From Sacculina carcini (lineage: Eukaryota; Arthropoda; Thecostraca; Sacculinidae), in contig OU696582.1 of the NCBI GenBank assembly GCA_916048095.2, positions 6,810,270 to 6,874,269 on the forward strand: DNA of 64,000 nucleotides. Reading direction: 5' to 3'. Each line of letters starts with the position of its first letter. Within the stretch, counting starts at the first letter, position 1. The position numbers and the translations under genes are program-made. The notes under the pieces are model-generated. The model searched no databases. It saw nothing but the letters and a program-made list of their open reading frames with translations, and had not been told where the DNA came from. This document shows positions 1 to 64,000 of the stretch, one piece after another.

Positions 1-1308
1 GCAGTGCGTGTGAGACCTGTTTGCGTTATGAAAATGCAGCAGGGTCAGAACGACGGAGTGGTTTCTGTGGATCCACACCTGAACACGTTAACTCTACAAG
101 TACCATCCAGACGTCAAGCTGGAGATGGTGAAAATGTGTCGAGAACATTCAACTTCGACACCGTCTTTCCGTCACAGACCGGACAACAAGAAATCTACAT
201 CCGGATGGCTCGTCCCGTCGTGCAAAGCGTTATGGACGGATATAACGGCACCGTATTTACATACGGTCAAACAGGATCCGGGAAGACGTATACGATGACC
301 GGAGACAGCCGCAAGAGAGCCAGCAAGGGCATTGTGCAACACTCACTGGCTGATGTTTTTGATCAAATCGCCCATTCTCCAGCGAACGTGGAATATGACG
401 TTGACGTTTCTTATCTGGAGATTTATAATGAAAAAATCAGCGACCTACTCCAGCTAAATACGAATTTGGACATAATGAACGTGAAAGGACTGGGTGTTCA
501 AGTCAAGCACTTGTCAAAGCATAAGGTGCAAACTTTGGACGAGATAAACAGCTACCTGAAGAGAGGCAACAAACGTCGTAAGATCTCTTCTACTAACATG
601 AATCGATGCAGCTCAAGGTCGCACACCATTCTCATAATTACTGTGCGGCAGAGAATAATGAGCGAAGTCGACGGCACCACGCAGACCAGAGTAGGAAAGC
701 TTCATCTGGTCGATCTTGCTGGCTCGGAGCGGCTCAGCAAGACTCAAGAGGCGAAACACAACGAGCGCGATGCTATCACAATAAACAGTAGCCTGAACGC
801 GCTCGGAAATGTTATTTCCGCCTTAGTACAAGGTCGAAAACACGTGCCGTATCGTGACTCCAAGCTGACCCGGCTATTGCAAGATTCGCTGGGCGGAAAC
901 GGCCGGACGGCCATGCTAGCCACCATAAGCCAAGAGGATGCGCATTACGAGGAGACGCTGAACACGGTGCGTTATGCACTCCGCGCAATGTGTATCCAGA
1001 ATACCATGCAAATGAACACTAATATGGGCCCAGTGCAAAACAACCGTAACAAATACGGTCTGACACCAGCCCAACTACGAAGGATCAACGCGGCCCAAGA
1101 GAAACGTTCTCGAAGAAATGCATCTTTTTGTCAAAACTGTGCGTCAATGCCCACACATCGACCTGGGCGACAAGAACCTAATGCTTCAACGGAGAGAAGC
1201 ACGGGTTTTTTGAGGAACTTGTTTTCCGGATTTCAAAATCGAATGCGATGCGTGAATAGCATACTATTCAATATGATGTCGACCGTAAATAATGTGATCG
1301 ACAATTGA
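1..1308 (+). CDS. Kinesin motor-domain protein, 3' part, intronless
   Basis: The frame is open from base 1, so the N-terminus lies upstream; 435 codons are visible before the stop at 1306-1308. An ATP-driven microtubule motor is indicated by the P-loop GQTGSGKT (about residue 89), switch I NxxxSSRSH (about 200-208), switch II DLAGSE (about 238-243) and the microtubule-binding VPYRDSKLTRLLQDSLGG block (about 282-299). The motor ends near residue 333. Only about 100 residues follow, basic and Ser/Asn-rich, with no coiled-coil heptads, so there is no normal stalk or cargo tail. The whole motor lies in one exon, unlike the finely split genes downstream. This suggests a retrocopy that kept its frame, or a naturally compact gene. 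The motor resembles the N-kinesin group; I cannot assign a subfamily. Confidence 0.9.
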   Translation, partial: AVRVRPVCVMKMQQGQNDGVVSVDPHLNTLTLQVPSRRQAGDGENVSRTFNFDTVFPSQTGQQEIYIRMARPVVQSVMDGYNGTVFTYGQTGSGKTYTMTGDSRKRASKGIVQHSLADVFDQIAHSPANVEYDVDVSYLEIYNEKISDLLQLNTNLDIMNVKGLGVQVKHLSKHKVQTLDEINSYLKRGNKRRKISSTNMNRCSSRSHTILIITVRQRIMSEVDGTTQTRVGKLHLVDLAGSERLSKTQEAKHNERDAITINSSLNALGNVISALVQGRKHVPYRDSKLTRLLQDSLGGNGRTAMLATISQEDAHYEETLNTVRYALRAMCIQNTMQMNTNMGPVQNNRNKYGLTPAQLRRINAAQEKRSRRNASFCQNCASMPTHRPGRQEPNASTERSTGFLRNLFSGFQNRMRCVNSILFNMMSTVNNVIDN

Positions 1309-2372
1309 GCGTCTTCCACCCGAAACAATTTCCTCATGCAAAACGTCTGAAATTGATGGCCGGTGACACGAACAGGCGGCAGTTTTAGTCTGCTTCATCA
1401 AAACATGCTAGTATTACACGACCGGAAGACGTGACTAAATTACAAAAACTCCTTGACAGCAAAAGGCTACACTACCATGACAAAAACTAGAGACAAAAAG
1501 AAGAGTTCCGCTATTTTTCGACGCCATTCGAAAATATTCTGAAGACATATAGGAATAGTATAGTTGGCGTGCTGCAATTTTCCTGACCTCTTCAGTGTTC
1601 TTCAAATTTTCAAAGGGTTATGCTCACTATCTACTTCGCAAGTGACATATCCGGACTCTTATACTATAATTTGCCGCAATCTCAAGCTGAAAGACAGGGC
1701 GAGGAGATGAATGGTGGCAGCGGTTATTATTGCCATCACTACTGTCAGAATCTGTTAGGACATTTCATGTTCCTATTCCTCAACATCCAACAAGTTCGTC
1801 TTGTGAAGACACTGAAAGCAGGCGACAATGAGTAGCTTGGTAGCTATGATACCCCCGCCTCTGAGCGGTTAATACTTTCCTCTGGGAAAGGGGGACCTGT
1901 AGCCACAGTGGATGTTTGAACGACATGGACAGCGAAACGGATACCAAAAAGTCTCTGTCTCTCAACGTTACCTTTTATTGAGCTCGACCATCTGAAGCTT
2001 GTGATTTATTTTAATGACCTGCTTGCTCCGAATAGTGGTCAAATTGTCCATATCATCATTGCCGAGATGACAATACATCACCTGTTTGAATTTTTGCGCA
2101 ATCAATACCATTTTGATTTACAAAATTAGTTATTCCAATAACAGGATCCAAACATAACTTGAGCGAGTTAGAACTGTGATTTGTGAATTCCACCACATCA
2201 CCTGTGAATCCCACCACACCACCTCATCTTGTTCCGAACACTCTCAATCTCCCCAGCTGGGTCGATTCTTTCGTGTAAGTATTTCACTTTGATTAGCTAT
2301 GACGTATTCGTGTACGTATGTGATGTATGTGCATGCATGCGGGTGTGTTTGTGCTGTCGGGTAATTTCGACA
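1309..2372. other. Intergenic, no gene seen
   Basis: AT-rich sequence after the kinesin stop. No exon-like stretch with splice sites or protein similarity was recognised on either strand. Short open frames here have no codon bias or motif. Confidence 0.5.
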
Positions 2373-2637
2373 TCAGACTCAGGACCGGATTCAAGGGGGC
2401 AAAGAGGGCACCTGTCCAGGGGCCTCCACATTTTAGGGGGCCTCAAAAAAGTTATTTTGTAAACGTGATTAAGATGACCAAAATTCATTACTGGCAGGAC
2501 CAGCCGTGCTGATTTTCGGTGGAGCTTACAGCGCCCCCGGTGAGGCTTGCTTCCCTCACCACCCGCATCAAGCAGGGTAGGCCTCCACACATAGATTGCC
2601 CAGGAGCCTCCACATGCCTGAATCCGGCGCTGATCAG
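2373..2637. mobile_element. MITE-like element with CCGGATTCA ends
   Basis: CCGGATTCA at about 2384-2393 is matched by TGAATCCGG at 2619-2627, in inverted orientation, about 230 bp apart. The interior has G/C-run rich ends (GGGGGC, GGGGCCTCC) as in the other small transposons of this window. No coding capacity. A target duplication was not resolved. Confidence 0.45.
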
Positions 2638-2686
2638 ACTCATACAGATCCTGATTGATTATGTAGAGCATTCAATTACTAATTAG

Positions 2687-2964
2687 CAGTAGCGGATCCA
2701 GAGTGCAATTTTGGGAGGGGGCTGACCTGTGTGTATGTAGTGACCAGGTAGCGTGTGAAGGTCATGATTTGGGGCATTCTTGAATGATATACACACACAT
2801 TTACAAACACATGCGCGAATATGCTTTGCGATAATGCTTATATAAATAAATTCTACAAACAGATAAATTTTATTGACCAATTTTAGTGAACCTCTTAGTT
2901 ATGAGGAGTTGATGAATACATTTGGGGGGCTTCAGCCCCTAGCCCCCCTCTGGATCCGCCTGTG
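2687..2964. mobile_element. hAT-type MITE, copy 1 (8-bp target duplication)
   Basis: Terminal inverted repeats CAGTAGCGGATCCAG (2687-2701) and CTGGATCCGCCTGTG (2950-2964) are flanked by a perfect 8-bp duplication CTAATTAG (2679-2686 and 2965-2972). That is the duplication length of the hAT superfamily. No transposase is encoded. A second copy in the opposite orientation lies at 32060-32290 and shares internal blocks, for example TAGTTATGAGGAGTT and the GCAAAGCATATTC block. Confidence 0.85.
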
Positions 2965-3465
2965 CTAATTAGATCAGGTTAATTGATAAAGTGGTCATTC
3001 AAGATACAATAGATATGGACATAGGACAAACGCGGTAATTCAATTCCGTTCTTAATTGCATTATGGGTAATAATAACAGTAATGAATCTTATATAATAAA
3101 TGATAAAATTATATAATAATACCAATAATTATAAACGTTCTTACTTGCATTTTTGGTAATGATAATAGTAACAAAAATCTGAGCAATCGAAGAAAAATGC
3201 ACAGTTGGCTTTTTGAAACGATTAATATATTTTTTAAATTCACGAGACAAAATGTCAATGGGTTGAAAATTGAAATAAAAAGAAAAATTGGCGCATTCCG
3301 GTCAGTAACGATCACATTTCCTCCATAATTAACATTATCGTCATTGTGCAAACATTTCCATCATGAATCTCATTAAATGATGGCTGAAAATAAATGTCTT
3401 GGTCAGCTACAAATTAACTTGGAATTGTATGTATGTTTTCATTCGATGTTCCATCAGATACAATT

Positions 3466-3800
3466 GCACACCGGTGCTAAATGGACTTGCTCCAATGCAT
3501 AGCCGTCACAGGGTATTATGAGGCCCCCCTGAAGGCAATAATTGTAGCCCCCATCACAAATAAAGCACCATTATAATAGAGGTACAACTTTTGGAAAACG
3601 CAGTTGCATGCAGCTTCTTGGTCTCCCGGGGAATTACAATACTTTTATGTGCTACTTTATGATAAATTTCGACATTATGCGTGATGCAACGGGAACGCTC
3701 AACACTGGGGCCCCCGACCGGGGGGAGGGTGGTGGTGTGCGGGGGGCGGTTGCTACGACTCTGCTCCAATGCATAATATACCCTATATATGCATGTTTTC
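3466..3800. repeat. Dispersed repeat family B, copy 1
   Basis: About 300 bp shared with 8440-8745 in the same orientation. Common blocks include CTTGGTCTCC, TTATGATAAATT, an ATGCGTGA block, GGGCCCCCG and GGCGGTTGCTACGACT. No coding potential. It lies just past the 3' end of the glycosyltransferase gene. Class unknown. Confidence 0.6.
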
Positions 3801-3883
3801 ACTCTGAAAATTTAGATAAAAAAGGTGTCTTATACATGGAAAAATACGGTAATCCAGTTTTTTTGTATTCAATTACAATCACA

Positions 3884-6800
3884 CTAGTGTTTCTTGATTT
3901 TATGCGGCGAAAATGTCGCCGGCCGTGAGTCGTGCAATTTGCTGCGCCACCGACGAATAGCGGCGCCGGCGCACCAATAAACGGCGTAGACGAGAACGGC
4001 GCAGGCGGCGACAATTGCGGCCAATACGTCGAGCAGCCAGTACTGGTACCAGGACAGGTGCGAGTCGATCATTTGCAGGTGCGTCAGCGGACTGTGTGTG
4101 GCCGTCATGTTGATCCAGTGTAGCGCGTGTTCGAGATCAGTGCGCCATTGCGACCGCCACATTGACGACACGGCCGACACACGCGCTCGCAGACTGCCCC
4201 CATTACCCCATCACCCACCATACCCCGTCCGTTTCCCCAAACACACACGCATGCACAATAATATTCAATAAAATTGCGTAGGTTCATTCATAGTGTGACA
4301 TTGCGGCTGCTGCTAATGTAGCATTGTTTGAAGTTTGGGAGTTGACAAAATTTTGCACTAAGTGAAGAAAAATAGGTGAATAAATAACTATTATAGAAGC
4401 GTGGGAATACTGAATACTAATATAGAACGAATAAGCGGGGAACACTGACGTGTTATTGTAGATGAGCTGGAGGAGACTGTCGTGTACCAGATCAGGCGTC
4501 AGTCCATGCCTGTTGAGACCGATGCCCAGCTGACGAAAGTGCAGAAATCTCGAGTTGACCCCCTGGTCGCCCAATATAGGAACACCCACTGCGGTCCACA
4601 CACGCACAAATCAACAATATTATGGGACACACGAATGGATGATCGATATATAGATACATATATCGATACATAGACAGATGGATACATGTATAGACAGATA
4701 GATAGGTACATAGACAGACAGATAGATACACAGACAGATAGATACATAGATAGATAGATATATAGATAGATAGATACATAGATCGTGTACTAGTAACGTT
4801 ATCGAACTTTAATCTTGAAATTGTGTGTATATCATATATTTTCATTGGGTATTTCGTTTTTTGCAATCGTATATTTTTCTTTGCTCTCAATTTTTCGTTC
4901 TCGCACCCAATCTTAGATTTTCGATAATATATTAAAAAAATATAAATGGCGTAATAAATTTGTATTCAATATTCATCCAAACAGCTCACGTTCCTTCATG
5001 AAAAATAAGTAAAACGTTGTCTCCAGGAAAAATACAAATAATTTATAAGCGCATTTTCTTGTTTTCACAAGACTCCTCGCATCCCTCATGAGCCAGGCTC
5101 GCATCCCGGTTAAGAATAACTGTGATAGAGAAATACAGTACTCACATATGGGCACCCCCATGTAAAGCGACTCCATGATACCGTTCATTCCACAGTGACT
5201 GACGAAAACTTTAGTCTTCTTGTGACCTGTCAGAGACATTGTTCTTAGCATACATCAAATATACAAAATGTTATCTTTTAATCGCATATTATTGAGCCAA
5301 AGTTTTTCATTAGTAAGGTATATAGCCTCCGTAATGAACGATAACGAGCGAACACACAAATACTTGAAAATGTTTTCAAACTCCAATTCTATGTAGCTGC
5401 GTTGTCTGGTCAGACTTCGTCCATCTACTGATAATCGTGTAATTCCACTACTACCAGATTCATGGTCGAGTCGTCGGCGACTAAACCGGCTCCCCACTGT
5501 TCTGCAGTGTGGAGGGTGGCTAGACATCCGCAGGAATAAAACAAAACCTGTTTCAAGGGCGGATGAGCTATCTGATAGCGAACGGCCATCTAGCAAGCTC
5601 CCATTTTTGCAAACGTGTTTTCATTTTTCTATTTGTGCCTACTCCCTGCTCGCTGTGATGTTTCTGTCAGTTGTGTTTTTTCGCGCCTGTGTATAAATAT
5701 GTGCGCTATATTAAATATATGTTGTTGTTGTCGCTGCGGATCAAAAAAATTTAAACCACAAACCAGGATGTTAAATTTAGCACATGAAAATTCACTATAG
5801 CAAATACAAATCAATGATTAAATAGTTCATTATTGTTATCATAACTATTAGTTAATCATTAGAGGAATACAACACTTTTTTATCAAATTATATCCTTAAT
5901 GTTGATTTTAGCCTACATTTGTCAGCTCACGCACCGAGAACGTCTAACTGTTGGAACCAGTCGACAACACGCACGTTTTGCGGTATTTTTCTGGATCGAA
6001 GGCGGCGCACATCGAAACGCATTAACACCTGAAAACCACGCCAATTAAATCCAAATATTGACAACTGCATTTGCCTAGACAGACAAAGACAGGAAAATAG
6101 AAAGACAGAAAGCACAATAAAAATAGCCGAAATCTGATGTGCAGCACAAGCTGTGTATTTTAAGCGACGAACAACTGTCTAAATTGGCAACGCTGATAAA
6201 TTGATAAAACATCAACTGGTAACGCTGTGAAAATGCAGCAAACAAGACAGTGGCGGCGCCAAGGGGAGTTTGGAGGCGCTGTAGCCTCTCCATTTCTGGT
6301 GGACTGGAGGTGTATAGTGCAGCGATGTTAATTGTTGTGCTAATATATTATTTGTTTTTGTTATTCTTACAGTATTTAACTATTTGTTACTGTAACAATA
6401 TGTCTGTTACTGTAACTATATTTCTGTCAATGTGCCATTATATGTTCTATCCTATAATATTCACCTCGATTCGTTCAATATATAATATCCTTCAATTATG
6501 GTTCAAGTTCGAGGACTGAATCGGTGCGCTCCAGTCACATATTATAATATTATGTACGAATACTCGTAGGCAGCGATCGAGTGTAGCTCTTCATGTTTCG
6601 CTAAGCCCCCACAACGTTTTCCTTAGCCCTCCCCATCGGAAAAATCCTGGCGCCGCCACTGAAACAAAACCTTAAAAAGTATAACAACAATAAAATTAAC
6701 TTTTAAGGTAGTTTTATTATGAATCACGATGTTCGATTGCATATACGAATTGAAAATTTTATAAAAACACTAAATAACCCTCGCCATCATAGTCAGACGA

Positions 6801-9800
6801 TTTCAGAGGGCGTAGCTTTCTCCAAGCAATTCATTTTGAAGTTTCATAGTGCGAAGAGGCGACTCTGGCAGTATATTAGATTAGATTGACAAAACATTAG
6901 GTTGAGAAAATTTTATTTAACGAATTTTTTACAGTACCTCGCCTCCTGCAAAGGCAGCACTTTACATTAGAACGCTAAACCTAACCTAACCTAAAATCTA
7001 TTAAAATATAGAAACATTTTTGTGCGTTTTTAATAAATTAGCTCAATTTAATGTTCTTGAATCCTTAAACATTTAGCCTAGACACTTCTTGGGGGCCGTC
7101 TGGCTTTTTCGGGTTCTTTTTGCTTCAAATGTTTTTTTTGTCCTTCAAATGTTCAAAATCCTTCAAATTTCAAGCATATGGCCTTAAAAAAGTCAATTGA
7201 AACATTTGGTCTATACAAAGTTGTTTTTCCTTGAGACAAGGCCAATTTTTCGCGCGCGCGTGCACAAAAGTGTCCCCTTTTGAGAGATTCGGAATATGCT
7301 CACCCTAGTGTTACCTGGTATTGACGACAAATAATGATTTACTCCCGTGTATGTGATAGCTGTCGCCGTCGGGTTTGGAATGTATAAGAAAGGTTATTTG
7401 ACCTTTTGCTTCAGTCGTTCGAAGGCAAATAGGAACGCGTCGAGAAACTCGTCGGAGACTGTGAACGCGTCGTAGCAAGTGATTCCCAAGCTGAACACGA
7501 CAACCCCGTGTTCTCCAGAACTTGCCATGAAACTCTCCATGTCCTGCCGACAATAACAGCCAGATGCAATCGGCATGTTCAAGTCATTACCTCCAAAAGT
7601 ATAACAAATTCGGTATTTCCAAGCTTTATTTCAATTAATTTTAATTATTTTCGGGAAAATATTGCGTTGATATCAAATCGGCCGCCTTTTCTTTTCGTCG
7701 GCCTTTTCTGTACTTCTCTCTTTTTCACTGTTTGTAGCGGCATGTGATTATCTACTGCTCGCATATATAATTCAAGGAATCGCTCGTATGTCGCATTCAC
7801 ATTATCAAATAAAGACTTAAAAATAAATATAGCGATTAAATATGTGTTAATATTGACCAAAAAAAGTAAAAAATCTAATTTTAAGTGATCTCATGAGATC
7901 ACCGGGATGTAACGGGTTAAGACACAAACACACACATACACATACACAAACACACACATACACAAACACACACACACACATCACAAACATATACACAAAC
8001 AAACGAGCAAGCACAAATATATACAAACGATAAACAATTACAAAACAACATATCTCCCTGAACTGGACGAGTTTCAACTAATTGTTCTAACCATGGGCTA
8101 TCCTGCGGGACATGGGGGTATATATATCCCCGACAAATATGCTGGGGGTATGAATATGCAATTACACCCCCCCCCCCCCCCCGATAAGTATGCTGAGCTC
8201 AGTTCATTGGGCATATTATCATCAAAATCAGCATAGCCAAAAATAAAAATACACGACAAGTGAATAAATCGATAAATATGAGAAAATTGCACTTCACACA
8301 ATATACTTTTCATTGAGGTATGTGTATTATAATTGAATATGCCGAAAATAATTAAAAATCCCATGCAATTGACCAACTGAGCAAATTTAGAACACTAATG
8401 CATGATGGCTGTCATCTCCCGAGCATCGACACTACGCTTCTAACAACCTACTCACAAATTGCTCTACGTGCAGAGTCGATACAAGGTCTTATGTCTTCAC
8501 CCAAGGGCATTATAGCCTCCATAATAAATGAACCACCATCAGATAGAGGTCAGACTTTGGGAAAATGCGGTTACGAGCAGCCCCTTGGTCTCCTGGGGAC
8601 TTACTGTACTTTTATACGCTACATTATGATAAATTGTAATATCATGCGTGAGACAATGGTACCCCTGAACACTCGGGCCCCCGGCCGGGGGGTTTGGATG
8701 GCGGTTGCTACGACTTTGGAGATGCTAAACACCTGTTGATATATATTGAGCATTTGCTTGCAAAGTAAAAATTCAATAAAATGCAATCAAACAATTGCCC
8801 CTGTTAGGAGAAGATACCTGATCGAGCGGTTTGGCGTCGCGACAGTGCGGGCATCCGACCATTTGCACATGTGGCGGCAGCATAACCGGCTGCGAGCACA
8901 GGAAATTGCTGAACACCATAATCACGTTGACGCTACGAACCAGCGTGGCGGCGTCCGGCAAGCCGGGGTGGTATTTCTGCTCGCCAAACGACCAAGAATT
9001 ATTAATATTCAAATGTCCAAGAATAACTCATTTTTGTATTTGTAATTATAATTATTAATCAATCAATTTTTCCATATTTGCCTTAATTTTTACTAATAAA
9101 ATAATAAATACCAATCATAATTACTGTTTAATAAATAAAAACAATGTTGATTCCAAAACGTATATTTGGAGAAAATTCACTGTCAATTTCATATATTTAA
9201 TCTCAGTTTAGAATGCATCCTAGAATGTCTCTAGATAGCGCTAGAGCCAGTGGCGGCGCCAAAGGGGGCTTAGAAGGACTGAAGCCCCTCAAAGATGTAC
9301 TAGCCTTCCTTCGGCCCCCCGAGAATCATGACCATGAACATTTCAAGTGTAGATCCTCATCCTTCGCCAAGTCCTTGTACCATTTTCCTCAGCCCCCTCC
9401 AGACACTACTGTATACTACAAGCGTTAACGCTTCTTTTCAGATCCGACCTTCTCTCAACGCAATGGCACCGGATTTAGAAGACATTAGAAATAACCACCT
9501 CGCCAGAAAGCATGTACTCAAAGGTGATATGTGACTCATTGAGTCATATAATCCACATAATGTATCGGATTCTGACCAAGACGCTTACTGTGACATCTAG
9601 AAATTCCCTATACAGCCGGGGAATCGAACCCCGGACGCCCGGGTTCCGAGTCCAATGCGCTACCACTAGGCTGCTGCGCTTACACTTATAGACCGCGTAA
9701 CTACCTGTATATGGGCATTGACCACCGAGAACTGTTTGAGAATGATCAGCTTCTGTATGACGGCCAGCAGTGTGTTGTACACGCGGCCCGAAAACGACAT

Positions 9801-10550
9801 TTGTGGCCCGAGGTTGGAGAAGAATTCATTGGTCACCGATGGCAGATTCATTGAAGACGTGAAATGACTCTACCACACATAGACAACAGATTCATAGATA
9901 CACACATATATCATTTCATCAAATATTCATATAGTGTGCACGCAATATATGAACAACATAGATAACAGATTCTAAGTAGATGAGGCTACTTAGAAGCAAA
10001 ACAATGGTTTCTACGACCTGAAAAATGGCTTGGCGACTTTGGGTCAAGACCAGGAGGTTAGGAACAACTGATGTAGATTATGTGGATTATATGATAATGG
10101 TGATGAGCATTATGACCACAACAGCCTGGCTCCTTCAGAAATAATGTCTGAAAGCCCATTACCGGTTCATGAATGAACACCTCGTCATACGCCCACCTCT
10201 TTTATTTAGGTCCGGACAAAAATAGGATGTGCAATCCAAAGGCAGGTGCCAAATCCTTGCTTTATTATCGCTCTATCCCTCTTGAATATCGCACGAGGCA
10301 AAAGAGGAAGAACATGGAGGAAAAGTGTGGCTTAATTGTAATGGCGTAACGATGTGTGTCGATATGGGAGTGTAGGTGTGTGCGTATGGTTGAGTGATTG
10401 TAGAGTGTGAGAGGTGCGTACTTGTGTGAATGGCTTCTTTGTGCATGTGCTGTATTGCAGCGAGGAGTGTGCAAGATTGCAAGTGTCGAGTGTCAGGTAT
10501 CGTTGTGGCGTTGGTTTGCTCCGCATGTGTATGTGTGTGTGTGTGTGTGT

Positions 10551-10645
<95 letters not shown>

Positions 10646-12887
10646 CGCGTATGCAATGGTGTCCTTGTTTTGTCCTCTGAGTTCGTGGAAGGAGTCGTGT
10701 TCGGGCGTGTTTGCTGTGCGGTGTGTTCTTGTAGGCGCGCGTGGGACATCGCTGTCCCACGCGTGCCTTTCTTTTAATACATAGTTCTGTTGTATTAGAA
10801 TTTTGTTTTACAAAGAGGAAAAGGAGAGTCCGCTTTTAGTCGCTTCCTACAGCAGGTGAACGGAAGCCCACCTCCAATCCCACAAACGAAAAACTCCAGT
10901 AGCCGATCACGGGCAGACGCAGGGCGGCAGCCAGCGCCAGACCGCACTCGTTCATAATGAGATCGACCAGCGCCAGTGTGAAGTTGCGAGCGCGCAGTGA
11001 CGTCAGCAGCCGCTCGTCGGCCAGTAGATCCTGACAGTGCGCGTGAAACGCCGTGTGCATGTCCATAGGGATGAGCGTCAGCTCCTGACGCCGCTTCCAC
11101 GGCAGTTCGTTGGGCGCGCGAAAGCGTCCGTTCTCGTCAATGTAGGCTGGCGAGTGGTGTCGTGCGGCCGGGTCAATGCGACGGGTAATCACCTCGACAC
11201 TCGACTGTACTGGACGAGTGTGTTGGTGCATCCATCTAACACACACAGACAAACGGACGGACATAACACGCCGACACACAGCCACACATACGTCGCACGC
11301 ACGCACACACAGACGGACACACACTCGTCGTTTCGTTTTTCTCGCTAAACGAGCTGAAACCAACAAAAGAAACGGCAAGGATTTGGAGAATATACAGGAT
11401 AAAAATGTAATAATATAGTATTTTATTAACATAGTATTATTAATATAGTATTTTATTAACATAGTATTATTAATATAGTATAGTATTTTATTAATATAGT
11501 ATTTTACTCCTACAATTTTACCCTATTCATTCGTCGATTGATGTCTCATCCGCTAGTCTTCTGGTAAACTCCTATATCTTGTCTAAGATCCATTATTGCA
11601 ACTCGCTCTTCTTCCATCTTACCTTGAAATATATCCGCCAACTCCAAGCAGTGATCAACCTTGCTTGTCGGTTTGTACTGAGGCTTCCTCCGCGAACCCC
11701 CACTTCGGGGCATTTCCGGCAGCTCGGTTAGTTACCTGCTCTTTCTCGTATCCGCTATAAGGTATGTTGTCTGGTCTTCAAACTTATCCACTCTCCCCCT
11801 TCTCCTTCATATCTCCGTTCCCTATTGACTCTCAATAATCGTCCTTGTCGTATTTCTGTGCCATTAGTCTGTCCTCCTGCTCTTCATCAATCATCTTGGT
11901 CATCCAAATCTTTTTATTTCTCTGCTCCTCGTATCTATAACTCGCTTCCATCTTACCTTCACCACAAGTCTTCACTCCGATCCTTTTCTGCTGATCTTCA
12001 TAAATATCTGCTCACTTGTTCTCTTGATGATTGAATGTATGATTTGGCTTTGGTTATATGTGTGTTGTTCGTGCTGATCGTCCTGTGTTGTACCCTCGTT
12101 GTTCTTGCTTGATATTTGTCTTTTTAATCACTTTGAATTATCTGCTTTCGTTGCTGCGTCTCGTTTTTGCATCTCTTGCATTCGTCGTTGTCTGGTCAGG
12201 CTTCGCCCTGCTACTGGTAACCGTGTAATTCCAGTACAACCAGTTTCATGGTCGAGTCGTCGGCGACTAAATCGGCTCCCCCACTGTTCTGCAGTGAGGA
12301 GGGTGGCTAGACACCCGACAGGAAAAAAACAAAACCTGTTTTCGAGGGCGGATGAGCTATCTGATAGCCAACGGCCATCTAGCATGTACCAGTGTGCAAA
12401 CGTGTTTTCATTTTTCTATTTGTGCCTACTCCCTGCTCGCTGTGTTGTTCCTGTCGGTTGTGTCTTTTTCGCGCCTGTGTATAAATATGTTCGCTATATT
12501 AAATATATGTTGTTGTTGTTGTTGTTGTAGTATGTATTCCTGAATAGCATTGATCAATTCAATAATTTAGCAGCAAAAATAACCAATCAATACGAGACTT
12601 ACAAGCAGCACTGCAAAAGACAGAGAGAGTGAGAGAAAAGAGCAGATATTTCGCTGTATGGACACAGAACCAGAGTGTGTGCGTGTTTGTATCAGTGTTT
12701 AGTCAGTTCACCTGATTTGAGTCACCTGATGACCCATGTCGACCAATCGTTCTCCGAGCTCGCGCAGTATCATCTCATGACTGCCGCTGTAGACCGGGTG
12801 CAGTATGAGCATGCTGAACGCGCCACCACACGCCACCAGCGACGCGGCCAGCGCCACCACCAGACACGGCCATCGCTGCGTGTCCAT
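3884..12887 (-). CDS. UDP-glycosyltransferase (UGT), complete, 9 coding exons
   Basis: Coding exons in transcript order: 12887-12726, 11204-10872, 9869-9705, 8976-8818, 7543-7403, 6028-5935, 5226-5146, 4588-4450, 4193-3884. They total 1584 bp (527 aa), the usual UGT size, with phases that fit at every junction. The protein starts with a signal peptide (core LVVALAASLVACGG). The catalytic His is in the SGSH motif (about residue 37) and the partner Asp in ALVD (about 135). The UDP-binding signature runs from WFQQLDVLG through HCGMNG to GVPILGDQ (about 343-387). One membrane span follows WLLDV near the C-terminus, and the tail ends KIKKH, a KxKxx-type ER retrieval signal. It should transfer a sugar from a UDP-sugar to small lipophilic compounds in the ER lumen. 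Sugar and substrate cannot be told from sequence. The acceptors of exons 2, 3 and 4 are the least certain points. Confidence 0.92.
4634..4790. repeat. (GATA)n / GATAGACA microsatellite
   Basis: Imperfect tetranucleotide GATA/GACA repeat in a UGT intron. It creates long spurious open frames on the minus strand, which are not genes. Confidence 0.9.
5398..5738 (+). mobile_element. 3' end of CR1/L2-like retrotransposon, copy 1
   Basis: About 340 bp highly similar to 12186-12530 in the same orientation. Shared blocks include GTTGTCTGGTCAG, CATGGTCGAGTCGTCGGCGA and TTTTTCTATTTGTGCCTACT. It ends in a (GTT)n tail at 5721-5733. Only the 3' untranslated end is present, a 5'-truncated insertion in the UGT intron between the exons at 5146-5226 and 5935-6028. 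Confidence 0.8.
6248..6661. mobile_element. hAT-like MITE, CAGTGGCGGCGCCA family
   Basis: Left end CAGTGGCGGCGCCAAGG and right end CCTGGCGCCGCCACTG are inverted repeats. Flanking 8-mers AAACAAGA and AAACAAAA match at 7 of 8 positions. The interior near the right end (TTCATGTTTCGCTAAGCCCCC) is shared with the element at 14197-14350. No coding capacity. Confidence 0.8.
6970..7085 (-). repeat. Dispersed repeat with CCTAA run, copy 1
   Basis: Read on the minus strand it matches 22697-22800: GTCTAGGCTAAATGT, then AAGAACATTA, TTTCTATATTTT and TAGATTTTAGGTTAGGTT in the same order. It contains three CCTAA units, the arthropod telomere motif, in a non-telomeric place. The family is not identified. 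Confidence 0.6.
7918..8000. repeat. (CA)n-rich microsatellite
   Basis: Imperfect CACA/CATACA tract in a UGT intron. A C-homopolymer follows at about 8167-8183. Confidence 0.85.
8440..8745. repeat. Dispersed repeat family B, copy 2
   Basis: Same family as 3466-3800, in the UGT intron between the exons at 7403-7543 and 8818-8976. It stops only about 70 bp from the downstream exon edge. Ends are approximate. Confidence 0.6.
9250..9412. mobile_element. hAT-like MITE relative (CAGTGGCGGCGCCA left end)
   Basis: The left end CAGTGGCGGCGCCAAAGGGGG matches the 6248-6661 element. A weaker, diverged inverted end (CCCCCTCCAGACACTACTG) lies at about 9394-9412. No clear target duplication was found, so the right limit is tentative. 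Confidence 0.5.
9607..9672 (-). mobile_element. tRNA-derived SINE head (third tRNA-like family)
   Basis: On the minus strand an A-box-like TAGTGGTAGCGC and a B-box GGTTCGATTCC lie about 35 nt apart, and the T-arm can pair (CCGGGG/CCCCGG). The anticodon arm does not pair well, so I read it as the promoter of an old SINE, not a working tRNA. Confidence 0.5.
10525..10640. repeat. Long (GT)n microsatellite
   Basis: More than 100 bp of almost uninterrupted TG dinucleotides in a UGT intron. All Cys-Val or Thr-His open frames across it are artefacts. Confidence 0.97.
11418..11512. repeat. AT-rich tandem repeat
   Basis: About four to five imperfect copies of a TAATATAGTATTTTAT-like unit directly before the retrotransposon fragment at 11525. 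Confidence 0.75.
11525..12530 (+). mobile_element. CR1/L2-like non-LTR retrotransposon, 5'-truncated, copy 2
   Basis: The translated + strand shows the C-terminal part of a CR1/L2-type polymerase across several frames: HYCNSLFF, then QAVINLACR (about 11590-11680), then FYFSAPRIYNSLP near 11905-11955 and a terminal FSADLHKYL block. A 3' untranslated region shared with 5398-5738 follows and ends in (TTG)n at 12508-12530. Frameshifts make it non-coding. It lies in the first coding intron of the UGT gene. Confidence 0.8.
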
Positions 12888-12924
12888 TCATTCATTCATT
12901 CATTCATTTATTTATTTATTTAAA
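12888..12924. repeat. (ATTC)n/(TTTA)n microsatellite
   Basis: Tetranucleotide repeat immediately upstream of the UGT start codon on the minus strand, between that gene and the SINE at 12925. It occupies the position of a 5' UTR or core promoter. Confidence 0.85.
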
Positions 12925-13220
12925 GATTAAAGGCCTCAAGTGACAGCTGCTACACGGGAAGAAGCCGAGGCTCATGAACACATAGGTGTGTACCGTGCAG
13001 CTCATTACCACCGCAGAGCCAACCCTCTCCACGCTATGGCGCCACAAGAACGGACGACGAGGGTGACCTTCCAGAATACATGGTACAACACATGACTGAT
13101 ATCTGGTACCATTCACAGCTGAGTGGACAGGATCTGTGGGATTATATAATTAGCACCTCTTCTGTCGGGTTTTGAACCACGGGTCTCCCGCTTGTGAGGC
13201 GAGTGTGCTACCACTCCAAA
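12925..13220 (-). mobile_element. tRNA-Val-derived SINE, copy 2 (full length)
   Basis: Minus-strand copy of the SINE at 19221-19555. The tRNA-like head (about 13150-13220) has the TCACAAGCGGG anticodon arm and a mutated B box (GGTTCAAAACC). The body has the shared blocks GCGCCATAGCGTGGAGAGGG and GCTTCTTCCCGTGTAGCAG. It lies a few dozen bases upstream of the UGT start codon. Confidence 0.85.
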
Positions 13221-13702
13221 GTCCATCGCCATTCAGAACAACATTTGGTCGTATAAACAAAAAACAAGAAACACGTGTATTAAACGAAAACTAGTAAATA
13301 CATTTTTTAGATCCGAAATTTTTCAAATACATTTAACTATATTTTGTTTGCCAGCACTCTACTCAGCCGAGAGAAAAAAACGACTCGGTTCATATCCCCG
13401 GCTAATCGTCCCTTCATTTCTATTAACTTTTGTGTTTATCTGTCTATAATTATCTACGCTTGTTTTGGTTGACCACAACTTGCAATTAATTTTTTTCCTA
13501 GTTACAAGGATTTGAAATTGTGTTAGAAATCAATTCAGTGGTTGAGACAGTAAATATCTTTATTCCCTGAAAGTGTATTTTGCAACAGTTTTGTATTTTA
13601 TTTCATGTTAGTGTGATAATGACGGATTCACTGCCGTTTCGGCAAAAAAACATTTTGGCCAACGCTCGGCGATCGCAATACGATGCAATGCATATCGTCA
13701 CT

Positions 13703-14064
13703 GGCTAAAATGGTACATGTCGTGAGTGCATCTGACAGTGGCGTATCTAGTGACTGAATGTTAAGCGAGTGACCATCTTGGCCAATCTTTCCTCAGCTGT
13801 ATGTAGTTCAGTGGTTTTCAAACTTTTGAAAACTTAAACAAATCGTTAGGTTAGGTTAGGAAACCATAAAGAACATGCGAAATTTGACAATGCAAATACA
13901 CGATCAGGCCAATACGTCTTAGAATGTTACGATTAATCGTTCAAAAGTTTGAAAACCACTGAACTACATACAGCTGAGGAAAGATCGGCCAAGATGGTCA
14001 CTCGCTTAACTTTCAGTCACTAGATACACCACTGGCAGATGCACCCACATGTACCATTTTAGCC
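13703..14064. mobile_element. Foldback / MITE element with about 127-bp inverted arms
   Basis: Arms 13703-13830 and 13940-14064 are nearly perfect inverted copies (shared blocks GGCTAAAATGGTACATGT, AAGCGAGTGACCATCTTGGCC, CTCAGCTGTATGTAGTTCAG). They surround a loop of about 110 bp that contains TTAGGTTAGGTTAGG. An inner hAT-like terminus pair (CAGTGGTTTTCAAAC and its inverse, 13809 and 13961) suggests a MITE nested in, or giving rise to, the larger palindrome. No coding capacity. Confidence 0.85.
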
Positions 14065-14196
14065 AACGTTGATATACAGAGGGGTCACTTAGACAGACAG
14101 TGGTGGAAATTTGACATATCACGAGAAGTAAACACGCACAAGTATATCATTATTATACAAAAACAATGAACAAGGTGGATTGATAGAAGCGTGAAC

Positions 14197-14350
14197 CAGA
14201 GGCGCGCCAAGGAGGTGTTTGGTGGGATTTATATGTGCCCCCACAACAATTACTGACCATGAACATTTTAAGCGAGGTTCCTCATGTTTCGCTAAGCCCC
14301 CAAATTTTTCCCTTAGTCCCCCCACAGGGGAACTCCTGGCACTGCCACTG
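14197..14350. mobile_element. hAT-like MITE, short copy
   Basis: Ends CAGAGGCGCGCCAAGGAGG and CTCCTGGCACTGCCACTG are inverted repeats of the 6248-6661 family. Interior TCATGTTTCGCTAAGCCCCC is shared with it. Flanking 8-mers GCGTGAAC/GCTTAGAC match at 6 of 8. Confidence 0.7.
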
Positions 14351-14439
14351 GCTTAGACCAGTTGTAATTGGCATAGCTAGTCACAGAAAGAAATAAAGAA
14401 AAATGAGAAAGAATGGTTGATTCGATGGCTACCTGAACT

Positions 14440-14610
14440 GACCGGCCGGGAAGAATCATGTGATGTTGCGCAAATCTCGCACCAACACAGCCTGGGCATT
14501 CACCACATGGCGGCGAGCCGTATACTCCTGCACACGCGCCCCATCCAAATACTTTCACAGGTGCGCGCGTGTCGGCGCGTGCACTGTGCGCATGCGGAAC
14601 AGCTCAAGAA
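14440..14610 (-). other. Exon-like GC-rich island, unassigned
   Basis: On the minus strand one frame reads as plausible protein (LDGARVQEYTARRHVVNAQA) but is bounded by TGA codons on both sides. A possible acceptor (GTGAAAG) precedes it. I do not recognise a family. It could be an exon of an unidentified gene or a decayed pseudogene. Confidence 0.25.
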
Positions 14611-15281
14611 CTTACACAACATCAAAACAAACTTTCCATAAGCGATGATGGCGATGAGGCATGCACTACTTCATAGAAGACAGCCCCCGGCGATGTGTCA
14701 AAACACGACTATCGTTGAATCAAAATGATCGAAACTAATTCCACCGATATTTAGTCGATTTATTAAAAATGTCATGCTTTATATAACTTTAATGATGAAT
14801 AAATTTAACAAATAATAAACTTTAAAAATAAATAAACTTAAGAAATTGTCTGCTAAGTTGAAAAGGATAAAATTCACCTGAAAACATGTTTTCTCTTTCA
14901 ATTTGCATATTTTTCTATCCTATCCAATGTGCAAGTTTATGCATTAAATGCAAGTTTTGTGCAATAAATGTCAACCATGCAGGATACTTGGTGTGTTAGG
15001 GGCGCGCCGACCTGCTATACCACATGACGCCCTTCTCCAGTCAACGAAAGGCGAAAGGAAGAATAAATACCTGTAATTCCCCAGTTGGCTCCAATAGACC
15101 ACAGACCACTAATCTAGCCAATCCAAACTCCAACTGCAAGCCAAATGTTATTGATAATATAACAGTCACGTGTTCAATACTGGTTGGACATGTTGTGTGA
15201 TTGTGTGTCATACACTGTATGTATATGTGCGTTTGCGCCTTTTGTAGTTCACGGTGTTTATATGTGTGTGTGTATGTCTCA

Positions 15282-15345
15282 GGTTAGCAATGGCGTGTTT
15301 GTGTCCCGCGGCGACGAGTACGTGGCCAGCTCGCCGCTGATTGGT
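15282..15345 (+). other. Exon-like island, unassigned
   Basis: A short stretch after a good acceptor (TGTCTCAG) reads SNGVFVSRGDEYVASSPLIG with G/C-ending codons like the true exons of this window. A weak donor GTGTGA follows. No family recognised and no linked exon found nearby. Confidence 0.25.
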
Positions 15346-16094
15346 TGTTAGTGTGAGCGGCATACATGTGTGTGTGTGTGTGCTCCCGTAATATCTACTG
15401 TGGGGTAGTGATGCCCGCGCGCGCCTGTCTGTAAATAAATTTTTTTTTTGCCACAGGGCACCAGATTGTACAGGACGACTATATTCCGAATCTCAAAAGG
15501 ACACTAGTGCACGCGCGTTCCGCGCACATGAAAAACTAACCTCTATTGAAAATGGTCTTTCACAGGCTAGTTGTTTCGATTAACCTTACTGTAGGCGAAA
15601 TTATATAAACCACGAACATTTGAAGGATTTCACAAAAAGAGCCCGAACAGCCCCAAAAAGAGGGCATGTCTTGGAAAAAGAGGACATATGGTCAAACTAG
15701 TATATAATAATCTGCATCGGATGATCACTCCTAAAAGTCCTGTGCTAAAATCCTGTATCTTGCTCCAAACAAGAACTACTGTTTTAAAACGTTTGAAAGT
15801 TCTCCTATACACAGTGTTCACGCAGACAAGCTGTCATAAAAATGGACTTGCTTTGTAGAACTTTGATTCATATTGAAAATTACATTCGCTAAAATTACTT
15901 GTTTATATATATAACCAATAATAAAACATTATATATTCCAATTTATTCAATTCAAACATTAGAAACAGCATGGATAAACATTTGTACCTTTTCAAACAGC
16001 CAGACACTCACTAACATCACTTCGGCAATGATAAAAACACAATAACACAACTCATCTCTCGCTGCTGTCCGCTGAAACCCACTTATCATACAAA

Positions 16095-16096
<2 letters not shown>

Positions 16097-16137
<41 letters not shown>

Positions 16138-16160
16138 TGTGAGTGTGTGTGAGTGGGTAC
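16097..16160. repeat. (GT)n microsatellite
   Basis: Perfect TG run of about 38 bases followed by GAGTGT variants, in the gene-poor stretch between the UGT and TRMT13 genes. Confidence 0.95.
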
Positions 16161-16912
16161 GTGATTGTGTATTATTATTTATATATTTGACACACACACA
16201 ATTTATTAAAGGCGAGACACACAACGTATAACACTCAGTGGGCTAGGTCAACGTTAAGCTGGCTGCCGTGTTGCCGCGAGATACCGCAAGACCGACTCGC
16301 TGTCGAAGCCAACTTGTCCCCCGGGGCTCTCCGGACATGTGTGTGTCCGATCAAGATCAAGACCGTCAATCAAGACCGGCGGACGTCGACATCTCCATCA
16401 AGACCCGCTGATGAGACCGGCGACAATGACTGGATGATGGCGGCGACATCGTCTTCAGTGGGTGAAAGAGGCTTCTGGTGCTTATACACTACGGCGTCCA
16501 GGTCTTCACCGGCGGTGCTGGTGGGTGTTTGTTGTGAAGTTCCTTTAACGACTCGTCGTTGAGGGGAGCTACTGTGTCCAGCGTTGTGATTAGGCGTAGA
16601 TCTCCTCCAACATCACTGTCAGCACATTTTGACCGAATGCGACGAGCTTCAGAGGCATTGTTGAAGCCAAAGTTGTCACTCTGGCTCGGCTTGTTGTCTG
16701 ATGGACGCTCGTCCTGTTTGATGTCGTTTTTGGTAGCACTGAAGCCGGTGTATGCATAGCACAGCATACGCCACCAGGACAGAGCTGTACGCTGTTAGAA
16801 TGCGGCCGTGATTCGCTCTGTCAGTTCTGTAGCGGATCGGCGCCTGTGTCTACGCGTTATGTGATGCGTAACTCGTGAACGCCGTTTTAGCTGGGCTAAG
16901 GTTTCTGCCAAA

Positions 16913-17332
16913 TCAGCTAGCGCCGTCTCGTCGACAAGTGGTTGAAGATGGTCCTCTTCCTAGCATTGGCCGTGTTGCAGACCTAGCAAGTTGACACGCC
17001 AGATATTCGAGAGTTGTGATACTTGGCGGCCACTGCAGAATCATACCCTCGGCGCAACACTTGGACGGACGACAGGGTGGACAGTCGGCGCACGTGGTTC
17101 TTTCGATGTGGCAGTCACCGTTCATATTGTAAATGTCCGGGTTCTTTAACTGGTAACGGCGAAAAAACTCGCGACAAGAGGAACAGGAACGAACGCCGTA
17201 GTTGAGGCCGATTCGAGTGGTGTCGCCGCACACTCTGCATGTGTAGTGTGACAGTGGTTCTGAGACTCTTGACCAAGCATTGGTTGCCACTTGATTATTG
17301 GTTTCGCTTGCCGTTAGAGATAGTTGTGACAA
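16913..17332 (-). pseudogene. Nuclear-receptor DNA-binding domain, fragment or pseudogene
   Basis: A single uninterrupted frame encodes a C4-type nuclear-receptor finger. The first finger CRVCGD...YGVRSCSSC (spacing C-x2-C-x13-C-x2-C) is followed by the P-box/recognition helix region ending EFFRRY. The second finger ends CPPCRPSKC and is followed by the hallmark GM. The first Cys of finger two (normally Y-x-C) is replaced in a YNMNGDC context, and an extra Cys appears before CPPC. No ATG precedes the domain in frame (a TAA lies just upstream) and a stop follows about 50 residues after it. No ligand-binding domain is recognisable downstream. I read it as a broken or retro-copied gene. A single exon of a larger gene is possible. 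Confidence 0.6.
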
Positions 17333-17891
17333 TGTTTAATCTTAGTCGTTTTTTCCAGCAGAGTTCGAGTAGTTGGGCATTGTGCGTGAGCGCACCGATG
17401 ATTTATTCTTCCATCTCTCCTCGCGTTGACTTCCACTCGGTGTCGCAGTAGCTTTAACGATGCAGACGCTCAAAACCCATCATAAGCCGAAAACAAAGCC
17501 TAAATATATTATACCATAATTTACAGTGGAAGCACTGTCGATTTCCAAGCGCGATATCGAATTGTCACATATTTTTCTTCCACAAATGATGCAGCAAATG
17601 TTTTGCTGAATAACGATAAAACCTATTTAAAATTCTAAAATCCTGGCTCAGATTTGGCCTTCAACGGCTCACCACCCTCGGCTATCTTAGGGACGAAGGC
17701 AAGGTTAAAGCGAACAACATGCAACAGACGTCCACGAAAAATTCACTCACTAAACTTTATAAAAACTGTCGAAAATCGCTGACAAATTCAGAACTCGATC
17801 TCAAACGTCCACCCACAACAACTGACATCTGTGTATGTGAGTGTGTGTGTGTGTGCATGTTAGTGTACGTGTGTATGTGTGTATGTGTGTG

Positions 17892-18165
17892 TTACGAGTG
17901 TTTGCTGACCGCCACCAGCGCTATATTCTCGGGAGACACTTGGCTATCAACATAACGTGCCAATTGTATCTGCCATCCGCCGCCGCCTCCATTAACCACG
18001 TGCTCACACAGCCTGCGTCTCAGATAGTCAACCCTGCCTGTGTCCAAAAGCCGCTTACATTTGAAGCCCAGCTCGGTGCGCCTGCGTGGACTCAACTTTA
18101 ACCGTCGATATCTGCATGTTGTAGGCAAACAAACACGCACACACACACACCCACACACACACACA

Positions 18166-18207
<42 letters not shown>

Positions 18208-21200
18208 TACACACACATACATGAATTGAAGAGTGCATGTGTGTGTGTTTGTTTGTGAGTCTCAAAAACACCAAACATTGTCAATTGTCAATTTCACGAT
18301 TTCATCCATGCGTAAACACAGTGCTTGAGGGACAGTGGCTCAAAACGTATTACTCCAGTGATGGAATGCACACGTGAATATTAAAATAAATGCAATTATA
18401 ATTGCATATTAATAATTAATAGGCAAGCAACCGGGGCCAAAAATTCGCTTCTGGATCCATATATATATGTGTGTGTGTGTGTGTGCGTGTCTGTGTGTAC
18501 ATGTATGCGATAGCACCCACCTGTTATCGCCCGTGCCAGCAACACAACCAGTATCGACGCCAGTATCAGCATTATCGCCGTATCCACCTTCACTAGCAAT
18601 ACCGGCACCATTGCGCCGTAGTCTGTCGCGATGCACGCGGTCGCCGTTGGCCGGATGCGTCAAACCACTTGACGCATCCGTCATACCCCTTGACGCATCC
18701 GTCAAACCACTTGACGTATCCGACAAACCACTTGACGCATCCGTCAAACCACTTGACGCGTCCGTCGATCCGTCTGACGGATTCGTTCGGCCGCGGTCAT
18801 CGTCGCTCGAGTCAGAATGCCAGCCAGGAGTGCCGCATGTGGCCCACGCGGCCACTCCCTTGAGACAATTAAGGTCCGCCACCGACAGACGGCACTCATC
18901 CTGACACACACAAATAAATACATACACACTCATACATACACGCCCATACATACATATATACACGCCCATATACATAGATACACTCAGACACTGACACACG
19001 CACCTACACAAATACACTGAAATACACATAAACACTCACACACCGATATACACTAATACACATAAATACACATATTACATTACATTAGGTAGATATTTAT
19101 ATAGCGCCCTACACCTAGATAGTCTCTAGGGCGTTGCACACACAAACACACACCCAAATACACAAACACACATCCATACACACAAACACACACCCAAATA
19201 CACAAACACACACCCAAATTGTGGTGCTCCGTGGTGCAGTTGTTAGCACACCCGCCTCACAAGCGGGAGGTCCGTGGTTCGAAACCCGGCGGAGCAGAAT
19301 TTCATTGGGCGAATTCTACAATCCCACAGCCCCTGTCAACCCAGCAGTAAATGGTACCAGATATCAGTCATGAGTTGTGCCATGCATTCTGGGGAAGTGG
19401 CCCTCTCTAATACGTCTTACGTCCTTGTGGCGCCATAGCGTGGAGAGGGTCGGTTCTGCGGTGGCAGCGAGCTGCACGGGGCACGCCTGTGTGTTCATAA
19501 GTTTCGGCTTCTTCCCGTGTAGCAGTTGCCAATTAGGCATTTAACCTTTAACTTTTAAATACACAAACACACACCCAAATACACAAACACACCCCCATAT
19601 ACACAAACACACACCCATATACACTAACACACACCCAAATACACAAACACACACCCAAATACACAAGCACACACCCAAATACACAAACACACACCCATAT
19701 ACACAAACACACACCCATATACACTAAAACACACCCAAATACACAAACACACACCCAAATACACAAACACACACCCATATACACTAACACACACCCAAAT
19801 ACACAAACACACACCCAAATACACAAACACACACCCATATACACAAACACACACCCAAATACACAAACACACACCCAAATACACAAACACACCCAAATAC
19901 ACAAACACACACCCATATACACAAACACACACCCAAATACACAAACACACACCCAAATACACAAACACACACCCATATACACAAACACACACCCATATAC
20001 ACAAACACACACCCAAATACACAAACACACACCCAAATACACAAACACTCACCCAAATACACAAACACACACCCAAATACACAAACACACACCCAAATAC
20101 ACAAATACACTCAAACAGATATACACATCCATATACACAAAAACAAACAAACAAAAACGCACACAGGAAACACTTGAGTGCGTGTGATATGTATGTGTAG
20201 AAAATAATAAATAAATAAATGAGGCACCAGTAGAAATTCGAGTCCCACGTAGCTGGCGAAGTCCAGTCTGTGGTGGCAACACAGAGCTAACACGACTGCG
20301 CGCAAGTCCAGCAGATTGGCAGTGCGATCCTTGTCGGCGACAAATCTAGCGCACGTCGGCGACGCTGTTAGCGCACGCAGTCCCATATCTGGCGCACGCA
20401 GGGCCGCAGTCACGACAGCACACACACATATACAGAGAAAATATGTCATCAAGATTAAAGGATTAACAAAAAAAACGAGCTGCTTCAGAATTCGAGATAT
20501 TTCTAATTTGACTCCCATTCTTTACGAGAATGGTTTATCGATTTGTTCGTCACATTTCTGTAAATTTTTTTTGGAGATAATGACAAAAACAATGCTGGAA
20601 AGTAACAGAGTAAAGCAGTTTTGTACATAAATTTAAATAGCGCAAAACATCAAACTTTAACAAAAAGTAAGATTAATGTAAGTATATTGAGTCAATTTCA
20701 CAATATATATGTTACACTATCCTAATTCAGTATACAAGGGATGAAATATATGCTAGAGAAGTAGAAAATAACACAGAACAGAAAATGATAGAGAGAGAGA
20801 ACGAAAGAACGGGAAACTAACAAAGAAGAAAAAACAGAGAGAAAAGAGAGTAAAAGAGACAAGGCAAGAAAAAAAGGAAAATATAAATAATAACAAGAAG
20901 AATAATCGCAAACAAAAACAAGAATATTCAGAGATAAGAAGAAAATAAAAATAGAGGGATAGAATAAGAAAACATATTTAGAGAATAGCGGACAGAGAAA
21001 GAGAGCAGGGAATTACACAAGCCTCTGTCTACCTGACGCTGCGCCACACAAATGCTTGCCGTAGCCGACGAGCGGTCGATGACTGCAATCATCGCAGCCG
21101 GGCAGCCACAAATGACGAATGTCCATCTTGAGTCGTCGCGCGTGCACCGTCTGTGTGGAGTCCTTGAGTCGGTTCTCGGCCTTGTGGCGATGCGACGCCC

Positions 21201-21310
21201 GGTCGACCAGCACCACGTGAACAACACACTCTGGTGATGATGTTGAAGATGAGGATGAGGAAGATGTTGCAGTGATGGCGCGACTCAGCCAGTAGGATAA
21301 ATGCGCTGAC

Positions 21311-21342
<32 letters not shown>

Positions 21343-24261
21343 CTAGAACAGCATTGAACTATACAAATGAACACATGCAGATCAGGACGCAAAACCTGAA
21401 CCTCTAAAATAACAGGGTCGGCCAAGATAAACAATATTTACGTGAAAAGGTATGTGAATAATAAAAAAAGGAAGTATTGCACAGGTCAGGTCAAGCATGT
21501 CATCCAGAAAAGAAAATAATTTATTCTAGAAAACAGTCCAAAATAATTAGTAAATATTCAATGGATTATTGTTGTTTTTATGATTTCCCAAGCAGCTATT
21601 CGCTGGAAATTCTTCAGCAGGATTTATGAATTATGTTGTTATTGAAATCAAATCGGTAAATAAAGGACACGAGATGGAACTCTACTGGAGATAGAACTCC
21701 CGTCAATTGAAACGCCAATTAAAGCTGCAACACAAACACAAACCTTTCCCGGAGCCCAGTTCTACGTAGGTGAAGCGAGTGTCCAGCACGCCCAATCTCT
21801 CTAGAATGCCGAGAATGGCTGCGTTCTGATGCAAGTGCTTCTTGGAGTCGGCTCCCAGCTGGGGGTCGGCCAGACTGGCGGACAGTACGGCGTGCGACAG
21901 CCTCATGTCCACCAACGGCTCGGCGCGTTCTGCAAGATCAGCCGACCGGCACACAATGACAGTTAGATTTGGACGAAAGGGCGAGAGAGAACGGGAAACA
22001 AAAAACAACAAAAATAGAGCAAAATAAACGAAAAAGTAAGAAACACAAGACGAGATAGACAAAAACTAACGGAGCATAACAGAAACAGAAAGAAACAGAA
22101 ACTATAATCAACAAAGAAGACAGTGAAAGATATATATTTGTAACGCGTCTTAAACGGAAGTCTCCAAGACGCTCAATGCATGAAACAAACATTGCTAACT
22201 CGGCCAAGAAAGTGAAAAAGAAATGGTCGAATTAGATTAGTTTACAGTAGAGCTCCTAAATAAAGAACCCCTAATTAATACGCAGTAATCATAGCATATG
22301 CAACATAACGTAAACGCAGGAACCCCTGAATAATACACGATAGACTTAACATACAAACTAATGGAAAATGTCCAGATAAAAGCAAGTATATATACGCAAT
22401 AGTATAAATATTTAGACACGATGTGTGGCAAGTGGCAAGATAGAGTTTGTTAGCGCATTAATTACAGATGATGAGTGCAAGGCTTCGATTTCGCTAGGCT
22501 AGATTATGTTAGGTTATAGCTGCCAAGCTGACGCTGGCATACATGTGTCGTACCGAAGCGAGCGTCAGTATCGCAATGTAATAACGCTCCTGAAATTTCC
22601 TCCCTCAAATTCCTCATGCCTCTGCGGGGGGGGAGTATGCGCAAATGAGGTGGAGTGGTGCATGTAGAGAGAGAGAGAGAGAGTATATGAGTCACAGGTC
22701 TAGGCTAAATGTGTAAAGATTGAAGAACATTAAAAACGCTTAAAAGCGTTTCTATATTTTTCATAGATTTTAGGTTAGGTTGGGTTTAGTTAGGTTATGA
22801 CTGAAAAAAGAAGTTAAATCAATTTTTTAAATCTAAAGTTCTTGATTCCTGACACCTTTAGCTTGAACCTGAGTCACACACCGTCATACAGCCGATCAAT
22901 GTGGTCGAGTAGCGACATCAGCCGCTCGTCGGACACCTCGTGAATGCCGGGCGCGTGCGTGTCGCCCGCAATTGTCGGCCACTGTGCGTTGACATTAACG
23001 TCAGTAGAATGGTAGGCGGGCGGCGGCGGCGCGCGGGCGTTACACCGACGTAGATGGCGCTGCAATCGAGCAGACGAGCACGTACTGACAAACGCATGAT
23101 CAAAGTGTATAAGTACGGCAGCGCATCATGTCATCATAAGTGCGGCATTGACAGCAAGTGTAATTCATTTATAGTGCCGCGTATGCGTTCTATGTAGAGT
23201 TTTGCGTATTATATGTAGCGCGTTGGTGTGTGTGTGTGAATTTGTGCGCGTGAGTATTTGTAGTGTGTTTGTGTGTGAATTATCTTGTGAATGATTTTAC
23301 TATTGTGTGATTACCTTCTATATTTTTCAGGTTAGGTTTTTGGGGTTCGCTTGGGTTGTGCTTAGACTCACATACTAACTTAGCTCATTTTTTGGGTTAG
23401 GGGTGTTTTGGGTGTTTCTGGTGCACGGGGCCACCGCAATATGGTGATGATAGTGCTTACACTATACCATGTCACTCGAATTGCCTGTAATTAATAATAC
23501 TAATAACGCAATTATTCATAGTACAGTGATGCCTGTATTGAGAAAAAAAATATAACCATATGCTTTCTGACTCTGTCTCATGCTGTATGTAAAGATGGTC
23601 TTTATTTTTGGAATTGGTTAAACATATCGGGTGAATATCTTCCACAAAGTGCTTGTTCCCATGTGGGAATACTGGGAGGATAAAGGTTAACCCTTATCGT
23701 AGAAATTCGCGTACTTGCACGTACGTACGATATACCACCACCGTGTGCAGCTTGGATTATGAAAAAAATAGAAATGCAAACATAAGACAAGGCAAAATAT
23801 GCTTACTGTGTTGGGTCTAGTGGACAGACCATTCTGTTTTTGGCTTCGGTCGTCTGAAAATGAAGCCAGAAAGATCGCGCGTTCACCACAGGCAAAACAA
23901 ACATCACAACACAATTAAAACTTCAATTTTATGTGCAATAGCAAATAAATTACAAACGCAGAGAATTGTGAATTACGCAACAAATTCAATCACGTGCAAA
24001 AGACGAAAACAACACGAGTAGGGGTACGAGAGAATGGAACTTAGCATTCATTCTCATCTCATCGAAATAGGGCATAACGTGTAAGATGTTTTATTCCTTT
24101 ACTTTGAGCGAAGTGGCGCAGCGAATAATGTGTTCACCGCAGAATTTCTCGCCAATCAGAGCGTTCATACGACAGAAGCGCTTTTTCTTTTCAATGACAA
24201 AACCACAGCGCATAACAGCGCCCGGTTCAACATCTGTTTCACGCATGGTCAATGCTGACAT
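17892..24261 (-). CDS. TRMT13: tRNA:m4X modification enzyme TRMT13 (2'-O-methyltransferase), complete
   Basis: Exons in transcript order: 24261-24103, 23853-23807, 23084-22882, 21929-21744, 21305-21033, 20388-20228, 18900-18521, 18111-17892. They total 1629 bp (542 aa) and all phases agree. The family methylates the ribose of nucleotide 4 in tRNA-Gly/His/Pro using SAM. The N-terminus has the Trm13 Cys/His knuckle ([14 protein letters not shown] ... FCGEH, about 18-43). A CHHC finger follows (CPLDPTH ... RHLRRCN), split over a 47-bp micro-exon. The SAM-binding motif I is YVELGSGK, followed by the GYGKHLCG motif, LALCCHHR and AWATCG. The C-terminus ends with the conserved [10 protein letters not shown] block. 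The start ATG sits directly behind a TTTCAG acceptor, so a 5' UTR intron is likely. A coding minisatellite (18659-18780) lies in the variable loop after AWATCG. Confidence 0.95.
18659..18780 (-). repeat. Coding minisatellite, 21-bp unit, inside TRMT13
   Basis: About five tandem 21-bp units give the heptapeptide TDASSGL, with variants SDTSSGL and TDASRGM. The unit length is a multiple of three, so copy number can change without a frameshift. It sits in the poorly conserved acidic/Ser loop of TRMT13 homologues. Confidence 0.92.
19072..19134 (-). mobile_element. LINE/SINE 3' tail fragment (GGGCGCTATATAAAT type)
   Basis: Minus-strand copy of a short 3' end: TAGGGCGCTATATAAATAT followed by a TAATGTAATG tail. 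Related tails lie at 31465, 32300, 39385 and 43314, several of them next to (GT)n tracts. Confidence 0.65.
19221..19555 (+). mobile_element. tRNA-Val-derived SINE, copy 1 (full length)
   Basis: The head at 19225-19296 folds as a tRNA: acceptor TGCTCCG/CGGAGCA, anticodon arm CCCGC-CTCACAA-GCGGG (anticodon CAC, Val), A box TGGTGCAGTTG and B box GGTTCGAAACC. About 250 bp of non-tRNA body follows, shared with copies at 12925-13220 (-), 28282-28425 (+) and 41608-41781 (+). It is inserted in the 20-bp minisatellite. The best preserved copy in the window. Confidence 0.92.
20750..21005. other. Purine-rich intronic tract
   Basis: About 250 bp in which the + strand is almost all A and G, with GAGAGAGAAC and AAGAAGAAAA runs. 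On the sense (minus) strand of TRMT13 this is a long pyrimidine tract running up to the donor of the exon at 21033-21305. No coding capacity. Confidence 0.7.
22697..22800 (+). repeat. Dispersed repeat with TTAGG run, copy 2
   Basis: Plus-strand relative of 6970-7085 (GTCTAGGCTAAATGT ... TAGATTTTAGGTTAGGTT). It lies in the TRMT13 intron between the exons at 21744-21929 and 22882-23084. A shorter related piece with TTTCAGGTTAGG is at about 23320. Confidence 0.6.
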
Positions 24262-25351
24262 CTGAAACACCAAAAAAACCCGTTTTTGTTTAGTTGATTT
24301 TGCTACACGTAGACTGGCAAAGAAAACCAAGCACACCAGTGGTGTAAGCGTGTGTCTACGCGCCGTAGTACCAATCAGTGTGGTGCCACCGTCATATTTC
24401 TAGTCACAATATGAGAAATAATCATTTAGTGTCCAAGCAAACCTCATTTACTCATCTGCACGCAATTGAACACACCGAAAATGCCATTTTCCAGTTGTTG
24501 CCTATATAAGCAATACAACACAAGATATTCAATGAAAATAAACACGGAAAACAAAAAATACACCGATATAAGCAATTAATACATTGACAACACCAACACC
24601 TGTGAGATAACACATGCGCGAATCACACACGAAAATAAAGCGTATTCTTCGCCGACAAAGTGCGCCCACGTAAATAATTAATTTGAGCCAAACATTGAGC
24701 GCCTCAGTACCTTATTTTTAGCCTAATCGATTCAGTTAACATACCTGAAGATTAAAAAAACGATTTCCTTACTGTCAGTTGAATTAATTTGGTATAGCTC
24801 AGTGCTTGAGATGATTTGGCGGTATATGGTATGGAATGTAATGAATGAATGTCGCATGAGACAGGATTCACTTATTCCCTGCGGTCAGGGGAAAGAATAC
24901 TGCCGCCGTACCCGCTGCGTGTCGTAAGAGGCGACTAGAAGCGGACCCTCTGCTTCTTTTTTCCGAGATACTTCTGTCAGGACCGGTGGGGGCGCGATAA
25001 TTCAGCAGAGTTGGTGCCCCCACTGTAACGGCAGCTTTCTTCTGTCCTATTATTCTCCCCCCAACTAGAAAAAAAACATTCACTTGTCTAACACTGCCAA
25101 GTTTTCCTAAAAACTTTTCCGCAACCGTTTGACATTCAAGCCACACGACGTTTATTATCATTACTTGGAAAGATTTCCAGGCACGTACGCCGACGAATAA
25201 ACCCGAACCAAATTCACAAATACCACTATCCCAAATAAATCCCAAAAATGGATATAACATCCTCAATCCTAAATCTCATATACAGAGCAAACAAAGCACA
25301 ACACACACGCAAGGGCATATATTTCACAAGACACTCCATCACAAAACACAT
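24262..25351. other. Intergenic between TRMT13 and DDX18
   Basis: Holds the upstream region of TRMT13 and the 3' flank of DDX18 (both minus strand). A GC-richer block at about 24860-25075 with CGCTGCGTGTCGTAAGAGGCGAC looks like a piece of an interspersed repeat. I cannot name the family. No gene seen. Confidence 0.5.
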
Positions 25352-26970
25352 CTATCTAACAAACGCCCTGCCCGGCTTCGGCTGGCTGTAGACTTTTGTC
25401 TTTTTGGCCTTGTGAGCCGTGTTGTTGTGGGGGTAGGCAGCGCCCCCGCCGCCCCCTCGCTTTCTGGCGCGCATCTGCTTGGACGCATGCGCATTGAGTT
25501 CCACAGCAGGCGGCACGGTGAAACCGAACGAGGCGCCCACCGCTCGCAAATCCAACTGTTCAATGTCGAAAATCGACTTGAGACTATGTGAGTTGTAAGC
25601 GTGCACATAGGCCCGAAACGCCTCGCGTGCAGACTGGTGCAGGAAATAGTTCTTCGCTATCAGCCGCTCCAGCTGAATGCACCCAAACATACACACACAC
25701 ATACAAACACACACACACACACACACGCAAAAACGAATAAGTTTCCATGTTCCTAAAAAGATAAAAGAATAGTATAACCGCTCACAGAGAAGCGCAAATT
25801 ATATGTTGTAATGAATAATGTGTTTCTAAGAGTCATTTAACGCAACTGATGTATCCTATTGAAATGGTTATTACAAGTGGTTATTGATAATAAACAAAGA
25901 CACAACCAGTGGCGATAGAGAGAGTGTATGCAATCCACTCACACACTCTATCTCACACATAAATACAAGCTTACACCAACACACGTATACACAAACACAT
26001 GTACATAACTACACACAAATACACCCACACACACACAGAAACACACACACACAATCACACAAACATTCACCCACACCCACATAAATACAGATATACACAC
26101 ACGCACCTGGCTCTGAATATCGGAGATCTTCGACCAGGAGAATTCAAACTCACTGAGCGGCACCTTGACCTGCTTGAGATAGCGCAGAAAGCCGAGCTCC
26201 TCGGGCCGCAAGATCAGCAGTCCATGGCCCTGTCCTTTGACACCGCGCGCCGTCCGCCCCACGCGGTGTATGTACTCCTGCACACATACACACACGTTTA
26301 AGTGAGTGGGAGAGTGTGCGCGTGACGGAGAATGAATCAATTTGTTCTTTATAGTTGTACATTCCTCGGTGTGAGAGTGTGTGTGATAGTTTGTACGAGC
26401 GAGAATGAATTGAGGTGACTTTGTTCATTGATAATGTTAGTGTCGTTGTATTGCGTGTTGTGTTATCATGTCTTGTGTTGCACTGCCGTCTATTTGAGAA
26501 TTGTTCTTGAGCTGTGTGTTCGTCTGAGAGTCTGTCTAATCCTGAATTGTTAAATATAGAAATGTTTGGTAATACATAGTTTTGAGCTGAACCGAACACA
26601 CACACACACACATACAACATGCTACAAATAGGCAGACAGTATATGTTCTCTTTGATACAGACCAAATGCAAGTTAACTGCATCAAAACAACGTCAACAAA
26701 CACAAACACACACAGGCCAAATGACAACATACAGAATGAGCCAACCGACAACCAGCCAGTGTAGACAGGGATAGGGGGAGAGGGGAGAGGGGGAGGGCAC
26801 CTTGGGGTCGTCGGGCGGGTCGTATTGTATGATCCAGTCGACGGCGGGAATGTCGAGTCCACGCGCCGCCACGTCCGTACACAACAGCGTGCCGGCTTCG
26901 GCGTTGCAAAACTGAAAGAACGTTGTTGTCCGCTTCGATTGCTTCTGTTTGCCCTGCAAGATCGTGCAAA

Positions 26971-27010
<40 letters not shown>

Positions 27011-30000
27011 CATTCATTGTAAGTATTGAACATGTGTGTTGCGTTTTTTCTCAATTACTTGCCAAAGCACTTATCGAAGCAATGAGAGAAAAAACGAGTT
27101 GTATCATGATAATAAAAGATCAAAACGAAAGTGAATATATGTGCATCAAAAAGAAGTTATACAAATTCAATAAATGTATATATATACACTCAAATACGCC
27201 CTTAGATCCATATACATGTATGTACATGTACATATGTACACATAAATACACTCAGACAAAAAAACACGCACAAACATTCTCTCAGACACATACAAACTCA
27301 CACACACACTCAGATATATACACACTCAGTCACACACACACACACACACACATTCAAATATATACACACTCAGTCTCTCTCACACACACACACACACACT
27401 CACGTGGATACACATGACGGGCAGGTCGATATAATTGAGCAGTTCGTTGTGGAATTTGACCGACATGCAACTGCTGAAGAACACCATCACCTTGCGACGC
27501 CGGTTACGCTTGAGAAAGGTGAACAGCAAGAGAAAACGCTTGTCCGACGGACTCACAACGTAGCTGCACGAAATTTAACACACACACACACACACACACG
27601 CATGCATACAAACTCTAGTACAAAAACAGATATAAATACCAGCGTATAACTATTAGAGGCAATCAATGTATAGCGCACAAACACATAGATATACGCTAAC
27701 TTACAGACACAAATACACACGCAATTCAGAAAATATAAGCAATATAATATAAGCCAACAATATGGCAATAAAGATAACATTAATAGTATGTAAAGATAAC
27801 ATAACATAACAAGATAGAATATAAAGATAACATTAATAGTATGGTCAGAAAAATGAGAATAACGCACAAAAGAGAAGAAATCATATGAACACATACATAC
27901 ACACACACACACACACATAATTAGAGTGTATGTGCGCGCGCGTATCTCACCCCTGCTCCAGTCCTGACACGGTCGCCTTCTCCTCGAGGTCATCGACCCC
28001 CACATAGACGGGGTCAGAGCCGACGGCCAGTGTCTCCAGGTCATTGACCTTTTTGCTGGTGGTCGCGCTGAACATCATCGTCTGCCGTCGCTCTTGTTTG
28101 ACACAAACATATATATATATATATATATACGTATATATGTATGATATTGCATTATAACCAAAATTATATGTCCGCTCATGTGTGTGTGTGTGTGTCCGAC
28201 TGTCCGCGTGTGTATATAGGTTTGCGCGTGTATTTGTGTCTGTATGTATATAATTATGTGTTTGTGTGTGTATGTATGTGTCTTCCGTCCTTGTGGCGTC
28301 ATAGTGTGTAGAGGGTCGGTTCTGCGGTGGCAGCGAGCTGCACGGGACACACCTGTGTGTGTTCATAAGCTTCGGCTTCTTGCCGTGTAGCAGCTGTCAC
28401 TTGATGCATCTAACCCTCTAAGCTCTATGTGTGTGTGTATGCATGTGTTAGTGTGTTAGTGCGTGTGTCCTGACTGACTGGGCAGCAGTTTGATAATCTG
28501 CCGCAGCTCGTCCTCGAAGCCAATGTCGAGAATACGGTCGGCCTCGTCAATCACCAGACACTGTAGGTTCTTGAACAAAAAGCCGGCCGTGTTTTGCAGA
28601 TGATCAAGCAGGCGGCCCGGCGTTGCAACTACAATATTCACGCCTGCAATTGATCACAATACAAATACATCAGCTTGTGATTGTTGTGTGCCAGAGGTTC
28701 GCGGTTCGAATCCCGGCCAGGGTTCGTTTTATCAACACCTCACAGCTTGGGAGTCTATTGGGAGTTAATCGACTGTAGACGGTAAATAGAGAGATATTAT
28801 AAGAAATAATTACTAATAGACAGATGAAGAGAGAGAAACAAAAAGAAAAGAAAATGACTCGGAGAAAGATAGAACGAATAGAAAGAGAAATTAAGGGATA
28901 AAAAGAGAGCAGAATACTAAAATTATCACCATTGGAGAGTTTCTGCGCCTCTGTGGCTCGGTTGGCGCCGCCGATTACCAGACCGTAGGTGTGCGTGTGA
29001 TGTGTCAACAACTCCTTCACTACGCCGAACGTCTGCATGCTGAGCTCGCGCGTCGGAGAAATGATCACCACACCTGCCGACGCACATACGCGCACACAAA
29101 CACATGCAGTTACTTTACCGGAGTGTTACGAACAGCTGAGCATTGAAGACGCGCATCAATGCAAACATTCGTCCAATGCGAACCAACCAGTAATAGGGGC
29201 TAACACAGTGGTTCTTAAACTGGGTTCAATCGAGCACCAGCGGTTCGGCGGTTTGGTTCGCTTACTCTTATGATTTATGACGTCAAACTCTGCTTGGTCA
29301 TCATTGGCTGCAGATAATCACGCCACATCTCTTGGTCTTGTTATCTGTGCTGCAAGCAACTCGGTCCACTCAGTAGTAGCCTACTTGTGTGACTGTCTTG
29401 ATCGTACGTGATTTGTGATTTTTCTTATAATACTTCAAACGCGAAACGAATGTCTGTATGGCACCTTTGTGGTGCAATATCTCCAATAAGTATGATAATC
29501 ACTGCAAGAGCGGACCAATACAACAATTGTCACGTGAAGTGAGCTCGATAATTACCGGTGCCGTTTCTCGGCATAAACTTGAGTTTGTACATCAGCTCAA
29601 CGGCCGGAATGAGAAACGCCAGCGTTTTGCCGGATCCGGTTTTGGCTGAGCCCACCAGATCCTTGCCCTCAAGCAGATGAGGAATGGCACGCGCCTGCGT
29701 AAAAACACACCGAAACAGTTGGTTCATTTTGTGTAAATTGAGCCCGTCACTCCGTAGGATATTTTTATATATGGTTTTAGACATATACGATGTCATTTCT
29801 GTCGACAGAAATAGTAATTATTTTGTCTTGTATAATCAGCAAGTAATTCAAGTTGTATAATGTCTTGCGTGGACGCACACACTTGGGTATAACCATCATA
29901 TCAATGCTTCAAATAAAGTACAGGGCAAAGCTTGTCCAAAAATTAATTACAAAAAAAACATATACCACGAAGTATTTCTGGTTGATAAAAATGAGCGCAA

Positions 30001-30136
30001 CAAAACATGGGTATACGTAACAAACCTGGATCGGCATCATAGTGTTGAAGCCCATAGATTTTATTGCTCGAAGAGTTGGCTCACATATGCGATCAGAAAA
30101 TGACTCAAAAGATGTACTCTCCCCAGTCTCGTCCAT
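25352..30136 (-). CDS. DDX18: ATP-dependent RNA helicase DDX18/Has1, N-terminal tail not found
   Basis: Exons in transcript order: 30136 (first ATG seen)-30026, 29694-29556, 29073-28930, 28643-28479, 28092-27951, 27563-27404, 26953-26801, 26277-26107, 25672-25352, giving 501 codons plus stop with matching phases. DEAD-box helicase of the nucleolus needed for 60S ribosome assembly. Motifs in order: Q motif (FESFSD ... MMPIQ), [48 protein letters not shown]. The DDX18-specific linker [14 protein letters not shown] and the C-terminal Gly-rich KRGGGGG stretch identify the subfamily. DDX18 proteins have about 170 more low-complexity N-terminal residues. Those exons were not found, and an acceptor (CCTTTGAG) just upstream of the first ATG suggests at least one more 5' exon. 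Confidence 0.95.
28282..28425 (+). mobile_element. tRNA-Val-derived SINE, 3' part (copy 3)
   Basis: Only the body and tail remain (CTTGTGGCGTCATAG, GGTTCTGCGGTGGCAGCGAG, GCTTCTTGCCGTGTAGCAG); the tRNA head is missing. In a DDX18 intron, antisense to the gene. Confidence 0.85.
28678..28790 (+). mobile_element. Second tRNA-derived SINE family, copy 1
   Basis: B box GCGGTTCGAATCCCGG, then GGGTTCGTTTTATCAACACCT and GTTAATCGACTGTAGA. The same order occurs in the copy on the minus strand at 43775-43905. The head is truncated, without an A box. Confidence 0.65.
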
Positions 30137-30159
30137 GCCGATAAAATGCAGGAACACGC

Positions 30160-31094
30160 CTCAAAGGATATAACACCAAAAACAGCACTCCAGTAAACAG
30201 TAAATCCCAGCGATAAGCCTGCGCACATTGTCGACATTTGCGACGAATATACAGCCAAATGGTTTTTCGCTAGAAACTTATAAAACCGCAGAATTCATAA
30301 TCATACTATACGTATAATTCACTGACAATTTCGAGTGCATTCATAACTTTACTGTTGAATGCAGTTTTTTTCAGTGTAAATTTTAGAAGTTGAGTATTTA
30401 TATATTTTTCCAAAAAGGCGTCTTAAAAGCGGCGATTCATCGTTTGCCAAATCAGCTGTGTGATTCCACCGTGCATCATTCTTGTTCCGAGGTCTGGTGG
30501 TCTGTGTTGGGGTTAGGGGTGACCTAGTTGTCGCTTTAAGCATCATTATGTAATTTTGAAGATTTTTAATTATTGATAATTACTTAGATATGAATACCAG
30601 CAATTTGGCGTTGTTTTTTTCACCATCGCCGAAATGTTTTCCGGTCTGCAAATCAGATAGCACATCACTCGGTCAGGCTAAAGTGCTAATTTACCATGGA
30701 AGTATTAATCACCGAGCTGGGATCAGGCTTGAATTGTTAACATCTCAGGATATCCTACAAGTATGTGCCAAGAATAGACTGGTTTCAACTATCAAAATAA
30801 TTCATACTCGTGAGTAATATTTAAAGTGGGCCTATAATTTTTTGATGGAACATGGTATCTTTTTGTCTTAGCAAATTCTACCATTGGAGAGTTACGTCTA
30901 TTGCTTCAAATGTGGTCCGATCCGGTATCCGAGACGTTTATTTTTATCAATATGCTTCTTGTCATTAATTTGTGATTAGTTTTTATGATGTGACATTTCT
31001 TGTGATATCTGGATGGTGATTGTTGCAGCGTAAAAGTGGGATTCACTTACGTTTTGCTCGTCTGCCACGTGTATAACTATTGTTCACTATCAAT
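30160..31094. promoter_or_regulatory. Divergent intergenic region between DDX18 and PEPD
   Basis: The two genes are transcribed away from each other from this roughly 0.9-kb stretch. It should hold the PEPD promoter and either the DDX18 promoter or its unidentified 5' exons. No TATA box or other clear core element could be assigned. An open frame on the minus strand at 30349-30546 has no recognisable motif. Confidence 0.4.
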
Positions 31095-31746
31095 ATGACC
31101 TCGAACGGCTCAGAAAAGTGAGTGGTTGTTAAATATGAATGTAAAACGTTTTTTAATATCAGATATAAATATACATGAATTCATTATGTATTTCATCCAT
31201 GCACTTTTATCTATATAATATTTTACTCGATATTTTGTTATTCAATAGGTATCATTTACTGTAAATATTTGTAATTTAATTAATTTATTTATCTTCTATT
31301 TGTTATCTTTATCGTTTATTTTTTATGTTTTTGCAATTTTTTCTTCGTATATTTTACTGCTTAATTTTTCTTTGCTTGCTTCGGTTTCATCTGTTTATTC
31401 GTGTGCCTTTATGTTATGTATGTATGTGTGTGTTGTGAGTGTGTTTATGTGTGTGCGGTGAACTAGAACCCCTCTCAGCGTTGGGCGCTATATAAACATC
31501 TACTTAACGTAATATAATGTGTGTGTGTTGGCCACCACAGGCCGGCCGTGTACAGTTTAGGCAAGCACACGTTGAGTGTGCCGCTGTCGCTGCACGCCGA
31601 CAATCGTCGTCGGCTGTGTGACGAACTGCGCCGCAGTGGCGCGTGTGAGGCCGGCGCTCGGCCGCTGGTTGTGCTGCAGGGCGGCGAGTCGAGCACGCGC
31701 TACTGCACCGATGTTGAGCCCGAGTTCCGCCAGGTGGCGCCATAGT

Positions 31747-31777
<31 letters not shown>

Positions 31778-31972
31778 GCACGCACACACACACACACACA
31801 CTTGCGCACGCACACACACACATTGGCACACATTTTTTTAATATTGTGATTGTTCTTTGCGTATATATTATTGCAAATATCATGTGTGTCGTATAACAAT
31901 GTGATGATATACATGTTCGTTCAAGAGCCGCGGCTCAACGAACATTGCCACTGTTTATTGTTTATGTTGTTA

Positions 31973-32010
<38 letters not shown>

Positions 32011-32531
32011 TTATTCCGTGGCAAAACATTATAATTAAATTACAAATTACACTTACACACACTGACGAATCCAGAAAGGGGATCGGGGGATGAAGCCCCC
32101 AAAATGTTTCCATAAACTCCTCATAACTAAGATGCTCACTAAAAATGGTCAAGAAAAAGTATCTTTTCATAGAGTTTGATGAAATAAGCATTATCGCAAA
32201 GCATATTCGGGCATAGTGCGTTTGTAAATGTGTGTATATATTATTGAAAAAATTCAGCCCCCCCAAATTTGTAATCTGGATCCGCCGCTGCTCACACACA
32301 TTTCATTTCATTTATTGAAACATTTATATTGCGCAATCTCTACACAATGTCTCAGATGCGCAGACAGTACAATATTTACAATGCGGCATTGTACAGACAC
32401 ATACATGTACAAATATTCACAAGGGCACAAACACATACATTCAGCGGAAGTGCGGATATATCACTGTCACCGACAGGTCAGCTCGCATTCTTCGGCATTC
32501 CGGCAGGTGAACATGATGCATTGGCAAAAGT

Positions 32532-32562
<31 letters not shown>

Positions 32563-34631
32563 TACATATACACACATACACGTACACACATACGTACACA
32601 TACTTTCACACATATTTTTTCAAATATTACCGCAGGTCCCTACCATTAAGCTCACCTGCCCATCAAGCCCATACCACTTATCAAACCTGAAATACCAGGT
32701 TTTTAGTAGTACGGTCCAATAAGCTCACCCTAAATGTTGAACTTTTCTCCGGTAGTATTTTTATATTGTTCTGTTTGTTCTACGTATACAATATGCTGAA
32801 AAAATCGTCCTTTCCTATCATTTACGTGTTAATTTACGTTTTTCATCAATCTCTTGCGCATATTTGTACTTTATTAACACTGATATAACTCATACTAAAA
32901 TCTAACTTTTTCTTTTGCTTAAACAGAAATCCCAATTTAATTTTTTGAATTTTGAATTGAAAAGCAGACTGAATTTTTATTACCCTGATATAAGCTTCGA
33001 CCGGGATCTGTGTTATATGTTTTTGTGTGTATGCTTGTGTGTGTGTGTGGTTGTGTGCCTCTAAGATACAAACACCTCATATTAGGTATGATCGACCGAT
33101 TAAAACAAGACATAAAAAATTCAACTTATTATCTAGTTGTTTCCTATGTAGAATACGTTTTAAGGACTGGCACATTTTGGTGTTGTGGAATTATGGTTAT
33201 GTGTACAGGCTGTGCAAATTTACAAATAGAATTTCGACTGTGACGATTGTGAACATTAGTTTTGCACCATGCCAAGGCTAGTTTTAATATTCACATCAAT
33301 CATCGCTTGTTGAATCTATTGGTAAATGCTGACCACTTATTTGTACAGAACAGTGGTTCTTAACCGGGTTCTTCAGTGGTTCTTCTTAGTCTTACTCTTA
33401 ACCGAGCCTGGTTCCTAATGGGTTCTTACTCTTAACCGAGCCTGGTTCCTAATTGGTTCTTACTCTTAACCGAGCCTGGTTCCTAATGGGTTCTTATTCT
33501 TAACCGAGCCTGGTTCCTAATGGGTCCTTACTCTTAACCGAGCCTGGTTCCTAATGGGTTCTTATTCTTAACCGAGCCTGGTTCCTAATGGGTCCTTACT
33601 CTCAACTGAGCCTGGTTCCTAATTGGTTCTTATTCTTAACCGAGCCTGGTTCCTAATGGATTATTATTCTTAACCGAGCCTGGTTCCTAATTGGTTCTTA
33701 TTCTTAACCGAGCCTGGTTCCTTATGGGCGCTAGGGTTCCTGTGAAAAATGAATTAAAATGTATGTTTTTCCTATACTTTATCTATTTTCTGGAAGAAAC
33801 CTTCAAGGAAACTTAGAGTAGCTTCAAGATGTACGAATGAATATTGTATAAATAGTTGTGATGTCGTCTGCATTTATACTTTTTTCGTGTAGCTATAGAA
33901 AATCCAGGGAACTGATTGGTGATTTGAAAAGGGTGCGAACACTCAACAAGGTTGAGAACCACTGGTATAGAACGACATGCATATGCACATACTCAACGTG
34001 ACAACATTTACTCGTCGTTCATCACAAATACTGTAGTTGCCCGCTAAATACATTGTGTATGTTTGTTTTTGTTCATGCATGCATATGTTCATTCATGCAT
34101 GTATGTATATGAATGCGTGTGTGTGTGCGTATGTCTGTAGATTTTGTAGATTTGTATTCATTGTCATACACAAACAATCAATTCAATGATAACAAAAAGA
34201 GATCAATAAAAATATGGCAAATGTTCATCGAGCATGGGCTCCTTAATGGACATGAGAAATATTACAATGTGAACACCGCAAAACAACAACATCGCAAAAT
34301 AACAACACCGCATAAGAACAACACCTCGAAGCAACAAGAGCTAAAAACAAGGAAAAGCACATCATTATATAATATCACAGCGTGTCGATCTCAAATTCTC
34401 ATTTGGACCCACTGCATTGTATATTTAATATGTATTTTTTAATTCTTTTTTCATCATAGATAGATTTGCAACTGGTATCGATTTCAAATGCATAGATAAT
34501 TTTTTGAATAAAACTGGCCGCAATGAAGCACACTATTTCTAAACAAAGTTGTTGTGAAAACAGGACAAATGAGATCGATGTGGTTTCTTCTTGTGTGAGG
34601 AACATTATCTGTCTGTGTGTGTGTGTATGTC

Positions 34632-34665
<34 letters not shown>

Positions 34666-36539
34666 GTACGATAGGAGTCGTTTTTCCACTGGGCATTCGG
34701 CGTGCTGGTGCCCGACTGTTACGGCTGTCTTGACGTGGCGAGCGGCCGCGCCACCGTCTTTCATCCGCGCCTCGACGCCGAGTACGCCACCTGGATGGGC
34801 TCTGTGCCCACGTGTCACGATGTGTGTCAGCAGTACGGCGTGGATCAAGTGAAGTTTGTCGATGAGGTACTCGTTTCGTGTCGCACGTTTTTTGTCCGTA
34901 TCTCTCTGCACCTGTCTCTATATCGTACAACCTCTATTTTAATGGCATCTCTGATAGAACGGACTCTTGGGGAAACAGTTGAAATATAGAACGGCACCGT
35001 CTAATTAAACGTCACTTTGATGAATTCCTTTCTCTTTTGGCAATAGCTTTGACTGACTGATTTTTATTAGTTAATTTGTGATTTGTTAACAGTAATAATC
35101 ATGTATTTGTATTTTTTGTTAAATAAATATGCATACGTTACCTGGCCCTTTTTTAATCCATAAAATTTACCGTATCTTTATAAAATTCTGACCAGCTAGT
35201 GGAAAAATGGAAAGGCACCCTCTAATTGAACGGCACTACGGGGGAATGTTTGAAGAATAGAACTGCATGTCGTTCAGTTTTAGGTTTTACGGTATGTTGT
35301 GTGTGAATATGGCCGTGTGGGGTGTCTCATGCACGTTACAGTGATATATGCCAGCCTTACAATGCCTGCTTTTTGTATTTGTGATTTTTCTTTTTTTCAA
35401 TTTCGGCTACTGTACTTTGTACTTTACCGTGTACTTTTTTTCGTTGTTTTTCAGATGTACGAAGTTATCAGCGAATTGAGTCCGAGTGTACTGCTTCTAC
35501 TGGTCAGTGAATGTTTTTCACGATTTTTTCTTGCTATCAGTCTATCAGTCCGATTGCTTAGACCAGTGGTTCTCAACCTTGTTCAGTGTTTGAACTGTTT
35601 TCAAACCAGCAGTCAATTCTCGCACTCACTGGATTCCCGATAGCTATATCAAAAATCACTACTTCGTTCGTGCAAATCACATATGTGTACCCCGTGCTCG
35701 AGTGTTTTGTGTGCAAATTTACGCTATAATTTGGATAATCGATTTAAACATATATTCACACACTGATTAAGAGGATTTAGCAAACAGCTCTTTCTAATAT
35801 AAAATTTTATAAATCCCAGGATTTTCTTTAATTTTTTCACATAAATTCTCGTATCCTTTAGGAACCCAGCTCGCACCCCTAGAAATGCGAGCATCCCCGT
35901 TCATGAGCTGCCGGCGTAGACTGCTGGCTACGTACTGTATGTCCGGCCATTAAGCCCTCCTGTCCATTAAGCCCATGCCTTTTTTCAGGCCTAAATACTA
36001 GGTTTTTAGTAGTACGCTCCAATAAGCCCATACAAAAGTTAAACTATCCACCGGTAGTATTTTAGCTAATTTTAGCAGCATTTCCCCAGTATGACTAGGG
36101 AATATTAAGGCTGTTCTTGTGTGTTTATCGGGCGATGCCTAATGGTTGTGTAATGTTACGCTGTATATACGCAGATATGTACGCCTGTGTTGAATGCACA
36201 AGTGTACTTGTTTTAAAGTGATACAATTTATTCACCTTATGAAAAGGGTTTTTGTGGATTTAAAACGTATTGATAAATAAAACTTCGGCAAACTGAATTT
36301 CTCCACTCTGAAATAGCTGTCTGCCATTCAAGCCGTTCTTGAAAAATTTCGAGTAGAATTTTGCATTAAAGTATGGGCTAAATGGCCGAGATCTACAGTA
36401 CACTGGTCTAATCTCGTGGTATTTTTGAAGGCCCATGTTTTGGGCCAGTGTTGTCTGTGTCATGAAATTAATTTATTCAATGCAAATTCCATCTCGTTTG
36501 TCTTCAATATGTGTGTACTTTTTATTTTTGCTATTGTAC

Positions 36540-36572
<33 letters not shown>

Positions 36573-37378
36573 CGTGCGTGTGTGTGTGTGTATTTACAAT
36601 CACGTATTCATTTCATAATAATGTACAATTAAGCACGCACACATGCGCGCGGTGTATTTGCGAGTCAGTGTGTGTGTGTGTGTGTGCGTGTATGTATGTC
36701 TATGTCTATGTGTGTGTGTGTGTGTGTTTTGAGCGCGTATGGATTTCATGGAAGAGAACGCAGTATATTTTTCTTTAATTCACGATGTGGGTGTACAACC
36801 TCAAGGAGAGGCATAATTAATTTGTGATCATTTTTGGCTGGCAGAGAGGCAAGAACACAGACAGCAGCAAGACTACCAAAGCTGCCAATTTCGACGACAT
36901 TGGAAAGTGAGTATTTTGAAATAAAATGACTAAAATCAATTTACCCGACTATACATATTATATTGAAATAATTGAGTCCAATTATGCTAAATTAAATTTG
37001 TAACTAAGCTTCAAGTTTCAAGAACAAGACTACACAATTTCTTAAATTTAAATAATTAGATAATTAAAATTAATCAATGTGACTAATAATTAAATTAATT
37101 ATCAACATAAATAAGATTGATTAATTTTACCAATATTTAACTATTTAATTATATTATTTAATATACGTTTTCCTTTGCTTACTTTTTTCAATGGTGGTTG
37201 ACATTTTTGTGAGGCTGACCTGCTTAACTCACGTTGTCAGCTTTATACCCAACAGTACATTACTGTTGACAACAGTGTTGTTTTTCTCTGACAACAGGTT
37301 CCAGCTGGACTACGACACATTGTATCCCGTATTGGCCGAATGGTGAGTGCGTTCACTACTATCTACTATGTGTGTGTG

Positions 37379-37409
<31 letters not shown>

Positions 37410-39478
37410 GTGTGTGTGTGTGTCTGAGTGTGTGTATGTCTGGCTGTGCGTGTTCTTACTAGTTGTTCTTACTAGTTGTCTTCGCAGGAATGAGTCAGAG
37501 GCTCGTGACTCCCGCCTTCCAGTTGTCATATGTCTTCTTAAACAGTTGTGTCGTTGGCTGTTGTACTATGTCGCTTGGCAACCTATTCCATCTATCTACT
37601 GCTCTATTTGGGAAACTATATTTTTGGATGTCCTTTTTAATCCTGCGTTTTTGTAGGCCAAAACTGTGTTTCCTATTAGATTTTGAGAATTGAAACAACT
37701 TATGATTTTCCATTTTATCCTTCCCTGTAAGACATCTATAAACTGAGATTAAATCCCCTCTAACTCTCCTTTCTTCTAGCGTTGTCAAACCTAACTTTTT
37801 TAGTCTGTCGAAATATGCCAAATGTTTGATGCTTCCTAAAAATTTTGTGGCTGATTTCTGTACCTTCTCCAGTTTTTTAATATGTTTTTGTAAATGTGGA
37901 CTCCAAACAATTTCTGCATATTCCAATGTTGGCCGAATGGTGGATGTAATAAATTTCGCTAGTATCCCCTCATCAATGTACGAAAATGCTGCTTTTATGT
38001 TCGCTATCTTGTTATTCGCTTTCTTGACTATATTTGAAATGTGACTTTCTGGTGAAAGGCTGCTGTGAACTATTATTCCGAGGTCTTTCTCTTTGGAGAC
38101 GTCCTTTAGCTCAATATCTTTTAACTTGTACCTCCAGAAAGGCCGTTCTTGCCCTCTTCCAAAGCGTATAACATGACCTTTCTCGACATTAAATGGCATT
38201 TGCCATTTAGTACTCCAGCTTGAAAGTTATTCCAAACCTTTTTGCAATGTCTGACAATCTTCTATGCAGGACACATTTGTTTGTAGTTTAATATCATCTG
38301 CAAACAAGTTCATATACACGCCACTCGGAGCGGTTTTTTCAATATCATTAATATATATCATGAAGAAGATTGGTGCGAGCACAGTGCCCTGAGGCACAAC
38401 ACTTTTCATTTTCCGCCAAGACGAGAAATGTCCTCTGAGACACGTTCTCATTCGTCTATTTTTCAAAAAGTCTCCCATCCATGTTTCCAGTGTCTGTCTG
38501 TTTGTGCATATATATATAGCATATACACCCAGTGTGTCTACCCAATTGTCGTGCATGTGTGTGTTCATTTGAACCAGCCAGTCTTGCGTTATTCTAAACT
38601 GTATGTCTCCTCAACACATGTATGTGTGTGTGTGCGTGTGTGTGTGTGGTCATCTGATGATTCTCGTTTCTTAGTGGAACCTTTCCTTCCAGACATTTTC
38701 ACTATAATCACTGTGTCTTTATTTTAGGGCTCCGTGTTTACATTAAGCTCTTCCCATCACTACGCTCCTTCAAATCTCTCCTCCTTTCAAAAAGCACTAA
38801 TAAATTTTTCCTGGTGAAGTCTTCGTATGAATTTAAGGTTATAAGGTATACACTTTGAATAATACTCTGGACTAAGGCATATACTTTGGATGAGTGTAAG
38901 GTTATAAGGTAAGAATATAAGGCAGTGGTTCTTAATTTTTTGGAGTGTTCGAAACTTTTTCAATTCAGTAGTCACTTCTCGCATCCCACTGGATTTTCGA
39001 TAACTTTACGAAACAATTAATTACAAGCGAAGTAATAACAAAAATTGCGTATTCATCATCATTTACTTGCCAAACCCACCATAACACAAACATTCACACA
39101 CACAAAATACCAGATAATTCATAATGTTAAGATGGCTGTCGTCAATAATCATTCCTACAGAGTTAAGTTTCCTTTGGTGCTGTCCAGGAAAAATATATAG
39201 CATATATGCAAAACATATACCGTATATTAACATATAACATATAACATATATTTTTCACAGTAATCTTCGCACCTCTTCGCACCTCGGAACCTGACTCGCA
39301 CCGCCGGTTAGGAACCCCTGATATAGGGTTTTATTTTCTCTATCCTCTCTCCATCCCACACTCTCGCTCTGTGTATGTGTATGTACAGTGGCCTAGATAC
39401 TCTGTAGATGCGGGGCGCTATGTAAATATCCGTTTCATGTAATGTGTTGTGTGTGTGTGTGTGTGTCAGTCGTGTGAT

Positions 39479-39518
<40 letters not shown>

Positions 39519-40862
39519 AGTCGTGTGATCACATGTGTGTGTCAGTCGTGTGATCACATGTGTGTGTGTGTGTGTGTCAGTCGTGTGATCATGTGTGTGT
39601 GTGTGTGTCAGTCGTGTGATCACATGTGTGTGTGTGTGTCAGTCGTGTGATCATGTGTGTGCGTCAGTCGTGTGATCATGTGTGTGTGTGTGTGTGTCAG
39701 TCGTGTGATCAAATCGGCGCAGGAGATTGAGGTGATTCGCTACGCCAACAGGATTTCCTCTGGCGCGCACAAGGCTGTGATGCGCAAGGTGCGTCCCGGC
39801 ATGAAGGAATATCAGCTGGAGGCCATCTTCAAGGAATACAGCTACTACATGGTCGGTGGCCGCCGCCCAAACACACACAAATACATATATATACATACAC
39901 TCATTTTTTGTTTGTCTGTGTATATATTTGATATTGGAGAGTATCTGTAACAGAGTTGGTTGTTGGCGGGTGTGTTGTTGGTCGTTTAGCCTCTTGACGT
40001 TGTGCGCCGCGATAACACTTATGGCCGATTCAAAACACAGTTGATTGTTGATAATCAATGTATTGCGTTGTGATATTTTCCATGTATTGCGTAGTTCCTA
40101 ACTCTATCTGTCCAAATGTTATCCAATATTCTGTTCCGTCTCTAATCCGCACTCACTCCCTACATGGCGGCCTAGTCTATATTATCCAATGATCTAATCC
40201 GTATTCACCTATTCTTCTATGTCCTATCCTTAGGTGTGTTACTATACTCTGTTCCATTCTCCCTCTGACCCTCTCCACTTCTCTACTGAATCTGCCCACT
40301 TGTCTACTCCATCTGTGAAAGCACTGTGCTTATATACCGCTAACTAGCGCCGCCTACTACATTCTCCAGCTCCAAGCTCCAACACGGCCTCATTAATTAC
40401 GGACAGCTAGGTCAGCACAGTACATAGCAACAAGTACGTGAGTGAAATACGCATCTCTATGCTGGTCACTACGCAAGCGGCTTCTATGTTACAAAAACAT
40501 CTGGAAAGCATTCGCAGTGATGAATGTTGCCTAACCTACTGTGTTGACAGTGATAAAATGTGTGTTCATGAGTGTGTACGAGGCCAACGCTCTAGTCACT
40601 ATTCCTCGCCTATCTCTACCGTACAATGCACAATGCACAAAACAATTAACGATTACTAAATAAAGATATAAGAATAAAAGTTATATACAACACCGCTTCA
40701 AATATAAACATTGTTACAGTATCTATGATTATTGTATGATTATTGTATGATGTTGTATGTGTGTGTCTTGTTTATCTGTTTATGTATGTGTGGGTTTGTA
40801 TGCAACTGTGTGTATGTGTGTGTGGATGTGTTTTTTTCTTGATAAATTTTGTATTTTGCCGC

Positions 40863-40902
<40 letters not shown>

Positions 40903-41198
40903 TGAGAGTATCTATGATTGGTGTTCTTATGAAGTTTTTGTACTGCCGGTTGAAGGCACAAGTGTTGTTTTTCTAAGAGATTCGGAATACGATCACGACA
41001 AAAATCACACTAGGTCTCTCATGCAACAACAAACACACGTGCGCGGCTGCACAAGACAATTTTGAGAACTGCACAACGTTGCAAGCATGTGCCTTGCAAC
41101 ACTGCACAATGCTACAAGCACGTGACTTGAAACGTGCATAATGCATTGACGATGTTTTCATGCACACACGCTTGTGTGCGTGTGTGTGTATATATCTA

Positions 41199-41239
<41 letters not shown>

Positions 41240-41341
41240 GCGTGTATGTGTAAATGATTTGCCACAAACAATACAGCAATAGAGCGATGCTTCGTCGAAC
41301 TGACACTCCTCGACGAACAGGTTGACACAAATACATTCTCA

Positions 41342-41419
<78 letters not shown>

Positions 41420-42605
41420 AGGGCGGTTGTCGTCACGTGGCCTACACTTGTATCTGCGGCAGTGGCATGAACGGCTCCATTCTGCACTACGGTCACGCCG
41501 GCGCCGCCAACGACAAGACCCTGCTCGAACACGACATGTGGTGCGTGTCAGCTGCCAATGTTTGCAGTAGCCGTCATATGCTTACACGCCAAACACAATG
41601 TTCAGTAGGACTGCGTGGTGTAGTGGTTAGCACGCCCGCTTCACAAGCGGTGGTTCGAATCCCGGCGGAGGAGAATTTCTTTAGGCGAATTCTATAATCC
41701 AACAGTCCCTGTCCACCCAGCTGTAAATGATGGTACAAGATTCCCGTGTAGCAGCTGTCACTTTGTCCTTTTACCTTAAACACGAGAAACAGGAATTTTG
41801 CGATACACAAATCGACATCTCTTGATGCTCAAACAACTCACTTCACCCGACTATTTTTTCAACCCCTTAACCTCTCATAACTATATTGACTACAACAGAT
41901 TGGACAGTTTCAAGCTTGCATATCGATGGACTTGAATAAAAATATTCGACAATATTGTGTCGATACCAAAGACATATTCCAACTAAATTTGGCCCAATTG
42001 TTAAATATGCGTTAATTTGGGCATTAAACTACGAACTATGGTCATTTTTGAGTAGTTTCATATGATAAAAATATGTATAGTTAGCACGTGATGTTAAATC
42101 CATGGTGCATCCCAACATGAACATTGTAATAATATCAATATGTTTGCGTCTAAACTTTTGGCGGCCACTGTAGTTCTGCAAAATTCACCCCCTAGGCGGG
42201 GTCGCTGGGGTATGGGTGCAACAGGGGTGGGGGGCTAGCGATGACAAAATTGCATGCTAATTGCGCTAAAGGGGGCTAAATTTATGGGATATTTGAGGCT
42301 GTTGATTGATCATTTGCGTCCAGTTATTTGGCTGTTTTTGCTTTAATTTTGGATTTTTTGTCTTATAGATTTTGCTCTTCAATTTACTAGCATGCACATT
42401 ATTATTTTTATTGTCGTTACTCGATAATATTGCGAGACAAAATCACTCACCACGGGTCTATTGCATCTGCATTGTCTCATATAATTGCATGTCTGTGTGT
42501 GTGTATGTATATGTGTGTGTCTGTGTGTGTGTATATGTGTGTGTGTGTCTGTGTTTGTGTGTGTGTGTATATATGGGTGTGTATATGTGTGTGTGTATGT
42601 GTATA

Positions 42606-42664
<59 letters not shown>

Positions 42665-43508
42665 ATGTGTGTGTGTCTCTCTCTGTGTATATGTGTGTGT
42701 TTATGTGTGTGTGTTTCAGTTTGTTTGACATGGGTGCCGAGTATTATTGCTATGCCTCCGATATCACGTGCTCTTTTCCGGCCAACGGTCGGTTCAATGA
42801 CCGCCAGCGTGTCATCTACAACACGGTGCTGGCCGCCAGCCGCGCCGTAATTGCCGCCATCAAACCAGGCACGCACACGCTAAATATATCTCCCTACTCT
42901 TTGTTGTTGTAACCAGTGCTTCTTAACATGTTGGTTCTCAATTTGTTTTACAACTTGATTCCTTCATTAGGAAAATGAATTTACATATCTCTCATCGCAC
43001 GTTGTTTAAGAGGATCAAGTAAACAGTTTTTTCTTCATCAGGTAATATACAAAGCACAGTTGAAAACACAGTCCGTAACAACCCTCTTCATCCCCTCCCC
43101 CTAGCCGATGTTGGCAGCCTCCTCATCCCCACTGAACACTGAACCTACCCCCAGTGTTTGTGCGCGCGTAGGATTAAGGGCCTCTTTGCACCACCCCGGT
43201 CGCATCCCTCACGAACCACTGCACGTCAACTGTGCTTACTTACACAATTCGATGCAACGTCGAAGTCTCTGTCTGTGTGTGTGTTTGTGTGTGTGTTTGT
43301 GTGTGTGTGTTGGATCGCCTTGGAAACCTTCTAGGTGTAGGGCGCTATATAAATTGTTACATAATGTAATGTAATGTTTGTGTGTGTGTGTGTGTTTGGT
43401 GCGACAGGTGTGTCCTGGGTGGACATGCATCTGTTGGCCAACCGTGTCATGCTGCAAGGTCTCAAAGACGCTGGCATTCTGAAAGGAAGCCTGGACGACA
43501 TGATGCAG
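31095..43508 (+). CDS. PEPD: Xaa-Pro dipeptidase (prolidase), first 10 coding exons
   Basis: Exons: 31095-31117, 31541-31733, 34675-34866, 35455-35502, 36845-36906, 37298-37342, 39701-39851, 41422-41540, 42720-42868, 43408-43508. They total 1083 bp (361 codons) in one frame. It is a cytosolic metallopeptidase (pita-bread fold, M24B) that splits dipeptides with C-terminal proline. The N-terminal domain ([20 protein letters not shown]) and the catalytic start ([13 protein letters not shown] [16 protein letters not shown]) are clear. The first two metal-binding Asp are in LFDMGAEYY and [11 protein letters not shown]. Coding stops at DDMMQ followed by a donor. The exons for the remaining ligands (one His, two Glu) and about 130 residues are absent, and the next 20 kb are retroelement and viral repeat. 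The intron after exon 9 starts with GC (AG|GCACGC). The gene is either very long or interrupted. Confidence 0.95.
31465..31512 (+). mobile_element. LINE/SINE 3' tail fragment
   Basis: GGGCGCTATATAAACATCTACTT-type end directly followed by a GT tract and the PEPD exon 2 acceptor at 31540. Confidence 0.55.
31745..31825. repeat. (CA)n microsatellite after PEPD exon 2
   Basis: CACACA blocks separated by two TTGCGCACG spacers, starting about 12 bp after the exon 2 donor. Confidence 0.9.
32060..32290. mobile_element. hAT-type MITE, copy 2 (opposite orientation)
   Basis: Ends CACTGACGAATCCAG and CTGGATCCGCCGCTG, with flanking 8-mers CTTACACA/CTCACACA (7 of 8). The interior matches 2687-2964 in reverse, including CTCCTCATAACTAAG. 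In PEPD intron 2. Confidence 0.8.
32300..32350 (-). mobile_element. LINE/SINE 3' tail fragment, diverged
   Basis: TTTCATTTCATTTATTG followed by ACATTTATATTGCGCAATCTC resembles the GGGCGCTATATAAAT tail in reverse. It directly follows the MITE at 32060-32290. Confidence 0.4.
32625..32770. repeat. Dispersed repeat family C, copy 1
   Basis: Shares CCATTAAGC, CATCAAGCCCAT, AGGTTTTTAGTAGTACG, TCCAATAAGC and CCGGTAGTATTTT with 35940-36070 in the same orientation and order. Confidence 0.65.
33351..33964. mobile_element. hAT-type MITE carrying an internal minisatellite
   Basis: Termini CAGTGGTTCTTAACC and GGTTGAGAACCACTG, the classical hAT end, are flanked by 8-mers GTACAGAA/GTATAGAA (7 of 8). About ten copies of a 34-bp unit containing CTTAACCGAGCCTGGTTCCTAA fill 33385-33730. 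The unit resembles the terminal repeat itself. No coding capacity. In PEPD intron 2. Confidence 0.88.
34925..35293. mobile_element. Possible pogo/Tigger-like MITE
   Basis: ATCGTACAACCTCTATTTT near 34922 and an inverted, diverged TAGGTTTTACGGTATG near 35281 bracket repeats of AGAACGGCAC and CTCTAATT(A/G)AACG. The ends resemble Tigger-type termini, but pairing is imperfect and no TA duplication is clear. In PEPD intron 3. Confidence 0.35.
35564..35913. mobile_element. hAT-like MITE (CAGTGGTTCTCAACC), diverged right end
   Basis: Left end CAGTGGTTCTCAACCTT, and internal TTCTCGCACTCACTGGATT shared with the element at 38923-39320. Flanking 8-mers GCTTAGAC/GCGTAGAC match at 7 of 8, which places the right end. 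Starts about 60 bp after PEPD exon 4. Confidence 0.6.
35940..36397. mobile_element. MITE-like element of family C
   Basis: GGCCATTAAGCCC at about 35946 and GGGCTAAATGGCC at about 36377 are inverted ends. The first 130 bp match 32625-32770. No coding capacity. In PEPD intron 4. Confidence 0.5.
36541..36730. repeat. (GT)n microsatellites
   Basis: Three TG runs (36541-36590, 36669-36690, 36711-36728) in PEPD intron 4. Confidence 0.9.
37455..38570 (-). mobile_element. CR1/jockey-like non-LTR retrotransposon, 5'-truncated
   Basis: The minus strand encodes the C-terminal half of a reverse transcriptase: [19 protein letters not shown], catalytic FADD (near 38310), then [17 protein letters not shown] and the terminal [13 protein letters not shown] block. 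One in-frame TAA at about 38225 breaks the reading frame. The 3' end carries two copies of a 13-bp ACAACTAGTAAGA unit as a tail (about 37455-37480). It is antisense in PEPD intron 6, 110 bp past exon 6. Confidence 0.88.
38923..39320. mobile_element. hAT-type MITE
   Basis: Left end CAGTGGTTCTTAATTTTTT, right end GGTTAGGAACCCCTG, flanked by ATATAAGG/ATATAGGG (7 of 8). In PEPD intron 6. Confidence 0.75.
39385..39441 (+). mobile_element. LINE/SINE 3' tail fragment
   Basis: GGGGCGCTATGTAAATATCC followed by TTTCATGTAATGTG. It runs straight into the (GT)n tract that contains the repeated splice sites. Confidence 0.6.
39467..39711 (+). repeat. Tandem array of the PEPD exon 7 acceptor (8 copies)
   Basis: The block GTCAG|TCGTGTGATCA occurs eight times, with exon-start bases at about 39469, 39521, 39546, 39581, 39612, 39643, 39668 and 39701. 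The copies are separated by (TG)n with or without CACA. The last one is the conserved exon start, since it alone continues into AAATCGGCG (Lys-Ser-Ala). Splicing at the seventh copy would add 33 nt, in frame and without a stop. Confidence 0.95.
41341..41418. repeat. (GT)n abutting the PEPD exon 8 acceptor
   Basis: A perfect run of about 37 TG units directly followed by TCAG and the exon at 41422. There is no separate polypyrimidine tract. Confidence 0.97.
41608..41781 (+). mobile_element. tRNA-Val-derived SINE, internally deleted (copy 4)
   Basis: Head GCGTGGTGTAGTGGTTAGCAC and B box GGTTCGAATCCC, the early body (GGCGAATTCTATAATCC), then a jump to the tail CCCGTGTAGCAGCTGTCAC. About 150 bp of body is missing. 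In PEPD intron 8. Confidence 0.85.
42597..42720. repeat. (TA)n/(TG)n compound microsatellite before PEPD exon 9
   Basis: TATATA run (about 42603-42643) followed by TG runs up to the TTTCAG acceptor at 42714-42719. Confidence 0.95.
42914..43221. mobile_element. hAT-like MITE (CAGTGCTTCTTAAC)
   Basis: CAGTGCTTCTTAACATG on the left and CACGAACCACTG on the right. TTTAAGAGGATCAAGTAAACAG resembles part of the 35564-35913 element. No clean target duplication. In PEPD intron 9. Confidence 0.5.
43314..43378 (+). mobile_element. LINE/SINE 3' tail fragment
   Basis: TAGGGCGCTATATAAATTG followed by three TAATG units, then (TG)n up to the PEPD exon 10 acceptor at 43407. Confidence 0.65.
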
Positions 43509-43774
43509 GTACCAAAATCTATCAGTGTGCGTAATTGGGCAAGCCACTTGTGTCTCGCACTTGGGAAAATGAAAACAACAGTTTTCCTTCGAGAAGCAGT
43601 GAAATTCCTAACAGTTTCAGCCATGCATTCAATTCAGTGCAAGGACAATGCAATTAATCAATCTATCAATCTAATCACCACAAGATACTGATGGATTACT
43701 ATGACTATTGGTGTTTTAAACATGCACGGCAAATCGTTGAGACTATATATCACTCTACCTGCGGTGAGCACATC

Positions 43775-43905
43775 TACAGCGCTAACTGCCGGTAGACACC
43801 AGCGGAGGTATTGATAAATGAACCCGTACCAGGATTCGAACCGCGAGTATCTTTGGCACGAGAGTTCAATGCCTGAGCCACTGAGCTACTCGGTGGCTAC
43901 GCTTA
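43775..43905 (-). mobile_element. Second tRNA-derived SINE family, copy 2
   Basis: On the minus strand: A-box-like TAGCTCAGTGGCTCAGGCA, B box GGTTCGAATCC, then GGGTTCATTTATCAATACCT as in the copy at 28678. It lies between PEPD exon 10 and the retroelement end at 44007. Confidence 0.7.
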
Positions 43906-44006
43906 TACGACTTATCATCTAACTAATCAAACTTGAACAATTCATTGTCTCGTTTTTATCGTGTTACACTTCCGTATCCGTTGTGTGTGTGTGTGTCCGT
44001 CTGTTT

Positions 44007-46252
44007 TTTTTAATGACAAATTTTATTATATAGCAAACAAACATACATAAACATGAACATGAACAATCATTATAAACAAACAGCAGCAGCATTGCCGCGT
44101 ACCACCGCCAGGCTCACACGCTGTCGCAGCCAGGCGGTCTCCCGTGCCTCTCCAGATCGTTTCCTCATCCGACGACCGAGCGCAGTCGGCAACTCGCTGA
44201 AGGCGACCCCAACAACTCCCGTCGTTTCTACAGCGAGAGGGACGAATTCGTAATGACGGCTGAGAGCGGCGTATTTTCTGCGTTTGCGCTCCTCGGCCGC
44301 TTGAGCGGCAGCCCCCGGACTCAAAGCACACTCAACCAGATGTGAGAACAGCCGAAAAACCACGTCTTCCAAGGCGCGGTGGCGTGGCAAACGACCAGGA
44401 TCACGGTGACAAGACAGGCTGTGGTGTCCAAATGTGTCCGTCGTGACGCCGCACCGGCACCTGTGCGGTTGCTGTACGGGCGCTCCCAGTCGGAGCGCCA
44501 CGCCGATCCTAACGGCATCGTCAGGCAGCAACAAACCCAGGCTAGCCACCGGCAACGCGTACAACCAGGTACCGCATATGCTAGCAATCTAGAATATGCT
44601 AGCCCCGCATGGGCTAGCAATCTCGCAACACGCCACACAAACACACTTCAAACACTTCAAAACACCGCACTCAGAACAATCACAGGATGCACAGCTACCA
44701 CACCAGCAGACCACCTTCATCACGAAACCAAAATACTCAAACTGACCCACCACCTAGACATGAGAGGCACACAAACACTCGCAGCAGCAGTCACCAACAC
44801 AGCACATCCACTACATCACCTCACAACACAAGACAACACAGACAGAAACATAAAAACAACACCAAGCACACTTTACCACAGACAAATTTTCACATCACTT
44901 CCACCAGCTCCCCCACGCACATCAATCAAGAAACACATACACACAGAGATCGCACGGAAAGCCATACACTCACTACAACACAATACACTCCTACAAAGAC
45001 ACCCACCGCACATACACAAATCAGAAAACACACTCACAAGGGAATACAAGGTGCATCTGGCCAGGTTGAGATGCGGTCATCATCCTGCCCTTCTGTCATA
45101 TCAGAAAAGGTTGAATGACTCAATCGATGACACCTGTCCAGATTGCAATTCAGCACCACACACCATCACACACATCATGCAACACTGCACAGCACACACA
45201 CACAACTCAGACGCCAACACAAAATAAATTCAGTCAGAGACCTGTGGAACAACCCGGTCGGTGCCGTGTCTTTCCTCAGGAGCTCGAGGTTGCTCGGCCA
45301 GACAACCTGAGGAACAACAACAACAACCAGGCACCGCTGTGCGGGGCGGCGGCAGCGAGAAGTCTGGCACGGTCCACCTGGTTCGACTGGGACAGCAAGC
45401 GCTGATATCGACAGGTGGATGCTAGCTCGTCTAGGCGACGCTGGTTGAGTGGCACATCGATGCTTAATTCGGGACACCGGTGTTCTCTAAAGGTGCTGAT
45501 GGCGGACACCAGGAAAGCTGGTCTGTCGCTGCTGTCACAGCTGTTGATAAGACTTACCAGCCTTCTGGTGGCCTCCAGGGAGGATATGTGTGCAGGAAGA
45601 GACACATCCACGAGACGCCGCGCACCGATGCCCCCCAGGCGCACGGGTAGTGACGCCTGGATCCAACTCGCTTCACTTAGCTGCACGTTGCAACTGCGGG
45701 ATATTGCGGCACGTAACAAATCATCGATTTGTGTTAAATCATCTTTCGCCGAGTAGACGGGTGCAGCTCTCAACAAGTAAGTGGCCCGTGGCACAGACGC
45801 ATACCGAGCCAGAAAAAACAGTGCCGCATGACTGCCAATATCAGCTGTTCTGTCAATGAGCAGTTGCGTCGTTGTCTTGATGGTTGCAAGGGCTTCGCTG
45901 ATGCCGCCATCCTGAATGGGCGCACCGAGCAGCGTCATAAGTGGCAGCGGGATTGACTTGGCGGCGCGGAGCAGATTTACCGTCTCAGTATATGCGGTAC
46001 TTGCAGGGTCAGAGTCCACACTGCCCTTTTCGTTGCGATGATAAAACTCCTCGCCTTCAACGAGGTGCTGGTTGGTGGTAGATGGTGCCAGGCAGATGCG
46101 TTCGCACTTTGTCTGATTAAGCTCTAATCCGATCATTCGGAGAGCCGGTATGGGACGCGCTACGTCGGCAGCGACAACATCTGCTGGTCCCCCGAGTGTT
46201 GCGTCATCTAGGTACCACAAGTTGAGTGGTGCCTCCACCATCCTTGCCACAG
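44007..46252 (-). mobile_element. Non-LTR retrotransposon 3' half (YLDD reverse transcriptase), truncated
   Basis: Minus-strand frame from about 46250 to 45320 shows the end of a reverse transcriptase palm with YLDDATLGG (about 46195-46218), then KTTTQLLI, LPVRLGGIGARR and PHSGAWL. After an insertion (44576-45323) it resumes with LYALPVASLG, RCRCGV and HHSLSCHRDPGRLPRHRAL, and ends with FVPLAVETTGVVG and VSLAVVRGNAA. In this family a nuclease-like segment normally stands between the RHRAL and AEERKRRKYA blocks. Here they are nearly adjacent, so that part is deleted. AATAAA and an oligo-A stretch (44007-44014 as T on +) close the 3' end. The 5' part is replaced by viral sequence at 46253. Confidence 0.85.
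44576..45323 (+). mobile_element. Jockey-like retrotransposon 3' end nested in the RT element
   Basis: The plus-strand frame ending at 45227 has the polymerase C-terminal block LEYASPAWASN, LQTLQNTALRTITG, KVHLARLRCGHHP and a CPDC-x8-H-x3-H knuckle. A 3' UTR follows and ends in (AAC)n. It is flanked by a 14-bp target duplication CAACCAGGYACCGC at 44562-44575 and 45324-45337 (one mismatch). It splits the host frame between AWL and YALP, so it is younger than the host element. Confidence 0.93.
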
Positions 46253-47536
46253 GGTCATCGTCATTGATTGCTGACGAATATATGGAAAGACGCTTTTTGC
46301 AATGTTGCGTTCAGTCGAAGTTTGGTACAGCCTGATCTCCTGCGTTAGCTTACAGAAACATCTCGCGTTATCTATTTTGCCCTCCTTCTCCTTCATGATC
46401 GCTATCATGATCCGCCACTCATAAGGCACTCGTCCGTCTTCAATGCAACCAATCACTTCTTTCACCGACATGTTCTGTTCGCAAAGGTATTTGCTCAAGA
46501 CACGGCTTTCTCTACCCTTGCGCAGAGGAGCCCTGACACCGTAGATTGCGAAATGGGCAAGCCGGTCGAAATTTGTCACACAATCATCTCGGCCAGTACA
46601 TATGGCCTTATCGGTCAGTAACTCTGCCATGTCAGCAGTATAATCATAAGTCAAGTTTTGCTCCAAGATTACATACTCAAAATCCGCCGATGACCAGGCC
46701 CCCAGACCTGTTTCGAGCCACTTGTTCGTTCTCACTGACCGCTCGATGTCGGACCGTACACCAGGGATCAACACACACCGAGGCCACCGATTGTGACGGG
46801 AAAAGAAGGCGCGGCAGAAGACCTTTCTGAACATGTTCCTTGTGTCGAGGGCAGCTCGTTCATCAACATCAGGTGCCTCAGTCATGCGGAGGCGAAGGTC
46901 GGCGGCGGTGCTGAGGGAGTTGACAACTGGAAATCCAAAGGACTTCCAGAGCCCGCTCACCTCCAGCCGCAATTTCGCCTCGACATCTGTACTCACAGGT
47001 GCCATCATGTATCTAAACATATGGGTGTTGGTGATCCACTTCTCAACCCGCCGCATCTGACTGCTGAAAGTTAGCTTCATAACCTTTTCATGGTTCTCGA
47101 GTACGATTCCGATAGCGAACGAGGGAATCATCTTCCAAACGTGGGCGAACCTGTTAGCATGCATGATGAGATCACGCCGACCGGCTTCTAGGAACCTCAC
47201 GACTTCGGGGTACAGTTGATGAGTGCCGTACTTGTGGTACACATCCGCGATGCGGCTGTACAACAATGAGCCCTCGTGACTTTCCACCATTGACAAAACA
47301 CTGAGCCACATTGAGTATGTACCTAGGATCTTACGGGTGTGTGCACCTGTCTTCATCAACGAGACGACTACAACATCGCCGTAAAACTCGGCTTGTATCT
47401 TTAGATCTGACACTTTCCGATATGCCCCGACTCGCGCGCCAACTCGTCGATAAACGGTCGAGAACCACCGCTTCCAGCTGTTCCATCGTTCTATCTCGTC
47501 TGTCATCATCAAGCAGCCGATGCTGGACCGATCCAC
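46253..47536 (-). pseudogene. Viral L (RdRp) fragment, unit 0, truncated before motif A
   Basis: The frame opens at the shared DRSSIG block (47536) and runs through ESHEGSLLYSRIAD and the premotif KEKEGKIDNARC. It breaks off at SMTMT, where the host retrotransposon sequence begins. Catalytic motifs A to C are absent. The flanking sequence shows this is the edge of the array. Confidence 0.9.
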
Positions 47537-47546
47537 CTACCACTTT

Positions 47547-50500
47547 GTCGACATGAAATGTCGACAGTCGTCTTCTCTGAACACATAGTCAAGAGGAGCT
47601 TGGCCAGATTTGAGTCATCGCCGACGATCCACGACAACATGTCTGTGATTTGTTTTAACGATGACACCATCGACGTGCTGTCGATGATGGCGAGGTTAGA
47701 ACGTCGTGTACGCATGGCGGTCAATGATCCGATATACGGTTTGTGAGGTCCTCTGGTGCACAGTTTCTCTGCAGAGTTGGCGACAGTAATCAAGATCGAC
47801 CTACTCGGGTCAATTGACTCCGAGTCCCACCGGCCGAGACAACATTGATCGATAGTACAAGGCATGGTTATCCCTTCCATTACACGACCCCACGATGTCT
47901 CTCGAAGGGCGTGAGCAATGGTGTAGGAGCAACTAGAGGTAGGTGACAACAGCAGAGCTTCAATGCTCTGAGGGTTACTGTGGCTGAGTCGTGTCCTCAT
48001 GTATGTCATGAGTCCGTCATCCATCGTGGCAACCATTTGACGGAAGTCGGTCTCAGACACCTCTGCTCCTTCACTCCGCTCGATCGTTTGGCGTACAGTA
48101 CGTGAAGTACTGTACTGACCCACCACCTTATCACTGATTGCCACGTTAGACAGTTTAAAGAGGTGGGCCGCCACTCTTGGGTTGAACGGAGTGATGGAGA
48201 GAAGGTCACTGGTGAGCTCTTGGCGTTGGTGAGTCGACTGAATGGAGAATAGTCCTTTGATGTCTGGATTTTGGACGATGAGTGCAAGATCGTCTTTGAC
48301 GCGACGCCGAATCACGTTCTCCGCAGTATGCGGAACATTGAGGTTTAACGCATAAGGGTTTAGCAGTAACAATTCAAGGTCTCGTCTCGGTGAGGGTGTC
48401 AAGTCTATGAGTCTCGATATCGATGAAAACAGCTCTCTGTCCGTCAGGGAGACAAAGGTTAACCACGAGACGGTGTCAGTCAGCGCATCCGTCTTGCCCC
48501 TGTAGCGGAAGTCACTCAGGAGCATGATCGGGAGCCCCCCGACACACGCTGGTACTGACATCAGTGCGCAGACGTCGCTTTCAGACCACGAACTGCAAAA
48601 CTCATCGAACAATACATCAGCACACTCGATAAGTGTAAGCAAGTAGGCCGGATTCGGGAAATAATCCACACCAGCAACTGTTGCGCCGGATGAAAACAGT
48701 GAAGATATGCGGTTAGAAAAAGTACGAATTCCGTCATTGCTCTCGGAATTCACGCGAGAGGCCCGCTTTAACGCTGAGCTGACGGCGGCGCCCCTGAAAT
48801 GGTAGGCTTTGCTGTATTCAAACAGCACCGTCGACAGTCAGGTCTCGTCGGGCTTCAGCGTCATTCCGAGAAGCGCCGAACGGTTCGACAGACTCAACAC
48901 AAAGGCCGTGACAAAGTCCGACGCTGACTGGCCCAGGCGATCTAACACATGTGGCGCAGGAATTTCGATTACGATAACCTGGTTATCGCCCTGGCCCAGC
49001 AGCGTCGCTGTAGTACCTCGCTCCTCCGCGACGGCCAAGATGGTACACTGTGTGTGGAGAGTCCACCCCTTCTGCCGCATACCTTCCATCCACCGGGTAG
49101 GGGCTCTCCACACAACAGGACCATCTTCTGGCTCGTCTCCTCGAAACAATGGTGGCCTGAATCGATCCTGGAAGACGACCTTACAAAGGTAAGGAAAGAG
49201 CTGTGAAAACGCGAACACGCGGCGCAGTCCGAAAAGAGAGTCGAGCTCTGATAATATCGCTGCACATGAATCATGCGACATCGACAAGCACCACCTCGAA
49301 TAGTCCAGGCTGACGAACCCATATTTAGGCTCGTCAGCTCCGAAGGGTGCTGTCATTGTGCAGAGCGTGTCAAGTAAGACCTTCTCGGTCATCGTCATTG
49401 ATTGCTGACGAATATATGGAAAGACGCTTTTTGCAATGTTGCGTTCAGTCGAAGTTTGGTACAGCCTGATCTCCTGCGTTAGCTTACAGAAACATCTCGC
49501 GTTATCTATTTTGCCCTCCTTCTCCTTCATGATCGCTATCATGATCCGCCACTCATAAGGCACTCGTCCGTCTTCAATGCAACCAATCACTTCTTTCACC
49601 GACATGTTCTGTTCGCAAAGGTATTTGCTCAAGACACGGCTTTCTCTACCCTTGCGCAGAGGAGCCCTGACACCGTAGATTGCGAAATGGGCAAGCCGGT
49701 CGAAATTTGTCACACAATCATCTCGGCCAGTACATATGGCCTTATCGGTCAGTAACTCTGCCATGTCAGCATTATAATCATAAGTCAAGTTTTGCTCCGA
49801 TTACATACTCAAAATCCGCCGATGACCAGGCCCCCAGACCTGTTTCGAGCCACTTGTTCGTTATCACTGACCGCTCGATGTCGGACCGTACACCAGGGAT
49901 CAACACACACCGAGGCCACCGATTGTGACGGGAAAAGAAGGCGCGGCAGAAGACCTTTCTGAACATGTTCCTTGTGTCGAGGGCAGCTCGTTCATCAACA
50001 TCAGGTGCCTCAGTCATGCGGAGGCGAAGATCGGCGGCGGTGCTGAGGGAGTTGACAACTGGAAATCCAAAGGACTTCCAGAGCCCGCTCACCTCCAGCC
50101 GCAATTTCGCCTCGACATCTGTACTCACAGGTGCCATCATGTATCTAAACATATGGGTGTTGGTGATCCACTTCTCAACCCGCCGCATCTGACTGCTGAA
50201 AGTTAGCTTCATAACCTTTTCATGGTTCTCGAGTACGATTCCGATAGCGAACGAGGGAACCATCTTCCAAACGTGGGCGAACCTGTTAGCATGCATGATG
50301 AGATCACGCCGACCGGCTTCTAGGAACCTCACGACTTCGGGGTACAGTTGATGAGTGCCGTACTTGTGGTACACATCCGCGATGCGGCTGTACAACAATG
50401 AGCCCTCGTGACTTTCCACCATTGACAAAACACTGAGCCACATTGAGTATGTACCTAGGATCTTACGGGTGTGTGCACCTGTCTTCATCAACGAGACGAC

Positions 50501-50678
50501 TACAACATCGCCGTAAAACTCGGCTTGTATCTTTAGACCTGACACTTTCCGATATGCCCCGACTCGCGCGCCAACTCGTCGATAAACGGTCGAGAACCAC
50601 CGCTTCCAGCTGTTCCATCGTTCTATCTCGTCTGTCATCATCAAGCAGCCGATGCTGGACCGATCCACCTACCACTTT
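47547..50678 (-). pseudogene. Viral L (RdRp) copy, unit 1
   Basis: Broken in three places. A 2-bp deletion at about 49798 shifts the frame after FEYVI. A TGA at 48838-48840 interrupts the frame just after the LKPDET block. A short-type junction at 47547-47567 ends the unit. Between the lesions the premotif, motif A (SLDYSRW), motif B (MEGMRQKGWTL) and motif C (QGDNQ) remain readable. One residue differs from unit 5 (CAAIL against CAAIF). Confidence 0.9.
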
Positions 50679-53600
50679 GCGAGTCACTTTCGTTAGGTCT
50701 GAAATGTCGACAGTCGTCTTCTCTGAACACATAGTCAAGAGGAGCTTGGCCAGATTTGAGTCATCGTCGGCGATGTCTGTGACAACATGTCTGTGATTTG
50801 TTTTAACGATGACACCATCGACGTGCTGTCGATGATGGCGAGGTTAGAACGTCGTGTACGCATGGCGGTCAATGATCCGACATACGGTTTGTGAGGTCCT
50901 CTGGTGCACAGTTTCTCTGCAGAGTTGGCGACAGTAATCAAGATCGACCTACTCGGGTCAATTGACTCCGAGTCCCACCGGCCGAGACAACATTGATCGA
51001 TAGTACAAGGCATGGTTATCCCTTCCATTACACGACCCCACGATGTCTCTCGAAGGGCGTGAGCAATGGTGTAGGAGCAACTAGAGGTAGGTGACAACAG
51101 CAGAGCTTCAATGCTCTGAGGGTTACTGTGGCTGAGTCGTGTCCTCATGTATGTCATGAGTCCGTCATCCATCGTGGCAACCATTTGACGGAAGTCGGTC
51201 TCAGACACCTCTGCTCCTTCACTCTGCTCGATCGTTTGGCGTACAGTACGTGAAGTACTGTACTGACCCACCACCTTATCACTGAGTGCCACGTTAGACA
51301 GTTTAAAGAGGTGGGCCGCCACTCTTGGGTTGAACGGAGTGATGGAGAGAAGGTCACTGGTGAGCTCTTGGCGTTGGTGAGTCGACTGAATGGAGAATAG
51401 TCCTTTGATGTCTGGATTTTGGACGATGAGTGCAAGATCGTCTTTGACGCGACGCCGAATCACGTTCTCCGCAGTATGCGGAACATTGAGGTTTAACGCA
51501 TAAGGGTTTAGCAGTAACAATTCAAGGTCTCGTCTCGGTGAGGGTGTCAAGTCTATGAGTCTCGATATCGATGAAAACAGCTCTCTGTCCGTCAGGGAGA
51601 CAAAGGTTAACCACGAGACGGTGTCAGTCAGCGCATCCGTCTTGCCCCTGTAGCGGAAGTCACTCAGGAGCATGATCGGGAGCCCCCCGACACACGCTGG
51701 TACTGACATCAGTGCGCAGACGTCGCTTTCAGACCACGAACTGCAAAACTCATCGAACAATACATCAGCACACTCGATAAGTGTAAGCAAGTAGGCCGGA
51801 TTCGGGAAATAATCCACACCAGCAACTGTTGCGCCGGATGAAAACAGTGAAGATATGCGGTTAGAAAAAGTACGAATTCCGTCATTGCTCTCGGAATTCA
51901 CGCGAGAGGCCCGCTTTAACGCTGAGCTGACGGCGGCGCCCCTGAAATGGTAGGCTTTGCTGTATTCAAACAGCACCGTCGACAGCCAGGTCTCGTCGGG
52001 CTTCAGCGTCATTCCGAGAAGCGCCGAACGGTTCGACAGACTCAACACAAAGGCCGTGACAAAGTCCGACGCTGACTGGCCCAGGCGATCTAACACATGT
52101 GGCGCAGGAATTTCGATGACGATAACCTGGTTATCGCCCTGGCCCAGCAGCGTCGCTGTAGTACCTCGCTCCTCCGCGACGGCCAAGATGGTACACTGTG
52201 TGTGGAGAGTCCACCCCTTCTGCCGCATACCTTCCATCCACCGGGTAGGGGCTCTCCACACAACAGGACCATCTTCTGGCTCGTCTCCTCGAAACAATGG
52301 TGGCCTGAATCGATCCTGGAAGACGACCTTACAAAGGTAAGGAAAGAGTTGTGAAAACGCGAACACGCGGCGCAGTCCGAAAAGAGAGTCGAGCTCTGAG
52401 AATATCGCTGCACATGAATCATGCGACATCGACAAGCACCACCTCGAATAGTCCAGGCTGACGAACCCATATTTAGGCTCGTCAGCTCCGAAGGGTGCTG
52501 TCATCGTGCAGAGCGTGTCAAGTAAGACCTTCTCGGTCATCGTCATTGATTGCTGACGAATATATGGAAAGACGCTTTTTGCAATGTTGCGTTCAGTCGA
52601 AGTTTGGTACAGCCTGATCTCCTGCGTTAGCTTACATAAACATCTCGCGTTATCTATTTTGCCCTCCTTCTCCTTCATGATCGCTATCATGATCCGCCAC
52701 TCATAAGGCACTCGTCCGTCTTCAATGCAACCAATCACTTCTTTCACCGACATGTTCTGTTCGCAAAGGTATTTGCTCAAGACACGGCTTTCTCTACCCT
52801 TGCGCAGAGGAGCCCTGACACCGTAGATTGCGAAATGGGCAAGCCGGTCGAAATTTGTCACACAATCATCTCGGCCAGTACATATGGCCTTATCGGTCAG
52901 TAACTCTGCCATGTCAGCAGTATAATCATAAGTCAAGTTTTGCTCCAAGATTACATACTCAAAATCCGCCGATGACCAGGCCCCCAGACCTGTTTCGAGC
53001 CACTTGTTCGTTCTCACTGACCGCTCGATGTCGGACCGTACACCAGGGATCAACACACACCGAGGCCACCGATTGTGACGGGAAAAGAAGGCGCGGCAGA
53101 AGACCTTTCTGAACATGTTCCTTGTGTCGAGGGCAGCTCGTTCATCAACATCAGGTGCCTCAGTCATGCGGAGGCGAAGGTCGGCGGCGGTGCTGAGGGA
53201 GTTGACAACTGGAAATCCAAAGGACTTCCAGAGCCCGCTCACCTCCAGCCGCAATTTCGCCTCGACATCTGTACTCACAGGTGCCATCATGTATCTAAAC
53301 ATATGGGTGTTGGTGATCCACTTCTCAACCCGCCGCATCTGACTGCTGAAAGTTAGCTTCATAACCTTTTCATGGTTCTCGAGTACGATTCCGATAGCGA
53401 ACGAGGGAATCATCTTCCAAACGTGGGCGAACCTGTTAGCATGCATGATGAGATCACGCCGACCGGCTTCTAGGAACCTCACGACTTCGGGGTACAGTTG
53501 ATGAGTGCCGTACTTGTGGTACACATCCGCGATGCGGCTGTACAACAATGAGCCCTCGTGACTTTCCACCATTGACAAAACACTGAGCCACATTGAGTAT

Positions 53601-53828
53601 GTACCTAGGATCTTACGGGTGTGTGCACCTGTCTTCATCAACGAGACGACTACAACATCGCCGTAAAACTCGGCTTGTATCTTTAGATCTGACACTTTCC
53701 GATATGCCCCGACTCGCGCGCCAACTCGTCGATAAACGGTCGAGAACCACCGCTTCCAGCTGTTCCATCGTTCTATCTCGTCTGTCATCATCAAGCAGCC
53801 GATGCTGGACCGATCCACCTACCACTTT
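50679..53828 (-). pseudogene. Viral L (RdRp) copy, unit 2, longest open frame (1027 codons)
   Basis: The best preserved unit: one frame from 53818 to 50735. The N-terminal region includes ESHEGSLLYSRIAD (about 85-98). A basic premotif KEKEGKIDNARC lies at about 382-393, as in mononegavirus L proteins (KEREMK type), with a second conserved block ERNIAKSVFPYI. Motif A has Asp in SLDYSRW (about 454-460), motif B is MEGMRQKGWTL (about 528-538) and motif C is QGDNQ (about 560-564). The GDNQ signature belongs to Monjiviricetes L polymerases. An L protein has about 2,000 or more residues, so capping and methyltransferase regions are absent. The frame ends early in a short rearranged stretch (about 50764-50787). 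Chuvirus-like or other mononegavirus-like origin is undecided. Confidence 0.92.
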
Positions 53829-56800
53829 GCGAGTCACTTTCGTTAGGTCTGAAATGTCGACAGTCGTCTTCTCTGAACACATAGTCAAGAGGAGCTTGGC
53901 CAGATTTGAGTCATCGCCGACGATCCACGACAACATGTCTGTGATTTGTTTTAACGATGACACCATCGACGTGCTGTCGATGATGGCGAGGTTAGAACGT
54001 CGTGTACGCATGGCGGTCAATGATCCGATATACGGTTTGTGATGTCCTCTGGTGCACAGTTTCTCTGCAGAGTTGGCGACAGTAATCAAGATCGACCTAC
54101 TCGGGTCAATTGACTCCGAGTCCCACCGGCCGAGACAACATTGATCGATAGTACAAGGCATGGTTATCCCTTCCATTACACGACCCCACGATGTCTCTCG
54201 AAGGGCGTGAGCAATGGTGTAGGAGCAACTAGAGGTAGGTGACAACAGCAGAGCTTCAATGCTCTGAGGGTTACTGTGGCTGAGTCGTGTCCTCATGTAT
54301 GTCATGAGTCCGTCATCCATCGTGGCAACCATTTGACGGAAGTCGGTCTCAGACACCTCTGCTCCTTCACTCCGCTCGATCGTTTGGCGTACAGTACGTG
54401 AAGTACTGTACTGACCCACCACCTTATCACTGATTGCCACGTTAGACAGTTTAAAGAGGTGGGCCGCCACTCTTGGGTTGAACGGAGTGATGGAGAGAAG
54501 GTCACTGGTGAGCTCTTGGCGTTGGTGAGTCGACTGAATGGAGAATAGTCCTTTGATGTCTGGATTTTGAACGATGAGTGCAAGATCGTCTTTGACGCGA
54601 CGCCGAATCACGTTCTCCGCAGTATGCGGAACATTGAGGTTTAACGCATAAGGGTTTAGCAGTAACAATTCAAGGTCTCGTCTCGGTGAGGGTGTCAAGT
54701 CTATGAGTCTCGATATCGATGAAAACAGCTCTCTGTCCGTCAGGGAGACAAAGGTTAACCACGAGACGGTGTCAGTCAGCGCATCCGTCTTGCCCCTGTA
54801 GCGGAAGTCACTCAGGAGCATGATCGGGAGCCCCCCGACACACGCTGGTACTGACATCAGTGCGCAGACGTCGCTTTCAGACCACGAACTGCAAAACTCA
54901 TCGAACAATACATCAGCACACTCGATAAGTGTAAGCAAGTAGGCCGGATTCGGGAAATAATCCACACCAGCAACTGTTGCGCCGGATGAAAACAGTGAAG
55001 ATATGCGGTTAGAAAAAGTACGAATTCCGTCATTGCTCTCGGAATTCACGCGAGAGGCCCGCTTTAACGCTGAGCTGACGGCGGCGCCCCTGAAATGGTA
55101 GGCTTTGCTGTATTCAAACAGCACCGTCGACAGTCAGGTCTCGTCGGGCTTCAGCGTCATTCCGAGAAGCGCCGAACGGTTCGACAGACTCAACACAAAG
55201 GCCGTGACAAAGTCCGACGCTGACTGGCCCAGGCGATCTAACACATGTGGCGCAGGAATTTCGATTACGATAACCTGGTTATCGCCCTGGCCCAGCAGCG
55301 TCGCTGTAGTACCTCGCTCCTCCGCGACGGCCAAGATGGTACACTGTGTGTGGAGAGTCCACCCCTTCTGCCGCATACCTTCCATCCACCGGGTAGGGGC
55401 TCTCCACACAACAGGACCATCTTCTGGCTCGTCTCCTCGAAACAATGGTGGCCTGAATCGATCCTGGAAGACGACCTTACAAAGGTAAGGAAAGAGCTGT
55501 GAAAACGCGAACACGCGGCGCAGTCCGAAAAGAGAGTCGAGCTCTGAGAATATCGCTGCACATGAATCATGCGACATCGACAAGCACCACCTCGAATAGT
55601 CCAGGCTGACGAACCCATATTTAGGCTCGTCAGCTCCGAAGGGTGCTGTCATCGTGCAGAGCGTGTCAAGTAAGACCTTCTCGGTCATCGTCATTGATTG
55701 CTGACGAATATATGGAAAGACGCTTTTTGCAATGTTGCGTTCAGTCGAAGTTTGGTACAGCCTGATCTCCTGCGTTAGCTTACAGAAACATCTCGCGTTA
55801 TCTATTTTGCCCTCCTTCTCCTTCATGATCGCTATCATGATCCGCCACTCATAAGGCACTCGTCCGTCTTCAATGCAACCAATCACTTCTTTCACCGACA
55901 TGTTCTGTTCGCAAAGGTATTTGCTCAAGACACGGCTTTCTCTACCCTTGCGCAGAGGAGCCCTGACACCGTAGATTGCGAAATGGGCAAGCCGGTCGAA
56001 ATTTGTCACACAATCATCTCGGCCAGTACATATGGCCTTATCGGTCAGTAACTCTGCCATGTCAGCATTATAATCATAAGTCAAGTTTTGCTCCAAGATT
56101 ACATACTCAAAATCCGCCGATGACCAGGCCCCCAGACCTGTTTCGAGCCACTTGTTCGTTATCACTGACCGCTCGATGTCGGACCGTACACCAGGGATCA
56201 ACACACACCGAGGCCACCGATTGTGACGGGAAAAGAAGGCGCGGCAGAAGACCTTTCTGAACATGTTCCTTGTGTCGAGGGCAGCTCGTTCATCAACATC
56301 AGGTGCCTCAGTCATGCGGAGGCGAAGGTCGGCGGCGGTGCTGAGGGAGTTGACAACTGGAAATCCAAAGGACTTCCAGAGCCCGCTCACCTCCAGCCGC
56401 AATTTCGCCTCGACATCTGTACTCACAGGTGCCATCATGTATCTAAACATATGGGTGTTGGTGATCCACTTCTCAACCCGCCGCATCTGACTGCTGAAAG
56501 TTAGCTTCATAACCTTTTCATGGTTCTCGAGTACGATTCCGATAGCGAACGAGGGAATCATCTTCCAAACGTGGGCGAACCTGTTAGCATGCATGATGAG
56601 ATCACGCCGACCGGCTTCTAGGAACCTCACGACTTCGGGGTACAGTTGATGAGTGCCGTACTTGTGGTACACATCCGCGATGCGGCTGTACAACAATGAG
56701 CCCTCGTGACTTTCCACCATTGACAAAACACTGAGCCACATTGAGTATGTACCTAGGATCTTACGGGTGTGTGCACCTGTCTTCATCAACGAGACGACTA

Positions 56801-56976
56801 CAACATCGCCGTAAAACTCGGCTTGTATCTTTAGACCTGACACTTTCCGATATGCCCCGACTCGCGCGCCAACTCGTCGATAAACGGTCGAGAACCACCG
56901 CTTCCAGCTGTTCCATCGTTCTATCTCGTCTGTCATCATCAAGCAGCCGATGCTGGACCGATCCACCTACCACTTT
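53829..56976 (-). pseudogene. Viral L (RdRp) copy, unit 3
   Basis: Open from 56966 to the shared TGA at 55134-55136 (610 codons, including premotif and motifs A to C). After the stop it is open to the unit end and on across the junction into unit 2 in a different frame. Odd-unit markers: TGA, Asn in DYNAD, Ile in NVAISD. Confidence 0.9.
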
Positions 56977-59900
56977 GCGAGTCACTTTCGTTAGGTCTGA
57001 AATGTCGACAGTCGTCTTCTCTGAACACATAGTCAAGAGGAGCTTGGCCAGATTTGAGTCATCGCCGACGATCCACGACAACATGTCTGTGATTTGTTTT
57101 AACGATGACACCATCGACGTGCTGTCGATGATGGCGAGGTTAGAACGTCGTGTACGCATGGCGGTCAATGATCCGACATACGGTTTGTGAGGTCCTCTGG
57201 TGCACAGTTTCTCTGCAGAGTTGGCGACAGTAATCAAGATCGACCTACTCGGGTCAATTGACTCCGAGTCCCACCGGCCGAGACAACATTGATCGATAGT
57301 ACAAGGCATGGTTATCCCTTCCATTACACGACCCCACGATGTCTCTCGAAGGGCGTGAGCAATGGTGTAGGAGCAACTAGAGGTAGGTGACAACAGCAGA
57401 GCTTCAATGCTCTGAGGGTTACTGTGGCTGAGTCGTGTCCTCATGTATGTCATGAGTCCGTCATCCATCGTGGCAACCATTTGACGGAAGTCGGTCTCAG
57501 ACACCTCTGCTCCTTCACTCCGCTCGATCGTTTGGCGTACAGTACGTGAAGTACTGTACTGACCCACCACCTTATCACTGAGTGCCACGTTAGACAGTTT
57601 AAAGAGGTGGGCCGCCACTCTTGGGTTGAACGGAGTGATGGAGAGAAGGTCACTGGTGAGCTCTTGGCGTTGGTGAGTCGACTGAATGGAGAATAGTCCT
57701 TTGATGTCTGGATTTTGGACGATGAGTGTAAGATCGTCTTTGACGCGACGCCGAATCACGTTCTCCGCAGTATGCGGAACATTGAGGTTTAACGCATAAG
57801 GGTTTAGCAGTAACAATTCAAGGTCTCGTCTCGGTGAGGGTGTCAAGTCTATGAGTCTCGATATCGATGAAAACAGCTCTCTGTCCGTCAGGGAGACAAA
57901 GGTTAACCACGAGACGGTGTCAGTCAGCGCATCCGTCTTGCCCCTGTAGCGGAAGTCACTCAGGAGCATGATCGGGAGCCCCCCGACACACGCTGGTACT
58001 GACATCAGTGCGCAGACGTCGCTTTCAGACCACGAACTGCAAAACTCATCGAACAATACATCAGCACACTCGATAAGTGTAAGCAAGTAGGCCGGATTCG
58101 GGAAATAATCCACACCAGCAACTGTTGCGCCGGATGAAAACAGTGAAGATATGCGGTTAGAAAAAGTACGAATTCCGTCATTGCTCTCGGAATTCACGCG
58201 AGAGGCCCGCTTTAACGCTGACCTGACGGCGACGCCCCTGAAATGGTAGCCTTTGCTGTATTCAAACAGCACCGTCGACAGCCAGGTCTCGTCGGGCTTC
58301 AGCGTCATTCCGAGAAGCGCCGAACGGTTCGACAGACTCAACACAAAGGCCGTGACAAAGTCCGACGCTGACTGGCCCAGGCGATCTAACACATGTGGCG
58401 CAGGAATTTCGATGACGATAACCTGGTTATCGCCCTGGCCCAGCAGCGTCGCTGTAGTACCTCGCTCCTCCGCGACGGCCAAGATGGTACACGATGGTAC
58501 ATGGTACGGTACAAGATGGTGTGGAGAGTCCACCCCTTCTGCCGCATACCTTCCATCCACCGGGTAGGGGCTCTCCACACAACAGGACCATCTTCTGGCT
58601 CGTCTCCTCGAAACAATGGTGGCCTGAATCGATCCTGGAAGACGACCTTACAAAGGTAAGGAAAGAGCTGTGAAAACGCGAACACGCGGCGCAGTCCGAA
58701 AAGAGAGTCGAGCTCTGAGAATATCGCTGCACATGAATCATGCGACATCGACAAGCACCACCTCGAATAGTCCAGGCTGACGAACCCATATTTAGGCTCG
58801 TCAGCTCCGAAGGGTGCTGTCATCGTGCAGAGCGTGTCAAGTAAGACCTTCTCGGTCATCGTCATTGATTGCTGACGAATATATGGAAAGACGCTTTTTG
58901 CAATGTTGCGTTCAGTCGAAGTTTGGTACAGCCTGATCTCCTGCGTTAGCTTACAGAAACATCTCGCGTTATCTATTTTGCCCTCCTTCTCCTTCATGAT
59001 CGCTATCATGATCCGCCACTCATAAGGCACTCGTCCGTCTTCAATGCAACCAATCACTTCTTTCACCGACATGTTCTGTTCGCAAAGGTATTTGCTCAAG
59101 ACACGGCTTTCTCTACCCTTGCGCAGAGGAGCCCTGACACCGTAGATTGCGAAATGGGCAAGCCGGTCGAAATTTGTCACACAATCATCTCGGCCAGTAC
59201 ATATGGCCTTATCGGTCAGTAACTCTGCCATGTCAGCAGTATAATCATAAGTCAAGTTTTGCTCCAAGATTACATACTCAAAATCCGCCGATGACCAGGC
59301 CCCCAGACCTGTTTCGAGCCACTTGTTCGTTCTCACTGACCGCTCGATGTCGGACCGTACACCAGGGATCAACACACACCGAGGCCACCGATTGTGACGG
59401 GAAAAGAAGGCGCGGCAGAAGACCTTTCTGAACATGTTCCTTGTGTCGAGGGCAGCTCGTTCATCAACATCAGGTGCCTCAGTCATGCGGAGGCGAAGGT
59501 CGGCGGCGGTGCTGAGGGAGTTGACAACTGGAAATCCAAAGGACTTCCAGAGCCCGCTCACCTCCAGCCGCAATTTCGCCTCGACATCTGTACTCACAGG
59601 TGCCATCATGTATCTAAACATATGGGTGTTGGTGATCCACTTCTCAACCCGCCGCATCTGACTGCTGAAAGTTAGCTTCATAACCTTTTCATGGTTCTCG
59701 AGTACGATTCCGATAGCGAACGAGGGAATCATCTTCCAAACGTGGGCGAACCTGTTAGCATGCATGATGAGATCACGCCGACCGGCTTCTAGGAACCTCA
59801 CGACTTCGGGGTACAGTTGATGAGTGCCGTACTTGTGGTACACATCCGCGATGCGGCTGTACAACAATGAGCCCTCGTGACTTTCCACCATTGACAAAAC

Positions 59901-60147
59901 ACTGAGCCACATTGAGTATGTACCTAGGATCTTACGGGTGTGTGCACCTGTCTTCATCAACGAGACGACTACAACATCGCCGTAAAACTCGGCTTGTATC
60001 TTTAGATCTGACACTTTCCGATATGCCCCGACTCGCGCGCCAACTCGTCGATAAACGGTCGAGAACCACCGCTTCCAGCTGTTCCATCGTTCTATCTCGT
60101 CTGTCATCATCAAGCAGCCGATGCTGGACCGATCCACCTACCACTTT
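56977..60147 (-). pseudogene. Viral L (RdRp) copy, unit 4, with extra insertion
   Basis: Open from 60137 past motif B. A roughly 23-bp net insertion at about 58490-58518, made of GATGGTACA/TGGTACGGTACA words, shifts the frame between motifs B and C. Downstream it is open through GDNQ to the junction. It also has private changes near 58220-58250. Even-unit markers: Trp in place of the TGA, Thr in DYTAD, Leu in NVALSD. Confidence 0.9.
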
Positions 60148-63100
60148 GTCGACATGAAATGTCGACAGTCGTCTTCTCTGAACACATAGTCAAGAGGAGC
60201 TTGGCCAGATTTGAGTCATCGCCGACGATCCACGACAACATGTCTGTGATTTGTTTTAACGATGACACCATCGACGTGCTGTCGATGATGGCGAGGTTAG
60301 AACGTCGTGTACGCATGGCGGTCAATGATCCGATATACGGTTTGTGAGGTCCTCTGGTGCACAGTTTCTCTGCAGAGTTGGCGACAGTAATCAAGATCGA
60401 CCTACTCGGGTCAATTGACTCCGAGTCCCACCGGCCGAGACAACATTGATCGATAGTACAAGGCATGGTTATCCCTTCCATTACACGACCCCACGATGTC
60501 TCTCGAAGGGCGTGAGCAATGGTGTAGGAGCAACTAGAGGTAGGTGACAACAGCAGAGCTTCAATGCTCTGAGGGTTACTGTGGCTGAGTCGTGTCCTCA
60601 TGTATGTCATGAGTCCGTCATCCATCGTGGCAACCATTTGACGGAAGTCGGTCTCAGACACCTCTGCTCCTTCACTCCGCTCGATCGTTTGGCGTACAGT
60701 ACGTGAAGTACTGTACTGACCCACCACCTTATCACTGATTGCCACGTTAGACAGTTTAAAGAGGTGGGCCGCCACTCTTGGGTTGAACGGAGTGATGGAG
60801 AGAAGGTCACTGGTGAGCTCTTGGCGTTGGTGAGTCGACTGAATGGAGAATAGTCCTTTGATGTCTGGATTTTGGACGATGAGTGCAAGATCGTCTTTGA
60901 CGCGACGCCGAATCACGTTCTCCGCAGTATGCGGAACATTGAGGTTTAACGCATAAGGGTTTAGCAGTAACAATTCAAGGTCTCGTCTCGGTGAGGGTGT
61001 CAAGTCTATGAGTCTCGATATCGATGAAAACAGCTCTCTGTCCGTCAGGGAGACAAAGGTTAACCACGAGACGGTGTCAGTCAGCGCATCCGTCTTGCCC
61101 CTGTAGCGGAAGTCACTCAGGAGCATGATCGGGAGCCCCCCGACACACGCTGGTACTGACATCAGTGCGCAGACGTCGCTTTCAGACCACGAACTGCAAA
61201 ACTCATCGAACAATACATCAGCACACTCGATAAGTGTAAGCAAGTAGGCCGGATTCGGGAAATAATCCACACCAGCAACTGTTGCGCCGGATGAAAACAG
61301 TGAAGATATGCGGTTAGAAAAAGTACGAATTCCGTCATTGCTCTCGGAATTCACGCGAGAGGCCCGCTTTAACGCTGAGCTGACGGCGGCGCCCCTGAAA
61401 TGGTAGGCTTTGCTGTATTCAAACAGCACCGTCGACAGTCAGGTCTCGTCGGGCTTCAGCGTCATTCCGAGAAGCGCCGAACGGTTCGACAGACTCAACA
61501 CAAAGGCCGTGACAAAGTCCGACGCTGACTGGCCCAGGCGATCTAACACATGTGGCGCAGGAATTTCGATTACGATAACCTGGTTATCGCCCTGGCCCAG
61601 CAGCGTCGCTGTAGTACCTCGCTCCTCCGCGACGGCCAAGATGGTACACTGTGTGTGGAGAGTCCACCCCTTCTGCCGCATACCTTCCATCCACCGGGTA
61701 GGGGCTCTCCACACAACAGGACCATCTTCTGGCTCGTCTCCTCGAAACAATGGTGGCCTGAATCGATCCTGGAAGACGACCTTACAAAGGTAAGGAAAGA
61801 GCTGTGAAAACGCGAACACGCGGCGCAGTCCGAAAAGAGAGTCGAGCTCTGAGAATATCGCTGCACATGAATCATGCGACATCGACAAGCACCACCTCGA
61901 ATAGTCCAGGCTGACGAACCCATATTTAGGCTCGTCAGCTCCGAAGGGTGCTGTCATTGTGCAGAGCGTGTCAAGTAAGACCTTCTCGGTCATCGTCATT
62001 GATTGCTGACGAATATATGGAAAGACGCTTTTTGCAATGTTGCGTTCAGTCGAAGTTTGGTACAGCCTGATCTCCTGCGTTAGCTTACAGAAACATCTCG
62101 CGTTATCTATTTTGCCCTCCTTCTCCTTCATGATCGCTATCATGATCCGCCACTCATAAGGCACTCGTCCGTCTTCAATGCAACCAATCACTTCTTTCAC
62201 CGACATGTTCTGTTCGCAAAGGTATTTGCTCAAGACACGGCTTTCTCTACCCTTGCGCAGAGGAGCCCTGACACCGTAGATTGCGAAATGGGCAAGCCGG
62301 TCGAAATTTGTCACACAATCATCTCGGCCAGTACATATGGCCTTATCGGTCAGTAACTCTGCCATGTCAGCATTATAATCATAAGTCAAGTTTTGCTCCG
62401 ATTACATACTCAAAATCCGCCGATGACCAGGCCCCCAGACCTGTTTCGAGCCACTTGTTCGTTATCACTGACCGCTCGATGTCGGACCGTACACCAGGGA
62501 TCAACACACACCGAGGCCACCGATTGTGACGGGAAAAGAAGGCGCGGCAGAAGACCTTTCTGAACATGTTCCTTGTGTCGAGGGCAGCTCGTTCATCAAC
62601 ATCAGGTGCCTCAGTCATGCGGAGGCGAAGATCGGCGGCGGTGCTGAGGGAGTTGACAACTGGAAATCCAAAGGACTTCCAGAGCCCGCTCACCTCCAGC
62701 CGCAATTTCGCCTCGACATCTGTACTCACAGGTGCCATCATGTATCTAAACATATGGGTGTTGGTGATCCACTTCTCAACCCGCCGCATCTGACTGCTGA
62801 AAGTTAGCTTCATAACCTTTTCATGGTTCTCGAGTACGATTCCGATAGCGAACGAGGGAACCATCTTCCAAACGTGGGCGAACCTGTTAGCATGCATGAT
62901 GAGATCACGCCGACCGGCTTCTAGGAACCTCACGACTTCGGGGTACAGTTGATGAGTGCCGTACTTGTGGTACACATCCGCGATGCGGCTGTACAACAAT
63001 GAGCCCTCGTGACTTTCCACCATTGACAAAACACTGAGCCACATTGAGTATGTACCTAGGATCTTACGGGTGTGTGCACCTGTCTTCATCAACGAGACGA

Positions 63101-63279
63101 CTACAACATCGCCGTAAAACTCGGCTTGTATCTTTAGACCTGACACTTTCCGATATGCCCCGACTCGCGCGCCAACTCGTCGATAAACGGTCGAGAACCA
63201 CCGCTTCCAGCTGTTCCATCGTTCTATCTCGTCTGTCATCATCAAGCAGCCGATGCTGGACCGATCCACCTACCACTTT
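60148..63279 (-). pseudogene. Viral L (RdRp) copy, unit 5 (near-duplicate of unit 1)
   Basis: Carries the same 2-bp deletion (62399), the same TGA (61439-61441) and the same short junction (60148-60168) as unit 1, all displaced by 12,601 bp. Confidence 0.9.
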
Positions 63280-64000
63280 GCGAGTCACTTTCGTTAGGTC
63301 TGAAATGTCGACAGTCGTCTTCTCTGAACACATAGTCAAGAGGAGCTTGGCCAGATTTGAGTCATCGTCGGCGATGTCTGTGACAACATGTCTGTGATTT
63401 GTTTTAACGATGACACCATCGACGTGCTGTCGATGATGGCGAGGTTAGAACGTCGTGTACGCATGGCGGTCAATGATCCGACATACGGTTTGTGAGGTCC
63501 TCTGGTGCACAGTTTCTCTGCAGAGTTGGCGACAGTAATCAAGATCGACCTACTCGGGTCAATTGACTCCGAGTCCCACCGGCCGAGACAACATTGATCG
63601 ATAGTACAAGGCATGGTTATCCCTTCCATTACACGACCCCACGATGTCTCTCGAAGGGCGTGAGCAATGGTGTAGGAGCAACTAGAGGTAGGTGACAACA
63701 GCAGAGCTTCAATGCTCTGAGGGTTACTGTGGCTGAGTCGTGTCCTCATGTATGTCATGAGTCCGTCATCCATCGTGGCAACCATTTGACGGAAGTCGGT
63801 CTCAGACACCTCTGCTCCTTCACTCCGCTCGATCGTTTGGCGTACAGTACGTGAAGTACTGTACTGACCCACCACCTTATCACTGAGTGCCACGTTAGAC
63901 AGTTTAAAGAGGTGGGCCGCCACTCTTGGGTTGAACGGAGTGATGGAGAGAAGGTCACTGGTGAGCTCTTGGCGTTGGTGAGTCGACTGAATGGAGAATA
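63280..64000 (-). pseudogene. Viral L (RdRp) copy, unit 6, cut by window end
   Basis: The C-terminal part only. It shares the rearranged end with unit 2 (63365-63388 against 50764-50787), with a few substitutions such as Arg for Gln in the TIERSEG block. Confidence 0.88.

What the first reader, a model, noticed from the sequence alone, without database searches (positions are those of the whole stretch)
46253..64000. Endogenous viral RNA-polymerase fragment amplified into a satellite-like tandem array
At least five complete and two partial head-to-tail units of about 3.15 kb, each coding for the RdRp core of a negative-strand RNA virus L protein, fill 17.7 kb to the window end. Endogenous L fragments are well known in arthropods as single or scattered copies. 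A homogeneous tandem array of one is unusual and could serve as a piRNA source, as satellite DNA, or as a relic of integration of a circular or concatemeric viral cDNA.
Basis: partly seen in the sequence, partly recalled or inferred. Interest (0 to 1): 0.93.

Follow-up and report, generated by a model that had tools for sequence, protein, structure and literature searches.

The report
Tandem array of viral polymerase gene
A piece of an ancient bornavirus-like polymerase gene, apparently carried into an intron together with a jumping gene, was later copied about twenty times head to tail, giving an unusually clear record of how RNA-virus genes can enter and multiply in a host genome.

Summary
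From 46253 the window holds five complete units and one partial unit of about 3.15 kb; the array runs on to window coordinate 113714, about 20 units. Each unit is an internal segment of a Mononegavirales L gene; the closest solved L proteins are bornavirus. Units differ by 0.34% on average and share one joint.

The right-most copy runs on into native L, then X, P and N frames. The block lies in a prolidase intron. It starts with the poly(A) end of a LINE-like element and ends at the viral leader, with a likely 22-bp target-site duplication on both sides. Best reading: a LINE reverse transcriptase switched to viral RNA and inserted a chimera, whose inner segment expanded later as DNA.

At least 27 further L loci exist. 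Most measurable pairs diverged under strong purifying selection, so they look like separate viral integrations; 8 of 27 are also duplicated locally. Variation among array units is neutral. No glycoprotein gene lies between N and L at 4 of 4 loci. piRNA function, true copy number and host identity are untested.

The parts
43410..43510 (+). Prolidase (Xaa-Pro dipeptidase) exon left of the array; the next exons lie right of it in L014 (about window coordinates 117233 and 118052)
   Evidence: PDB sequence search: Xaa-Pro dipeptidase, E 5e-4, chain residues 321-351; right-hand exons: Peptidase_M24 E 5.1e-11 and Xaa-Pro dipeptidase E 8e-8, residues 411-466
43982..44003 (.). Left copy of the likely target-site duplication (TG-rich, 22 bp, one mismatch to the right copy just beyond viral position L014:2594)
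   Evidence: local alignment score 19.5; 1 of 228 TG-repeat stretches of held DNA scores as well
44004..44011 (-). Short poly(A) (T-run on + strand) at the 3' end of element Y, behind an AATAAA signal
   Evidence: Read directly
44012..46252 (-). 3' part of LINE-like element Y, cut off inside its reverse transcriptase frame
   Evidence: Copies on C19 (two), C10 and C16:8.88 Mb (40 of 1159 candidates scored, so a lower bound); the C19 copy has RVT_1 (E 5.9e-7) and PHD (E 2.9e-6)
44590..45327 (.). 738-bp repeat nested in Y, 97-99% identical at more than 30 listed places
46253..46256 (.). Four bases shared by Y and L at their junction (microhomology)
   Evidence: against the Y copies on C19 and C10
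46253..49386 (-). Array unit 1 (3134 bp); tandem joint between 47506 and 47507
49387..52534 (-). Array unit 2 (3148 bp)
52535..55682 (-). Array unit 3 (3148 bp)
55683..58853 (-). Array unit 4 (3171 bp)
58854..61987 (-). Array unit 5 (3134 bp), first unit of the second copy of the four-unit block
61988..64000 (-). Array unit 6, cut by the window end; the array goes on to window coordinate 113714
50735..53818 (-). 1027-aa frame over one unit: L polymerase core and start of capping domain; lacks the N- and C-terminal parts of L
   Evidence: PF00946 E 4.8e-101, PF14318 E 9.4e-11; best solved relatives bornavirus L, E 7.8e-80

Best explanation
A non-retroviral endogenous viral element of a bornavirus-like virus, made in one LINE-driven insertion and amplified afterwards. 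Step 1 (inferred from the anatomy): in the germ line the reverse transcriptase of LINE-like element Y primed at a TG-rich site in a prolidase intron, copied the 3' part of Y RNA, then switched within L onto plus-sense viral RNA carrying N-P-X-L and ran to the viral 5' end. The result, read on the minus strand, is leader-N-P-X-L(part)-Y 3' end-poly(A) between target-site duplications. Step 2 (inferred): a jump back along the viral template in the same event, or a later DNA duplication, put a second copy of an inner L segment beside the first. Step 3 (well supported): unequal exchange between these direct repeats expanded the segment to about 20 units, with a duplicated block of four. The repeated frames no longer evolve as protein genes. 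Any function would be at RNA level, since prolidase transcription would read the array antisense to viral mRNA.
For: L origin: PF00946/PF14318, bornavirus L closest in the PDB. Longer integration: native L, X, P, N frames to the right, same order at other loci, junction motif found only before P or X. One insertion: poly(A) end of Y on one side, viral end on the other, shared flanking bases (1 of 228 controls as good), same strand for Y and virus, 4-bp microhomology at the Y/L junction; Y beside another L array at C10, again with a flanking repeat (6 of 3835 controls as good). DNA-level expansion: one joint in 19 of 19, 0.34% mean divergence and block of four, neutral variant classes.
Against: The left-most unit starts at a point further toward the L N-terminus than the repeat's C-terminal edge, so the Y/L junction needs a second jump or a later deletion. 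TG-rich flanks make target-site duplications easy to see by chance. At C10 up to about 780 bp between Y and viral L were not assigned. At C16:8.88 Mb Y and L are about 12 kb apart. The two flanking prolidase exons fix the place but not the time of each step. Other DNA in this genome also duplicates locally (6% of bases).
Confidence: 0.6

Rival explanations
1. Neighbours by chance: an ordinary viral integration and an unrelated Y insertion lie side by side after a deletion; a later random tandem duplication in a duplication-prone genome made the array. No template switch was involved.
For: Direct duplicates also cover 6% of non-viral bases in the fetched regions, and 2 of 15 EVE-bearing regions supply all the duplicated EVE bases. 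The Y/L junction does not sit at the repeat's own edge.
Against: Flanking bases match at the poly(A) end of Y and at the viral end; Y and virus share strand and order here and at C10; 2 of 4 other listed Y copies lie within 15 kb of L loci (about 7e-5 if placed at random, with the caveat that Y copies were only partly scored).
Confidence: 0.22
2. Functional array: host selection keeps many L copies in the intron as a source of antisense small RNAs (piRNA or siRNA) against related viruses.
For: The array is antisense to viral mRNA in the direction of prolidase transcription; the virus lineage entered this genome many times; EVEs of Aedes mosquitoes make piRNAs (title and start of abstract of PMC5497376 seen in the listing).
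Against: No small-RNA data; neutral variant classes say nothing for RNA function; duplication is not shown to be EVE-specific.
Confidence: 0.12
3. Assembly artefact: few real units multiplied by the assembler.
For: Units 1-4 and 5-8 are nearly identical as a block; read depth cannot be checked.
Against: The 18 full units fall into 10 groups when units with at most 3 mismatches are joined (counted by eye); a LINE with its own flanking repeat sits inside one unit; both ends are anchored in one gene.
Confidence: 0.06
4. Integration of a circular or concatemeric viral cDNA.
For: Head-to-tail order.
Against: The joint lies inside L on both sides, and only the right-most copy carries the rest of the viral genes; other loci repeat with other periods (about 3.83 kb at C10 and 2.05 kb at C20; 850 bp of P at C15).
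Confidence: 0.03

Closest known systems
Endogenous bornavirus-like elements (EBLN, EBLL, EBLN/X/P) of vertebrates
   Same: Bornavirus-like N and L sequences in the germ line; LINE-1-type integration with poly(A) and target-site duplications (PMC10288550, passages read)
   Different: Those are described as copies of viral transcripts, single or N/X/P; here N-P-X-L stand together, joined to a LINE-like 3' end, with a tandem array of an L segment. The host is not a shown vertebrate.
Repeated IHHNV element of Penaeus monodon
   Same: A viral EVE with at least six repeat blocks in a host genome (PMC8982415, passages read)
   Different: DNA parvovirus, inverted 661-bp units in a jumbled element of about 9 kb; here an RNA virus, direct 3.15-kb units with one joint over 67 kb
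Macrosatellites (large single-locus tandem repeats)
   Same: Kilobase units, head to tail, homogenised, with a duplicated block
   Different: The unit is an RNA-virus polymerase fragment. Macrosatellite features are recalled; PMC4063668 was seen in a listing only.
EVEs in piRNA clusters of Aedes mosquitoes
   Same: Viral fragments next to transposons, possibly antisense
   Different: No small-RNA evidence here; tandem expansion of one fragment. Title and start of abstract seen (PMC5497376).

Membership tests
Bornaviridae (origin of the viral genes) | L closest to bornavirus L | tested here: met
   Four best PDB matches are L proteins of 1711-1756 aa, E 7.8e-80 to 5.5e-79; next is 6UEB (rabies) at 1.3e-39. 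9H1G is Borna disease virus 1 L; the other three are called bornavirus from length, by recall. Nyamiviruses could not be compared.
Bornaviridae (origin of the viral genes) | Nucleoprotein of the BDV_P40 family | tested here: inconclusive
   402-aa frame: PF06407 E 1.1e-4, 21.7 bits, below the cut-off of 26.3; a divergent second N: E 0.0078; no N match in the PDB. P0001 carries PF06407 in the database's own annotation.
Bornaviridae (origin of the viral genes) | Gene order N-X-P-M-G-L or N-X-P-G-M-L, with a glycoprotein gene | tested here: not met
   N-P-X-L with at most about 230 nt between neighbouring genes at 4 of 4 loci with all four (C16, C20 twice, C9). Orders from PMC5834213. Genome-wide search for G was not run.
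Bornaviridae (origin of the viral genes) | Replication in the nucleus | not testable with these tools
   No virus or transcript data
LINE-made non-retroviral EVE | Target-site duplication | tested here: met
   22 bp with one mismatch; 1 of 228 control stretches as good. TG-rich, so not beyond doubt.
LINE-made non-retroviral EVE | Poly(A) end | tested here: met
   Eight A behind AATAAA at the Y end, not at a viral gene end
LINE-made non-retroviral EVE | Viral RNA joined to LINE RNA (template switch) | tested here: inconclusive
   Same strand, 4-bp microhomology; the junction does not fit the simplest one-switch model
Satellite DNA | Head-to-tail, homogenised units | tested here: met
Satellite DNA | Very many copies, usually at several heterochromatic sites | tested here: not met
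   About 20 units in one intron; no further copy of this array was listed, within the limits
piRNA cluster | Abundant piRNA-sized RNAs from the locus | not testable with these tools
   No small-RNA data

The most novel reading that the evidence does not exclude
A LINE reverse transcriptase jumped repeatedly, from its own RNA to viral RNA and back along the viral template, so that the first tandem pair arose at the moment of integration. This seeded an expanding intronic array that acts as a many-copy antisense RNA source against a persistent bornavirus-like lineage without a glycoprotein gene, which has entered this germ line again and again.
Probability: 0.12. Interest if true: 0.9.

Novelty: new variant of a known kind. 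Interest (0 to 1): 0.68.

Why it matters
How RNA-virus genes enter animal genomes is mostly read from single, decayed copies. Here one locus appears to keep both ends of the insertion, a LINE partner with its junction, and a young array that shows what can happen afterwards. The same genome holds at least 27 further L loci of a related lineage that seems to lack a glycoprotein gene between N and L. Template switching, recurrent infection and tandem growth of EVEs could be tested in one species.

Tried and rejected
Rejected: integration of a circle or concatemer (joint inside L, other periods elsewhere). Rejected: the array copies as a functional protein family (neutral variant classes among 18 copies; 18 of 19 joint-to-joint copies show a stop or frame change against P0001, one of them because of the LINE). 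Rejected: all L loci as host duplicates of one dead insertion. Listed pairs (at least 250 shared codons, pS under 0.6) give dN/dS 0.06-0.08 in six pairs, plus 0.08 for the window frame against L001; 0.26 in L023-L028; 0.77 within C10; 0.43, 0.68 and 1.24 among the C35 copies. Not established: that EVEs duplicate more than other DNA (26% against 6% of bases, but 2 of 15 EVE-bearing regions supply all of the former; the window array was left out).

Led nowhere: IMG/VR scan with the L frame (4 pattern matches, none a relative) and with an alignment (not accepted); protein search with N (none of 4283 candidates); PDB searches with N; kinesin search to name the host (best 120 of 4681 listed, 39-51% identity). 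Of the paper searches, 66, 73 and 102 listed nothing on invertebrate bornaviral arrays. Genome-wide family searches for PF00946 and PF14318 did not complete. My own errors: stretches with stops; unusable term.
Full report
Where the window lies. A kinesin frame at its left edge did not name the host: the 120 best of 4681 matches share 39-51%.

The array. Self-comparison gives a sharp start at 46253. The next 100 kb show that it continues to window coordinate 113714: 18 uninterrupted units, one unit split by a 6354-bp insert, and a last piece of 1254 bp. Pairwise mismatches among the 18 units run from 0 to 21, mean 10.7 of about 3130, or 0.34%. Units 1-4 pair with 5-8 at 1, 1, 2 and 7 mismatches, so a block of four was duplicated, in the genome or in the assembly. 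The joint reads the same in 19 of 19 places, and the right-most copy differs there. The insert is a LINE with endonuclease, RT and RNase H domains in a 1247-aa frame, with a short flanking repeat.

What the unit encodes. Minus-strand frames match PF00946 from about position 190 to its end and the first part of PF14318. The best solved relatives are L proteins of 1711-1756 aa, E 7.8e-80 to 5.5e-79; the next is at 1.3e-39. 9H1G among them is Borna disease virus 1 L. The unit lacks the N-terminal end of L and, judged by other loci, roughly 740 residues at the C-terminal side. Of 19 joint-to-joint copies, 18 show a stop or frame change against a relative protein. Of 41 substitution variants inside the frame (47 in all), 29 are nonsynonymous, 10 synonymous and 2 stops; with no selection 70, 26 and 4% are expected. 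The units do not evolve as genes.

The rest of the integration. To the right the L frame runs on past the joint into new sequence, followed on the same strand by frames of 101, 175 and 402 aa. The 402-aa frame matches BDV_P40 at E 1.1e-4, below Pfam's cut-off. Relatives stand in the order N-P-X-L at C20 (two loci) and C9. The names N, P and X go by position; P and X have no family match above cut-off. Gaps between neighbouring genes are at most about 230 nt at these 4 of 4 loci, and between X and L at 5 of 5, so no glycoprotein gene fits. A 12-nt motif, first seen by eye in these gaps, was searched in 11 oriented loci on both strands: 6 occurrences, all before P or X (4 of 5 X starts, 2 of 4 P starts, 0 of 3 N, 0 of 9 L, where the true L start is not known). 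It looks like a transcription signal kept because the copied RNA was longer than one mRNA. The test is partly circular, since the motif came from three of these loci.

The ends. Left of 46252 lies LINE-like element Y: its 3' end has a poly(A) signal and a short T-run at 44004-44011, and its C19 copy has RVT_1 and PHD domains. Left of the T-run is TG-rich DNA; 22 of these bases, with one difference, stand again just beyond the viral end at L014:2594 (window coordinate 116594). Of 228 TG-repeat stretches in held DNA, 1 scores as well. Y and L share 4 bases at their junction. Y proper is listed at 4 other places, but only 40 of 1159 candidates were scored. Two of the 4 lie within 15 kb of L loci, about 7e-5 if placed at random. 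At C10 a flanking repeat is present too (6 of 3835 controls as good), but up to about 780 bp between Y and viral sequence were not assigned. Prolidase exons stand on both sides of the block, so it lies in an intron of about 74 kb, antisense to the gene.

How it most likely arose. Strands and ends fit target-primed reverse transcription that began on Y RNA, switched to plus-sense viral RNA and ran to its 5' end. The left-most unit begins nearer the L N-terminus than the repeat's own C-terminal edge. A second jump, back along the viral template, would create this: a partial copy beside Y, then a longer copy, with one joint; unequal exchange would then expand it. A deletion at the left edge is the alternative. 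Shown: order, ends, joints, divergence. Inferred: the switches and their order.

The wider genome. One search lists 54 diverged L matches (38 of 50 candidates scored, so a lower bound) on 18 contigs; they group into 27 loci, 8 of which hold two or more copies of the same L stretch within 30 kb on one strand. Against the window frame, synonymous sites are saturated at 21 of 22 fetched loci while 8-28% of nonsynonymous sites differ. Pairs with measurable distance give dN/dS 0.06-0.08 in six pairs, 0.08 for the window against L001, and 0.26 in L023-L028, but 0.77 within C10 and 0.43, 0.68 and 1.24 among three C35 copies. So most loci look like separate insertions of a replicating lineage, and local copies were made later in host DNA. 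A P fragment forms its own array of 850-bp units at C15 (10 matches; neighbouring units 99.8% alike). In the fetched regions, without the window array, 26% of EVE bases and 6% of others lie in nearby direct duplicates, but 2 of 15 EVE-bearing regions supply all of the former; an EVE-specific mechanism is not shown.

Novelty. Bornavirus-like EVEs, LINE-made EVEs and repeated EVEs are each known (PMC10288550, PMC5834213, PMC8982415; passages seen). PMC5834213 says that bornavirus-like elements occur in invertebrates as well. I saw no report of a tandem array of a negative-strand virus polymerase fragment in the listings; subscription journals are mostly not held. I rate it a new variant of a known kind.

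Noticed in passing
G000:C15:6162782-6170560 (L036): Ten matches to a fragment of the P frame at steps of 850 bp: a second tandem array of the same virus group's sequence.
   Followed up: partly
G000:C24:6211239-6238091 (L035): Five N matches of 29-30% identity in one cluster with long open frames, and a P-like frame after one N: a second, divergent lineage or a host gene family.
   Followed up: partly
P0001; L007:936-2810: A metagenome protein of 1240 aa runs from L (60% identity to the window frame) straight into an N-like part (44%); L007 also has L followed by pieces of L and N in one frame.
   Followed up: partly
L010:2278-8631: LINE with frames of 562 and 1247 aa inserted inside one array unit.
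   Followed up: yes
L014:2569-2594: A 13-bp sequence stands twice in a row right at the viral end.
   Followed up: no
C35:3317522, 3579896, 3686875 (L026, L027, L025): Three related short L pieces 0.1-0.4 Mb apart, dN/dS 0.43-1.24 between them: host-side copies of one integration.
   Followed up: partly
window 33390-33728 and 19557-20110: Minisatellites of 34-bp and 20-bp units (10 and 28 copies) left of the array; the region is rich in TG/CA repeats.
   Followed up: no
window 1-1308: Kinesin motor frame (PF00225, E 1.5e-107), only 39-51% identical to the listed relatives.
   Followed up: partly
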